Below are positions 1 to 64,000 of a DNA stretch of 64,000 bases, one piece after another. The translations under genes and the position numbers were made by a program. The stretch comes from Musa acuminata AAA Group. Its lineage: Eukaryota > Streptophyta > Magnoliopsida > Zingiberales > Musaceae. Where the stretch lies: NCBI RefSeq assembly GCF_036884655.1, contig NC_088342.1, forward strand, positions 9,543,501-9,607,500, read 5' to 3'. The notes beneath the pieces were generated by a model. It was not told where the DNA came from. It saw only the letters and a list, made by a program, of their open reading frames with translations, and searched no databases. The stretch's first letter is position 1. The number at the start of each line of letters is the position of its first letter.

Positions 1-1642
1 GTTGATATGATTAATATTATGAGGTAAACTGACTTATGTTAAATGCGACATTATTGGGATATTTTTTTTCCCTCTCCAAGTGCTTAATCTTGTTGATATA
101 GTTGACTGAACAGATCATGCAAGGGCTACATGTAAATTACTGTTGCAGATTGGACTCTGAATTTTAGTGGCTAGTAGGAATTCCAGAAAACTGACTTGAC
201 ATTGATATTTCAAATCTCTCAATGTAGCCATTGAATGAATAATTGTCTTTCAATTCATTGATTTCATCAAAAATTTAATAACGTTGTCAGCATCATGAAG
301 AGATCGATGCTAATAATTGTTGATGTGTTGAACACTTAAAGTTATTTTACCATATGAGACAAAAGTGTTTTACTTTATGTACATCAAGATCAATGGTTGT
401 CAGCAGTTAATGTGGGGGCTGCCATGAGTTTGTACGTGTTGTCTATGGTCCATGACTTTTCATCAAATATTTAACAAAATAGTTGTAATTAGTGTCACTT
501 AGTACTTCCTATCACGGTAATTGTAACATAAGGATAAAGCTATTTATAAAAATGCCTAGGTGTACCATTTATTCTGATTGATTATGTAGTAATTTGCTTT
601 TAAGCTTGCATCTAGTTTGACTACACTTTTTTCAACGTAATGAATGGAAAATGTATGATCAGCATTGGTTATCTAAGGAAGTTTATGTACCAAAACATGA
701 ACTTGACGAACAAGAGTAACGCAGTATCTTGCAAGTTTTCTTAATGAATTATTGAGTTTTATTTATCTTTCTGATTTGGTACTTGATGAAAAGTTATACA
801 AGCTCAATACTTAGTTTTTCAAATGCTCTTGCTAGTGGAAACTAGGATTTTAGTCTAAGCTACCACATTTGTGTTTGAATACAAGGTCTTTATGAGTTTG
901 CTAGAAATTTTGGTGGAGAACGCTATGTTTCCTTGTTATTCCTTGGGATGGTAAGGGGAAGTTGGGAGCCTGATGTAGCATGCAGTTATTAAAAGGGAAA
1001 AGTAGGATGACATTAAAAATCATTAAACACTCCTCCACAACTTCTTGTTTGATGCTTGGCTTGGAATTATGCTATCCCCTTCCGTTTTGTGTTTGCCAAT
1101 ACATACAAATGTGGCGTTTGGTTTTTTATCAAATTAAAGTTTATATATATCCTTATACTTCAAAATATGTATACTCTTATTATGCTTTTACGAAGTTACA
1201 AATGTTAAGGTTCTGCTTAAAATTTGTGACTTCTCTCATAGATGTCCAATTCCTTCATATATGCCCACAGAAAGTTCTAATCTATAATGTTTATAATGTT
1301 GCAATGATTCTTGTGAAATAATTAGTGTGCCAAAGGGCATGTATCAAATTTTGGCCGTGGTTTCAGAATGTTTTCCAGAATGTCAGACACTTAATGCTAA
1401 TGGATTTGGTGTTGTTGGTTAGACAATGAAATCGGCTTTGCACATATAATGCCTCGTGCAAGTCTCTTGTTTCAGTCTCTTCTGTCATATAAACACTAAG
1501 AGACTATGTAATATCTGATGGGGTGTTTTTTGCTTGTATGTGTATCAGTGCACTCTTAAGCTTTAGAAACAACTTTCTTTTAAATATTGTCTTGTTCAAA
1601 TTACATAATTTATTTTAATGAGCAATTTGAAATGTACTGCAG
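1..1642 (+). other. Probable intron of the F-box gene (upstream exons outside the window)
   Basis: AT-rich sequence with no convincing exon. It ends in an acceptor AG at 1641-1642, directly before the first recognisable coding exon of the At4g00755-type gene. The F-box-containing exon is not seen and should lie upstream of position 1. The open frame at 980-1321 has no family resemblance and looks like chance. Confidence 0.55.
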
Positions 1643-4246
1643 TTATTGTAAATAAATTTTGCAAAAGTTTATGCTCAAGATTTTGTCCGGACACATTGAA
1701 TTTCCCTCTTGTCACTGAAGTAAGCAACACTAGCAAGATTGCAGAAGTGGGGTCTAGCAGTGCTTTGGAATGGGAAAGCCTGGAGAGAGAGCATAGAGCA
1801 TATGCGCTTTTATGTCACTTGATTGTTTCTCTTGAAGGTAAAAGGGACTGCATTCATCGAGCTGTCTGTGCTTCCAGTACTGATAATTATCCAGATGAAA
1901 GCATTGAGAACACATTGGAGAGCAGTGATTTAGTTGATCAGAGACCTTCTTACTGGTCAAGTGGGGGACAATATGATCCTGGAGTGTCTGAGAGTCTCAC
2001 TTATAAACTTGCAATCTCTGTGTTGTGAGGGAAATAAAGATTCAGCCATTTAAAGGTTTTTATTTGTAAGATTTGAGATATTTTATTTACAGCACTCATT
2101 TTGTTGCTTAGCTCATTATTATTTGCTCGTGTATCTCTAATACATAATGTTTATTCAGCTTTTTTCCAGCCTGACCATCCCATATACTCGGCAAAGTTTG
2201 TACGATTTCGAATGGACCATTCTAGATTAAGACAAGGGACAGATAATTATGAAGAACAACAATTAGCTTCTGATGACTACGACAAGTGGACATATGTTTC
2301 TCCTGAATTTCCAATGGAACAGGTGATTTATAGCATTTCAGACATTCTCCTAAGTCCTAACATACTGCAGTCTTGCATTAAATGCTTTGGTTCATTTATT
2401 AGATTACAAGGCTAATAAACATCTATATAGAACTAGTTCATATGTTTGACTCCATTCATGTTGTTCACCACGTAGTATGGAAAACTAAATAATCATCTTC
2501 TGATGACAATTAGAACCACACATACATTTCCCAGATTTTCCAATGCAGGTGATTTGAGTTTTATGCTATTCTCTGAGCTGTGTCCCCATTCAAATGATAA
2601 GGGCTAATAAACCTCCATATAAAGTCCCAAGTCATATGTTTCTTTTTCTTAGCCATGTTTAGAACATAGTTTTAGACTTGTTTGCAAATAGTTTCACCAA
2701 GGGAGCAGATAAACTTGTGTAAAGTGTGAAGTCATATGGTCTAGAAGTTATTGTGAGTTGCAATTAAAATCATTACTTAGCTTTGTTGGTTATATTTTGC
2801 TCCAGAAGGTGATAGTATGCTCTTTTTTAAGGTTTTTTTTATTTTTTTTCTTGGATTTAAATTTTTTTGCTTAAGTTTAGGTTCTGTAAGGAGCTTTTCT
2901 AGGATATCCTGTTCAGGACCACTTTGATGTCTATATCTGAAATACTGAGCCTTTGAAGTACATGATGCACAAGGTGAGGATTGTTCAAGCCTTCAAGCTA
3001 CTCATGTTCTTATCTGAAAATATAGGTGGCTAACATGGTCAAATGCCTCATTTTATATGAGCATACATTGATATCCTTATTGGAAAATCATGTAAATTTA
3101 TGGAGACATAGTAGTCTAAAAGAAGAGTTGTGCACACAAATCACAAATGCAGTGGTTGGGATCATGATTTAGATATCTTCAGTTGTAGGTACTTCATTAA
3201 GATGTATGCTAGAGTGTGCAGTATGTCATAGAAATATGCAGAGTGCAAGGAAACTGAGATCATGATTTACCTTCTCTCCTTTTCTATCTATAGAAGTGTC
3301 TATATGCTTTTTACATGTATTGGAGTAGATAATTGTATCCAGAAAATTCTGTAAAGTTTGCTTTCCATAGCTTTGTGATGATAAAACCATTATGTAAGCC
3401 GGGGATTTCTCTGACTTATCAATCCCTCTTGGAGCACCATCACATCAAGTAAAAAAAGGGTGAAGTGTTTGATGTCAATGTATTAGTTAAAAAAGATGTT
3501 GCTTTGAGTCATAAAATCTGAGACATGTGACTAGTTACTCATATTGGTTTTTTTCAGTTGAAGGATAAAAACAGGAAATTATTAGTAAAAGATTTGCCTC
3601 TGCAAGATCTAACTTTGACCTGAATCATTATTTGTCCAGGAGAATGTATTACAATCTTTCAAGCTTCCACTCCCAGTTATCTGTGTTGGTGGAATGCTGC
3701 AGATTGAACTGATGGGTAGAGTCCAGAAGCAAGCAGTGGATGGTTTGTATTACATATGGTGAGTGTCTGGGCCATGCTTTTCTTTTTATGTGCGTGTGAC
3801 CATGTATCCAAAGTGAAATTGGACTTTCCATTTGAAGGAGTGGTTTACAAGGGTTCTATGTGATGCCTTCGAGCATACAACGAATAGATCTAGTAATTGA
3901 ATTGAGTTGTGGATGCTCAATATCATATTGAAATTCCAAGTTAACTGCCTTTGCATAACTACTGTGGAAGTTGATATAAACATAGATTATGATGATTTTC
4001 TTTTCTAACATTATGATGGATGTTACTGAACTCGTCTTTCATGTTCTTATTGCATGTTGAAGTGTATGCCATGTGCAAGTAATGGGAAGCCCACTTTCTC
4101 CATTTTTTGAAGTTGAAATTGACGATGCTTCGGGAAGTTTGGTATTGAAGCACTTCCCACGGTCCAAGTGTGGCACAGTACCTGTTGGAACTGCAGAAGC
4201 TAAGATCACAGAGATGTTTCCTGGCATTCGTTTGCAGCCAGACTGA
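1643..4246 (+). CDS. F-box protein, At4g00755-like (3' part, probably frameshifted)
   Basis: The spliced product resembles plant F-box protein At4g00755, a presumed substrate adaptor of an SCF ubiquitin ligase. Exons read by eye: 1643-2055, 2159-2322, 3640-3758, 4063-4246, all with GT/AG borders. Family landmarks include LEWESLEREHRAYALL, ASSTDNYPDESI, YWSSGGQ, FFQPDHPIYSAKFVRFRM, SPEFPMEQ, GGMLQIELMGRVQKQ and CHVQVMGSPLSPFFEVEI. The F-box itself should be upstream of the window. Oddity: in the first exon the frame meets TGA at 2026-2028, while the expected continuation (CVVREIKIQPFK) is open in another frame from about 2015. This suggests a small indel near 2007-2016. The stop at 4244-4246 is early; another frame stays open beyond it (SRSWQVVEPRFLSTPL), which loosely resembles the family C-terminus. 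The copy may therefore be a pseudogene. Family assignment is firm; integrity is not. Confidence 0.75.
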
Positions 4247-6317
4247 TGAATCCAGGAGCTGGCAGGTGGTGGAACCACGATTCTTAAGTACACCGCTGAG
4301 ACCTGTACATTCTTGTTCCGATGAGGAAGATTACGGTGATGATTCTGATGGTGGTCACTTTCCCGAAAGATTGTCCATTCCTGGATTCCTGGTTCTGGTA
4401 GCTGATGGATTGTTCATGAAGTTAATTTTTTGTTGGGTTCTTTGAATTATCAAAAACCATGATATCATACATATGAAGAATGAATCATTCTGTCATCCGT
4501 CTGGATGCTTAAATTCCTCTTACAGGTTTGCACATTGGTACTGAATGTCGAAGGAATTAAAAGTTTCAGGTGCAAGCCCTTCTGATATAATTGATGATGA
4601 CTCACAGTCACTTATCTTCACAGGTGTATGTGCTTTTCTTAACTTTCATCTCTGCTGCTTTGCCTTCAGATTCTGTCTCTGTAGGGCTTTTTCTTTTTCC
4701 CTGCTCTTATAGTGTTCATTATAAAGGCATTGTTCTTGTGTCTAGTGATTGATGGGTTGATGCAAGAATACTTTATGAATGATTAGGGATAGTTAGGTTG
4801 AGGCCCTTGATTAGGGATAGTTAGGTCATATACTGTTACTATTAAACAAAAGACCAGAATAAGAAATATGATCTGAAGTCATTTATTTAAAGCCAAGAAA
4901 CAGTGGTTTTCACAGAACCAGAAATGTTGCTGCAGCTGCTGCTGCTGTGGCGGTCTCGACGCATGTCTCCTTTTATCTGAACGTGCATTGCACGTGAGCC
5001 GAATGAACGGCTCTTGCTGCATCTGATGAAGGGAGGATGCCTCACGCACCTCGAGATCCGGGATCCTGTCTGCTATTTCAAGATGCCACTGAGATTTGAA
5101 TGAGGTTAACACTTCTTTTTTACGCCTTCAAGTTTCAACTCCCTCTCTCGGTCTTACCGTCTTCGTCTCGTTTAACCCCTCTCCTCTTCCTGTGGTACAG
5201 ACGAAGGCGAAGGATAAGGTTCGCTCGCATACTTCGCTTCTCCTCGGGCGTCGCTTCGTCCCCAAAGCACAAGGAGTAGCCTCCGCTCCCCGCGTGAAAG
5301 CTTCCTCCTCTCGTGTCGCTTGTAGCTCAAGCAAAGCAAGGTGCCTCCTCCGCCTCCTTTCTCCTCTCTTCTAAGCCAAGCCTTCTCTCCCTTGTTGAAT
5401 CCTCCTCGGCGCTCGTCGCTCGCCGCTCGCCGCTCGCCGCTCGCCGCTCGCCGCGGTGTTTGAAGCTAATTAACGCCATTTAATTTGATTGAATTTGTGG
5501 GTCCGGTTCGATTCAACCGGATCTGAATCGGGTACGAGAGTTCTATAGTGTAGTGGTCCCTTTTTGTTCGTGGTTGGGCTTTTAGGAAAGCACAGCTTTG
5601 TCCCTCTCTCGGCCAGCCTTTAGCAGCAGCTAAACACAAGCCCTGCTTCACGTGCAGGCAGCTCGTCTTTGGATGCATATGTTTGCTTCTCGCCGAGCTT
5701 TTTGAATGGCCTTCTCCAATTCTGTAGCCATAGAAATGCCCCTTAGATCAAGGCTCCCACTTGAAGACATGTAGCACAGCTATCATGGCCTAGAGAGGTG
5801 TGTGGCACAGCTAAATGGAAAGAACTAGAAAAAGAAGCTGGGAGAGTTTGTACTTTGTACGCCTCACCCAGTAGCTAATGTTCTTTTTGAAGCACTGGAT
5901 TGGACAATCCCGGCAAAGAACAGTAAGCTTAACAGTTTAATGGGGGTGAGGCCTGATGCTTACATCAATCTTTGGCCTTGTATTCCTCATGGTAAATTGT
6001 CTGAAGCTACCAACTTTCAGAGATTACAGCAACTATTCTTTGTTCTTGACTTGGTTGGTCGGACATTGTTATCAACCAACGAGCCTCATATGATCTGAAA
6101 ACGATTCCCACAAGCTTAGCAAGCAATCTTTACCTTCCTCGCAATCTCTTATATTATGGTAGCAATCTACTCTTTCCAGCTTCATCTCTCATCATAGATA
6201 GCCACCTTCCCCTTTTCCCCATACAAACGATTCGATTCCGACGTCCCCTCCAAGTGTTTTTTTGACTGTCCTCTCGTTGCTCTATCCATTTCAGATCGCA
6301 GACGCTGCCTGTTATCC
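4247..6317. other. 3' UTR and intergenic region before the ARM gene
   Basis: The first few hundred bases are probably 3' UTR of the F-box gene. From about 4880 to 5460 the DNA becomes GC-rich and open on both strands, for example minus 4879-5112 with a Gln-rich stretch and plus 5096-5374 rich in Ser and Arg. No frame matches a family I recognise; it may be a decayed repeat or an unrecognised 5' region. 5700-6317 is the likely promoter and 5' UTR of the ARM-repeat gene. Confidence 0.4.
5411..5452. repeat. 7-bp minisatellite, six units
   Basis: GCTCGCC is repeated in tandem six times, the first unit carrying a T for C. It lies in a GC-rich patch. Confidence 0.9.
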
Positions 6318-7994
6318 ATGGCCGAAGAATCTGAGCCCACACAGGAAGCCGATTCCGCCGGGCAGTTACTATCCCAAGCGCGGCAGCTCGTCCCTGCGGC
6401 ACTCGGCAAGGCCCGGGCCGCCACCGGCTTCCCAGGGAGATGGAAATCGATAATCTCCAAGCTGGAGCGCGTCTCGCCGTGTCTCTCCGACCTCTCGAGC
6501 CACCCCTGCTTCGCGAAGAACGAGCTCTGTAAGGAACTGCTACAGTCGGTGACGAAGACCGTCGCCGAAGCCATCGGGCTCGCCGGCCGCTGCTGTTCCG
6601 CAGAGCCGCTTTGCTCGGGGAAGCTCCGGATGCAGAGCGACCTTGACGCCTTGTCGGGCGAGCTCGACCTCCTCCTCAACGACTGTGAATTGCTGGTGAA
6701 GACCGGGGTCCTCGGCGACGCCGCCGCCGCCACCGCCATGTCCCCGACTGTTACCAAGTCGCCGACGCAGGACGGCGTGCGTGAATTGCTAGCCCGCTTG
6801 CAGATTGGCCATGCCGAGGCCAAGCACCGGGCCGTGGACGGCCTCCTTGAAGCGATGAGGGAGGACGAGAAGAGCGTTCTCGCTGCACTCGGCCGGAGCA
6901 ATATATGCGCTCTGATACGGTTGCTCAGCGCGAACTCCATGAAGACCAGAGAGACGGCAGCCACCGTGATCTGCTTGCTCGCGGAGTCTTGGAGTTGCGA
7001 GAAGCTACTGGTTTCGGAAGGAGTGCTTCCACCTCTAATCAGGCTTGCAGAGTCTGGAAGTCTGGTATGTAGAGAGAAGGCAGTGGTCTCGCTGCAGAGG
7101 CTATCCATGGCCGCCGACACCGCCCGCTCCATAGTCGGGCATGGAGGTGTGCCGGTGCTGATCGAGATCTGCCAGATAGGAGACTCCATTTGCCAAGCAG
7201 CGGCTGCAGGGACGCTGAGGAATCTCTCGGCAGTGCCCGATGTCAGGCAGACATTAGCGGACGAAGGCATCATCAGAGTCATGATCGATCTCCTCAACTG
7301 CGGGATGGTTCTTGGTTCCAAGGAGTACGCCGCAGAGTGCTTGCAGAACCTCACCGCCATCAACGACGACCTAAGGAGGTCAGTCGTCTCGGAGGGAGGA
7401 CCGCTTAGCCTCTTGGCCTACATGGACGGGCCATTGCCGCAGGAACCAGCGGTGTGCGCGCTGAGGAACCTGATCGGCTCCGTCGCTGTCGACGGCCTCA
7501 TGTCGCTGGGCGTCCTTCCTCGGCTAGTCCACGTACTCAAGGATGGATCTCTCGGCGCACGGCAGGCGGCAGCCGGCATCATCTGCAGGATATCGAGTTC
7601 GTCCGAGACGAAGAAGGCGATTGGCGAGCTTGGCTGCGTGCCGTTGCTTGCCAAGATGCTCGACGCCAAGGCGAACACCGCGAGGGAGGTCGCTGCGCAG
7701 GCCATTTCGGGGTTGATGAGCCACCCGCAGAACAAGCGGGAGCTCAAGAAGGAGGAGAAGAGCGTGGCCAATCTCGTTCGCTTGCTGGATCCGAGTCCTC
7801 AGAACACAGCAAAGAAGTACGCAGTCGCTTGTCTCCTCTCCCTGTCGTCAAGCAAGAGGTGCAAGAAACAGATGATCTCCTACGGCGCCGTCGGGTTTCT
7901 CAAGAAGCTCTGTGAATCAGACATAGCTGGTGCCAAGAAGCTACTTGAAAGATTAGAGAGGAGGAAGCTGAGGGGCTTGTTCATCAGAAAGTAG
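6318..7994 (+). CDS. ARM-repeat protein (At5g50900-like)
   Basis: Intronless 558-aa protein. Residues about 10-130 form the helical N-terminal region typical of plant ARM proteins (DUF7032-like). From about residue 145 onward there are consecutive armadillo repeats, seen as recurring LIRLLS, LLVSEGVLPPLIRLAESGS, VPVLIEICQIG, AAAGTLRNLSAVPDVR and AAECLQNLTAIN segments, each about 40 residues. Such repeats form a superhelical protein-binding scaffold; no catalytic motif is present. The length agrees with the Arabidopsis homologue family (about 555 aa). The start MAEESEPT is the first ATG of the long frame and follows a plausible AT-rich leader. The coding region is GC-rich, as is common for monocot intronless genes. 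The partner and process are unknown from sequence. Confidence 0.9.
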   Translation: MAEESEPTQEADSAGQLLSQARQLVPAALGKARAATGFPGRWKSIISKLERVSPCLSDLSSHPCFAKNELCKELLQSVTKTVAEAIGLAGRCCSAEPLCSGKLRMQSDLDALSGELDLLLNDCELLVKTGVLGDAAAATAMSPTVTKSPTQDGVRELLARLQIGHAEAKHRAVDGLLEAMREDEKSVLAALGRSNICALIRLLSANSMKTRETAATVICLLAESWSCEKLLVSEGVLPPLIRLAESGSLVCREKAVVSLQRLSMAADTARSIVGHGGVPVLIEICQIGDSICQAAAAGTLRNLSAVPDVRQTLADEGIIRVMIDLLNCGMVLGSKEYAAECLQNLTAINDDLRRSVVSEGGPLSLLAYMDGPLPQEPAVCALRNLIGSVAVDGLMSLGVLPRLVHVLKDGSLGARQAAAGIICRISSSSETKKAIGELGCVPLLAKMLDAKANTAREVAAQAISGLMSHPQNKRELKKEEKSVANLVRLLDPSPQNTAKKYAVACLLSLSSSKRCKKQMISYGAVGFLKKLCESDIAGAKKLLERLERRKLRGLFIRK

Positions 7995-8815
7995 GGGTGA
8001 TGAATGCTTCATCATCGCTGATCTTGTACAGAACGAACGATGTTTCATCGACTCCAGGAAGAAGAGAGGAGTTGTTCATATCTACCATGTCTTTCTTGTA
8101 GATGTGTCGGAATCTCCCGATCACTGTGAGCTTGAATGCTGCTTCGTAGTCTCTGAGCCAAGACATGAAACTGAAAGGCCACGATTAGTTGTCTCGGCAG
8201 TGGTAGGTGATCACTCTGCTTCACCTGCACTGATCATGCAACTGCTACCTCGTCGGAGGATGTCTTGTTGGTGTGTCTCTTTCGGATGGTGTCGGTGGCG
8301 ATGTCAGTGGTTGGGTGTTGGATGAATTCACCATGGTTTTTGTCGAATATTGGTAGAGATATTATAAACAATTTAAGTTGGTGCCAATCGATGAAAAATA
8401 ATCGTATTACAAACAATAGGGAAAATATTTTCTTAATTCCAACTATGATGTTTCATATCGTAAAGAAAAAACCTTGTCATATCATAGAATGATGACGATT
8501 ATTGGATCATATCATATCAATAATTTTATTAAAACTAAACTTCGCGTGAGAATCCTTTTCTCTCCTAGTGCTATAACCATCGAACTAGTTTATTTATATC
8601 TCGTGATTCGATTCTATATATATTAAGATTCGAAAAAGTAGATTAGATTTGATTAGATCAATTTTGTCACATCGAATTGTTTATCAAATTAGATATTGAT
8701 AAACAATATAAGACGAATCGATCATCATTCATCATATTAGTATCATAGATCAATCTTCTCTTAGATATTGAAAAATGATTTGGGTCAATTTTCGAGCTAT
8801 TCAGTTATTGAGATG

Positions 8816-9045
8816 TTTCTTAGGAAAATCAAAAGATAGTTCAAATCAGTTATTAGCTCTTCTATAGGACATTCGTAAAAAATATTTTGGGAAGACTAAA
8901 GGACGGTTCAGATCGATTACGAATTAGTTTCCCTACGAAATATTCGTAAAAATATTTCAAGAAGATTAAGGAATAGTTTAGATCAATTATGAGTAATCTA
9001 CTTTACGAAATATCCATAGAAATATTTCAAGAAGATTAATGATAT
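8816..9045. repeat. Degenerate tandem repeat, about 75-bp period
   Basis: Three diverged units share the pattern ACGAAATATTCGTAAAAATA, then TTTCAAGAAGATTAA, then a 'GTTCAGATCAATTA'-like part. Confidence 0.6.
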
Positions 9046-9057
9046 TGATTACAAGCC

Positions 9058-9131
9058 AACCCCTCCACGAGATCTACTTGAGATATTCTTCTCAACCCCT
9101 CCGACGAGATCTACTTGAGATATTCTTCTCC
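9058..9131. repeat. Two-copy tandem repeat, about 37 bp
   Basis: The segment running from AACCCCTCC through GAGATCTACTTGAGATATTC occurs twice back to back, the second copy with one extra base. Confidence 0.8.
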
Positions 9132-10068
9132 CTCTGGAGATTGGTTAGTGTAAAAACATATTCATAGCTTCCAAAAAATGAGAGAAAAAAATAAGACTAC
9201 TAACTTAACGTCGAAGGGATCGACTTAAGAGAACCTTCTCAACCTCCATCTTTACGCAAGAACAAAGTCGAGAAGTCTCTGTTTTATTCCGAATGACCTT
9301 TCGCACTTGGATCAGGGCCATGCGGCATGCTCGATCTGTTATGATTTATGATTTATGTTTTGTTGTACCCTTTGCTTTTTTGACATTATTAATATACTTT
9401 ATTTTGAATTCTTTCGGGACAAAAAAACTCTTGGGATGCAAATTAGTTGGATTAGGAAAACATGCTTTGGGTGCTTTCAGATGAACTTTTGCCATCTGAA
9501 TCACACATCCACATCAAGTAATCACTCACTCACGAGCGGATGGAGATTCCAAGGAGCCAATCTTGAAGTAGGGTTGGTGGCCGTGAATACATACCATGGC
9601 GACACTCCACGGGCTCCTTTAAATATCAGAAGTTCTCTGTTGCTTGTTGAACCCTATCATTATCGCTTGCTTCTTCATGTCACTCTCGTTCTTGTTCTTG
9701 ATGTGGAATTGGGGGAGTATCATAATAACGATTTTAATTACATTTGTCACAATATTTTCATAGGATAACTAATCTATTATTTTGTTTAATCTAAATCATC
9801 CATCCAAAATACTTAATCCAAATTAATAATAGTTGTCTCATCTAATATATTCTAATCATATATTATAATTTTTTATATTTTAAAACTCTGACGGATCAAC
9901 ATAGCCCGAAATCATTTTTGGCATCATTTGTGACAATCCAATCCAAATGCTACAATTGACTCTTTAATTTTATTAAGTTTAAACCATTGATTAAAATACC
10001 TCTTATGTTAATTATAATAAATCTACCTTAATCCTGCTTTATTTTCAATGCAAAACTAATTGGGTTGT

Positions 10069-10650
10069 TACAGAATTACCGGATACTCCGTCGTCTCCAG
10101 GTTCGCCTTTGGCGCGCGGCGCCACCACCTCCTCGGCCTGGCGCTCCACCGCGCCATCCTCGTCCTCCTCTCCACCTCCGTTCCCATCGCGATCCTCTGG
10201 TACTACTTCCGCCCCATCCTCCTCCTCCTCCACCAAGACCCTGCGCACGCCGCTGTCGCCAGAGACTACCTCCGCGCCTGCCTCCCCGATCTCTTCCTCC
10301 AGTCCTACCTCCGCCTGCCCATCAACTACCTCTTCGTCTCCGTCCTCCGGCTGGGCATTGGCCTCTGTTTTGACCAACAGCAATCTCGTTGTCTTCCTCA
10401 CAACTTACATCTACCTGTCGGGCCTCCTCCGCCAAGAGTGCTTCAAAAGCTGAAGGTCGCTAGCCTTCTCCTAAACCCGCAGGCCACCGTTGCGTCCATG
10501 GGCATCCACATTCAGTCCACCTCTCTCGTCTACATCTTTCCGTCCTCGCTCAGCTTCGCGTGTCCACTTGGGTCAACAACGAGCTCAGTGCAAGCCAGCC
10601 CGACCGAGCCCGGCGAGCCTTCGCCGTCGGACTGTTTTGGTGATCTCTCC
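10069..10650 (+). pseudogene. MATE efflux transporter pseudogene (DETOXIFICATION 48/49-like)
   Basis: Translated pieces match the DTX/MATE family (proton-driven multidrug and organic-cation antiporters): ITGYSVVS, AFGARRHHLLGLALHRA, SVPIAILWYYF, CLPDLFLQSYL, LPINYLFVSVLRLG, NLVVFLTTYIYLSG, LLNPQATVASMGI, SLVYIFPSSLSFA and ELSASQPDRARRAFAVGL. These lie in three different frames, so there are at least two or three frameshifts. Expected segments are missing: the GLAMGMEPICGQ-type stretch before AFGARR, about 25-30 residues between QSYL and LPINYLF, and a transmembrane segment before LLNPQ. The N-terminal region and the rest of the C-terminus are also absent. A several-step deletion and decay history is inferred; no functional transporter can be made. 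Confidence 0.85.
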
Positions 10651-13600
10651 TGTAGAACTTCCTCTGATATACGACGTATAAATATACTTCTTAACGGGTC
10701 GAATGGATGGACAATCCGGATCCGCTCATTCTTGGATCCGTGGACCCCAACAGTGAATGGTCCCTGACCGTAACGGTTTAACTTCCAAAGGTGAGCCGTG
10801 TGAACTGTCAAGGCGCTTTCAGTTGGCGAGCTTCCCACTCTTCTTTGTCTTTTCCCCCCATTCATCTCGCTCCAAACCCTCGTCCCCTGCTCTTCCCCAA
10901 TGCCGCTCTCGGGTTCCAAGATCACCTCTCGCTCCTCCTCTGTCCCCGCTTATCGGCGAAACCCCCATTTTCACGGCCGCCGCGGTAGATCCAGCACGAG
11001 GAGCGCTCCGGTTGGTGGTTGTCGCAATAGCTCCAGCGAGGGGAGCAATAGCCGAGATCTTCGATCAAGTGATCGAGAAGAAGTTTTCAGACAGTCACGT
11101 TCGTATCTTCCTTATTTTCTTTTCTGTTTTGGTTGCACTGGAGCTTTGTGATCCCGCTTTTGTACTAAAGATTTTAGGGAATCCTCTTTCTTGGATCTTC
11201 AAAAAATTGAGTATCCCTGATTAGAAGAAATAATAGTTGATCGCCTGAGGAAGGATCCTATATTCGTGTAGGCTTATGGTAATATAGTTCTTGATTCCTT
11301 CAGGGTCGGTTGGAGAGCTTCTATATTAATATGATTTCATAGAAGTTCAGATTAAGTTTTATTAATCTGAACAAACAGCCCCTATTAATATGATTTCGTA
11401 GAAGTTTCGATTAGATATGATTAATCTGAACAAATAGCTTCAAAAAGCACATGCCGGTACGAAGCTGTCAGTTAACAAGCAACAAGCAGTGGATTCCGAT
11501 AAGGAGTTCATCTCTGTTCTTTATTTTTAGTGTTAATTGAGAATGGGAAATAAGTATATGTACAGTGGAAAAGAGAGATACAGGAGATGGATGAGAGAGA
11601 CAAGAGGAGTAATAGGGAAAAATGAAGAGATAAAGAGGTACATAGAAGGAAAGTGGATGACAGAGAGAGAAAAAGGGTAGAAGGGGGTATAAAAATTTTT
11701 GCTGAGCTTCTTGCGGAAAAAAAATAGAGGAACTTGTTTGGACGATTGTCACATAAATATAGATTACTATCTCGACTGTCCAAGTAGATTGAAGGTCGAA
11801 TTGATTAATTTTTAAATGGATTTATATAAATGCATGAGTATATGTATATGTGTGTGTTTGTGTGAAAGTGGCTGTATGTGTATGTGTGTCTATGTGCAAG
11901 TGGCCGTATATATTTGTGTATATGATATAGCTAATTTTAGTTGTTGCATGCAGATTAATTTCAGATTTAGTAATTGTGATTGTTTCAGCTATCATCAACG
12001 ATATTACCTTTTCCTGCCTGGGACAGCCAGTGTGAGTAGTCATAATTATTGTTTAGCCATAACTTATTGATTGTAAACTGCCTCAATATATTTTTCTTCA
12101 GTAGACCTTTTTGCTCACCGTACAATTCCATGTATAAGATCACTGTTGGTTATCTTCTTACTGAATCTTTCATTGGAACCAGTTGGAGCATGTGATTTAC
12201 TAGTAAAATAGTGCAGATAACTCCAGCAAGTTACCATGTTCTTTTTCTTTTCTGTGTTGTTTCTACTCATGTTTCTTCAACAGGATGCTTTTTATGTGGT
12301 TTATAAAATGCCTCAACTAAGTTATAGTTGTTTCGACCTTTAAATATGTGGATATGTCTGGCAGAGACCTTGTGTCTCCTGGAACTGAACAATCAACATG
12401 TTGAACAAACAATAAAAACAGCAGTATACCTATAGGAAGGCAAATGATGTCCAATTCCATAAAATTTTCTTCACTATTCTTGCATGATTACATATTTGAC
12501 AATTAATTTTATGACCGTTTCCGTTAATTGTTGCAGCACACTTTTTTCTTGAACTGGAAATCAAGTATCATCCGTGTTTCTATTATACAAACAAATGGAA
12601 CTTCTGGCTTTGAAATATTTGGTTGTGTTGAAAAAGTTGGTCATAAAAGCTGGAAATGTTTGTTGAGTTCAAGCCATTACTTCAGGTATATCAAACTGGA
12701 CTTTCAATAGCATAAATGCCTAGAAACAAAAGCGTTACATGGGATAACATGTTGTAAGCATATTTGACCATGTTGCTGGGTTAATGTGTTGCTGGGGTTT
12801 TGCATTATGCATTCACAAGGACCAACCGTTTTCCATATGTAACAGTGGGCATGAGACAGGCATATAATTGGCATGGACATCGCATAGCCCCTTCGCCATG
12901 GAAGGTATCTTAATGATAAGCGGTCTCATACAAGCTTTACCTTATTTTCTTCAGCTGTGGCGGTAACTTTTCGATGATGTATGGTCACTTGATTTTGGAT
13001 CTCTGCAACCAGGAGGAGACTATTGCACAATTTAGTGTCGTGTTTCTCCTTTCTGCGCTGTGTCCAGAGATTTCCTGTACTAAGGTACTTTATTTGACTG
13101 AGAAGAAGCCTTCATATTTGTTTATTGTTAGCCAATGCTACTTCCTAAATTGCTCCCAGTCGTTCAATGTGTTTTCTTCACCATACTGCTTATTTGAATT
13201 TTCATCTTTGCCCTGTTGCTATTCTCGAGGTCTACTTGAGATCACCATTTTTATGGTGAGCTATCTTTTACTGAGGCTAACACAGATCATTTTGAATTGG
13301 GCTGTTATGTTTTTCATGTCTGCCATGGTAGCTTGTGTTCTGAATGTTTCATAAACTGGAATTCTCTGAAGTGTACTTATTGTTCATTTCATGCAGCTAT
13401 GTGGTGGAAAATCGTCAGAAGGCATAATTATTGGTTCTTTCTTATCTATGTCATAGGCAGCAGTGGTGATTATTATCTCTATTTCAGTATCCGGATATTT
13501 AAGTTCTGGTTTTCAATCTTTGCACCTACTAACTTTGAGGTATTTCCTTATTTTTCTTTTTTTGCGTACCAGGCATTAAAATTTTAAGTGGGAAACAACA

Positions 13601-13900
13601 TCACAAATTCCTACATGGCCAAGTGATAAATGGTGCACTCCGGCAACAGGTTTGGCTTGTGGTCTCTTTTGCTTTCATAGCACGATTCTGCTAATTTTCC
13701 AACGCAAAAGAACCATTATGTCCCGAATTAATTCCCGACTCTTATCACTAGGAGGTGGGAAACCTTGGCAATGTTGGCGGGAAAGATTTGTTTCGTAATT
13801 TGTATCTCATCACCCCAACCACTCTCTTTACGTGGAAGAAGAGTTGGAAACAAATGGGAGAAGGACGGCGCTCTTTGGTCTGGCCCTTCGATTCCGTCCC
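10651..13900. other. Intergenic or possible non-coding transcript region
   Basis: 10780-11150 is GC-rich with an open frame at 10900-11151 rich in Ser and Arg, resembling a 5' UTR or first exon. No continuation was found. 11.4-13.7 kb is AT-rich with a T-rich antisense stretch near 11470-11750 and a TG-rich patch at 11838-11905. Short hydrophobic frames at 12974-13587 match nothing I know. Confidence 0.35.
11323..11440. repeat. Two-copy tandem repeat, about 60 bp
   Basis: TATTAATATGATTTCATAGA, later GATTAATCTGAACAAACAG, is repeated once (11323-11382, 11383-11440) with several substitutions. Confidence 0.8.
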
Positions 13901-14038
13901 ATGGCATCAACGAGCGAGAAGAGCCCCACGGAGCGAAATCCGCCGCCGCCTCCTGCACTCGTCCCACCAATTCGAAACCCTTACTTGGATCTCGTCTCCT
14001 TCTTCTCCCGAAGGCGAAGACGGGACGGACCGTGGTGA
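13901..14038 (+). CDS. Possible small or first-exon ORF, unknown
   Basis: A 45-residue frame starts MASTSEKSPTERNPPPPPA and contains NPYLDLVSFFSRRRRRDG before TGA. It is in a locally GC-rich patch (13830-14090) with polyproline and a basic run, typical of a plant N-terminal exon; a GT donor is possible just before the stop. No downstream exon could be linked. It may be a relic exon or a spurious frame. Confidence 0.25.
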   Translation: MASTSEKSPTERNPPPPPALVPPIRNPYLDLVSFFSRRRRRDGPW

Positions 14039-14802
14039 TGGAAGTCGCGGCGGGAGAAGGGGAAGGAGACTGCCTTCTCTGAAAAATGTTTCGGCAGTTG
14101 TTTCACGAAGTCAGAGCACCAGTTTCAGCCTACATGCGGCAGCCAAGAATCCAAGGTCATTCTGCCTAAAGAGGTTAGACCATGATAGATATAGTTATCC
14201 AAAGAACAATCAGGTTGTACGCTAATAGGCTATCAAACTGTTAAATGTGTCTGTGATCAGGAACACAACGGACCTACAAGACTTCCTTGAAAGGAGAATT
14301 CCTTTCCACGGATATAGTTACCCTGCAGCGCCACCCTCCTGACTGTCTGATTCTGATCCAAGAACTTAACATGGCTTGGTTGAGCTTCGCTACAGGTTTC
14401 TCCATACAAACTATGGTATGCATACTGTGATGAAACGAAATATAAGTTTGGATCACCTGTACGTGAGTGTATTCTCACTCAAATATTTCTCCATCATCAC
14501 CATCTAAAAATTAGTTGCATGTCACTAGACCTTTCTCCATCATAAGTGTTTGATTCAGTATATTTTTTCTGATGATTCTCAAAATTATGTACATGCGAAC
14601 TGTTCTTGAAATTCCAGTTTTCTGACTGTGGACATTTGACCACAATTAATGCATTTCAGAATGGATTTGTGACTATCGTTTGATATTGATTTGCCTGGTA
14701 AGGTTGTTTTTGCTGACAGGAAAGAATGGCTTCAACAATGTACAGTCATTTAATGACTGGTATTGTTTTTTAATAAATAAGTATATTGTTTTTAATTAAT
14801 AA

Positions 14803-14862
14803 GATGGAATAACTTGGTTAGAGCATGTGGCTGTTAACCACAAGGTCGGAAGTTCTCAAGCC
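14803..14862 (+). pseudogene. Decayed tRNA-Asn copy
   Basis: It retains TTAGAGCATGTGGC, then TGTTAACCACAAGGTCGGA, matching the anticodon arm of the array tRNA. The D arm has lost several bases, the T loop has an insertion and the 3' acceptor strand is gone. Confidence 0.85.
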
Positions 14863-14869
14863 TTTGTCT

Positions 14870-16960
14870 CTTGGTAGATTAGAACTTTGCTTTTTGAAAC
14901 AAAATATGAACTTTTTGTCTCAGCAAACGATATTATGAGTTTTTTGCCTTATCAAAGATCACCTGGTGATCATTTGATAGATTGATAGTTTTTGTTGAAT
15001 TTTTTTGTCCTAATGAAGATGACCTAATTGTCAAAGGAAAGATTCACAGCCTTATAATCTCTTGAAGGATTAGAACTTTAGCCCTCCTTCCAGCATTTAA
15101 TTCTTTATTTTTTTTCTACTTCCATAATACTGTTATTTTATTGAATCCTGTGTCTTAACAAATAGTGTTTATTTTTTATACACATTTGTTGTATGGTAGA
15201 TTGATACTTTTTGTTGAATTCTTTGTCCTAACAAAGATCACCTAACTAGATGGATTTTGATAGCCTTGTTTCTTGATGGACTAGAACTTTGGTTTTTTTG
15301 AACAAAATATGAACTTTTTGTCTCAGCAAACAATATAGAAATTTAGCCCTCCTTCTAGCGTTTAATTCTTTATTTTTTTTACTTCCATAATACTGTTATT
15401 TTATCAAATCCTGTGTCTTAACAGATAGCGTTTATTTTTTATACACAGTTGTTGTATGGTAGATTGATACTTTTTGTTGAATTCTTTGTCCTACCAAAGA
15501 TCATCTAACTGGATGGATTGGTAGTCTTGTCTCTTGATGGATTAGAACTTTACTTCTTTTGAACAAAATATGAACTTTTTGTCTCGGCAAATAATATTAT
15601 GAGTTTTCTATCTTACCAAAGATCACCTGGTGATCATTTGATAGATTGATAGTTTTTGTTGAATTTTTTTGTCCTAATGAAGATGACCTAATTATCAAAA
15701 GAAAGATTGACAGCCTTATAATCTCTTGAAGGATTAGAACTTTACTTCTTTACACCGAATATGAATCCTTTTTCTTAGCAAACAATAGTATTACTTATTT
15801 GACTGATCAAAGGTCACCTAGTAATCATTTGATACACTGATTTTTTTTTGTTAAATTCTAAATTCTAATTTACAAAAGATCACCTAGTTGTCTTATGATG
15901 AAATTTTTGGTTGAATACATTTCCAAATAATCTTTGATGGATAAAAAACTTTACCTTATAAAGCCAAACATCATCTAATTGTGAACTGTCATAGTAGCTT
16001 TATACTCATCGAATTTGAATTTTCTACAAAGAACATCCCTCCTGCTCTTTGTTTCTAGATAGAATATCTAATCTTGCATTTAGTTTCTTTTATCTTACGT
16101 GAAACTATAATTTTCCTTGTATATAACTATCCTTGTATATTATAATTTTCCATGTTTGATTCTCTTTTAGTGACTCAACGTGGCCTTCCCCATATCCAAA
16201 TCTCTTTGGAAGGAACTTGGTGAAGGCCAATGGTGCAGCTCTGTAGCACCACTAGAATGGGTACGACTCTTAACTCATCTGTACTTTGCTAAATATTTCT
16301 CCTTATAAACAATACAGTTTTCAATCCATCACCTGGTAATCATTTGGTACATTTTTTTGTTGAATTTTATCTTACCAAAGATGCCTAGTTGTCTTATGAT
16401 GCGCTCAATTTTGTTTGTTGAATACATTTCCAAATCACCTTTGATTGATACAAACTTTACTTTGTGAAGCCAAACACCATCCAATTGTGAATTGACATAA
16501 TAGATTTATACTGGTTGAATTAGTTTTGTTGGTAATTTTCTACAACGAACATCCTCCTTCCAGTGTTCTTTGTTTCTTTTCCTTTTTTGACATGAAACTT
16601 TTAAAACCAACATCTAGCCTTGCATTTGGTTTCTTTTACGTTCCCTGAAACTACAACTTTCCTTGCATATAATTATCCTTCCGCTCAATACTCGTGACAT
16701 CATGTTTGATTCAGTTCAGGTGTCTTAGCTTCCATATCCAAATCTCTTTGGAAGAAACTAGAATGTTTTTTAATTTTACAAATCAAAACATTACCTAGTT
16801 CTCTACTAGTATATTAGACCGAGTGATTGTAGAGTTAGTTTTATTTCTATTTTTCACTAATTGCATTATCCACGCTTAAATTAATTACTTGTCTAGTAGT
16901 TTTTATTTGAAGTTTTCTTTTTTATTTTTCCACTAATCACTTATACACATTTTAACTAAC
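14870..16960. repeat. Degenerate repeat field with tRNA-Asn 3'-half remnants
   Basis: AT-rich DNA in which phrases recur in diverged form: 'AAAGATCACCTGGTGATCAT' (14957, 15616), 'GATTGATAGTTTTTGTTGAA' (about 14982, 15644) and 'GAACAAAATATGAACTTTTT' (about 15300, 15558). At about 15068-15090 and 15344-15362 the phrase TAGCCCTCCTTCTAGCG, or a variant of it, appears. That is the T-stem and acceptor 3' half of tRNA-Asn without the 5' half. No protein gene is seen. Confidence 0.65.
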
Positions 16961-16962
16961 GA

Positions 16963-16979
16963 GCTGGAATAGCTCAGTT

Positions 16980-17012
<33 letters not shown>

Positions 17013-17036
17013 GAGGTTCAAGCCCTCCTTCTAGCG
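16963..17036 (+). tRNA. tRNA-Asn(GTT) copy 1
   Basis: Full cloverleaf: acceptor GCTGGAA/TTCTAGC, D stem GCTC/GAGC, anticodon loop CTGTTAA, T stem GGAGG/CCTCC, discriminator G. Consensus sequence; flanking spacer is more divergent than in copies 5-33. Confidence 0.97.
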
Positions 17037-17154
17037 TGATAAGTATTAAATTTGGTTTTATTTATATTTACATTAATTATTAGTATAAAAGTTTTTATTT
17101 TTTAGTTTTTTTCTTCTTTTTTCACTAATTACTTATACACATTTTAACAAGCGA

Positions 17155-17229
17155 GCTGGAATAGCTCAGTTGGTTAGAGCGTGTGGCTGTTTAACCACAA
17201 GGTCGGAGGTTCAAGCCCTCCTTCTAGCG
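17155..17229 (+). tRNA. tRNA-Asn copy 2, enlarged anticodon loop
   Basis: 75 nt. One extra T gives an 8-nt anticodon loop, CTGTTTAA, between intact TGTGG/CCACA stems. The rest is consensus. Probably non-functional or altered in decoding. Confidence 0.9.
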
Positions 17230-17348
17230 TGATAAGTATTAAATTTTATTTTATTTATATTTACACTAATTACTAGTATAAAAGTTTTTATTTTTTAGTT
17301 TTCTTTTTTATTTTTCCACTAATCACTTATATAAACTTTAACCAATGA

Positions 17349-17422
17349 GCTGGAATAGCTCAGTTGGTTAGAGCGTGTGGCTGTTAACCACAAGGGCGGA
17401 TGTTCAAACCCTCCTTCTAGCG
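17349..17422 (+). tRNA. tRNA-Asn(GTT) copy 3, T-arm variant
   Basis: Variable region reads AGGGC and the T arm reads GGATG-TTCAAAC-CCTCC, which puts a T/C mismatch in the T stem and alters the B box. Anticodon arm is intact. Confidence 0.85.
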
Positions 17423-17544
17423 TGATGAGTATTAAATTTAGTTTTATTTTTATGTTTTACATTAATTATTAGTATAAAAGTTTTTATTTTTTAAGTTTTA
17501 TTTTTATTTTTCCACTAATTACTTATACACATTTTAACTAACGA

Positions 17545-17563
17545 GCTGGAATAGCTCAGTTGT

Positions 17564-17594
<31 letters not shown>

Positions 17595-17618
17595 GAGGTT
17601 TAAGCCCTCTTTCTAGCG
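17545..17618 (+). tRNA. tRNA-Asn(GTT) copy 4, D- and T-loop variant
   Basis: The D-loop GG becomes GT (TTGTTTAGAGC) and the T loop is TTTAAGC, losing the invariant C of TTC and weakening the B box; the T stem ends CCTCT. Likely a decayed gene. Confidence 0.85.
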
Positions 17619-17731
17619 TGAAATTTATTAGATTTAGTTTTATTTACATTAATTACTTGTACAAAAGTTTTTATTTTTTAGTTTTCCTTTTTATTTTTCC
17701 ACTAATGACTTATACACACTTTAACTAACGA

Positions 17732-17748
17732 GCTGGAATAGCTCAGTT

Positions 17749-17781
<33 letters not shown>

Positions 17782-17805
17782 GAGGTTCAAGCCCTCCTTC
17801 TAGCG
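17732..17805 (+). tRNA. tRNA-Asn(GTT) copy 5
   Basis: Consensus 74-nt sequence. Preceded by the TAACTAACGA-type leader. Confidence 0.97.
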
Positions 17806-17924
17806 TTAAAAGTATTAAATTTGATTTTATTTATATTTACATTAATTACTAGTATAAAAGTTTTTATTTTTTAGTTTTCTTTTTGATTTTTCCACGAATT
17901 ACTTATACACACTTTAATCAACGA

Positions 17925-17941
17925 GCTGGAATAGCTCAGTT

Positions 17942-17974
<33 letters not shown>

Positions 17975-17998
17975 GAGGTTCAAGCCCTCCTTCTAGCG
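17925..17998 (+). tRNA. tRNA-Asn(GTT) copy 6
   Basis: Consensus 74-nt sequence; first copy with the homogenised AATCAACGA leader. Confidence 0.97.
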
Positions 17999-18117
17999 TT
18001 AAAAGTATTAAATTTGATTTTATTTATATTTACATTAATTACTAGTATAAAAGTTTTTATTTTTTAGTTTTCTTTTTGATTTTTCCACAAATTACTTATA
18101 CACACTTTAATCAACGA

Positions 18118-18134
18118 GCTGGAATAGCTCAGTT

Positions 18135-18167
<33 letters not shown>

Positions 18168-18191
18168 GAGGTTCAAGCCCTCCTTCTAGCG
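18118..18191 (+). tRNA. tRNA-Asn(GTT) copy 7
   Basis: Consensus sequence; upstream spacer has the CCACAAATTAC variant, shared with copies 17 and 22. Confidence 0.97.
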
Positions 18192-18310
18192 TTAAAAGTA
18201 TTAAATTTGATTTTATTTATATTTACATTAATTACTAGTATAAAAGTTTTTATTTTTTAGTTTTCTTTTTGATTTTTCCACGAATTACTTATACACACTT
18301 TAATCAACGA

Positions 18311-18327
18311 GCTGGAATAGCTCAGTT

Positions 18328-18360
<33 letters not shown>

Positions 18361-18384
18361 GAGGTTCAAGCCCTCCTTCTAGCG
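18311..18384 (+). tRNA. tRNA-Asn(GTT) copy 8
   Basis: Consensus sequence. Confidence 0.97.
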
Positions 18385-18503
18385 TTAAAAGTATTAAATT
18401 TGATTTTATTTATATTTACATTAATTACTAGTATAAAAGTTTTTATTTTTTAGTTTTCTTTTTGATTTTTCCACGAATTACTTATACACACTTTAATCAA
18501 CGA

Positions 18504-18520
18504 GCTGGAATAGCTCAGTT

Positions 18521-18553
<33 letters not shown>

Positions 18554-18577
18554 GAGGTTCAAGCCCTCCTTCTAGCG
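18504..18577 (+). tRNA. tRNA-Asn(GTT) copy 9
   Basis: Consensus sequence; downstream spacer has TATTAGATTTG and TTTCCATT, shared with copy 33. Confidence 0.97.
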
Positions 18578-18696
18578 TTAAAAGTATTAGATTTGATTTT
18601 ATTTATATTTCCATTAATTACTAGTATAAAAGTTTTTATTTTTTAGTTTTCTTTTTGATTTTTCCACGAATTACTTATACACACTTTAATCAACGA

Positions 18697-18713
18697 GCTG
18701 GAATAGCTCAGTT

Positions 18714-18746
<33 letters not shown>

Positions 18747-18770
18747 GAGGTTCAAGCCCTCCTTCTAGCG
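18697..18770 (+). tRNA. tRNA-Asn(GTT) copy 10
   Basis: Consensus sequence. Confidence 0.97.
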
Positions 18771-18889
18771 TTAAAAGTATTAAATTTGATTTTATTTATA
18801 TTTACATTAATTACTAGTATAAAAGTTTTTATTTTTTAGTTTTCTTTTTGATTTTTCCACGAATTACTTATACACACTTTAATCAACGA

Positions 18890-18906
18890 GCTGGAATAGC
18901 TCAGTT

Positions 18907-18939
<33 letters not shown>

Positions 18940-18963
18940 GAGGTTCAAGCCCTCCTTCTAGCG
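18890..18963 (+). tRNA. tRNA-Asn(GTT) copy 11
   Basis: Consensus sequence. Confidence 0.97.
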
Positions 18964-19082
18964 TTAAAAGTATTAAATTTGATTTTATTTATATTTACAT
19001 TAATTACTAGTATAAAAGTTTTTATTTTTTAGTTTTCTTTTTGATTTTTCCACGAATTACTTATACACACTTTAATCAACGA

Positions 19083-19099
19083 GCTGGAATAGCTCAGTT

Positions 19100-19132
<33 letters not shown>

Positions 19133-19156
19133 GAGGTTCAAGCCCTCCTTCTAGCG
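19083..19156 (+). tRNA. tRNA-Asn(GTT) copy 12
   Basis: Consensus sequence. Confidence 0.97.
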
Positions 19157-19275
19157 TTAAAAGTATTAAATTTGATTTTATTTATATTTACATTAATTAC
19201 TAGTATAAAAGTTTTTATTTTTTAGTTTTCTTTTTGATTTTTCCACGAATTACTTATACACACTTTAATCAACGA

Positions 19276-19292
19276 GCTGGAATAGCTCAGTT

Positions 19293-19325
<33 letters not shown>

Positions 19326-19349
19326 GAGGTTCAAGCCCTCCTTCTAGCG
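19276..19349 (+). tRNA. tRNA-Asn(GTT) copy 13
   Basis: Consensus sequence. Confidence 0.97.
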
Positions 19350-19468
19350 TTAAAAGTATTAAATTTGATTTTATTTATATTTACATTAATTACTAGTATA
19401 AAAGTTTTTATTTTTTAGTTTTCTTTTTGATTTTTCCACGAATTACTTATACACACTTTAATCAACGA

Positions 19469-19485
19469 GCTGGAATAGCTCAGTT

Positions 19486-19518
<33 letters not shown>

Positions 19519-19542
19519 GAGGTTCAAGCCCTCCTTCTAGCG
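19469..19542 (+). tRNA. tRNA-Asn(GTT) copy 14
   Basis: Consensus sequence. Confidence 0.97.
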
Positions 19543-19661
19543 TTAAAAGTATTAAATTTGATTTTATTTATATTTACATTAATTACTAGTATAAAAGTTT
19601 TTATTTTTTAGTTTTCTTTTTGATTTTTCCACGAATTACTTATACACACTTTAATCAACGA

Positions 19662-19678
19662 GCTGGAATAGCTCAGTT

Positions 19679-19711
<33 letters not shown>

Positions 19712-19735
19712 GAGGTTCAAGCCCTCCTTCTAGCG
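19662..19735 (+). tRNA. tRNA-Asn(GTT) copy 15
   Basis: Consensus sequence. Confidence 0.97.
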
Positions 19736-19854
19736 TTAAAAGTATTAAATTTGATTTTATTTATATTTACATTAATTACTAGTATAAAAGTTTTTATTTT
19801 TTAGTTTTCTTTTTGATTTTTCCACGAATTACTTATACACACTTTAATCAACGA

Positions 19855-19871
19855 GCTGGAATAGCTCAGTT

Positions 19872-19904
<33 letters not shown>

Positions 19905-19928
19905 GAGGTTCAAGCCCTCCTTCTAGCG
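19855..19928 (+). tRNA. tRNA-Asn(GTT) copy 16
   Basis: Consensus sequence. Confidence 0.97.
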
Positions 19929-20047
19929 TTAAAAGTATTAAATTTGATTTTATTTATATTTACATTAATTACTAGTATAAAAGTTTTTATTTTTTAGTTT
20001 TCTTTTTGATTTTTCCACAAATTACTTATACACACTTTAATCAACGA

Positions 20048-20064
20048 GCTGGAATAGCTCAGTT

Positions 20065-20097
<33 letters not shown>

Positions 20098-20121
20098 GAG
20101 GTTCAAGCCCTCCTTCTAGCG
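20048..20121 (+). tRNA. tRNA-Asn(GTT) copy 17
   Basis: Consensus sequence; CCACAAATTAC spacer variant upstream. Confidence 0.97.
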
Positions 20122-20240
20122 TTAAAAGTATTAAATTTGATTTTATTTATATTTACATTAATTACTAGTATAAAAGTTTTTATTTTTTAGTTTTCTTTTT
20201 GATTTTTCCACGAATTACTTATACACACTTTAATCAACGA

Positions 20241-20257
20241 GCTGGAATAGCTCAGTT

Positions 20258-20290
<33 letters not shown>

Positions 20291-20314
20291 GAGGTTCAAG
20301 CCCTCCTTCTAGCG
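20241..20314 (+). tRNA. tRNA-Asn(GTT) copy 18
   Basis: Consensus sequence. Confidence 0.97.
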
Positions 20315-20433
20315 TTAAAAGTATTAAATTTGATTTTATTTATATTTACATTAATTACTAGTATAAAAGTTTTTATTTTTTAGTTTTCTTTTTGATTTTT
20401 CCACGAATTACTTATACACACTTTAATCAACGA

Positions 20434-20450
20434 GCTGGAATAGCTCAGTT

Positions 20451-20483
<33 letters not shown>

Positions 20484-20507
20484 GAGGTTTAAGCCCTCTT
20501 TCTAGCG
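20434..20507 (+). tRNA. tRNA-Asn(GTT) copy 19, recombinant
   Basis: The 5' half and leader match the consensus copies, while the T arm (TTTAAGC, CCTCT) and following spacer match copy 4. The weakened B box suggests low activity. Confidence 0.9.
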
Positions 20508-20620
20508 TGAAATTTATTAGATTTAGTTTTATTTACATTAATTACTTGTACAAAAGTTTTTATTTTTTAGTTTTCCTTTTTATTTTTCCACTAATGACTT
20601 ATACACACTTTAACTAACGA

Positions 20621-20637
20621 GCTGGAATAGCTCAGTT

Positions 20638-20670
<33 letters not shown>

Positions 20671-20694
20671 GAGGTTCAAGCCCTCCTTCTAGCG
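20621..20694 (+). tRNA. tRNA-Asn(GTT) copy 20
   Basis: Consensus tRNA; leader is the TAACTAACGA type, as for copy 5. Confidence 0.97.
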
Positions 20695-20813
20695 TTAAAA
20701 GTATTAAATTTGATTTTATTTATATTTACATTAATTACTAGTATAAAAGTTTTTATTTTTTAGTTTTCTTTTTGATTTTTCCACGAATTACTTATACACA
20801 CTTTAATCAACGA

Positions 20814-20830
20814 GCTGGAATAGCTCAGTT

Positions 20831-20863
<33 letters not shown>

Positions 20864-20887
20864 GAGGTTCAAGCCCTCCTTCTAGCG
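20814..20887 (+). tRNA. tRNA-Asn(GTT) copy 21
   Basis: Consensus sequence. Confidence 0.97.
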
Positions 20888-21006
20888 TTAAAAGTATTAA
20901 ATTTGATTTTATTTATATTTACATTAATTACTAGTATAAAAGTTTTTATTTTTTAGTTTTCTTTTTGATTTTTCCACAAATTACTTATACACACTTTAAT
21001 CAACGA

Positions 21007-21023
21007 GCTGGAATAGCTCAGTT

Positions 21024-21056
<33 letters not shown>

Positions 21057-21080
21057 GAGGTTCAAGCCCTCCTTCTAGCG
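21007..21080 (+). tRNA. tRNA-Asn(GTT) copy 22
   Basis: Consensus sequence; CCACAAATTAC spacer variant upstream, as for copy 7. Confidence 0.97.
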
Positions 21081-21199
21081 TTAAAAGTATTAAATTTGAT
21101 TTTATTTATATTTACATTAATTACTAGTATAAAAGTTTTTATTTTTTAGTTTTCTTTTTGATTTTTCCACGAATTACTTATACACACTTTAATCAACGA

Positions 21200-21216
21200 G
21201 CTGGAATAGCTCAGTT

Positions 21217-21249
<33 letters not shown>

Positions 21250-21273
21250 GAGGTTCAAGCCCTCCTTCTAGCG
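21200..21273 (+). tRNA. tRNA-Asn(GTT) copy 23
   Basis: Consensus sequence. Confidence 0.97.
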
Positions 21274-21392
21274 TTAAAAGTATTAAATTTGATTTTATTT
21301 ATATTTACATTAATTACTAGTATAAAAGTTTTTATTTTTTAGTTTTCTTTTTGATTTTTCCACGAATTACTTATACACACTTTAATCAACGA

Positions 21393-21409
21393 GCTGGAAT
21401 AGCTCAGTT

Positions 21410-21442
<33 letters not shown>

Positions 21443-21466
21443 GAGGTTCAAGCCCTCCTTCTAGCG
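21393..21466 (+). tRNA. tRNA-Asn(GTT) copy 24
   Basis: Consensus sequence. Confidence 0.97.
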
Positions 21467-21585
21467 TTAAAAGTATTAAATTTGATTTTATTTATATTTA
21501 CATTAATTACTAGTATAAAAGTTTTTATTTTTTAGTTTTCTTTTTGATTTTTCCACGAATTACTTATACACACTTTAATCAACGA

Positions 21586-21602
21586 GCTGGAATAGCTCAG
21601 TT

Positions 21603-21635
<33 letters not shown>

Positions 21636-21659
21636 GAGGTTCAAGCCCTCCTTCTAGCG
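21586..21659 (+). tRNA. tRNA-Asn(GTT) copy 25
   Basis: Consensus sequence. Confidence 0.97.
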
Positions 21660-21778
21660 TTAAAAGTATTAAATTTGATTTTATTTATATTTACATTAAT
21701 TACTAGTATAAAAGTTTTTATTTTTTAGTTTTCTTTTTGATTTTTCCACGAATTACTTATACACACTTTAATCAACGA

Positions 21779-21795
21779 GCTGGAATAGCTCAGTT

Positions 21796-21828
<33 letters not shown>

Positions 21829-21852
21829 GAGGTTCAAGCCCTCCTTCTAGCG
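21779..21852 (+). tRNA. tRNA-Asn(GTT) copy 26
   Basis: Consensus sequence. Confidence 0.97.
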
Positions 21853-21971
21853 TTAAAAGTATTAAATTTGATTTTATTTATATTTACATTAATTACTAGT
21901 ATAAAAGTTTTTATTTTTTAGTTTTCTTTTTGATTTTTCCACGAATTACTTATACACACTTTAATCAACGA

Positions 21972-21988
21972 GCTGGAATAGCTCAGTT

Positions 21989-22021
<33 letters not shown>

Positions 22022-22045
22022 GAGGTTCAAGCCCTCCTTCTAGCG
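21972..22045 (+). tRNA. tRNA-Asn(GTT) copy 27
   Basis: Consensus sequence. Confidence 0.97.
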
Positions 22046-22164
22046 TTAAAAGTATTAAATTTGATTTTATTTATATTTACATTAATTACTAGTATAAAAG
22101 TTTTTATTTTTTAGTTTTCTTTTTGATTTTTCCACGAATTACTTATACACACTTTAATCAACGA

Positions 22165-22181
22165 GCTGGAATAGCTCAGTT

Positions 22182-22214
<33 letters not shown>

Positions 22215-22238
22215 GAGGTTCAAGCCCTCCTTCTAGCG
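22165..22238 (+). tRNA. tRNA-Asn(GTT) copy 28
   Basis: Consensus sequence. Confidence 0.97.
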
Positions 22239-22357
22239 TTAAAAGTATTAAATTTGATTTTATTTATATTTACATTAATTACTAGTATAAAAGTTTTTAT
22301 TTTTTAGTTTTCTTTTTGATTTTTCCACGAATTACTTATACACACTTTAATCAACGA

Positions 22358-22374
22358 GCTGGAATAGCTCAGTT

Positions 22375-22407
<33 letters not shown>

Positions 22408-22431
22408 GAGGTTCAAGCCCTCCTTCTAGCG
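22358..22431 (+). tRNA. tRNA-Asn(GTT) copy 29
   Basis: Consensus sequence. Confidence 0.97.
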
Positions 22432-22550
22432 TTAAAAGTATTAAATTTGATTTTATTTATATTTACATTAATTACTAGTATAAAAGTTTTTATTTTTTAG
22501 TTTTCTTTTTGATTTTTCCACGAATTACTTATACACACTTTAATCAACGA

Positions 22551-22567
22551 GCTGGAATAGCTCAGTT

Positions 22568-22600
<33 letters not shown>

Positions 22601-22624
22601 GAGGTTCAAGCCCTCCTTCTAGCG
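22551..22624 (+). tRNA. tRNA-Asn(GTT) copy 30
   Basis: Consensus sequence. Confidence 0.97.
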
Positions 22625-22743
22625 TTAAAAGTATTAAATTTGATTTTATTTATATTTACATTAATTACTAGTATAAAAGTTTTTATTTTTTAGTTTTCTT
22701 TTTGATTTTTCCACGAATTACTTATACACACTTTAATCAACGA

Positions 22744-22760
22744 GCTGGAATAGCTCAGTT

Positions 22761-22793
<33 letters not shown>

Positions 22794-22817
22794 GAGGTTC
22801 AAGCCCTCCTTCTAGCG
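22744..22817 (+). tRNA. tRNA-Asn(GTT) copy 31
   Basis: Consensus sequence. Confidence 0.97.
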
Positions 22818-22936
22818 TTAAAAGTATTAAATTTGATTTTATTTATATTTACATTAATTACTAGTATAAAAGTTTTTATTTTTTAGTTTTCTTTTTGATT
22901 TTTCCACGAATTACTTATACACACTTTAATCAACGA

Positions 22937-22953
22937 GCTGGAATAGCTCTGTT

Positions 22954-22986
<33 letters not shown>

Positions 22987-23010
22987 GAGGTTCAAGCCCT
23001 CCTTCTAGCG
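22937..23010 (+). tRNA. tRNA-Asn(GTT) copy 32, D-loop variant
   Basis: The conserved A14 is T (GCTCTGTTGG), which breaks the usual U8-A14 tertiary pair and changes the A box. All stems are intact. Confidence 0.92.
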
Positions 23011-23129
23011 TTAAAAGTATTAAATTTGATTTTATTTATATTTACATTAATTACTAGTATAAAAGTTTTTATTTTTTAGTTTTCTTTTTGATTTTTCCAC
23101 GAATTACTTATACACACTTTAATCAACGA

Positions 23130-23146
23130 GCTGGAATAGCTCAGTT

Positions 23147-23179
<33 letters not shown>

Positions 23180-23203
23180 GAGGTTCAAGCCCTCCTTCTA
23201 GCG
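23130..23203 (+). tRNA. tRNA-Asn(GTT) copy 33
   Basis: Consensus sequence; last intact copy. Its downstream spacer matches that of copy 9, then degenerates after about 45 bp. Confidence 0.97.
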
Positions 23204-23322
23204 TTAAAAGTATTAGATTTGATTTTATTTATATTTCCATTAATTACTTACACAATCTGTTTTTAATTTTGAAGTTTTAATTTTTATTTTTTCACTAATT
23301 ACTTATACACACTTAAGAAAAT

Positions 23323-23398
23323 AATTGAGAATTGTGTTGTTGATTACAGCATATAACTAATAAACATAAGGTTGGAGTTTCAAGTCGTCATTCTAACG
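23323..23398 (+). pseudogene. Strongly decayed tRNA-Asn unit
   Basis: It aligns over its whole length with the array tRNA but with many substitutions: GATTACAGC for the D stem side, CTAATAAACATAAGGTTGGA for the anticodon side, TTTCAAG then TTCTAACG at the 3' end. The preceding spacer also matches the array spacer, so this is an old unit at the array edge. Confidence 0.8.
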
Positions 23399-23399
23399 T

Positions 23400-23739
23400 A
23401 AAAAGTCTTATTTTTGTTTCGAAAACCAAAACTTCACCTAGTTCTGGAGCACAAAGAATGTTTTTTTTATTTTACAAATCAAAACATTACTTGGTTCTCC
23501 ATCGGTATCTTAGACTGAGTTATTGTAGATTTAGTTTTATTTCTATTTTTCCACTAATCACTTATACTTGATCTTGAGATTTTAAATTTTCATTGTCCTC
23601 AATGGTTCAAAACTTAAAATCTTTGGTATGTTAGATTAATAGTTGTAGAATTAGTTTTCTTTCTATTTTTCCACCAATCACTTATATTTGATCTTGAGCT
23701 TCTGAATATTTATTGTCCTCGGTAGTTCAAAACTTAAAT
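23400..23739. repeat. Diverged array-flank repeats, left of the retroelement
   Basis: Units of roughly 110 bp with 'TTAGTTTTATTTCTATTTTT', CCACTAATCACTTATA, 'TTTGATCTTGAG' and ATTGTCCTC(G/A). The same family continues after the retrotransposon, so the element split this field. Confidence 0.75.
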
Positions 23740-24243
23740 CGAGTGAACGGGCATTAACGTCGACTCGACGTCCCCAACGTCACCCCCTCAGCCAGCGGCT
23801 CCCTCGCCCATACCCTGCACGTTCACCCAAACGCAGAGGGCGACGATCGATGCCGCCCATACCCTGTGACAGGATGGTCCGCCACGCGACCCTAATGGCA
23901 ATGTCAAATCCAGCCAGAGGCACGACCCTGTTCTGACAGGCAGGAACATCAGGTAATATCAGATCCAAACTATAAAGAGTCGGGGGCCCTAAAGGTCAAG
24001 GTAAGGGGGAACTCTTCAGAAAAAAGTCCTCTTCTCGTTCACTAATTGGACCGTCGGAGGGGTCGGGCCAGAAAGGCGGTCCGACCTTTGTGCAGGTACA
24101 CGACGATCGCATTGCCAGGGGACTGTCACGAGCGCTCACCCAAAAGACGTCAAGATGCTCTACCCGTGATCTTCGGCATCCGGACCCCTGAACCGAGCCG
24201 TGTCGTCCCGAGATTACGGCTTAAACGGGTGCAGACCGTATCA
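23740..24243 (+). repeat. 5' LTR (truncated)
   Basis: It matches 28672-29214 of the 3' LTR, without a 39-bp stretch present there at about 29058-29096. It ends ...TATCA where the 3' copy has CATCA. Confidence 0.93.
23971..23977 (+). promoter_or_regulatory. LTR TATA box
   Basis: TATAAAG in a GC-rich context inside the 5' LTR; the equivalent in the 3' LTR is at 28903-28909. It is the probable Pol II promoter of the element. Confidence 0.65.
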
Positions 24244-24245
24244 GA

Positions 24246-27200
24246 ATGGCGCTAGAAGGAGGGCCCCGAATGCCGAACGATCCTCACGCCGACCCCGTCG
24301 GACCCGTCACCCACGGAGTAGGAGGAATGCCGACGTCAACGCCAGATCGTTATTGGCGCCTGTTCAACGACTTAGGGATGCCACCCCCATTACCCGCGGT
24401 CGACCCCCCGGCCGTACCGCCCGAGGCGTTTTTCGCCCTCGCTAAGCAAGTGCAGGGAATGGTGGAGATAATGCAGACCGTTGTCCCACTTATTCCCGAA
24501 AGCAGGCGACTGACAGACGCCTCCGCCGACCCAGCCCATCAAAGGCCGGGCACGGGACAGGATGCAACCAGCGAAACCCGAGACGGGGCCGTCCGCCACG
24601 AGGGTTCGCCCACACGCGTTTCTCCTGCACCCTCCCGAGCCGCACGACGCCGCCCCGAGCCTGACACCGTATTGTCCGACTCGGCGGACAGCTTCATTAA
24701 GGTACAATTCTCCCAGGTCAATCGCCGCCTGGACGAGTTCCGACGCGAGCTTCAAAGGTCGCGGGATGAATCAAACGAGGGCACCTGGGGGGGGGGGATC
24801 CCCTTTTGTTCAGGAAATACAAGAAAAACCTGTCCACCTCAACTTTAGGGTGCCGGCCTTAGAAACATACGACGGCGGCTCCGACCCAGCGGAGCATGTC
24901 GCCGCGTTCAGAACTCAGATGGCCCTTTACGGCACGTCCGATGCGCTAATGTGTCGTACGTTCCCGACCACCTTCAGAGGACCAGCACACGCATGGTTCA
25001 GCCGGCTGCGCCAATCCTCAATCGCATCTTTTGACCAGTTCGCCAAGGAGTTCGAACAAAACTTCCTCACCAGCGCGCGGCCTCGGCCTTCCATAACCGC
25101 CCTGCTGGCACTGTCGCAGCACGAAGAGGAAACGCTCGCACAGTTTGTGACACGCTTCGCCGCGGAGATCCGCGGGTATTCGGACACTCACCCCTCTTTG
25201 ATCATGCAGGCGTTCCTGACGGGGCTGAAACCCTTGAGGTTCTTCTGGTCACTAATTGAGAAGCTGCCCGCCACTGTCCCTGAGATGCTCCACCGGGCCA
25301 ACCAATACGTCGCCGGCGAAGCGTTGGCAGCAGGAAGACGCACGGTCGGGAAGAAGTCGCAGACCGAGCAACCCCAAGCCGCCGCCTCGTCGGTCGACCC
25401 CCAACCCCGTCGGAGGCTCGACCATCCCGAGCAGCGGCTCCCGAGGCCTCCGCCCCTCCCACTCAACACGCCTCGTACCGAGATCTTCCTCCAGATCAGG
25501 GAGAAAGGTCTTTTGCGGCCCCCCAATCCCATGAGAGCTACTTACAAAAATCGGTTGAAATACTGCAGGTTCCACCGAGACCATGGCCATGACACAGAAG
25601 ACTGCCACGACCTCCAGAACCAGATTGAGGAGCTGATCAGAAGAGGGTACCTCGGCCGTTCTCTCAAGGAACCCCGGGAAGCAACCCCGCGTCCCCGGAT
25701 GCCCGTGGAAAGGCAGGTTGACGTCATCATCGGGGGACCGGCGGCAGGCGGTAGCAGCTCAAGCGCAAGGAAATCCTATGCCCGGAGCTCGGTCGAGAAA
25801 CGCCCCCGACCCAAGCTAGAACCCGAAATCTCTTTTGGGGCCGAGGAGGGGGAAAGGTCCCATCATGACGACGCTCTGGTGATCTCTATCCAGATCGCTA
25901 ACGCTCGGGTAAAGCGAGTAATGGTCGACACTGGGAGCTCCGCCGACGTTCTGTACCTCGACGCCTTCAAAAGGCTCGGCTTGCCCACCGAGGACCTCAT
26001 TCCCATGAGCTCGGCACTCACGGGATTCACCGGAGACTCAATCTCCCCGCTCGGCACCACCACACTCCCTGTCACCATTGGGGAGGAACCAAGGACCAAG
26101 ACAATAATGACTACGTTCATGGTGGTCAACCTGCCCTCGGCCTACAACGTCATCCTCGGACGCCCAACGCTCAACAAGCTAAAAGCGGTGGTCTCAACCT
26201 ACCACCGAGCCATCAAGTTTCCCACCTCGGCGGGGGTCGGAGAGTCACGAAGCGACCCAGGCGAGTCGAGAAGGTGCTACCTCACCGCGGTCTCCCTCCC
26301 GAAGAGAGCATGCCCCCATGTCCCAGACCCTCGAGAAGAGGCCGCCACATCAACGCACCTTGAACCACCCGAGCAGCTTACCGAGGTACCAATAAAGGGA
26401 GACTGGCCCGGTCAGACTGTGAAAATCGGCGCAGCCCAGCCCGAAGAAAACCAGCTCCAGCTCGTCGAGTTCCTGAAGGCAAACGCCGATGTATTCGCAT
26501 GGTCGCCCAAGGAAATGCCAGGGATCGATCGGACGGTAGCCGAACACCAACTTAACATCAATCCCGAGGCCAGGCCGGTGAAGCAAAGACCACGGAGGTT
26601 CGCCCCCGACCGGCAGAAGGCTATCAGCGAAGAAGTCGACCGATTGACAGAGGCTGGATTCATTTCCGAAGTAAAGTACCCCCAGTGGCTGTCAAATGTA
26701 GTCCTCGTTAAAAAACCAAATGGAAGCTGGCGGATGTGCGTTGACTACACAAATCTCAACCGGGCGTGTGCCAAAGACTACTACCCGCTCCCGAGAATAG
26801 ATCAGCTAGTCGATGCCACCTCGGGTTACGAACTCCTTACCTTCTTGGACGCATACTCGGGCTACAACCAAATCCGCATGGCACCAGCGGACCAAGAGAA
26901 CACCGCCTTCATCACCGACAGAGGAATATATTGCTACAAGGTGATGCCGTTCGGCTTAAAGAACGCTGGGGCAACCTACCAGAGGATGGTCGACAAGCTG
27001 TTCAGACGCCAAATTGGCAGGAACATGGAAATATATGTGGACGACATGATCGTAAAGAGCAGAACCGCGGAGGCGCACCTGGCCGACTTGGCGGAAACCT
27101 TTCAGACCCTCAGGCGATTCAATATGCGTTTGAACCCCGCAAAGTGCGTCTTCGGGGTTAGCTCGGGGAGATTCCTCGGCTTCGTCATCCACCAGAGGGG

Positions 27201-28560
27201 AATAGACGCCAACCCAGAAAAGGTACGGGCCATAACCCGGATGCACTCACCCCGCTCCGTCAAAGAAGTACAGTGTCTCACGAGGAAACTGGCGGCGCTC
27301 AGTAGATTCATATCCAGGTCGGGCGACAGATGCCTGCCCTTCTTCCAGGCCCTGCAACAAGTCAACAACTTCACCTGGACACCCGAGTGCGAGGAAGCTT
27401 TTGAAGACCTAAAGGCGTACCTTACCCGCCTACCCCGACTCGCTTCCCCTGAGCCAGGGGAAACCCTGGGACTTTACTTAGTGACGTCAGCACGGGCAGT
27501 CAACTCGGTACTGGTCCGAGAAGCACCGCCGAAGCAGCAGCCCATCTATTACGTTAGCCACGTCCTCGCCGGGGCCGAGGCGCGGTACCCCCCTATCGAA
27601 AGGCTGGCTCTGGCGTTGGTAAAGACGGCGCGAAAGCTACGCCCATACTTCCAGTCCTACACAATCAAAGTCATCACCGACCAGCCGCTGCATAAAATCC
27701 TATCCAAGTTTGACGTGTCGGGTCGAATGTTACGATGGTCGGTCGAGCTCAGCGAGTTCGACATCCAATACTCTCCTCGGAACGCCATCAAAGCCCAGGT
27801 ACTGGCCGACTTCATCTCTGAACTAACGCCCGAGGATTGTGCAGAGGGACGGAAGGATACCGACCGTGCGTGGACCCTGCACGTTGACGGCTCCGCCATC
27901 ACCGGTGCGGCCGGAGTCGGCCTCATCCTTAAAAGCCCTACTGGAGAAACCTACGAAAGGTCCATCCGACTGTAATTCCAAGCCACCAACAACGAAGCCG
28001 AGTACGAGGCGCTACTACATGGCCTACGCCTCGCCTTGGAGATGCAGGTAGACAACCTCGAGGTATTCAACGACTCTCAACTAGTGACGGGACACGTGAA
28101 TGGGAGCTACGAGGCCAGGGACCCCACGATGGTATCATACCTGGCGGAAACACAGCGGCTCGCCCGCCTCTTCAGCCGGTTCTCAATCACACAAGTGCCC
28201 CGGGCCCAAAACGCATCCGCCGATGCTCTGGCAAAAGCAGCCTTCGCACGGGGTTTAGAAAAAGCCTCCGTGACCGAGCCCATAACGGCCCCGACCATAC
28301 CATCCTGCGGCGTCGTCGAGACCCGAACCCCGCCGAACTGGATGGAGGAAATACTCCGCTTCAAGACAGATGGGACGGAGCCCGACAACCCGGCGGCAGC
28401 AAGACAACTAAGGCGAACGCAGGCCTGGTATAGCTTGGTCGGCGGGAAGCTGTACCGCAGAGGTTTCTCACAGCCCCTCTTGCTCTGCCTCGCACCCCCC
28501 GAGGCCCACACCATCCTTGCCGAGCTTCACAAGGGAGTCACCATGAAGTCAACGGGGATA
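24246..28560 (+). pseudogene. Broken gag-pol of the Tat-type Gypsy element
   Basis: Gag begins in the frame with ATG at 24246 (overlapping the PBS) or 24270 and runs to an 11-G run at 24787-24797, after which the frame changes. The downstream frame is open to a TAA at 27973-27975. Domains in order: Gag (about 24830-25360, AHAWFSRL, FDQFAKEFEQNF); a Cys/His knuckle-like CRFHRDHGHDTEDC near 25563; aspartic protease (VDTGSSADVL, 25924 on); reverse transcriptase (FLDAYSGYNQ; YVDD at 27034-27045); RNase H (about 27440-27820); and the second RNase H (HVDGSA near 27882, then NNEAEYEALLHGL after the stop). Beyond about 28540 only the first part of the integrase zinc-binding region remains (GGKLYRRG ... 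LAELHKGV); the catalytic core is absent. It is not autonomous. Confidence 0.92.
24247..24264 (+). promoter_or_regulatory. Primer-binding site complementary to tRNA-Asn(GTT)
   Basis: TGGCGCTAGAAGGAGGGC lies 3 nt after the 5' LTR. It is the exact reverse complement of the 3' end of the array tRNA plus the added CCA, with 18 matching positions before divergence. It would prime minus-strand cDNA synthesis from tRNA-Asn. Confidence 0.93.
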
Positions 28561-28612
28561 CGGACCATGACGCCAGCCGTCCCATGGGAGGACAATCGAA
28601 GTGACTCCACTC

Positions 28613-28618
28613 AGGGGG
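28613..28618 (+). other. Short polypurine tract
   Basis: AGGGGG directly before TGATG, the start of the 3' LTR. It is the expected primer site for plus-strand synthesis and fixes the LTR border. Confidence 0.65.
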
Positions 28619-29214
28619 TGATGGCGACGCGACATGCCGTGACACCCTCCGCGCGTGGGCCGCACCCTGCCCGAGTGAACGGGCATTAACGTCGACCCGA
28701 CGTCCCCAACGTCACCCCCTCAGCCAGTGGCTCCCTCGCCCATACCTTGCACGTTCACCCAAACGCAGAGGGCGACGATCGATGCCGCCCATACCCTGCG
28801 ACAGGATGGTCCGCCACGCGACCCTAATGGCAATGTCAAATCCAGCCAGAGGCACGACCCTGTTCTGACAGGCAAGAACATCAGGTAATATCAGATCCAA
28901 ACTATAAAGAGTCGGGGGCCCTAAAGGTCAAGGTAAGGGGGAACTCTTCAGAAAAAAGTCCTCTTCTCGTCCACTAATTGGACCGTCGGAGGGGTCGAGC
29001 CAGAAAGGCGGTCCGACCTTTGTGCAGGTACACGACGACCGCATTGCCAGGGGACTGCAGCTAGCCATCTCAGAATACCACGCTCTAATCGGGTTGTCAC
29101 GAGCGCTCACCCAAAAGACGTCAAGAGGCTCTACCCGTGATCTTCGGCATCCGGACCCCTGAACCGAGCCGTGTCGTCCCGAGATTACGGCTTAAACGGG
29201 TGCAGACCGCATCA
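28619..29214 (+). repeat. 3' LTR (complete, 596 bp)
   Basis: It begins TGATG and ends CATCA, a perfect 5-bp terminal inverted repeat with the canonical TG..CA ends. It contains the TATA box and a 39-bp block lost from the 5' LTR. Confidence 0.9.
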
Positions 29215-30249
29215 CAAGTTTTCTTTTAAATTTCTAAAATCGAATCATCAACTAGTTCTTGATTGGTATGTTAGACTGATAGTTGAATTAGTTTTATTTC
29301 TATTTTTCCATCAATCACTTATATTTGATCTTGGGCTTCTGAATATTTATTGTCCTCACTAGTTCATTTTTGTTGTACATTAAACTGACAGGTATTGTAG
29401 AATTAGTTTTCACTCTATTTTTTCGCCAATCATATTTGATCTTGATCTTATGAATTTTTATTGTCCTCCTTCTGTCACAAGGATTTTTTTTGTATGTTAG
29501 ACTGATAGTTGTTGTAGAATTATTTTTTTTTTAATTTCACCAATAGCTTATATTTGATCTTAAGCTTCTGAATTTTTATTGTCCTCGGTAGTTCAAAATT
29601 TAAAATTTGAAATCATATACTATATTTTTTAAGAACTCAGCATATATCTTATTCTATATTAACTTCAGCTTTTTGTGCCCTGCTTTCCTTGTTTCATCAT
29701 CATGTATGCCTGAACATCACGAACTTTAGCTATGCCAAATCAGAATGGTAAAGAAGACTAACACAGAATGCCAAATCTGAAAATGCTTTAGCAGCCATTT
29801 AACATTTACTTTAGAACAAACAGCTTGTAAGCTAACAGGTAATCGAACTGTTGAATGTGTCTGTGATTAGTAGGAACAGATAAGGGTACTGGCAGATACT
29901 AGCATGGCAGCTCCTTGTGCTTGTCTAGGGACAATAATGTTATTTGCGCCTGCTGTAATGCTTCCTTGGAAGAAATGAATTCCCTGCTGCACAACACTAT
30001 AACACCAAATTTGATTTGATTCAAACAACTCAAGAACGAGGCTGATAGCAATCTGATATCCACCTCTCTTTGCAAGAACTCGGGGGGTGGTCGAGGCTGC
30101 AGCTCTGTTTTACCACCATAATAGGTATGTCTGTTAAAGATCTCTCCTGATCAACTATACAGTTTGCTGGATGATTTGTGAATCTCAGTTATTGTGTTTC
30201 AGTCACCAATAGTACTGTCCATATAAGATTGAAATGCCACTAATTAAGA
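29215..30249. repeat. Diverged array-flank repeats, right of the retroelement
   Basis: Continuation of the 23.4-23.7 kb repeats (GGTATGTTAGACTGATAG, 'TTTGATCTTGAGCTTCTGAA', ATTGTCCTC). From about 29823 to 30180 it resembles the left flank of the array: GAACTGTTGAATGTGTCTGT here against 14,230-14,255, and GCAGCTCTGTTTTACCACCA here against about 16,230-16,250. Confidence 0.65.
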
Positions 30250-30319
30250 GCTGGAATATCTCAGTTAAAGTGCATGATTGTAAACCCTAAGATCGGAGGT
30301 TTAAACCCTCTTTCTGGCA
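30250..30319 (+). pseudogene. Decayed tRNA-Asn copy, right flank
   Basis: GCTGGAATATCTCAGTTAAA, then GATCGGAGGTTTAAACCCTC and TTTCTGGCA clearly match the array tRNA. The D loop is shortened and the anticodon arm has lost pairing. Confidence 0.88.
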
Positions 30320-31189
30320 TTTAATTTTTTTTTAATTTAAATTTTATTTTTGGAGTATGTGTTTTAACTCTATTGAATTATCTGTCTTAACAAACATTAT
30401 TATTATAGATAAAATTTGATTTTTATTTAACTCTGTCATGATCTTTGAAACTCTTTCTACTTGAGTCAATTGAATTCTCTATTTTACCAAACATACATTA
30501 CTTAACTTAGGGTTTTTATTTAATTTTATTTTTGATCTATGTGGCCTAAGTCTCACCAATAACAATTTCCTTTTTAATTTTAATTTTGTTTTTGGAGTAT
30601 GTGGCTTATCTGTCTTACCAAACATTGTTATTATAGATAAGATATTGAATTTTATTTAACTCTATCTTGATCTTTGAAATTTTTTCTCTTACCATACATT
30701 GGTCTTGTAGATTGATAATTGTTGTCGAATTATCATTTATTTTTTATATTTTGATTTTATTTTTGAAGTCTGTGACTTGAGCCTATTTGAATTATCTGTC
30801 TTACCAAACTTGAATATGATAGATAAAATATTACTTTTTATTTAACTCTAGACTGATCTTTTGAATTCTAATGTCTTCCCATACATCACTTGAATTAGGC
30901 TTCATGATGGATTACAGCTTAACATTTTAAAGATAAACATCCTCTAATTATCATAGTTTCCTACTATGCACAGAAACCGTGATTTTTTCTTATTTCATTT
31001 TTCTGAACTTTTGTTGATCTTTTTAATTGTATTGTGTTACCAAATATTAATATGATAACTGAAAATTGTTGAATCAGCTTTGAGTATCTAAATAACCAAT
31101 TTTAGAACCAACCATTGATGCAATGAATAGATAGTTTAGTCTTATGGTTTCCAATTGATAAGGCATATTTTGGTCCAAGATAACTCACC
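30320..31189. other. AT-rich non-coding DNA with diverged repeats
   Basis: 'TTATCTGTCTTACCAAACAT'-like phrases recur with AT-rich filler. No gene is seen. Confidence 0.5.
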
Positions 31190-31890
31190 GTAAACATCAC
31201 AAACGAAGTGATACGAATGTAACACTGTATGCCATCGGAACCATGAGATGCATGCCACCGGAACCATGGGGTGCACGCCACATCAAGTTCCAACTATACA
31301 ACTATGCGACCTAACCACCACCCTAAGAGCCTAGGGCGGTATCATCTGATGCCGTAGAAGCACCCCCCAGAGATGCCATCTCGTCAGAGGGGATGTCCCA
31401 CCTCGCAAGGGTCAACGGGCACATTAAACTAAGGCGCGATTGACTCTTGCACGTAGGGATAAATATCTCCGGCCGACCCCAAGGAAGCGGGGAAGAAAAA
31501 GGGGAAAAAAACCAATCTAACTTGCTCATCGGAGGGGCCAAAGTTGGGACACACTCGATGAAAGCCTTTTTGCAGGGAGATGGTCGTCATCAAGTCACAG
31601 GCGCTTTCACCTCGAAGTCGTCTCCCAATACGCAGAGGAGGGCGAACTAGTGGCTCGGATCCGATAGGTGCTAGTCTCGTCTCCTGTTCCAAAGAGGAGC
31701 CCACATAGTGAGGAAGGTCACCATCTATCCTAGGGATGAGCGGACACGTCTTCCCACAAATGGAGCTCGAGGTCAACGGACCTTGGAAAGACAACCCTCG
31801 CATTCCCACCAGAAGTTCCCGACATCGACACGTAGGCCTAACCGTACTGACTCATCAATCACGGTACCTTTGTTAACCAACACCAACTAA
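31190..31890. mobile_element. GC-rich island, possible LTR fragment
   Basis: A sharp rise in GC within AT-rich DNA, open in several frames on both strands with no recognisable domain. It has GATAAATA near 31458, LTR-like composition, and a 23-bp repeat in two copies at about 31227-31273 (TGCCACCGGAACCATGGGGT). No second LTR, PBS or target duplication was found, so this is only a suggestion of a decayed solo LTR. Confidence 0.35.
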
Positions 31891-32932
31891 GCACAGAAAC
31901 TAGCTCAGTTACAACTATAATACTGGGGATTAGAGATAAATAAGTTGTCAATTGTTATGTTATAAATTACTGTATTATTTTTTAATGATAAACAATGAAG
32001 ACAGGGCTTGATCCTACAACCTGGTAGTCACAAATTCATTACTGGATAAACAAGTTAGCAATTTCTATCGATTTAATTTTTCCTGCATTTACCAACTTCG
32101 ATATCCAAGTCTTGCAATGTCTATCAATCGGTTCCATAAATCCATAGTTCAATCAATTCTATTTCTAATTTTCTACTAATCACTTTACCAGTGGATGAAC
32201 AGGATAGATTCAAGTTTAAACAATCTCGCTCGAAATAGTCATTTTTTTATAAAAAAAATTAATCTTGCATTTCTCGAATTTTATTTTCAATATCATACAT
32301 GGCATAATTGGGAGAGAATGTTCATCCCCACACATAATGAGCCAATATTGAGTTTGATATCCTTCAGACTTGGACGCGAGAGAACAGACGTCTGAGATCC
32401 AAAGAACCAAACCGTAACGAGATAAGCACGCACCGGCACCTGAGGGTGCGAGAGAGGTGTGCTGGTTCGTTGCCTCCTGACGTGCCGCCAACCCGACGGT
32501 GGAAACCCCTGGGCGGCCTGCGGGATGCGTGGCGCGCCTACCGTGCGGACGAAGTCGAGGTGGGGGCACCCGAGCGTGACCTGTGCGGTGGGAACCGGGA
32601 ACGACAACAACCGAGGCGAAGCAAACAGAGATACAGATGGATGATGACAAGCTTCCCTCGTTGGGATCTCTCGGGCTGGGACCTCTCTCACGTCCACCAC
32701 CGCACGTCCCAGATCTCCTTCCTCGTGTGGCCACTCCCACCAAAACATCCCCTCAAACCCTCACACTGCCCTCCTCAGCTCCCTCCTTTACCTCCTCCTT
32801 AAAGCACAACCACATTCAAGCAGAAGAATTGTTATAAAAGAGTGTGGCCAACGGCGACGCTTCCTTCTATGTTTACAAATACAATGCAAACCAACAAGGT
32901 ATAAAATAATCTCGCCCCTCTTCCTCCCGTCG
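31891..32932. other. Intergenic and promoter region of the ACS-like gene
   Basis: AT-rich to about 32380, then GC-rich with a CT-rich leader near 32760-32800, as in monocot promoters and 5' UTRs. The 175-aa antisense frame at 32216-32743 shows no domain. Confidence 0.45.
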
Positions 32933-35900
32933 ATGAGCCCAACCCCCTCCAAGAAATCCGCCGACGCCGCCGCAGCCGCAGCTACAGCGACCCAAGCCCG
33001 GTCGTCCGCAACCGGCCTCGGCGGTGGAGGGGGCGGCGCGGGCATGCGGCTCATCGTACCTCTCCAGGGCGTCGTCCAGGGTCGCGGCGGCCTCGTCCTC
33101 GGCACCCTCATCCCCTGCGCCCTCTTCTACTTCCTCCAGTTCTACCTCAGGCGCAACCGCTCTCCTCCTCCTACTTCGCCGCAACCCCCCGCTGCCAACG
33201 GCCCCGATCTCCCCGGCATCGTCCGGTCCTCCTCCCGCAACTTCCTCTCCGCCCGCGGCTCCTCCGGCCACGCCGCCGTCTCCTCCCGCGCGGCCTCGAT
33301 CGCCAGATCCGGCGATTCGCCTTACTTCGTCGGGACTAAGAAGTGCTCCGAGGACCCTTACCATCCCGTCGATAACCCCGACGGCGTCATACAGCTTGGG
33401 TTGGCCGAGAACCGCGTAGCTTTCTTTTACCCTAGAAAAACTGTCATCTTTCTTCTTCCTTTTGGGGTTTTTTACCCGTGAGGAGTTTCTTATCGATTGT
33501 TGTTGGTTTGCTGCAGTTGTCTTTGGATCTAATTGGGGACTGGCTTGCGAGAAATGTGACGAATACCCTACTCGACGAGCGGCAGGGTGGGCTGAGCATC
33601 AGCGGATTGGCGACGTACCAGCCTTTTGATGGGTTGGTGGAATTGAAGATGGTGAGCAATCGACCTCCTTTCACCGCACAACTAGTTTAGTTGTTTCTTT
33701 TCCTATGAATAGCAATTAGTTTTCCTGTTGTTTCTCCTCCTGCTTCACGCTAGATTTTTCTGTGGTAAAACCAGAATTTTCTTTTCTTTATTGCTTCACA
33801 ACTTCTGCGGTCTCATCAGTAGTCATATTAGTCTGATTTAAATCACTTTGCTCTGCTGGTCAATATGAAAGTTCAGATCTTTCCATAGATTTTTAGATTA
33901 TTACAGGTTGATGTTCAAGTAATGCTTAACTTATGTTCTAAGATTTCTTTTTTTTTTAGTCAGAATGAAAACTTTTAGTTTTCCTGCAAGTTCACCTTCC
34001 TTTTAAGCTGCAAGTTCCGTGGAAATTTTTTTATGCATGAACACATAAGACGTCTCCAAATTTTAATCAACTCAGTGGGGGGGACAAAAGAGTTTGCCAT
34101 TCATCTTTGCCAATTTTCAAACTTTTGCTAAAGTTAAGTGGTTTTCATCCAAGGAGGAGTCATCTTTTTCTATTAGAGGAATTCACCTGAAAGTTCCTTC
34201 TTGCCATCTTGCAAAACATTTGGTGGAAAATAAGTTCAATCTTACGGAGAGAGGAAGAAAAAGGCATTATTTTCTTTTGTAAAACATAAGAAAAAAGAGC
34301 CTGCGCCCTAAAGTTCTTTCCATGCAAGGAAGAATGGGTTGGGGGAATAAAGAGAAATACATGGAAAGAGAAGTCACTTCTCCAAGCAATATTAATACCA
34401 AGTGGAAATCAACTCTGTTTTCACAAAAGGTTTTCATATCTTCAGCATGAAGGAGGGTGTCTTTGGAAACACTTCTGGGAAATGAGTTGATATTTATGAA
34501 ATTACCTATATTGTGTAATCAAAGTCGGAAAGTCGAACTCAGAAGTAAAGCCTTTATTCACTTTTGAGAGTCAACTATGCATACCGAATACCAAAACAAC
34601 AAAGAAGGCAGGCACAGGATTTGATTTTTAGCATGAGAAGGACAGCACAAACATCCTTCGAAAAATCACTGCTGCCATCTAGTTTTAAGTAGCTTTCTAA
34701 TGATAGTGTTGACTTACATGGAAGATCAGATTAAACTAAGTTGTTTTAAGCTTCACCTTTTAGTTAAAATTGTTAGCTTTTCCCACTTGCATTATTCTAC
34801 AAATTTCTTTATGGATGTCTTTTTTTCCATAAGTATTAAAACCATGAGCAGTCGATAGGGTGCATGATTCTTAAAGAATTTAGCTTTCTGGATTACTGGA
34901 GTTGGTGCTTTACTAGGTTATCATGTGTCGGTTTCTACTGAAGAAGTTACATAAAGGTCATAAATGTAGCTTGGGTGCTCAATAAGGTATCTGCAATTAT
35001 TACGAGATTTTTTTGTAGGTTTTGCAAATATCTGGCAAAGGATTTTTCATAATATTACTAGCTGCAGCTATCATATTTGGTTTGTCGATGATGCCTCAAT
35101 GTTGTGATGATTATCCCACTATTGCTTTTACTATCTTCTTTTGTTGTTTCAGGATGCATAACTAAGTTTAAGAAACATTTTATTTCACCCTAAAAGATGT
35201 GGGCATGATATGCATCGATTAACAGACAGTCAGGCCGATGGTTGTCTTCTGAAGCATGTATTCAATTATATGATTGTAATTAGCGTTCCAGTACACACTG
35301 GTGGTGGATTCTTTGCTCATCCATTCCCCTTCTGGACATGTTGTGTGTTCTTCTCTTTAGCCATGTTTTATATGATTGGGCTATTTTAATTGCCGGGATA
35401 TCTAATGAAGCAATAATAACCGAGAGAAAGAAAAATATCTTGGAAGTGTTACGTGTAAGCATTCATTTTGAAAAGGCAGGTGATCTTGGTGTACTGCTTA
35501 TGTTTGTTGAATATGATTATTTAGACTTCTCTCTGTTCTATCGTCTTACTAGACCTAATTGTATGTTCTTTATAGGATTGATCTTGGAAAGATTTTGTAA
35601 TATCATACTCATGTTTACTTTTGATAGGCTGTGGCTGAATTTATGGGACAAGTCATGCAAGGGTCAGTCTCGTTTGATCCATCGCAAATAATAATGACAG
35701 CTGGCGCAACTCCAGCAATTGAAATTCTCAGTTTCTGCCTGGCAGATGCTGGAAATGCATTTCTTGTTCCTTCACCGTATTACCCAGGGTGACTTGCTTG
35801 TTCCACCAAAAACTTGTCTCCATGTTTCATACTGAGACATTTTTACAATTTTAGTATTTTGATGTACAGGTACGACAGGAATATAAGATGGCGAGCTGGC

Positions 35901-36713
35901 ATAGAGTTGATACCCGTTCCATGTCGAAGCACTGACAACTTTGGTTTAAGTATTCCTGCACTCGAAAGAGCATACAATCAGGCAAAAATGCGAGGTGTCA
36001 AAGTGCGAGCTGTTCTTTTCTCAAACCCCTCCAACCCTGTGGGCAATCTTCTGCACAGGGAAACATTACGAGACCTTCTTGACTTTGTTACGGAGAAGGG
36101 CATTCATGTCATTGCTGATGAAGTGTTCGCAGGGTCAACCCATGGTACTGAAGATTTTGTGAGCATGGCGGAAGTTTTAAACACAGATGAGTTTGATAGA
36201 AGCAGGGTTCACATAGTATATGGCTTGTCAAAAGATCTCTCCGTCCCAGGCTTTCGGATCGGTCTCATCTACTCTTTTAACGAACATGTCATTGCGGCTG
36301 CCTCGAAGCTGGCAAGGTTCTCCTCCGTTTCTGTTCCAACCCAGCACTTGCTCATCTCGATGCTTAATGACACTAAGTTCATCACACAATATATCAAGAC
36401 GAACAGAGAGAGACTCCGAGTAATGTATGCATTGTTAGTGAATGGCCTTAAACAGTTAGGTGTTGAGAGTGTCAAAAGCAGTGGTGGTTTTTACTGTTGG
36501 ACGGATATGAGCAAATTTATGAAATCATACAGTGAGAAAGGGGAGCTTGAGCTATGGAAGGAGATGCTTAATGTAGCTAAGATTCATTTGACACCTGGAA
36601 CGGCATGCCATTGCATTGAACCTGGATGGTTTCGTTTATGCTTCACAACATTGACTGAGAAGGATGTGCCTGTAGTTTTGGAACGCATCAAGAGAGTTGT
36701 TGATAACCATTGA
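32933..36713 (+). CDS. ACS10/ACS12-type aminotransferase (ACC synthase-like)
   Basis: Four exons: 32933-33415, 33517-33651, 35628-35788, 35870-36713; 540 aa. The long N-terminal extension includes [20 protein letters not shown] and a hydrophobic [13 protein letters not shown], hallmarks of the ACS10/ACS12 clade and absent from true ACC synthases. The fold-type I PLP core follows: [22 protein letters not shown]-type [25 protein letters not shown] (Asp343), the PLP lysine in [14 protein letters not shown] (Lys381) and FRLCFTT. The Arabidopsis ACS10 and ACS12 proteins were reported to be aminotransferases acting on aspartate and aromatic amino acids, without ACC synthase activity; the same is inferred here. 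There is no C-terminal phosphorylation tail. Intron 2 is long (about 2 kb). The hydrophobic segment suggests membrane attachment. Confidence 0.93.
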
Positions 36714-37230
36714 GTCTACTAAAGCAGAAAGGTAGAGGTCTTTGGTACAAATATGTTCATAAGGCTGGAAAGTCGATCACATCGAGTCTCTTTCAGTAGT
36801 CTCGTATCCTCTCCAGGGTTGTCATCAATTTTGGTAGTGTAGGCTTCGCTTCATGCTTCTCTTATCCTTGCTGATGTAACTACATCAAGGTGCACCACTA
36901 CTCGTGCAGAGACCTCCGCTTGGTGAAGAGATTTCTTTTCACTTACCAGCTGCTAATATATGCTCTCATCTTGTTACCATTTGCAATGAACGGAAAGCAT
37001 GTAAGCACCCTCTTCTTTAGGTAATCCTGTGATGGACAAATTGGTTTAGAATGTGAGTATAATTTCCATATCTTTCATTACTTGTCTATTATGTCAGTAA
37101 TGTGGAAGTAAAGAAGAGGTTTTTAATCTGATGCTTGTAATGGTAGACAGGTTTATTAGCCTACACGCAATGGATCATTTTGGCAAGTTAATGCACCCAT
37201 TGCACTCTCCAAGGATGATGGATGGATATA
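36714..37230. other. 3' UTRs of two convergent genes
   Basis: The plus-strand ACS-like gene and the minus-strand DUF688 gene end tail to tail here. No other feature is visible. Confidence 0.5.
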
Positions 37231-37983
37231 CTACAAGCAATCATTTACCTTTGGGTGCTCTCTCTTCCTGCCTTCGTTTTGCTTCCTTCTGCAGCTTAGC
37301 TTGCGACTCAGCAGTATGAGCTCCCCGAGTGTCAGCCCCCTCCTTGCCATGCCTGCGTGTTCGCTGCTGCAATGGTTTGGGCCACGGCGAGCAGCCACAG
37401 CAGATGGAGCTTCGTCTTCCCCGCTGGGCAGCGGGAAAAGGAACTGAATCACCGAAGTGTCTGTGCCCACCTCCGCTGCCTCTGAGCTGCTGTGCCCATC
37501 CGTTCCCGATACAGAGTGCCAGTCCTCGTTCCGGTAGGAGCCGTTCTCGCTAAAGCTCTCCCACGCAGCAGTCACATCAGCGAAAGACAGGTCTGCATTG
37601 TCGTCCATCTTGAAAGAAAAGGCTTCGAGGTAAGAATCCATGGCGCCTCCCTCCGTTTCATCGACGAAGGGATTCATGGGACCAGACTTCTCATCGACAA
37701 AAGGGTTCAGGTGACAGCTCGACGCAGGACGAGGATCCAACCCATTCAGATCGCCGGCAGTCAACAAGTCCGGCACGGTGGGAGGAATCTGGATTGGCTT
37801 CCCGGGCTTCTCTTCCCATTCGAAGGGGACGGAAACCACGAGTCTCGTCGGCGGCGAAGACGAGATCACGGGGACTCTCTTCGGTACGCCGGGTTTCTCT
37901 TCCCAAAGATACGGGACGGTGATCTGCTGCTTCTCTCGCTGCCGAGGACGCGACGCAGAGGACTCCTCACTCTCCTCCGCCAT
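37231..37983 (-). CDS. DUF688-type plant protein
   Basis: Single-exon, 250 aa. Two copies of the family signature occur: VPYLWEEKPGVP (Trp27) and VPFEWEEKPGKP (Trp56), typical of plant DUF688 proteins. NPFVDE occurs twice, followed by an acidic, serine-rich middle and a basic C-terminus (LSRKLSCRRKQNEGRKRE). There is no catalytic motif, signal peptide or membrane segment, and the function is unknown. The start MAEESEES was preferred over an upstream in-frame ATG (38190), because the family begins just before the first WEEKPG motif and the upstream part looks like untranslated leader. Confidence 0.8.
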   Translation of the reverse strand: MAEESEESSASRPRQREKQQITVPYLWEEKPGVPKRVPVISSSPPTRLVVSVPFEWEEKPGKPIQIPPTVPDLLTAGDLNGLDPRPASSCHLNPFVDEKSGPMNPFVDETEGGAMDSYLEAFSFKMDDNADLSFADVTAAWESFSENGSYRNEDWHSVSGTDGHSSSEAAEVGTDTSVIQFLFPLPSGEDEAPSAVAARRGPNHCSSEHAGMARRGLTLGELILLSRKLSCRRKQNEGRKREHPKVNDCL

Positions 37984-38318
37984 GGTCGGTAGGTTCGAAA
38001 ACTCGTTGCATGCTCGTCCACGCCGTGGACACGAGTAGATATAGGAAAAGCTTTGTTGGATTCGACGAAGCTGTTCCACGATCGAAATGTTCTCGCTCAA
38101 CTGTACCAATTGGCGTGGCCATAGCCATCGCAGACCCAACCCACTTTCCCACCTGCCCAAATTAACATTTACGAAACTAAAAAAGGGCAAGATTTCAAGT
38201 AGGATTAGTTATATATCGATCGATGTTGGATCATATAAATTCATATTCATTATTTTCTTAAATGATTTCCGATGGTATACATCGATATATCATTGTGTAT
38301 AAACATTATATTATCGGT

Positions 38319-38322
38319 GCCG

Positions 38323-38355
<33 letters not shown>

Positions 38356-38478
38356 TGATTGAAGTTAAAATCCTTCTATTTTTACTCTTTAAACTTCCAT
38401 GCCGATTATTATTATTATTATTATTATTATTATTTGATTGAAGTTAAAAGCCTTCTATTTTTACTCTTTAAACTTCCG
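38319..38478. repeat. Tandem duplication (about 80 bp) with (ATT)n
   Basis: A unit of GCCG, an ATT microsatellite of about ten triplets, TTGATTGAAGTTAAAA and ACTCTTTAAACTTCC occurs twice, at 38319-38400 and 38401-38478, nearly identical. It lies between the divergent DUF688 and FHA promoters. Confidence 0.9.
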
Positions 38479-38921
38479 GCTATCATAACTACTCCACGTT
38501 AAAATAGGTCTGTGATGGTTGATGTTCTCTTGGAAAACACCTTTGCTTTGGCGTGCATTGGGAGAGATCATAATATTCTAGAAATATAATAATTCTTAGA
38601 GTTTTAATTATTTTTTTAGATTCTGCTAAATTTTAAAGGGATAAAATACGAAAATATCTATTTATATATGTAATCTTTAATTATTTTTGCCCCGAAAAAC
38701 ATTATAAATATGCATTTCCTCGCCAACTCAGATCGGAGTCGAACTACTCGCTACGAGGATCGGGTTTGATTGAAGGAATCGTGAGCCTGTTGCCGGTTCG
38801 GGCTGGGATTGAGCCGGTTCGATAAGACGGTCGCGTGTGATGACAATTTGGGTTTCAGAGACGAGGAATAAGCGGTCCTCTCTCTCTCTGCCAGCATACG
38901 TCTCGGGAAGTGGCGCCAGCG

Positions 38922-41900
38922 ATGGCCGTGGAGTCCCACGGCGAAGCCGCCGCTAAGGCGGATGCGTCGGCGGCGTCGAGCCCGTCGGTCCCCAAACCGG
39001 TTGTGACCCCAGAGGACGAGATCCGTGCGGTGGCTCGCAAGTTCTCCGATCAGCCCGTCCAAAACCCCGATCCCGGTGTCTGGGCCGTCCTCACTGCCAT
39101 CTCCAAGAACGCCCGCCAGCGACCGCAGGTGCGGTGCCCTTATTTTCTCTCTTTCATCGCCGCCCTTTTCTTCTCCTATCTGAGAACAACGATTCAAGAA
39201 TCTCAACCCTAAACCCAAAACCCTAGCTTTTTGTTGGCCAACATTGGCATTGCGTCGAAATAGCTCGGAGGATGCTGCCTGTTCTCGTTTATGCTGGTTA
39301 GAACTCTTGTTGTGTTGGTCAAGATTCTTTCATGAGGTGGAATAGCTGGACGATGCTGTTGACTTAAAAGTCATTGTCTTTTGTTTCAAACCGTAAAGGG
39401 TTTGACTTTATTAAGTCGATTACTGATCTTTCTAATAATATTTCAACTGAAATAACTAATATACTTTATCCCATTAGCACTGTGTTACAGAGGGTTTCAT
39501 CATCTTACATTTCGAGCACTGTATAATAAATAACTGGAGTTAATTGTTTGGGTAATAATTCTCACTCTGCTATGAAAAAGGTTTATCTTTTGTTTGCCAG
39601 GATATACATTTAGCCCAAAGCCTAACTCATGTATTAGTACATAATATTTGGTTCGCGAAAGGCTAAGAAGTCAAGAAATGCAGTTAGTTTTCTTTTGTTT
39701 TTGTTGATTTTTTTTTTCATGACTATTGTTTAATTAGTGATGATTTAATGTTATCATCGAAGGGAATGAATATTCTTTTGAGTGGGGATGAGCACTGCTT
39801 GGGCCGATGCGTAGAGGACACACGCTTCCAAATCAGTGTGATCGCCGTCAGTGCAAATCATTGCAAAATATTTAGGGACAGAGTAGCAGCTGCAGATGCC
39901 AAGCTTGATCCTACTTCCTTGGTTCCAGTTTTCTTGAAGGACACCAGGTTGTAAACATGTTAAACAAGGGATATTCCCAGTTCCAATTTAACATATAACT
40001 ATATGGATGATTCTTTGTGCAGTCTTTAATTGCTTCTGGCTTTGCAGTACGAATGGGACATTTCTCAACTGGACAAAGCTAAGAAAACAGTCTCCTCAAG
40101 CTAGACTTCAGCACGGGGATATAATATCATTCATTGCTCCTCCTCAAAATGGTAACATATTATGATGTTATACAAAGAAGTTGCATTTTCAGCCATTGTC
40201 ACAGCATGAATATTACACTTTTTCAAGTCGTGGTTACTCTTAAGTTGAGGTGTTCTACATTTTATAAAAACTTGTATGATACCATTTATTTGGTTACTTG
40301 TTTGCCTGCATTTATCTCAAATGTATCTTTAATTATTTATTGATGAACTGGGATGGTCCCATACTATGTATTCTTTTATGTTGCAATGCAGCTCATTTTT
40401 CAGTTAAACTGTTATTATCAGACAAGTGGAAATATCCAATGACTTGGGAGAGATATTCCCAGGAGTGTAGGCTAGCAGATATAATGGAAGGTTCTTGATG
40501 TAAAACTATGTAGGATGGTTCAAGATGAAGTTTTTAAAAGATTTGAGTAGAAGATTTCATAACTATAAGGGACAATAAAAATGGGAAGTTGCTTGTTCTT
40601 GTTGTGGCAATTAACAATATAAATGTAGCTACAGAAGTAGCTGCTACTTTACATATCATTGATCCATATCTTAGGCAAATTCTTTTCTTTGTGCTTTAGA
40701 TAAACCAATTTCTGCATGTATAAACAGCAAAGATATTAAGATCTCAGTTTAATGTAAATTGTGCCTGTTAACATTTTAAAATATATCTTTAGTACTTAGG
40801 TTTATTGGGGCTATATCCACATATACAGTTCTCAGCTGGTTACTGTAATATCTTTTTTAATATCTTGCAATTGAATTCACAGTTTGGTGGAAATATTTTA
40901 CTACAGTTATGTGTTTATCTACAACAATTGCATTTGAATAGCATTGATGTTGCTCTATCATCTATAATTATTATTGCATGCCATTCTTTTGTTTTGTGTG
41001 CTTTTATTTTTTCTTAGTTATTTTTCCTTTGCTTGCTTTATAGGTTCTGTACTATCAGGGATCATTTTGTGGTTGCCCTTTCATTGTGGTTTAATTTGTG
41101 TACATGCCTTTTCAGATAATTCCTATGCATTTGTATACAGAGAAGTGCATAGATCTTCATCTTTAGCAAATGGTTCGGCATTGAAAAGAAAATCAGGTAA
41201 GTAGAAGTGATTGATTGTGGAATTTAACATACTACCTAGATGGATTGATATTTCTTGCTACCATTTTCATTCATGGATAAAGATTATTCGGTTGCAATTA
41301 AGAGTTCTTATTACCTGTGGAGCACTGAACTCTGTCGTGCTGCATTGTTTTTAATCTATGGAAAGCGGCATTTTGACCTCAGACCTTGGATAAGAATTCT
41401 AGAATGAAGTTTTTCCAGATCAGATCATCCTGATATCACCTGCTATTGGGATTAGGATTGGCTCCTAAACTTGATTTATCAGGCTCCTCACAAGATCATT
41501 GGTGAATTGCTGGGAACAGATTGGAGTTAGAATCGGCTGATCCAACAGTATTATGCTATCTCAGAGTTGGTCCTTACTAAGGTTGTGAGGGTTCCTTTTC
41601 CTCTCAAAGGAACTTAAGAATGTGGGAACAAGGTAACACACGGTATAGAGAATTCTATAGGTGTCAACGACAAGGTAGAATTAAATATCAACTTTTATGA
41701 GCAGTGATGGACACCTCCCATTAGTAGGCTAATTTCTCCGTAGTTTCTTGATATTTGATGTCACCTCATGACGTGGCAATAATTACCATGGAGCATATTA
41801 ATGAAAAGTGACTCCTGTCAATCTTACTAAGTTTTTCATTTCTGTCCAACTCGCTGTGTTATCCCCATTATTGCCATCTTTATTCTCCTCACGTCACCTC

Positions 41901-44900
41901 CTTATGCCTACTTGTATTCCCCATGATGATAGTGTCCTAGCCCCCATGTGGCCCTGCAGAGTTAGTTTTGCTTTCAGGAAATTTTTCTGGTTTTGATCAC
42001 TGATCAGTTGTATAGCAGATTTCTTTTTGTCATATACATAAAAATGTAGGTGTTGACCATATTTTAATTTGGACATTCTGTATGGAATTTGATTTTCAAA
42101 TACTGGTACCTTTCAGTCACTGCTCTGTGTCAACAGTAGTACCAGTGATGTATCGTTACTTTGGGCTTGAAAGCAAGGATCGCCATGCCTATCAGAGGAC
42201 ATGCTATTCCCGAAAGGTGCCTGTCCAAGTGGCCTCTCCATGTCAAAAATAAAACTTAGGCATACTATTAGTTTAGATTTGGAAGCAAGGACTGTTGTAC
42301 CAGTTGACATGCCTCAACATGATCTTAAGTGCACTGTGCTAGGAAACTACCAGACACATGTAAGGCCAATTCTTATCCGGCACAGGGACCCTTGACTGGA
42401 ATTCATGCTGTGCCAGAAATGTGCCAGAAATGTATCTGCAGATCCCTGTGCCATGAAATGGTAATCCTTGCTCGAAAGTTTTATAACACTGTTGAAAATG
42501 GATACCATAGCTTAGCCATCATGTCTCCAGATTGTGATAGTGAGCCATCTTAATGTGAAATCGGTGCAACTTAGGCCCCCTACAGGGTTCAGACCTTTAT
42601 GTTAGTCCTTTTGGTTCTATTTTCAACATTTCATACTTTTGAGGCTTCCTCCTTTGGAGCCATCTTTCTTGTGATTATCACTTTCTTCTTATAAAGCTTA
42701 GTTTATGGTCACTGAATGATGCTTGTACGTATGATGCATGCATGTAATACTAAAGAGGAGTATGATACTGATAGCAAGAGGCTTAAAGGTATTGGCATTG
42801 GTGCTCCTGATGGTCCTATTTCACTTGATGATGTCCGCAGCCTTCAGAGATCCAACACGGTAGCATTTATTATCTATTCAGAAATTCATGATTTTGGTTT
42901 TCTAATGAGCATTTATGAACAATTTAAACACACAGGAGCTTAGGCAGCAATTGGAGTCACATGTTCTCACTATTGAAACGTTGCGTGGCGAAAGCCGGTC
43001 ACTGATGGCTCGTCATGAAAATGTATGGGCTTGTAGTATTTCTAGCTTTAGATCCATCATTTTGTTTGTGTAAACGAATTTTGTATTCAACACTGAATAG
43101 TTTGGTGAAAATTATGTTATTTTCCTTTCATCTAAATTTTGGTTGTTACTACTTTGACATTGAAGATTATTTTCACTGTATCTTTTAAGAAGAAAATTTT
43201 ATTTTCACTGTATTAGCTGATAAAATCTTTTTAATGTCCTGACTGTTTCAGTATCCATTTTCATTATGAAAAGATGGATGTTAAATTTTTTAAATGATGC
43301 ATGTGATCTTAAAGCATTTACTTTTCCTGGTGTTTATAGTCTTTCCCAATGAACATGAAGCATGGTTTCTGAGTTGTAAAATGAATTTTTTTTAGAACTC
43401 ACCAATTAAGTGGATGTTTTCAAATTTCTGTTTTGTAGCATGTCTAATGTTATCTATGGATGAGTTAACTTGGGCAAAGGAATTAATTGGTGGTACAATC
43501 AACTTTCCTGTGATACAGGATGTAGCAATAAATTTTCAGTTGTATATTCCTGGTTTGCAGTTCCTGTTGGTTGCTAATGCGTAGTACACAAGGTTTTACA
43601 AACTTTACAGGGTAAGCTGATGCCACAATCCTCTTGACTCGAGCCATGATTCACATATTCAATTTTCATCTTAAGTCTCAAAGTTCAACAATTGATACAA
43701 TGATATCATGAGTAAAAAATGAGGTTAAAAACATGAAGTTGTGTTTCATGGATTGGCTTATGATAGGCTTGCTAGCTATATAATGGAACCATACACTCTT
43801 TGATGGTCCAATGTGGTTGCTCAGTTTGCTGTATACTTTAACGTACCTTTTAACATGACAAGAGATAAATGTTGAGAGTAATGATGAGTATCGTGGACCA
43901 TGACTATTTTGCATCTGCACACTGGTGAGGTCTTTGCTGTTGCTGTTATTTATTGTAGACTGCTGTAGATAAAGACGAAATTTCACCTCTTAAAGTCAAT
44001 TGTCAAAACTTTGTTTACTGTAGTGGAGCAGAACAAATTAAGTCTTCTTTTAATGTTTGTATGACTGATTGCTTTTTTTTTTAAAAGGCTCAACGCTTAG
44101 AAAATTTCAATATCTCATGTTTGACCTCTATAGTTTCTGAAGTTTTTCTTTGTCAAAGTTTTCTAATTTTATGTTGTCCACAATGGACAAGGGTGACTGT
44201 GCTGACAATAATGACTTAGATATTGTTATGATCAAAATCATATACTAAGCTTTACATCGTCTATCCTTCTTATTGAAATTGAACTTGTAGGAGCTCAAAG
44301 AGCTGAAGGAAATGGTGTCAAATTCTTTCCTTGACCAAATTAAGGAGCTACAGAGTGCGTTAGATGAGAAGCAGAAAGAAATAGGTTCTCTTAATGCATT
44401 ATCTGCTGAATTACGAAGCTCAGTGAAGGATCTTAACGAAAGACTTAGTGCATCTATGCAATCACGTGTTGATGCTGATGAGATTATTCAGAGGTAAAAT
44501 CAGAAGAGCATGTTAATTTCCCTTATCCTTTCCATGCTAGATTCAAGGAGAATCCAATTGTTCCCTTGCATGAAAATGTTGATTATTGTTTGTTTCTTTA
44601 AATCACAGTTTTGTGAATGTCTTGCCTTTGCCCAATTTCTTTTTGTTTCTTCTACCTATGTGACTATTTCTTTTTCTACCTATTCATGATATGTATATAC
44701 TGGATCCAACCATTTAAACCTGGACGGACAATGAGTATATTGAAGTTTAGACTTTAGTGATATTTGCATGTCTAATTTATACATTTTCACTAAATTGATC
44801 ATGGTTCACATGAGCAGGATAAGTTTGTGATTGACCATAGGGTTCTGGATTAGATCAGTGTTTCAGATTAAATATAATTTACAAATTAACACAAAAATAA

Positions 44901-47900
44901 TAAAATAAAATTAAGATAGAGAAAATTATGAGCCATTTTATAACTTTATGTTCCAGAGTCAACCTTATGTCTATGTGAGAAGAATTGGATGGGGATAAGG
45001 CACAACAATGATAAAAGTTGACATTCTTTTATTAGTGCCCTTTTACTTTTTTTTGTGAAAAGCATGATACTGAATTACTCATATAATATAATGTCGTTTA
45101 GTCTTTTTCCTTGTCATGAAAAATGCTGCATGGTTTTAGAAATTTCCATGATCCTTTCGGCTTTCAGTACTTAGTTAAGCTTCTATTATCTGTCTCTTCT
45201 TTATTAAGACATGGCAAATCTGAGTCCAAACTGCTTTTGTAGTCAGAAAGCAACTATATCTGAAATTGAGGCTCGTTTAGATGAAGAAAGAAATCAGAGA
45301 AGGGGGGAGCGACAAAAGGCGGCAGCAGATCTGAACTCTGCACTGAAGAGAGCTCAACTCGAGGCCCAAGAGGAAATTAAGCGGCAGTCGGAGATTCATT
45401 TAAGACAACATAAAGAACAGCAAGAAGTTATCAATAAGCTGGAGGTCAGTGAAGTGTTCCTTTCTGTTATTTCCTGTGGGTTATATGCTTTGGCTTTCGA
45501 GAACCAAATTGACATTCTGTTAACAGTGGAACTTGCAATTTTTTCTTATGCCAGGAGTCTGAGAAAGAAAGTCGGTTGCTTGTAGAAACATTAAGATCAA
45601 AGCTGGTGATTCCTTGCATTTCATAGCATTTTTCTTTGATTATTGTGATGTATTTTCTTTGAGTTAAGACTTTTTTCCTTCCAATGTATTGAGCAATAAC
45701 TATGTGCTTCTTTTTGACAGGAAGATGCTAGGGAGAGCCTAGTTACGTCTGAAAAGAAAGTTAGACAACTAGAAATTCAGGTGAAGGATGAACAAGTCGC
45801 ATTAATAAATAGCCGGAAGGTATGCTCAACTTGATAAATGACGTTGTCCTAGGTCATCTTTTATAGTTCCCCGCTCTCAATCTATTTGTTTTCATTGTTC
45901 AAGAAAGTTATAACACAAAGTGAGAGTTGTTTTTACCCTTGTGTAGTCGGTGTTTATCAGTGACTTTTCACTATATACCAGTTTGCTCAGGTTGAAGTCA
46001 GGGTGGGCATGTATCCTCACTGCCAACCTTAAGACAGTCTGAGCTTGATTTTTCTTTATTGTGAATCATCATCTTAAGAGCTCTTATGTTCATCTCTGTC
46101 ATTATTTTACAGAAATCAGAAGCGCTGGAGTCTGAGTTGGAGAAACTGAGAAAGGAACTAGAAAGTGAAAAGGTAGGGGTAATGTCTCTTTGTTCAGTGA
46201 TTATCATTTGCACTGCACATGCTTTGTGGTTCATGAATTGTGCAACTATTATCTTTTAGACTGGAGAAAATTATCCACTTGCATATCTTTGCTGCCAAGC
46301 TTCATATTGTGAAAAATGTGCAGTTGCAAATTCCACACATTTAATGTCTAGAGTCTCTTAATAGTTATATCTGACCATGTATTGATTTTCCAAGAGTGCT
46401 TCTTTTCCTGGTTTCACCTGTTTCAGTCATGATGCCCTTTTTGGACTGAAAGCAATGTGCAAAATAAGTGCTGCTTTGAAAGATAAGTCGTAGATAAGTA
46501 TGAATTCCATCAGTGTGTCCCTTCCCTGTTTTATAGATAAAGGGATTCTTCCCACATAGGCCTTCTACAGCCATTAGCATATTACACATCTATTTACTTA
46601 GCTATCTGCACTCAGTCCTCAACACTGCTGCTTCCTTGAAATTATATCCTCATTTTGGCCATGCATCTGCTTTGTGTTTTTTATGACCAACCCTCCTATT
46701 AATCACATCAAAGACCTTAGTATTTACTTAGTCCTTGTAGTTTGTATACATCATGGGTTTATTAAGCAGTACTTGTCATAGCAGAAACAATACAAATGTC
46801 CAATAGCCTTTGTTCTTCATGGCATGTTTTAATTGGTCATTTAAACACATTTTAAGTGCTTATGTCATTGTTTATCATTGTTTGCCGAATATGTCATTTT
46901 TACTTTCGGATACTTATTTCTATGCAGTCTGATTAACCTTTGAACCTTAAGGCGCTAATTTCCATATTATTTTGGTTTATCTTTTGTTTCAAATAGGTGA
47001 AACCTTGGAAGGTTTCGGTGTCTTCTCTAAGATGATCTGATTTAAATTCTTCACCAAATTTATTGATGTGAAAAAACTACATGATATCATACTAAGTTGC
47101 TACAATCTTTCCTTCATACGACACATGGTTTCCCCACATAATGAACATATTTTGCTAACAATGTTCACTTTTCTACTCATGGTTTTAATATATGACTTTA
47201 AATCCAAATGTTCTCTGAAGCTTGGTATCCCATTTACGTGTCATTTTCTTTCTCTGGAAGTTGTATTCTTGTGTATGTCGATGTGATTTTTGCCTCGGGC
47301 ACTTAGTTGGGTAATTATGCAACTTATAAACTCTGGCATGCAGATTCAAGTTTAATCTGAGAAATCAGTGTGCTGTTGTTAGCAGGTGGCCAGGGAAGAA
47401 GCATGGGCTAAAGTTTCAGCTCTTGAACTTGAGATAGCTGCTGCAATTCGTGATCTTTCAATTGAAAAGCAGAGGTTCCAAGGAGCCAGGGAAAGAATAA
47501 TTCTGCGGTAAGCTTAAGAGTACATTTGTATTAAATAGGCATCAGCATACCTATTTAGGAACTAAAACTTCTGCAAAAAGGCATTAGAAGCTGACTAACA
47601 ATCCTTAAGTTATGGGTTGTTCATGATGTACTTTAGGTGAAGGTGCCTGTTAGATGCTTGATTAGGTTTTTGTGTTTTTGCATCCTTTAAGGCAAACAAT
47701 GAACATGTTGAGATACATATGAATTTTATTACCACTTGTTGCATCTTTACTTTGTCATGTCTTCTTTAGTATTGGTTGGTTTGCTTGCCGTTTGGTCACT
47801 TGGACAACTCTTTTGAATCAGTAATCGTCAAAATAGATACACACAATTTGGCTTGAATAATAATCCCTGATTTTCACACAATGCATGCTTTTTCTATCGT

Positions 47901-49371
47901 TTCTAGGTCATCATTTATGTTGATGAGGTTGAGGGGTATGGATAAAGATTGTTAGGCCATTAATGGTTTACTTTAATGGGCATCCTGAGCTGCTGTTATT
48001 TTGTACCACTTCCCTCCTGCCTGCATTTCTTTTTTTGTAAAGTACCACGGAAGAAACTTTAGAGAGGTGTTTATTCGGGCTATGATAGTCATTGTTCCCA
48101 CATTACCGTGGTACTTTAAAAAATACTTATGAGCGTGCTTTTGACTGATTGACTGGTTGAAACAAGTTTTATAGGAAATGAGAGGTTTTGTAGCACTAAT
48201 ATCTCAGGTGATGTATTACAATTGCTAGATTCTTCTTTCCGTGAATGTTTTTCTGCTTATGATATTTGCATTTCTCTCAAGATATATTACATCCCTGAAT
48301 TACCTTCTGATTGCTCAATACAGGGAGACCCAGCTGCGAGCATTCTACTCCACAACCGAAGAAATCTCTTCATTGTTTGCAAAACAGCAGGAACAACTCA
48401 AGGCAATGCAGAGAACTCTGGAGGATGAGGAACACTATGAGAATGCATCAATTGACATGTATCTAAAAGAAGTATCAACTGGAAATAACACTGCTGGTGG
48501 AAGATATGAGTGTAACAATTCAAGAGCTTCTGGTGCTTTTACTCCAAAGAATTCCCAAGCCATGAGTGGCAGCTCTGCTGATGAAGAAGTCAGCGCCACG
48601 GAGAAGCATGAGTGCAGCCTCGGAAGCCAAGGTGGCAACACCCAAGACTTGGAATGCAATAGTGCTGATAGGTCGGTTAAGGGGTTTGGATCAGATATTG
48701 ATGGTGTTGGCACAGCTGTGGATCCTGAGGGTGATCCTACTGACACCGAACAAGTTCTGGGAACAGAGAGCCAAGCTGGCGATCCTGCTTTGCATAAATG
48801 CAGCAACCTGGGAGGAGAGACCATGCAGATTGATGATGATCCCCAAGTCCAAGAAAAGGTGGAACCTAATGGCAACCACACTGGTAGACCTGATGGTTGC
48901 TCACAGCAAGGACTACAGGATACTGAAACTGGGACAATAAGAACTGCTGATCTTTTAGCATCAGAAGCTGCTGGGAGCTGGGCTGTCAGCACCGCCCCTT
49001 CGGTCAACGGAGAGAATGAATCTCCGAGGAGCATGGGGAATGCTGATGCTGCTGGTGAGGACATAGCTGCTGTCGCCACTTTGCCACTCTGCTCTGATGG
49101 CTTTGCCGTGGGAAGTCAAAGTAATGTTGGTCCGGGCATAACTAAGCTGAGCAAAGAATACGAGGCACCTAATGCCATGATCCATAAAGCTCCACTTACC
49201 CGACTCGACGTTAGGCGGCTGTTTGAATGTCGTCCAGACCTGTCTGATGCAGAAACTGAGGGTAGCAACAACAGTGATGCCGATCATGACAATGGCCATA
49301 GCATCCATGACGTGGATAGCGATACTGATGGGACCGGAGATGATGAGAGGATTGATGACTCGGTTGGTTGA
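38922..49371 (+). CDS. FHA-domain coiled-coil protein (At2g45460-like)
   Basis: Thirteen exons join in one frame to give 850 aa: 38922-39128, 39763-39947, 40048-40151, 41116-41196, 42756-42859, 42936-43022, 44291-44493, 45243-45444, 45555-45605, 45721-45819, 46113-46172, 47386-47507, 48324-49371. Residues about 70-175 form an FHA phosphothreonine-binding domain: LGR (82-84), SANH (99-102), TNGTFLN (132 on), LQHGDIISF. A KRK-type basic patch and a SKRLKG patch follow. Residues about 240-520 are heptad-rich coiled coil (ELRQQLESH, IKELQSALDEKQKEI, SALELEIAAAIRDL). The C-terminus is long, polar and acidic, ending in Asp-rich sequence with a VRRLFE segment before it. The family is described as SMAD/FHA-domain proteins of poorly known role; a nuclear phosphopeptide-binding scaffold is inferred. 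ATG 38922 was chosen as the first ATG of the frame. Confidence 0.88.
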
Positions 49372-50200
49372 TCATGTAGATACCACAGGAAGGGCAGTAC
49401 TCTCTGCTGGTCCTTCTCCACTATAGATGTGTATACAAGTAGAATGTTAGTTAGGAGGACTCTTAGTTTTCCCTAATGGTATTTATGATTTCAGCCGGTG
49501 CTTAATGTACAGTGTTTGCTTCCTGTAAATCATAGTGTTTAACCCTGACTTGGAAGTACTTGAATATTTTTCCCTTTGATTCTATAGAGAATATAATATT
49601 TTTGAGACATTGCATGTCCTCTCTATACCACAAGTATTCTGATTGAAGGTAGAGGATTTCTACCTCAACTTAAAGAGCAGGCAGCAATGGAAAATGCCCA
49701 CTAGTTGCAACAGTGATATCAAAAGTTGTAAGTTTGCTAACTGTTGGTTCAATTATTAGAATGCCTGCGTGTATTAATGATACTTGTAGTTGCAACAAAG
49801 ACAAAGGAGTTGATGGCTTGAGCAACAAAAAAAATTCGACAAAGGTTTCCTAACATGATGAAGTCTTATCCTTTGCATGATTAGGAGATTAGGAATTGTT
49901 AGTTTTGTCGAGTCGAAGTGAGATATTACAGGTCATAGATCGGTGAATAAAATATTAATTTTGACATGTGCTAATTATATATTATTCTTTTATATTAAAA
50001 TTTTTATAATTATAAAAATAACACATGTAGAAATGAGATGAAAATGATGAGTAAAAATATAATTTTAATATTCCAATTATGTTTTTTATGATAGCAAGAC
50101 GATGACGCCACGGGTTGTTGATGTGGTTGTGATCGGCGAGAACGTTAAGGATTTCTACGGCTTATTGTGGAGGAAGGAGGATGATGAGGAGGGAGAGTGG

Positions 50201-50300
50201 CATTGAGGGGTGAGACAAAAGAAGAGGATAAAGAGGACAATGTAGATGCGCATTGAGGGGTGAGACAAAAGAAGAGGATAAAGAGGACAATGTAGATGCC
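50201..50300. repeat. Exact 50-bp tandem duplication
   Basis: CATTGAGGGGTGAGACAAAA followed by GAAGAGGATAAAGAGGACAA and TGTAGATGC occurs at 50201-50250 and again at 50251-50300, identical except for the last base. Confidence 0.95.
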
Positions 50301-50390
50301 GACACTTTGCATCTGCATTGGCATCATTTGGCAATTGTGTTAGCCCCGACGTATATGTAAAATGGCGAAAGGGCTACTCGGTATTTACAT

Positions 50391-50660
50391 TGGCATCGAC
50401 ACAGATGTAGATATAGAGCATCGCTCGACATCTATATCAGCGTTGACGTAAATGCAGATGTAGAGTATCGTTCGACATCTCCATCAGTGTCGACACAAAG
50501 CGTTGCGAGGAAGGGCGGCATCGCTCTGCATCTGTATTGGCACCTATGTAGTTACTGAGTGATCCTTTTGTTGTTCTATATTTGCGTTGATGCTGAGTGA
50601 TGATGACATAATTGTTGAGTGACGTTGACGTAGATGTAGAGTGTCGGTATCTGCATCGTC
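50391..50660. repeat. Degenerate repeats of a GATGTAGAG/CGACATCT motif
   Basis: GTAGAGCATCGCTCGACATC and GTAGAGTATCGTTCGACATC are 47 bp apart, followed by looser copies on either side. Confidence 0.65.
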
Positions 50661-50883
50661 CTTTTCCTCTTCTCCTTTTATCTTATCTCTTGTCGTCACT
50701 CTCCCTCCTCCCCTCGTAAGAAGTCGTAAAAGTCCTTAACATTCTTGTCGACTATTGCATCGTTCTCATCAATCACAACCATAACAATTATCTGTAGCCC
50801 CCAATGGTTCTATCATCCGCTATCATCGAAAATATAATTGGGATATTAAAATTTACGATAAGACTTATAGCACTTACAATAGG

Positions 50884-50909
50884 AAGAGAGAGAGAGAGAG
50901 AGAGAGATT
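50884..50909. repeat. (GA)n microsatellite
   Basis: About 12 GA units in intergenic DNA. Confidence 0.9.
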
Positions 50910-51234
50910 GGAGACGGACGGAGGAGACGACCATTCCTTCTACTCGGTTGACAACCTATTAACTATTTCAACAACTACGAACTCGCCCATGGTATTTTAG
51001 TACTAGTAAGCAACCCATTCCCTGGTGCTTATTGTGTTGTCACGCTGCCATTGTCATGCGATATGCCCCCGAGACCATGTAGATAGATTGCAAACGAGGT
51101 CGAGATGAAAGACTTCGTAGAAGCTGAAAGCGAAACCATGAAGCTTTTATCTTTGGACTGTGAATTCCTCGAACCATACAATCAAGAAAGGCTTCGACTC
51201 CTCCATCATCATTTCATCCAACAATAACATGACT

Positions 51235-51937
51235 TCACAGGATGACGCAGGCGTTGGGGTTCTCCTCGACGCTCTGCACGCAGTATCGGGTGGTCATGCA
51301 AGGGTTGTACGCCTTGTAGGCGTCGACGAGCTCCTTGATCATCTTGTCACACTCTTTCTTCTTGTCCCCCTCGTCCTTCTTGGCCTCTTCCTTCTTCGGC
51401 TCTTCCTTGGGCCCGACCGAGACGATCGCGGTGGGCCAGCATTTCCTCAGTTTCTCTACGACGTTGATGGGATCGACGGCGCCGATCACCGTCATCTTCC
51501 TCTCCTTCATGTCCATCGCGATGGAGTCGATCCCTGAAAGAAAGAGTCACGCCTCCCTGATAAGCTCAGCAGCCGTTCGACAGAAACCAAGCGAAAGGAG
51601 AAGGAAGAGGAGGCGATACCTTGCAGCGCGGAGACGGCATTCATGGCCTTCTGCTTCTCCTTGTCGTCCTGTACGTCCACCTTCACCACAATTTTCTGAG
51701 ACCCAAACACATAAACTATGAATTCCTTAGTCAAAGCAGAGCAAAAGCGACAAATCTTTGAGGAGATCCCAATAGAACTTGCAGAACAAGAATGCTTGTC
51801 AGCGTGAGAGGATAAAGAGAGATGCTTTTTGTGCACAGCTCCCCTCCCATAGCTTTGGTCACAGGAACATAACTGAGCCGAGGAGGAAGGGGAGGGATCG
51901 AGAAGGCTTAAAGGAAAAGAACAAGTCCCACCTTCAT
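51235..51937 (-). CDS. Heavy-metal-associated isoprenylated plant protein (HIPP39-like)
   Basis: Three minus-strand exons: 51932-51937 (only Met-Lys), 51620-51695 and 51235-51533; 126 aa. Residues 1-70 form an HMA-like fold ([44 protein letters not shown]). The metal-binding CxxC is absent: its place is taken by [12 protein letters not shown] Lys/Glu-rich linker ([16 protein letters not shown]) leads to a C-terminal [20 protein letters not shown] and a CVIL prenylation box; a terminal leucine favours geranylgeranylation. HIPPs are plant-specific membrane-tethered proteins linked to metal handling, stress and pathogen response. Without CxxC, metal binding is doubtful. The tiny first exon coding MK is usual for this subfamily. 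A long GA repeat lies just upstream, in the promoter or 5' UTR. Confidence 0.88.
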
Positions 51938-52033
51938 CTCTTCAACAAAACAGCAAAGGAAAAGATCACCAGCTAGAGAAGGAAACCAGCGGTGGGAGGT
52001 GGACAGGCTTCCTCCTGTGCCTTTAATAAGAGT

Positions 52034-52083
<50 letters not shown>
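52034..52083. repeat. (GA)n microsatellite in the HIPP upstream region
   Basis: About 25 GA units, roughly 100 bp upstream of the minus-strand start codon. On the gene's strand it reads CT, as in many plant 5' UTRs. Confidence 0.92.
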
Positions 52084-52086
<3 letters not shown>

Positions 52087-52181
52087 CAACTGAGGTGATC
52101 TGAGTTGCTTTGGATTCTTCCTGTCATGCTGATTGCTGCTGCTGGTGGCTACCTACAAAAAGATTCTTATTCTAAAAGCTA

Positions 52182-52183
52182 AC

Positions 52184-52219
<36 letters not shown>

Positions 52220-52231
52220 TATTATTATTAT
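52182..52231. repeat. (AAT)n/(ATT)n inverted microsatellite
   Basis: About 12 AAT repeats run directly into ATT repeats, giving a self-complementary tract able to form a hairpin. Confidence 0.9.
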
Positions 52232-52317
52232 TTGAAGAAATCAACCAATTTAGTTGATAAAGATATTTACCCTTAATAGGAGATAAAATCTCATCTTCAT
52301 CACTTAATCTTTATAAA

Positions 52318-52362
52318 TATGTATATATATATATATACATACATATATGTATGTATATACAC
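52318..52362. repeat. (AT)n and ATGT/ACAT microsatellite
   Basis: ATATATATATATATACATAC followed by ATATATGTATGTATATACAC; AT-rich and partly palindromic. Confidence 0.85.
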
Positions 52363-53700
52363 AACTAAATTATCAATGATCATCATTAGTGATACCTCAG
52401 TATTGGAGGTATAGCCCATTGAAATAAAGGCCCAAATGAAGCCCACGGCCCAATTAGCAGAAAAGAATGACAAGCATAGCAGATTGGAACCAAGTGTCAG
52501 AGAAATATTGGAGTCTTCCACCATCAACCTAACTCTAAATGTCCCCTTATTATTCTTATTGATTTCAGAATCATGAAAGGCATCGAATCGAACTGCTACA
52601 TCAAAGCAATCGCCCTCGACTCCAAGCCAGCCTGTGTACATTTCAGCCTCTAAGATTCACAACGTATTGAACTGATGACGACGGAGATCAATACAATACA
52701 AGTTGGTGAGCATTTGACTTCGGCGAAGCATAGCGTATTAAATGCTTCATCCGAACCACCACGGTCTCAACCAACCCAGCAATTATCTGACGAGCTAAAC
52801 TATTTAAGTGATCTTGTTGTGCTATCAATGTCAGATCCGAATAGGTCAAGACACCATGTTTAGCATGATTTCATATCGGGTTATCGGGCTAAGTATTCAG
52901 CATGGATCCGATTCCATCAACAACACGATCATTGTTCGTAAAATTCAAGCAAAGCTTTATTGCGCCTTGCAAAATTGCATTATTTATGCCAAACAATTAG
53001 TAGCATTTTGATCTAGTTGTGATAAATGATATGAATGCAGTTGAGACTATTGCAAACAAATGATTTCAGGTGGAAGGAGATGTTCTCATGATTTCTATGG
53101 ATTACTCTAAGGCAAGCAGAGGTGCAATTAAGTAAGCATATGGCTCAAACCAGAAGATTGTGTTGTTAAGACGACAAGAAATGAGAGTCCAACTTGCATC
53201 AACAAATGATCAATAAAGGGTTAGAAACATAAATATGGAAAATTAAACAAAGTCTTAGCATCTGTAAATCCTACATTTGTGAATATAATACAGTTGAAAT
53301 TCTAGATAATAAGAGCACAAGCGATTAAAGACACCCTCAATATTTTGAATTATATGGGAACCCTGAATGTGCTATGTAGATATTGTTACCATGGAAGATG
53401 AGAAGTTAAAGATATGAAGAAGTGATTTAGAGGTGACTTATATATTTAAAGATTTAGTTCCTATGACTTCTACTAAAGAGAGAAATTCTTATCCGAAAAG
53501 AATGACTTTGCCAATGAGAAAGAGGTGAGGCATGTAAGCATAGCATATCTTCATGTGGTTGAACTTCTTCACAGGAAATTTGAAGCTGAGAAGGACAATG
53601 GTGGGTCAGAGAGGCATTTAACTAAGAAATGCATAACTCATGATAAACCTATTATTATAAAATTCATCGATATATTATCTGTTATGCGGAAAAACTTTCA
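52363..53700. other. Intergenic, no gene recognised
   Basis: AT-rich. Short frames such as 52675-52863 and 53525-53713 carry no known domain. Confidence 0.5.
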
Positions 53701-54073
53701 TGTCAAAATATAAAATCAAACAACAATGGATCTAAATAATATTACGATACATACATTTTCATTGCTGTTTAGAAACATAAACTTTATCTGATCTACAAGC
53801 ATATCATTCTCGGATCTGAGATGTCAATCTGCAAGGAGAACTAGACTCACATTCTCCTCTCTTTCTCTATTATATTGTTTCTAGAAGGTTATGTCCATTT
53901 ATAGACGAGAGTAGATGATCTAGGATAAGTAATTATGAGAGTTTCTCTAAGGACTTTTTCTAATGAATTTTACCTTAATTGGACTTTCTTTCTATTAGTC
54001 AATAATCATAATCAGAACCCAATCATATTCATAATATATCTTACTTAATTAGATAGGTTCATATAATCTAACA
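53701..54073 (-). mobile_element. Probable solo LTR (Copia-like), 373 bp
   Basis: Read on the minus strand it starts TGTTAGATTATATGAACC, has CTATAAATGG at a promoter position, a purine-rich transcribed part and ends TTTTGACA. It thus has TG..CA ends and a TATA box in the order expected of a plant LTR. No partner LTR, PBS or coding region is adjacent, and the flanking pentamers do not match, so the exact ends are uncertain. Confidence 0.45.
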
Positions 54074-55463
54074 AAATCTTCTTAAAAAGGCAACAAAATC
54101 TCAGGTATCAAAAACTGATTCAGAAAATCATCGAATCCGTAGTGTAATGATACAAGCATTGCATTTGTCTATATTGCAAACCGGATTAAACTCAGAACCT
54201 GAAAGTAAAGAATCTAATGAGCATACCTTTATTGTCGGTGCGACAATCAAAGAAACTGCAGCTTGGCGAAGAAAGAGTCAGTAGCTGAGAATGCATAGTC
54301 GTTTACTTCATGTGTCTTTTTCCTGAAGAAATCTGATCTTAGTATGTTTTAGCTAATAAGCAAGTAAAATTTCTTCAAATCTTGCATATTCCAAACACTT
54401 TTTTGGTCAAGGAACCATCAACATTTCGGCAAACATGAGCTAACAAAATTCTTGATCCGCAACAAAATGGACATAAGAAGTCTTGAATCTTAAGAGTTCA
54501 TGTTGATGTGCATCAATAAGGCAGTGCAATAAATAAAAAAAATACCTACACTAATAATTATTGATGACCATATTAAGCATGTCAACCAAAGACATCACTT
54601 CTTATGTTAAGGAAACCAAACTTAGAAGACTATCTACCTTTTAATACAAGGGCACAAATCTTCCAACAAACAAGATTAAGTTATAGGACAGAGTAGCCCT
54701 TAAGACCCATATATGAAATAGTTTAGCCCATAAGTTTGGATGCCTGCTAAACAAGAGATGAACAATCAACAAGCAGCATACCGAATACAGAGGAGAAGAG
54801 GAAAGCTGCTGCAAAGCCAATGGCTAAACTATTTCCTCTGTTTCAGTTGATTGCATCAGATAACATGCCTACAAAGAGAAACATAGATGGTGATGGGTAC
54901 AATACAACATATCTTGCTTGCTTAAAACTAGGATAAGAAGTAATAAAAGCAAAGTTCCAGCATGGTATTGCACAGAACAGCCCTGCATCAAAAAGGAAGA
55001 TGATGGCCACCAGAAAATAGTGGCCACTGGGGAACTATGATCACATTTAGTTTCATCTTTTCTTAAATATATTATGACAACCAAATTTGAGATACAAAGG
55101 GCATTTAGAACGCAAGGTTGATCCACCCAAGCATGAAACTCTATCACAATGACTAATTCCACTGCAACATTAAGAAACGATACTAGCAGCATTAAGTGAA
55201 TAGGAAGCATTAGAGAACAAGTGCCAAGAAAATGTCATCCGTTAGTGTGAATGCCAAGAAGAGGAGCTGCATCTTTTGTGAATTTACCCCATTGTAAGGC
55301 CACTGAAGAAGATGTTCATAGAACTTGCCATGACAGTGGTGGCTGCGCATTCTTCAGGAGGATTTGAAGACAAGAAAGATCATACGATCCAAGAGTAGAC
55401 TAACAGATGATATAGCAATTGAAAAGAATAACAAGACGTAGAACCAGAACTAAACCCAAGATC

Positions 55464-55466
<3 letters not shown>

Positions 55467-55533
<67 letters not shown>
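55467..55533. repeat. (GA)n microsatellite, about 67 bp
   Basis: Uninterrupted GA run, the longest in the window, inside the putative minus-strand intron. Confidence 0.95.
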
Positions 55534-55536
<3 letters not shown>

Positions 55537-56239
55537 CAAAGAACAAGGCTTACAACGGCCATGAGGGAAGCTCCGGAGAGTCCTCTAAGAATGGACCCTT
55601 AGTTCCCCCGTCTCGCATCTGAAGCAGAAAGGAAGGTGAGAGCAAACACAAAGAAGAAATATTTTCCATCATTTAACCGCAGGGGGCGAGAACGCCGAGA
55701 AGCTGCCCGCTGCAGCATCGACGGAGTGAGGCAAGGAAGAAACGTGGAGGGAAAAGGCGAAGAGCAGAGGGAGGCGATCGCCGGAGAGATGGGCAGCTTC
55801 TGACGAAATCGACGCCAATGGGCGGCTTGATTTGCCTCGCTGACAGAGAGAGGAAAGAGTGATGGGTGAGGAAGGGTTGGATTGGAGTTGAATGGAGTTC
55901 GCATCACGAATCTACTGCAGCCATCAGCCCTCCACGCTTCGAAATTTTCCTGTTCTTGATATTATCAGTTCAGTCCCTTTAATCTTAATGTTTGTTTAAT
56001 AAGGCTCAATCGTTAGAGGGAGGGAGGGAGCTTTGAATTCGAAGGTACTCCGTCGATACCTTAAGGGTTAAAATGCAAATGTGGCTACTTGAAGCTTCGA
56101 ATATTGAGCCTTAAGTTTCAGAAAACACCTTAACATTTTCTTTTATTTACATGGAAGACGGGACGGGGGACATTGGGGAAAGATCAGACGGAGCGGTATT
56201 AAGAAGCGGAGCCGAGATAGGGGCAGCGAAAAGGACGCA

Positions 56240-56262
56240 GAGAGAGAGAGAGAGAGAGAGAG
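56240..56262. repeat. (GA)n in the ANGUSTIFOLIA-like leader
   Basis: About 11 GA units end directly at the first ATG (56263). Confidence 0.9.
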
Positions 56263-59200
56263 ATGCATCACGGAAGCGCAGGGCGATCGCCGTCGGAACG
56301 GAATCGGATGGCGGCGGAGCTTCCCTTAGTGGTGGGCCTCAACTGCCTCGAGGACCCGTCGTTCGAGGAGGAGGCCCTCGCCGGCACAGCAAGGGTGGAG
56401 CACGTCGGCCTCTCCGCCCTCGCCGATGGCCGGATCGAGTCCGCTGCCGCCGTCGTCCTCCACTCCCTTTCGCTCGTCCCCGGGCCCGCCCAGCGCCGCC
56501 TCCGTCCGTGGCAGCTCGTCCTCTGCCTTGGCTCCGCCGACCGCGCCGTCGACTCCGCCCTCGCCGCCGACCTTGGCCTCCGCCTCGTCCACGTTGACGC
56601 CAGCCGGGCCGAAGAGGTCGCTGACACCGTCATGGCCCTCTTCCTCAGCCTCCTCCGCCGGACCCACCTCCTGTCCCGCGATTCCTCCTCTTCGGCTTCC
56701 GCCGGGTGGCTCGGATCGATCCAGCCGCTGTGCCGGGGCATGCGAAGGTGCCGTGGCCTCGTTCTCGGGATCATCGGGAGGTCGGCCTCGGCCCGTTGCC
56801 TGGCAACCAGGAGCCTCGCCTTCAAGATGAGCGTGCTCTACTTCGATTTCCATCATGAGGTATTAGTCTCTGCCTCATATTTTCCATCAGATGACGTTTT
56901 GTTTCCCAATGTGCCTTTTTCCTGTCGAGTTGTTACCTTTGACATTTTTCTTTGCTCAAGATTTAAGCTTTCTTTGTGGAATAGATAGAATTTGTACTCG
57001 TTTTGCAAAATTAGAGCTTATCACAGCAAGATGTAGGGGGTATAGTTAAGCGAGTTTGTTCATCATGAGTTGATAGGATTTTTCACCAATCTGAGTTGGT
57101 CTGATATTTAATTTTTGCCGGTGTTGCTGTTCAGCTTAAGAGTTCAGTTATTCATCCATATTTCAGGTTTACAGCCTCTCTTCTTTTGTTGGGGTTATGG
57201 TTTAGTAGAAAATTTGGTTCATCTGGTCTGCACCTTCTAGGAGAAACTAAAGGATAAAAAGCATCTGAAAGTTTAGATTATGAAACACATAATAAACAAC
57301 ATGATAAAGGTGCAGGGCTATCTAATTAATCCAGGGACATGATTTCTTGGTTCACTGTCTATTGATAGCCATGATTGTGCCTCATTTTAAGTTTATAGTG
57401 ATCATTTCTTCTATGAACTTAATTACACTTTTACAAGCTTTAACTCTTCTTATACTTTATATTGTTACAATTTCCAAAGGGCATCTAATTATCCTGGGAC
57501 AACATATTCCCTGCATTCTGTAGTAAATTAGCTGGAGATATGTCAAATCTCTTATTCAGAGTTCAAGACTAACTTGAACCTCACTGACTACTTCATGCTG
57601 CAATTTCATTTCATGTATGTATCTCTGAGGAGGACATTTAGGGGCATGAGATTTAGATTTATATCGTTTGTGGAAGTGAAGTACAAATTCATGTATCATG
57701 AACCACCGAGTATAACAGAAAAACCGAGAAAGTTTGTGAGCTTTGATGATACTTTTTGACAACCGCATATGACATTGAGCTTGTGTCGCAGAAACTTTTC
57801 TTCTTCTGAAAGGTGTTGTAATGCAAGTCCTTGTTAGTTTTCTTCTATCAAGCTGCTGAGAACTGCTGGAATGTTCTGTATATGAACGTAGTTCATTAGT
57901 ATTGAGCTTCATTTATTTGAAATCTCTAGTTGATTTGTGACTGTTGTATTTGAACAAATGATTTAAGGGGAAAGAAAAATCAGGACGACCTGTTATTGCA
58001 TTTCCTCCTGCTGCTCGACGAATGGACACCCTCAATGATTTACTGGCATTAAGCGATCTAGTTTCGCTTCACTGTTCACTGTCAGATGCTACCTTGCATA
58101 TTCTTAATTCAGAACGGTTGCAACATATAAAGCCAGGTAACATGTCATCTTTTCTTTTTGGTTATTGACTTTTCAGGGCATTAGTGTATTTCTTCCTTTC
58201 TGGTGTGATCTGAAAATTTTGTTTCCATTTGAAAAATATTTTCTAAATTTTTATTCCTAATAATTGAGTATTTTTTGTTGCTTTTTTTTGGTTGTTTGCA
58301 TTTGGAGTTATTAGTGTACCTCTTCCTTTGCAGTTGATCTGAATAAAATTGTTTCCTACTGACAGATTTTTTTCTAGAATTTTATTAATAATTGAATTCT
58401 TTATCCACAGGAGCATTTATAGTGAATTCAGGTAGCACTCAATTAATCGATGATTGTGCACTGAAGCAGCTCTTGATCAATGGTACTATAGCTGGTTGTG
58501 CATTGGATGGTGCTGAGGGGCCCCAATGGATGGAAGCATGGGTATGAGCATTAGACTTAGGGTATGAGTTGTTTCTTATGTACATGATCTATTTAGATCT
58601 GATGATCCCTATCAATAAAAAACACTTAAAGCGTCATCTGATAATGAGCATTGATGTCTAAGTTATGCCAGAAATTTGTTTTTTTCATTCTTTTGGGTGC
58701 TTACCTGATGCTTTTTGCATGGTGTTTCCTTTTGACTATGACATATGTAGCAACAGAAACAGAGCCTTGGCAAAACTGATCTAGCGAGGTTCATTACTTA
58801 TTTCTTAACATGCTGATAAGCTATGTGAGTAGAAATCCAGGTTTTGGTCCAGGAATGTTTCAAACAGGTTAGAGTTGGTCAATTTATTCAAAAATTACAT
58901 AAAGTTGGTTGTTCTTATTTTTGTGGAATTTTTGTTATTATAAACAAAGAAAAAAAAAGCAAAGTCTTGTTTGATTCACAAGGCCCACGTGAGCTGAGAG
59001 GTGACAGGATCCACAGTTTCCAATGCAAAGTGTTGAACATACTGCTGTGTCCAGTGTGGCCAGTGTGTCCGGTGGTTACCTTTTTACTAGCTTTTCATGG
59101 GTATGCAGAAAGAATTTAGTTTTAAAACAGCTTGTTGAATATTTACTGAGATAGTTAATGTGCAGTATTGCATTCTTATCTAAATATTGATGGAAAATTA

Positions 59201-61619
59201 ATTTGGTGAATTAGCATCTGATTGCTAGATATATGAACAATACTTCTATTATATCCATAAATGTTTATGAGTAATGCTATGAAGAAATACATAAAATTTG
59301 ATGATGGTAATAACAAGGTGAGTAGTTCGTCTTCTTTATGTGCACTTATTGCTACATGTAAATAAGCAATTGTCACCCAAAGCTTCTTTGCAGTATTTTG
59401 TTATTATTATATACTGAATTATAATTTCTGTTGAATTAGCCCCTTTTTTTTTCAAGGCTTGAGCAGTTTGCTTTGCTTCTGCTGTGTACCTCTTTTCCCT
59501 GTTTGCATGCTTCGATTTCATTTCAAATTTCAACAAATTGATTTTCATTTTTCAGTTGTCTGATGTTTTTATTTTAATCTGATTTCAGGTTAGGGAGATG
59601 CCAAATGTGTTAATTCTTCCTCGCAGTGCAGATTATAGTGAAGAAGTGTGGATGGAAATAAGAGAAAAAGCAATAACAATACTACAGTCTTTTTTCCTTG
59701 ATGGAATTGTACCAGATTATGCTGTTTCTGATGAGGATGAAACAATAAATGAAAGTGCATATGAAGATGAGCAGGCGAAAAAGCAAGTAAAGGAACCTCA
59801 GCAGGTTCAGGATGTCGACCAGCTGACAGGTGAAAGCCACTTAACTTCGGGATACATGAATCAAAAGGTTAGCCATCACTTGAAAGAATCTCAAGTTTCA
59901 GGTGAATCCAAAAATACTGGCTCTAGAACTGAAGGAAGGCACAGTGGATCAGGCAAAAAGGGTAAGAAGAGACCTGCTCGCCGTAGATCTCAGCAGAATT
60001 CAGATGATTCTTCAGCTGCAGATAGTGCTAGTGGTTATACCTCAGGTCAAGATGATGATACTGCAATAAGTGGTAGAGATAAATTATTAAGTTCCAATTC
60101 TAGGTTTGCTTCTTCTGAGGATCCTAGAAACAAACAAATGTGCATCTTCGAACAAATATCGGACTTGTCGTCAGGGAAGCAGGTGGCAGTAAGCACAGAT
60201 GATGGTGAACTGCTGAAAGATGGTTTCGTTGTAGCCCTGCGGGCAATAGATCGTCCAGGATATCATGTGTCCAGGCAAAGAATTCCTGGAGGTGGTTGGT
60301 TCCTTGATACTGTGTCAAACGTATCAAAAAGGGATCCTGCTGCACAATTCCTTGTTTCTTTTAAAAGCAAGGTACTGATGTGTAATGTCTCCTGCAATTA
60401 TTTTAATACATTTCTTTCTCCACTTTCTCCTTTCTGAATGAAGTATGACTTCATCTCTCTTACTGGCTGTTATTTTCTCTAGGACACACTTGGACTGCAG
60501 TCTTTTGCTGCTGGTGGAAAACTCTTACAGGTTATAATGCATGTTGCTTCAGTGAATTACTTGTAATACTTCATTGTTTGTTGTCAGAAGTCTAAAAAGG
60601 ATGGCCAGTTTCTGCAGTCACTAAAGACATGCAGTTTATGCTCAATAAAATAATCAACTCTCAAGAGAAAGTTGATGTTTATATTGCTTTCTTTCACTTC
60701 CTTTGTACATTGTACTTTGCTCTTACATCTGCAATGCTACTTGGCAATTAGGATTTACTTTTAGTTCCCTGCACAAAATGAGTTTCACTCTTGATATCAG
60801 ATCCCTGCTGGAATAAATCTTCCTTTTCGTAGGGTCAGAATATATTGTATTATTCAGGTCACATCCCATTTCCAAATTGTTCAACACATGACGTCTCAAG
60901 AATTATTTAGCATCTTAAGTCTTTTTATTAATTTGATTTTTGTTCGAAGCCAAATAAAAATGTCATAGCAAATAACTGCACGCTTTTTAGTGGTTTGGAC
61001 CAGAACTAGTCCAATCAGTTTAGGATGGTATATATTTTTACTTGATGTTGAACAGAAACAGGTTGTGTCTTGTCGGAATTCTATCTTCTACTGTATCAAA
61101 ATTTTATAAACTGTTGGTCAGTATGAATTTTTGAATTTTTCATAGGTGACGCCGATTGAGCCGAATCTTTATGTTAGTATGCTTTCTATTAGTCTGTTAT
61201 TTCTAGTTTTGGTTGTTGATTCATTATAATATGAAAATCAACTCTCTAAAGCCCCTATAAGATAAAGCTATGATTTCAGCCAGAAGTATGCATAGTCATG
61301 CTTTTTGGTATTCTAACTCGTTTGTCTTTTCTGTGGTACCAGATCAACAGAAAAATGGAGTTTGTGTTTGCAAATCATAGTTTTGATGTGTGTGGCAGTT
61401 GGACACTGCAAGGATCTGTCTTGGAACAATGTAAATTAGTTAACTGCAAAAATCCGTTGGTATGTACATAATGCTGAATAATGCGAATTTTTGTTCTTGT
61501 ATTTGATATTTCCTTAATTACACTTCTTTCACTGGTATGACATGTAGGCTGTCTTGGAGGTAAGCATAGAAATCCTTGCAGCTGTGGCTGAAGATGGCAT
61601 TAGTCGATGGCTCGATTAA
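56263..61619 (+). CDS. AN: C-terminal binding protein ANGUSTIFOLIA (plant CtBP-like)
   Basis: Seven exons in one frame: 56263-56859, 57968-58136, 58411-58541, 59589-60371, 60483-60530, 61343-61459, 61548-61619; 638 aa, close to Arabidopsis AN (about 636). It has the D-2-hydroxyacid dehydrogenase/CtBP fold: LCLGSADRAVDSALAADLGL, ADTVMALFLSLLRRTHLL, WLGSIQPLCRGMRRCRG, the dinucleotide-loop region LGIIGRSASARCLA, RRMDTLNDLLALSDLVSLHC, GTIAGCALDGAEGPQWMEAW and NVLILPRSADYSEEVWMEIR. The plant-specific C-terminal half has a basic, NLS-like cluster (KKGKKRPARRR, about residues 420-432), FLDTVSNVSKRDPAAQF, SFAAGGKLLQ and ISRWLD at the end. Family members control cell shape and microtubule or Golgi/stress-granule processes; the enzyme site is considered degenerate in plants. 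A second in-frame ATG at 56308 (MAAELP) is the better match to the family start, so translation may begin there. Confidence 0.95.
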
Positions 61620-62281
61620 AGTTGTTTGTGGGAAAAATGATTCTAATGAAGCACATCGACCTCATCTTTGGTTTGTTTTTCTTTTACCGACCTTGTAATG
61701 CATCCAATTTTGATTACTGTTGTGCAATGTACTTGACATGCACCAGTTTTTACTGAATGAAGTTGTTCTTGTTGAATCTATCTCTAATCTTCTTACTGCC
61801 TAGAGTTTGCAGCTCTGCATTTACTGTAGGTAGGGAAGATTTATTGTTCCTAGGTAAGGTCTGGCTCGTACAATCCGCCCATGCATCGACAAAAGCATTG
61901 AATCACTAAGACAATGATGCAAGTTCGACATGGGGCACGATGTGGTAAGTCATGCTAGGTCCTCGATCTCTTTTTTTTTTTTTTGGTAAAAGGATAAATG
62001 ACCAATGTGGAATTGGAGCATAGGTTTTTGTGATAAACTATTAAGATCTTTATCATTTAAACTCAGCTGATACCTTCAAAATATATCAAATAAAATTTTA
62101 AATCCTTAACTTTTATTATGTATGGGGATATTATTTGCTCTTCTTATGTCATTTGATACAATGGATTGAATGACTTTGTTCATCTCAATTTGAATGGATA
62201 ATTGATGTTTGATCCCTAGGAAAATATAAGGAGAAGAACAATATAAGGAGAGCTTATCAATAGTAAGGATGTTGATAACAT

Positions 62282-62284
<3 letters not shown>

Positions 62285-62320
<36 letters not shown>
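62285..62320. repeat. (TA)n microsatellite
   Basis: About 18 TA units. Confidence 0.95.
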
Positions 62321-62322
<2 letters not shown>

Positions 62323-62362
62323 CACAATACCATATTTCATTCTTGTTGTCGATATCACTCTT

Positions 62363-62424
62363 TATCATCATCATCATCATCATCATCATCATTACTCTTT
62401 ATCATCATCATCATCATCATCATC
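62363..62424. repeat. (ATC)n microsatellite, two blocks
   Basis: ATC runs at 62363-62392 and 62401-62424, separated by a short TACTCTTT. Confidence 0.93.
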
Positions 62425-63061
62425 GCTCTTTATAAATATTGTCATCGCCGGCCTTGTTTGTTATGAGTGTTGCTAGTTGATTGTTATTGACATTGTTCAT
62501 CATTGTTGTAGATATCACTAATCATTATCATTTAAAGAGAAAAAAAAAAGAAAAGGGAAAACAAGAACAAAGAGAGAGATGAGTAAAAAGTAGAGGTATT
62601 TATGCCCATTTGCAAAGATAATTTTAAAAATAATAAAAAAATTTTATGATGAATTGTAAATAGTAAAAAATGTTACAAATTGTAATCTCCCAATTAAAAC
62701 TTTTTATGAAAGAACGGATGCTATATCCACATGGTCATTATCGTGGAAAACGCACGTGTCACTCTCGGGGCACCCTTGATCTTGATGGACGGTGATACTG
62801 AGCCAGAAATCGACGGACCACAGCCCAGTTATGGACTTTATAATGGGCCGATCCATGGGCTTATCAATTTGAGTCGGTATCTGCGGATCCGAACTTGAGA
62901 TCGGTCGCGTCGGACCACTTCCTTTCCCGCGCTCGCTCCTTAAATAAAAAGGAGTTGCAGACCCGTCGTTTGTTTGGTCGCGTCTCGCCCTCGCCTACGG
63001 AAGAGGGAAGGGAAGAGAGATCGGCAGGGAGAGTGCGGAGGAGGGGTCGGTAGCGCACTAG

Positions 63062-63443
63062 ATGGCCTGCGATCCAAAGGATGACGTCGATCGGCTCTTC
63101 GCCTGCTTCAAGTGCGGGATATCTACTCCTGGTGATTCCACTCAAACCCTAATTCCTCACCCCCTCCCTTTTCCTTCGCGGAATACCCTTTATTGGCCAT
63201 TCTTCTTTGATTCTTTCGGATAAGAACCAATCTTCTTTGGTTCTTTTGGATGAACCCCGATTTTAAGGGCTCTTGATTCTTGATCTCTGGCAATTGTTAG
63301 AATCCGCGATCAAGGAAAGACGTCTGCACCCGGAGACATCCAAGAAAGCCGGCTTGGTGAGAGGGAAGGCGTCTACGGTTTTTGGAATTGCTACGTCGAG
63401 CTTGTCTGAACAATGTGGGCAGGATTCAACAGGGAAAGAGAAG
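63062..63443 (+). CDS. 5' end of a gene, possibly PrimPol (primase-polymerase)
   Basis: Two exons are visible: 63062-63131 and 63301-63443, joined in frame (phase 1) and ending at a GT donor. They give MACDPKDDVDRLFACFKCGI, then ESAIKERRLHPETSKKAG and a Ser/Lys/Gly-rich stretch. The short acidic start, the DDVDRLFACFKCGIS motif with its CxxC and the basic linker recall the N-terminus of plant DNA-directed primase/polymerase proteins (At5g52800 type). The diagnostic polymerase core lies beyond the window, so this is a resemblance only. Later open stretches (63623-63823) are not convincing exons. Confidence 0.45.
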
Positions 63444-64000
63444 GTATGCCTCTGTATTATCTAGTTAATATTTTTAAATGATGTTTCTATCTATCTATCT
63501 AAAATAATCTCTTATTGGGTATTTCTTTTGGTTCTTGTACTGTAAGAGTAAGTGAAAGTCTTTTTGTTTAGGAAGGATGGTGCACTGATAATATATACTG
63601 TTTATATTTTCACCAAGGGAAAATGTCAATTTTCTTGATCATGTATATGCAACATGGTTGTCGAGACTGCATTGTTTATATAGCTAATGGTCAGATGTGC
63701 CTTGTGGAGTCTGAAGTCTACCTTGATCAAGATGTCAACTTTATTGAAGATGTGTTTATGTTGATGTGTATGCAACATATCAGGGCTAATTACAGATTAT
63801 CCCTTGAGGTTAGCTACTTTTAGCGTCCCGATTCTTATATTTTAAAAAATAACATTGGCATCCCTATAGTTACGAAAGTGAAATATTTAGGTCAATTTAC
63901 CTTAATAACGTTAGTTTTATCGTTGAAAACATGAAAACAAAGGACAAAAAGATAATTTTAATGTTCGGTAGTGGTGGACAATGGCGTTGCTAGCATCGAC
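63444..64000. other. Probable intron of the last gene
   Basis: AT-rich sequence after the exon 2 donor with no exon I can support. The gene continues past the window edge. Confidence 0.4.

Follow-up and report, generated by a model that had tools for sequence, protein, structure and literature searches.

Thirty-three copies of one tRNA gene in a row raise the question of how such a locus came about and whether its genes matter for tRNA supply. We addressed it in a window of 64,000 nucleotides from banana (Musa acuminata AAA Group, contig NC_088342.1, here C16), for which the initial annotation had left three functions open, namely bulk supply of Asn tRNA, a TFIIIC-bound chromatin boundary, or silenced selfish amplification.

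A tandem array of 33 tRNA-Asn genes

ARAGORN found 33 tRNA genes at positions 16963-23203 of the window, all on the + strand, and called 32 of them tRNA-Asn(gtt), with GTT in a 7-nt loop. The remaining one, u02 (17155), received a four-base anticodon call and has an 8-nt anticodon loop. TRF described the array by a period of 193 and 33.4 copies (score 12001). The tRNA bodies are identical in 28 of the 33 copies and whole units, i.e., the tRNA plus its 3' spacer, in 22 of 33, with unit lengths from 187 to 196. At 33 genes per 6.2 kb, arranged head to tail on a single strand, the locus is a tandem tDNA array, for which at least 3 tDNAs per kb are expected (PMC11700998). It sits in chromosome-scale nuclear sequence, and plant protein genes adjoin it, which makes an organellar origin improbable. 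Gene calls, Rfam, TRF and body comparison thus bear out the initial description of 33 same-strand genes on a 193-bp unit with 28 identical copies, and support its reading as a plant nuclear array made up of tRNA-Asn genes only. The same annotation had considered that the copies might score as pseudogenes; in the search with Rfam RF00005 all 33 genes scored 61.3-71.7 bits, above the cut-off of 29 bits, and the 71.7 bits reached by 28 of them rule out a pseudogene array for most copies.

Table 1. Features of the array and its surroundings, in window positions
Feature	Position	Strand	Basis
Partial tRNA-Asn relic	14805..14862	+	
tRNA-Asn 3' remnant, start of older repeat unit (15077-15336)	15080..15094	+	
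tRNA-Asn 3' remnant, start of older repeat unit (15342-15597)	15345..15360	+	
tRNA-Asn(GTT) array, 33 genes, unit 193 bp	16963..23203	+	ARAGORN, TRF, Rfam
Genes u01-u04 at the 5' edge, units diverged; u03 and u04 with T-arm changes	16963..17618	+	ARAGORN, body and unit comparison
Homogenised core u05-u32, except u19	17732..23010	+	Mean pairwise difference 0.0022 (27 units)
u19, 187-bp unit, shares 22 differences with u04	20434..20620	+	Unit comparison
3' edge u33: body intact, spacer downstream diverged	23130..23320	+	Unit comparison
Decayed tRNA-Asn relic on the 3' side	23339..23398	+	
Ty3/gypsy-type LTR element	23740..29217	+	LTRs 23740-24246 and 28672-29217; gag, RT, RNase H
Primer-binding site, complementary to tRNA-Asn 3' end plus CCA, 18/18	24247..24264	+	
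Decayed tRNA-Asn gene, 31.2 bits	30250..30319	+	Rfam

Edges, core and relics

Relics of tRNA-Asn flank the array on its 5' and 3' sides alike (Table 1), and the two older repeat units that begin with tRNA-Asn remnants are 91% alike. Variant units (u06, u09, u16, u19, u21 and u32) are scattered within the core, and u19 is a displaced whole unit, a copy of the u04 type. Together, the diverged edge units, the relics on both sides and the displaced unit suggest that unequal exchange or conversion took place repeatedly. Both u04/u19 and u06/u21 are spaced by 15 units, with u09/u24 off that pattern. A duplication of a single 15-unit block is not claimed; with three random markers, 11% of draws give such a spacing.

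The same locus on two partner chromosomes

The corresponding locus is present on two other chromosome-scale contigs of the same assembly, C27 and C5, and its flanks are 1.2-1.5% apart among the loci. The arrays lie within C16:9560377-9566800, C27:6103700-6105000 and C5:9968500-9970900. It holds 33 genes on C16, 7 on C27 and 11 plus one wreck on C5, where 6 of the 11 are altered. The unit amplified on C16 is missing from both partners, and C5 carries a separate small core of its own. The units of C27, with B01 left out, differ by 4-11%, compared with 0.0022 for the C16 core. In the unit tree, 11 of whose 22 inner branches are without resolution, the C16 core forms a C16-only group (99/97), the first unit of C16 pairs with that of C27 (100/100), and seven of the eight C5 rows group together (80/74). 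The locus therefore combines copy-number variation with homogenised cores that are separate on C16 and C5, as is seen in plant tandem tDNA arrays.

The exact count of 33 is the number as assembled and rests on the assembly. Since 22 identical units are the place where assemblers fail, an inflated count has to be considered; we regard it as very unlikely, as variant units are scattered through the core, the whole window is free of N bases, and the other two loci hold independent units. One assembly thus offers three versions of one chromosome, in which the array is small with diverse units, of moderate size with a core of its own, or strongly expanded. Such a three-allele set allows direct tests of how fast and by what mechanism tRNA genes amplify, and raises the question of how the plant tolerates an about fivefold allelic dose difference for one tRNA gene.

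Pol III signals and possible redundancy or use

The body of the array genes recurs elsewhere: it is identical in 9 of the 14 dispersed tRNA-Asn genes fetched, and at least 15 exact bodies lie at dispersed loci according to a genome search in which 40 of 129 candidates were scored. At least 37 tRNA-Asn places outside arrays were among the matches listed; in the genome search for all tRNAs, 63 of 76542 candidates were scored. A new isodecoder is ruled out, because the dispersed loci carry the same tRNA body, and the array thus adds dose and no new tRNA. One exact pattern found no related DNA in viral contigs or prokaryote genome contigs, a result that is uninformative on plants.

With motif patterns for the Pol III signals, we found TATA at -21 and T4 at +20 in all 33 copies, the A-box pattern in 31, the B-box pattern in 30 and CAA at most 12 bases upstream in 29. 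The claim that each copy has A box, B box, TATA/CAA-like signals and T4 accordingly holds for TATA and T4 and fails for the other three. Most copies keep their Pol III signals, and judged by sequence the intact units look like complete Pol III genes. On C16, 7 of 74 body positions vary vs 31 of 119 in the spacers, and on C27 3 of 74 vs 26 of 119; this lower variation of the bodies hints at use. On C5 bodies (16 of 74) and spacers (20 of 119) do not differ. In the 33 bodies 99 of 99 CpG sites are intact, which speaks weakly against long methylation.

With 28 of the 33 bodies intact, Pol III signals kept in most copies and bodies less variable than spacers on C16 and C27, the array could be at work as a dose booster that would supply extra Asn tRNA, perhaps in some tissues only. 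There is a precedent in the Arabidopsis Ser/Tyr cluster, which is reported to turn active in the root cap (PMC12308677). We nevertheless consider a working booster rather unlikely, given that the partner chromosomes do with 7 and 11 genes, more than half of those on C5 being altered, that the C5 bodies display no constraint, and that dispersed genes encode the same tRNA. Clustered Arabidopsis tDNAs have been reported as silent, and the same source detected 11 of 13 unique tRNA-Cys transcripts by RNA-seq (PMC10701932). Leaders and trailers differ between the banana alleles, so that these are separable in RNA data despite the same mature tRNA.

The B-box pattern in 30 of 33 copies would also fit a chromatin boundary, in which many TFIIIC-bound B boxes might insulate neighbouring genes, and a human tRNA tandem repeat has been implicated as one (PMC4041453). 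The human case, however, depends on a CTCF site, and the banana homologues keep neither copy number nor unit sequence. Plants are not known to have CTCF, and a boundary seems highly improbable here.

We think it probable that the tandem tRNA-Asn(GTT) array occupies an old tRNA-Asn locus and that unequal exchange and gene conversion keep turning it over. One 193-bp unit would have multiplied recently on C16 to yield the 33 genes, while the partner arrays have 7 diverse genes (C27) or 11 with a separate small core (C5). The intact units encode the same tRNA as the dispersed genes. The extra copies would be redundant, and most of them silent or in weak use. Of the three functions initially left open, the comparison thus favours a haplotype-specific recent amplification of redundant genes; it leaves expression undecided, and the boundary reading gains nothing from it.

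Comparison with known tRNA gene arrays

That tandem tRNA arrays are known in plants, as had been stated initially, agrees with published reports of Arabidopsis tRNA-Pro and Tyr/Ser and maize tRNA-Ile arrays (PMC11700998, PMC12308677). The 28 tRNA-Ile genes on maize chromosome 2 and the 25-27 tRNA-Pro genes on Arabidopsis chromosome 1 are likewise monotypic, tandem, nuclear and similar in number (PMC11700998). They differ in isotype from the banana Asn array, and its three-allele comparison has no counterpart in the available passages of PMC11700998, which also give 20% of Musa balbisiana tDNAs as clustered, without the isotype. Across 39 plant species, tRNA genes that are identical and in tandem stem from recent tandem duplication, as is probable here, and represent every one of the 20 amino acids, which already implied tandem tRNA-Asn genes of some extent; the largest clusters there comprise 26 identical genes (in Cpu, a bryophyte), compared with 28 identical bodies in banana, or up to 110 non-identical ones (PMC12652284). 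The view that a monotypic tRNA-Asn array of this size is not a standard feature can therefore be kept only in part, as arrays of similar size are published (PMC11700998, PMC12652284). The banana array belongs to a known kind of plant tDNA cluster; what is unusual is the three-allele view.

The Arabidopsis Ser-Tyr-Tyr cluster shares an identical core and variable flanks with pseudogenes but has a three-gene unit, lies in constitutive heterochromatin and has been studied for expression (PMC12308677). Whole-unit copy-number differences between genomes and a 5' relic also occur in the Arabidopsis tRNA-Cys cluster, where the units, each about 0.4 kb long, number four to six (PMC10701932). More distant cases are the tRNA-bearing human 1q23.3 tandem repeat, with 9-43 units per allele but a CTCF-binding unit of 7.3 kb (PMC4041453), and the arrays of Entamoeba, where tRNA genes also stand in tandem units but nearly all tRNA genes are arrayed, a unit holding as many as 5 genes that short tandem repeats separate (PMC2652664).

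A neighbouring Ty3/gypsy-type element

The LTR pair of the gypsy-type element beside the array has 11 mismatches in 507. No integrase match was obtained in the frames searched. An RVT_3 match (28036-28689, E 8.5e-6) follows RT and RNase H; a second RNase H there is a trait of the Tat lineage of Ty3/gypsy, to which the element might belong. The element was not found at the matching place on C27 or C5.

Its primer-binding site and its presence beside the expanded allele only could suggest a connection between the array and gypsy-type elements primed by tRNA-Asn. This is a single case, though, the small arrays too have other LTR-type inserts beside them, and a tRNA-Asn primer site is reported for about 2% of plant LTR elements (PMC6317226). 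We give such a link as the explanation of the array the slightest chance of all, and find it scarcely more credible that tRNA-Asn-primed retroelements and the array influence one another, with gene dose shaped by their conflict. If they did, 3' fragments of the amplified tRNA could block the primer-binding site of the gypsy element.

Structure of the tRNA-Asn array

The initial annotation of the window had described 33 same-strand tRNA-Asn(GTT) genes on a 193-bp unit, 28 of them identical, and this was confirmed by ARAGORN, the Rfam tRNA model, TRF and a comparison of the tRNA bodies. Within the window, TRF returned a single array with a period of 193 and 33.4 copies; the array is far beyond chance. 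Whole units (tRNA plus 3′ spacer) are identical in 22 of the 33 cases, with lengths between 187 and 196. A covariance-model search, proposed as a check for pseudogenes, scored all 33 copies at 61.3–71.7 bits (Rfam tRNA model, cut-off 29). Pol III-type signals had been claimed for every copy. Motif-pattern matching supported this for TATA at -21 and T4 at +20 (33/33 each), but not for the A-box (31/33), the B-box (30/33) and a CAA at most 12 bases before the gene (29/33).

Five copies, numbered in window order, are altered. An extra T in u02 (17155–17229) produces an 8-nt anticodon loop, called as a four-base anticodon by ARAGORN, and this is most likely a damaged copy. The others have a T-stem change (u03, 17349), lack a T-loop C that is part of the B box (u04, 17545; u19, 20434) or carry a changed A14 (u32, 22937). 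All these alterations would be expected to weaken tRNA function. Every CpG site within the bodies of the 33 genes is intact (99/99).

The array locus is old and shows recurrent gain and loss; relics and an older pair of units are listed in the table. The diverged parts of the array are units u01–u04 and the last spacer (u33), and the interior is homogenised, with a mean pairwise difference of 0.0022 in the core (27 units, u05–u32 without u19). Because u19 and u04 have 22 differences in common, an entire unit was either relocated or copied.

Features of the array locus (window positions)
Feature	Position	Strand	Evidence or remark
Protein	6318-7991		100% identity to one protein of Musa banksii and 99% to two proteins of other M. 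acuminata subspecies, which marks the window as banana
MatE-domain frame	10060-10767		
tRNA-Asn relic	14805-14862		
Older unit pair	15077-15597		~260 bp each, 91% alike; tRNA-Asn 3′ remnant begins each
tRNA-Asn relic (3′ remnant)	15080-15094		
tRNA-Asn relic (3′ remnant)	15345-15360		
tRNA-Asn gene array, 33 genes	16963-23203	+ (all)	ARAGORN
tRNA-Asn relic	23339-23398		
Ty3/gypsy-type element	23740-29217		gag, RT, RNase H domains
Primer-binding site of element	24247-24264		
tRNA-Asn relic, weak	30250-30319		Rfam tRNA model, 31.2 bits
Aminotransferase-domain frame	35814-36713		

Comparison of three haplotypes

A unit search of the assembly (1.53 Gb, 1060 contigs; the window is C16:9543501-9607500) found the same array locus on contigs C27 and C5, with 7 and 11 genes over the Rfam cut-off, each count including one gene split between adjoining sequence stretches. 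Among the matches listed, corresponding tRNA genes turn up on contigs whose numbers differ by eleven (5/16/27, 2/13/24, 7/18/29, 6/17/28, 11/22/33), from which we infer a three-haplotype assembly of triploid type, in which C5, C16 and C27 are three versions of a single chromosome. A published Cavendish assembly likewise has 33 pseudo-chromosomes, totalling 1.42 Gb (PMC10493638). The neighbours on C16 also include an armadillo-repeat gene.

The three-allele comparison shows haplotype-specific amplification of the array. In the flank (window 9433–14700), 61 of 5263 bases differ between C16 and C27, 77 of 5206 between C16 and C5, and 62 of 5211 between C27 and C5. The C27 units are 4–11% apart, the first 14–19% from the others; this is many times the haplotype difference, and the duplications therefore predate the haplotypes. 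The C16 core occurs on neither partner, its nearest units (B06 and B07 of C27) being 6% away, and a near-identical set of units, C04–C07, is particular to C5. Bodies match the majority sequence in 28/33 genes on C16, 5/7 on C27 and 5/11 on C5.

We built a tree from 50 of the 51 units, collapsed to 25 distinct rows; C01, the first C5 unit, was left out, as its upstream part aligns poorly. The core forms a C16-only group (99/97), the first C16 unit pairs with the first C27 unit (100/100), and seven of the eight C5 rows fall together with modest support (80/74); 11 of the 22 inner branches are open. On a plain reading, different units would have been amplified on different homologues, leaving the edges behind.

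Variable sites were compared between bodies and spacers on C16 without its first unit (7/74 vs 31/119, p=0.005), on C27 without its first unit (3/74 vs 26/119, p=0.0007), on C5 (10 units, C01 left out; 16/74 vs 20/119, p=0.45) and over all 50 units (23/74 vs 64/119, p=0.003). Inclusion of the edge units strengthens the contrast on C16 and C27. Bodies thus look protected on these two homologues, not on C5, although such statistics are indications only, since the sites have a common ancestry and the spacers are AT-rich.

A C27 relic (L010:3569-3642, on a stretch of that contig; 38.9 bits) we take as the counterpart of the C16 relic at 30250. C5 has one more wrecked copy near 9968770 (79% DNA match, otherwise seen by eye), and the C16 stretch 15077–15597 was matched more than once there. 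Relative to the window, C27 carries ~14 kb of extra DNA (C27:6108655-6122665) at window 31354.

Relation to known arrays and possible role

The C16 array is real, and it is of a kind already known in plants. Reported precedents are 28 tRNA-Ile genes in maize and 25–27 tRNA-Pro genes plus Tyr/Ser runs in Arabidopsis; that survey gives Musa balbisiana its top proportion of clustered tDNAs, 20% (PMC11700998). Elsewhere, 410 identical-gene clusters are counted, covering all 20 amino acids with a maximum of 26 genes, and non-identical clusters reach 110 genes (PMC12652284). The initial view of the array as no standard feature is thus partly upheld: tandem plant tDNA arrays are established, but titles and abstracts of the literature searched named no plant tRNA-Asn array (published Musa tables may contain it). 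What makes the C16 array notable is the three-allele comparison. Across 128 plants, 3972 GUU genes were reported, ~31 per genome (PMC7678280, where M. acuminata has 710 tRNA genes on one reading of the table); the C16 array alone is about the size of this average set. Close pairs of tRNA-Cys genes, ~190–210 bp apart, also occur in the same genome (L017–L021, stretches from contigs C1, C15 and C23).

Judged by sequence, the main array product is not a new tRNA, because dispersed genes have exactly the same body. This body is exact in 9 of 14 tRNA-Asn genes at dispersed loci taken from the assembly; of 129 candidates in a genome search, 40 were scored and all were exact, the C16 array accounting for 20, the C5 array for 5 and other places for 15. 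Redundant, mostly silent copies are the likeliest role. Earlier work, as told in a study of the Arabidopsis tRNA-Cys cluster, claimed such clusters to be silent; the study itself reports that 11 of 13 unique tRNA-Cys transcripts gave an RNA signal, and describes whole-unit copy-number changes (PMC10701932). The main rival is a tissue-specific dose role: the Arabidopsis Ser-Tyr-Tyr cluster, which likewise has a core with variable regions on either side, is used in root cap cells (PMC12308677).

LTR-type insertions 3′ of the arrays

The Ty3/gypsy-type element starts 536 bases past the last C16 tRNA gene. Its two LTRs have 11 mismatches over 507 aligned bases (~2.2%), which exceeds the haplotype difference, and in the compared loci it is absent from the corresponding place on C27 and C5. 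The insertion is not clean, as ~110 bases found on C5 are missing from C16 at the site of the element. A second RNase H-like match tentatively suggests the Tat lineage. The primer-binding site agrees at 18 of 18 bases with the complement of the array tRNA-Asn 3′ end plus CCA; tRNA-Asn primer sites are reported for 2% of surveyed plant LTR elements (PMC6317226), so the match may be coincidence. In mouse cells, 3′ tRNA fragments are reported to block primer sites (PMC8215267).

LTR-type inserts were also found on C27 (517 bp, C27:6105542-6106058, 546 bases past the last tRNA gene) and C5 (1491 bp, C5:9970888-9972378, 138 bases past it), bounded by the five-base direct repeats AGACC and GTTGG, respectively, as read by eye. 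Each of the three homologues bears a different LTR-type insertion 138–546 bases past the 3′ end of its array, which may mark an insertion hot spot.
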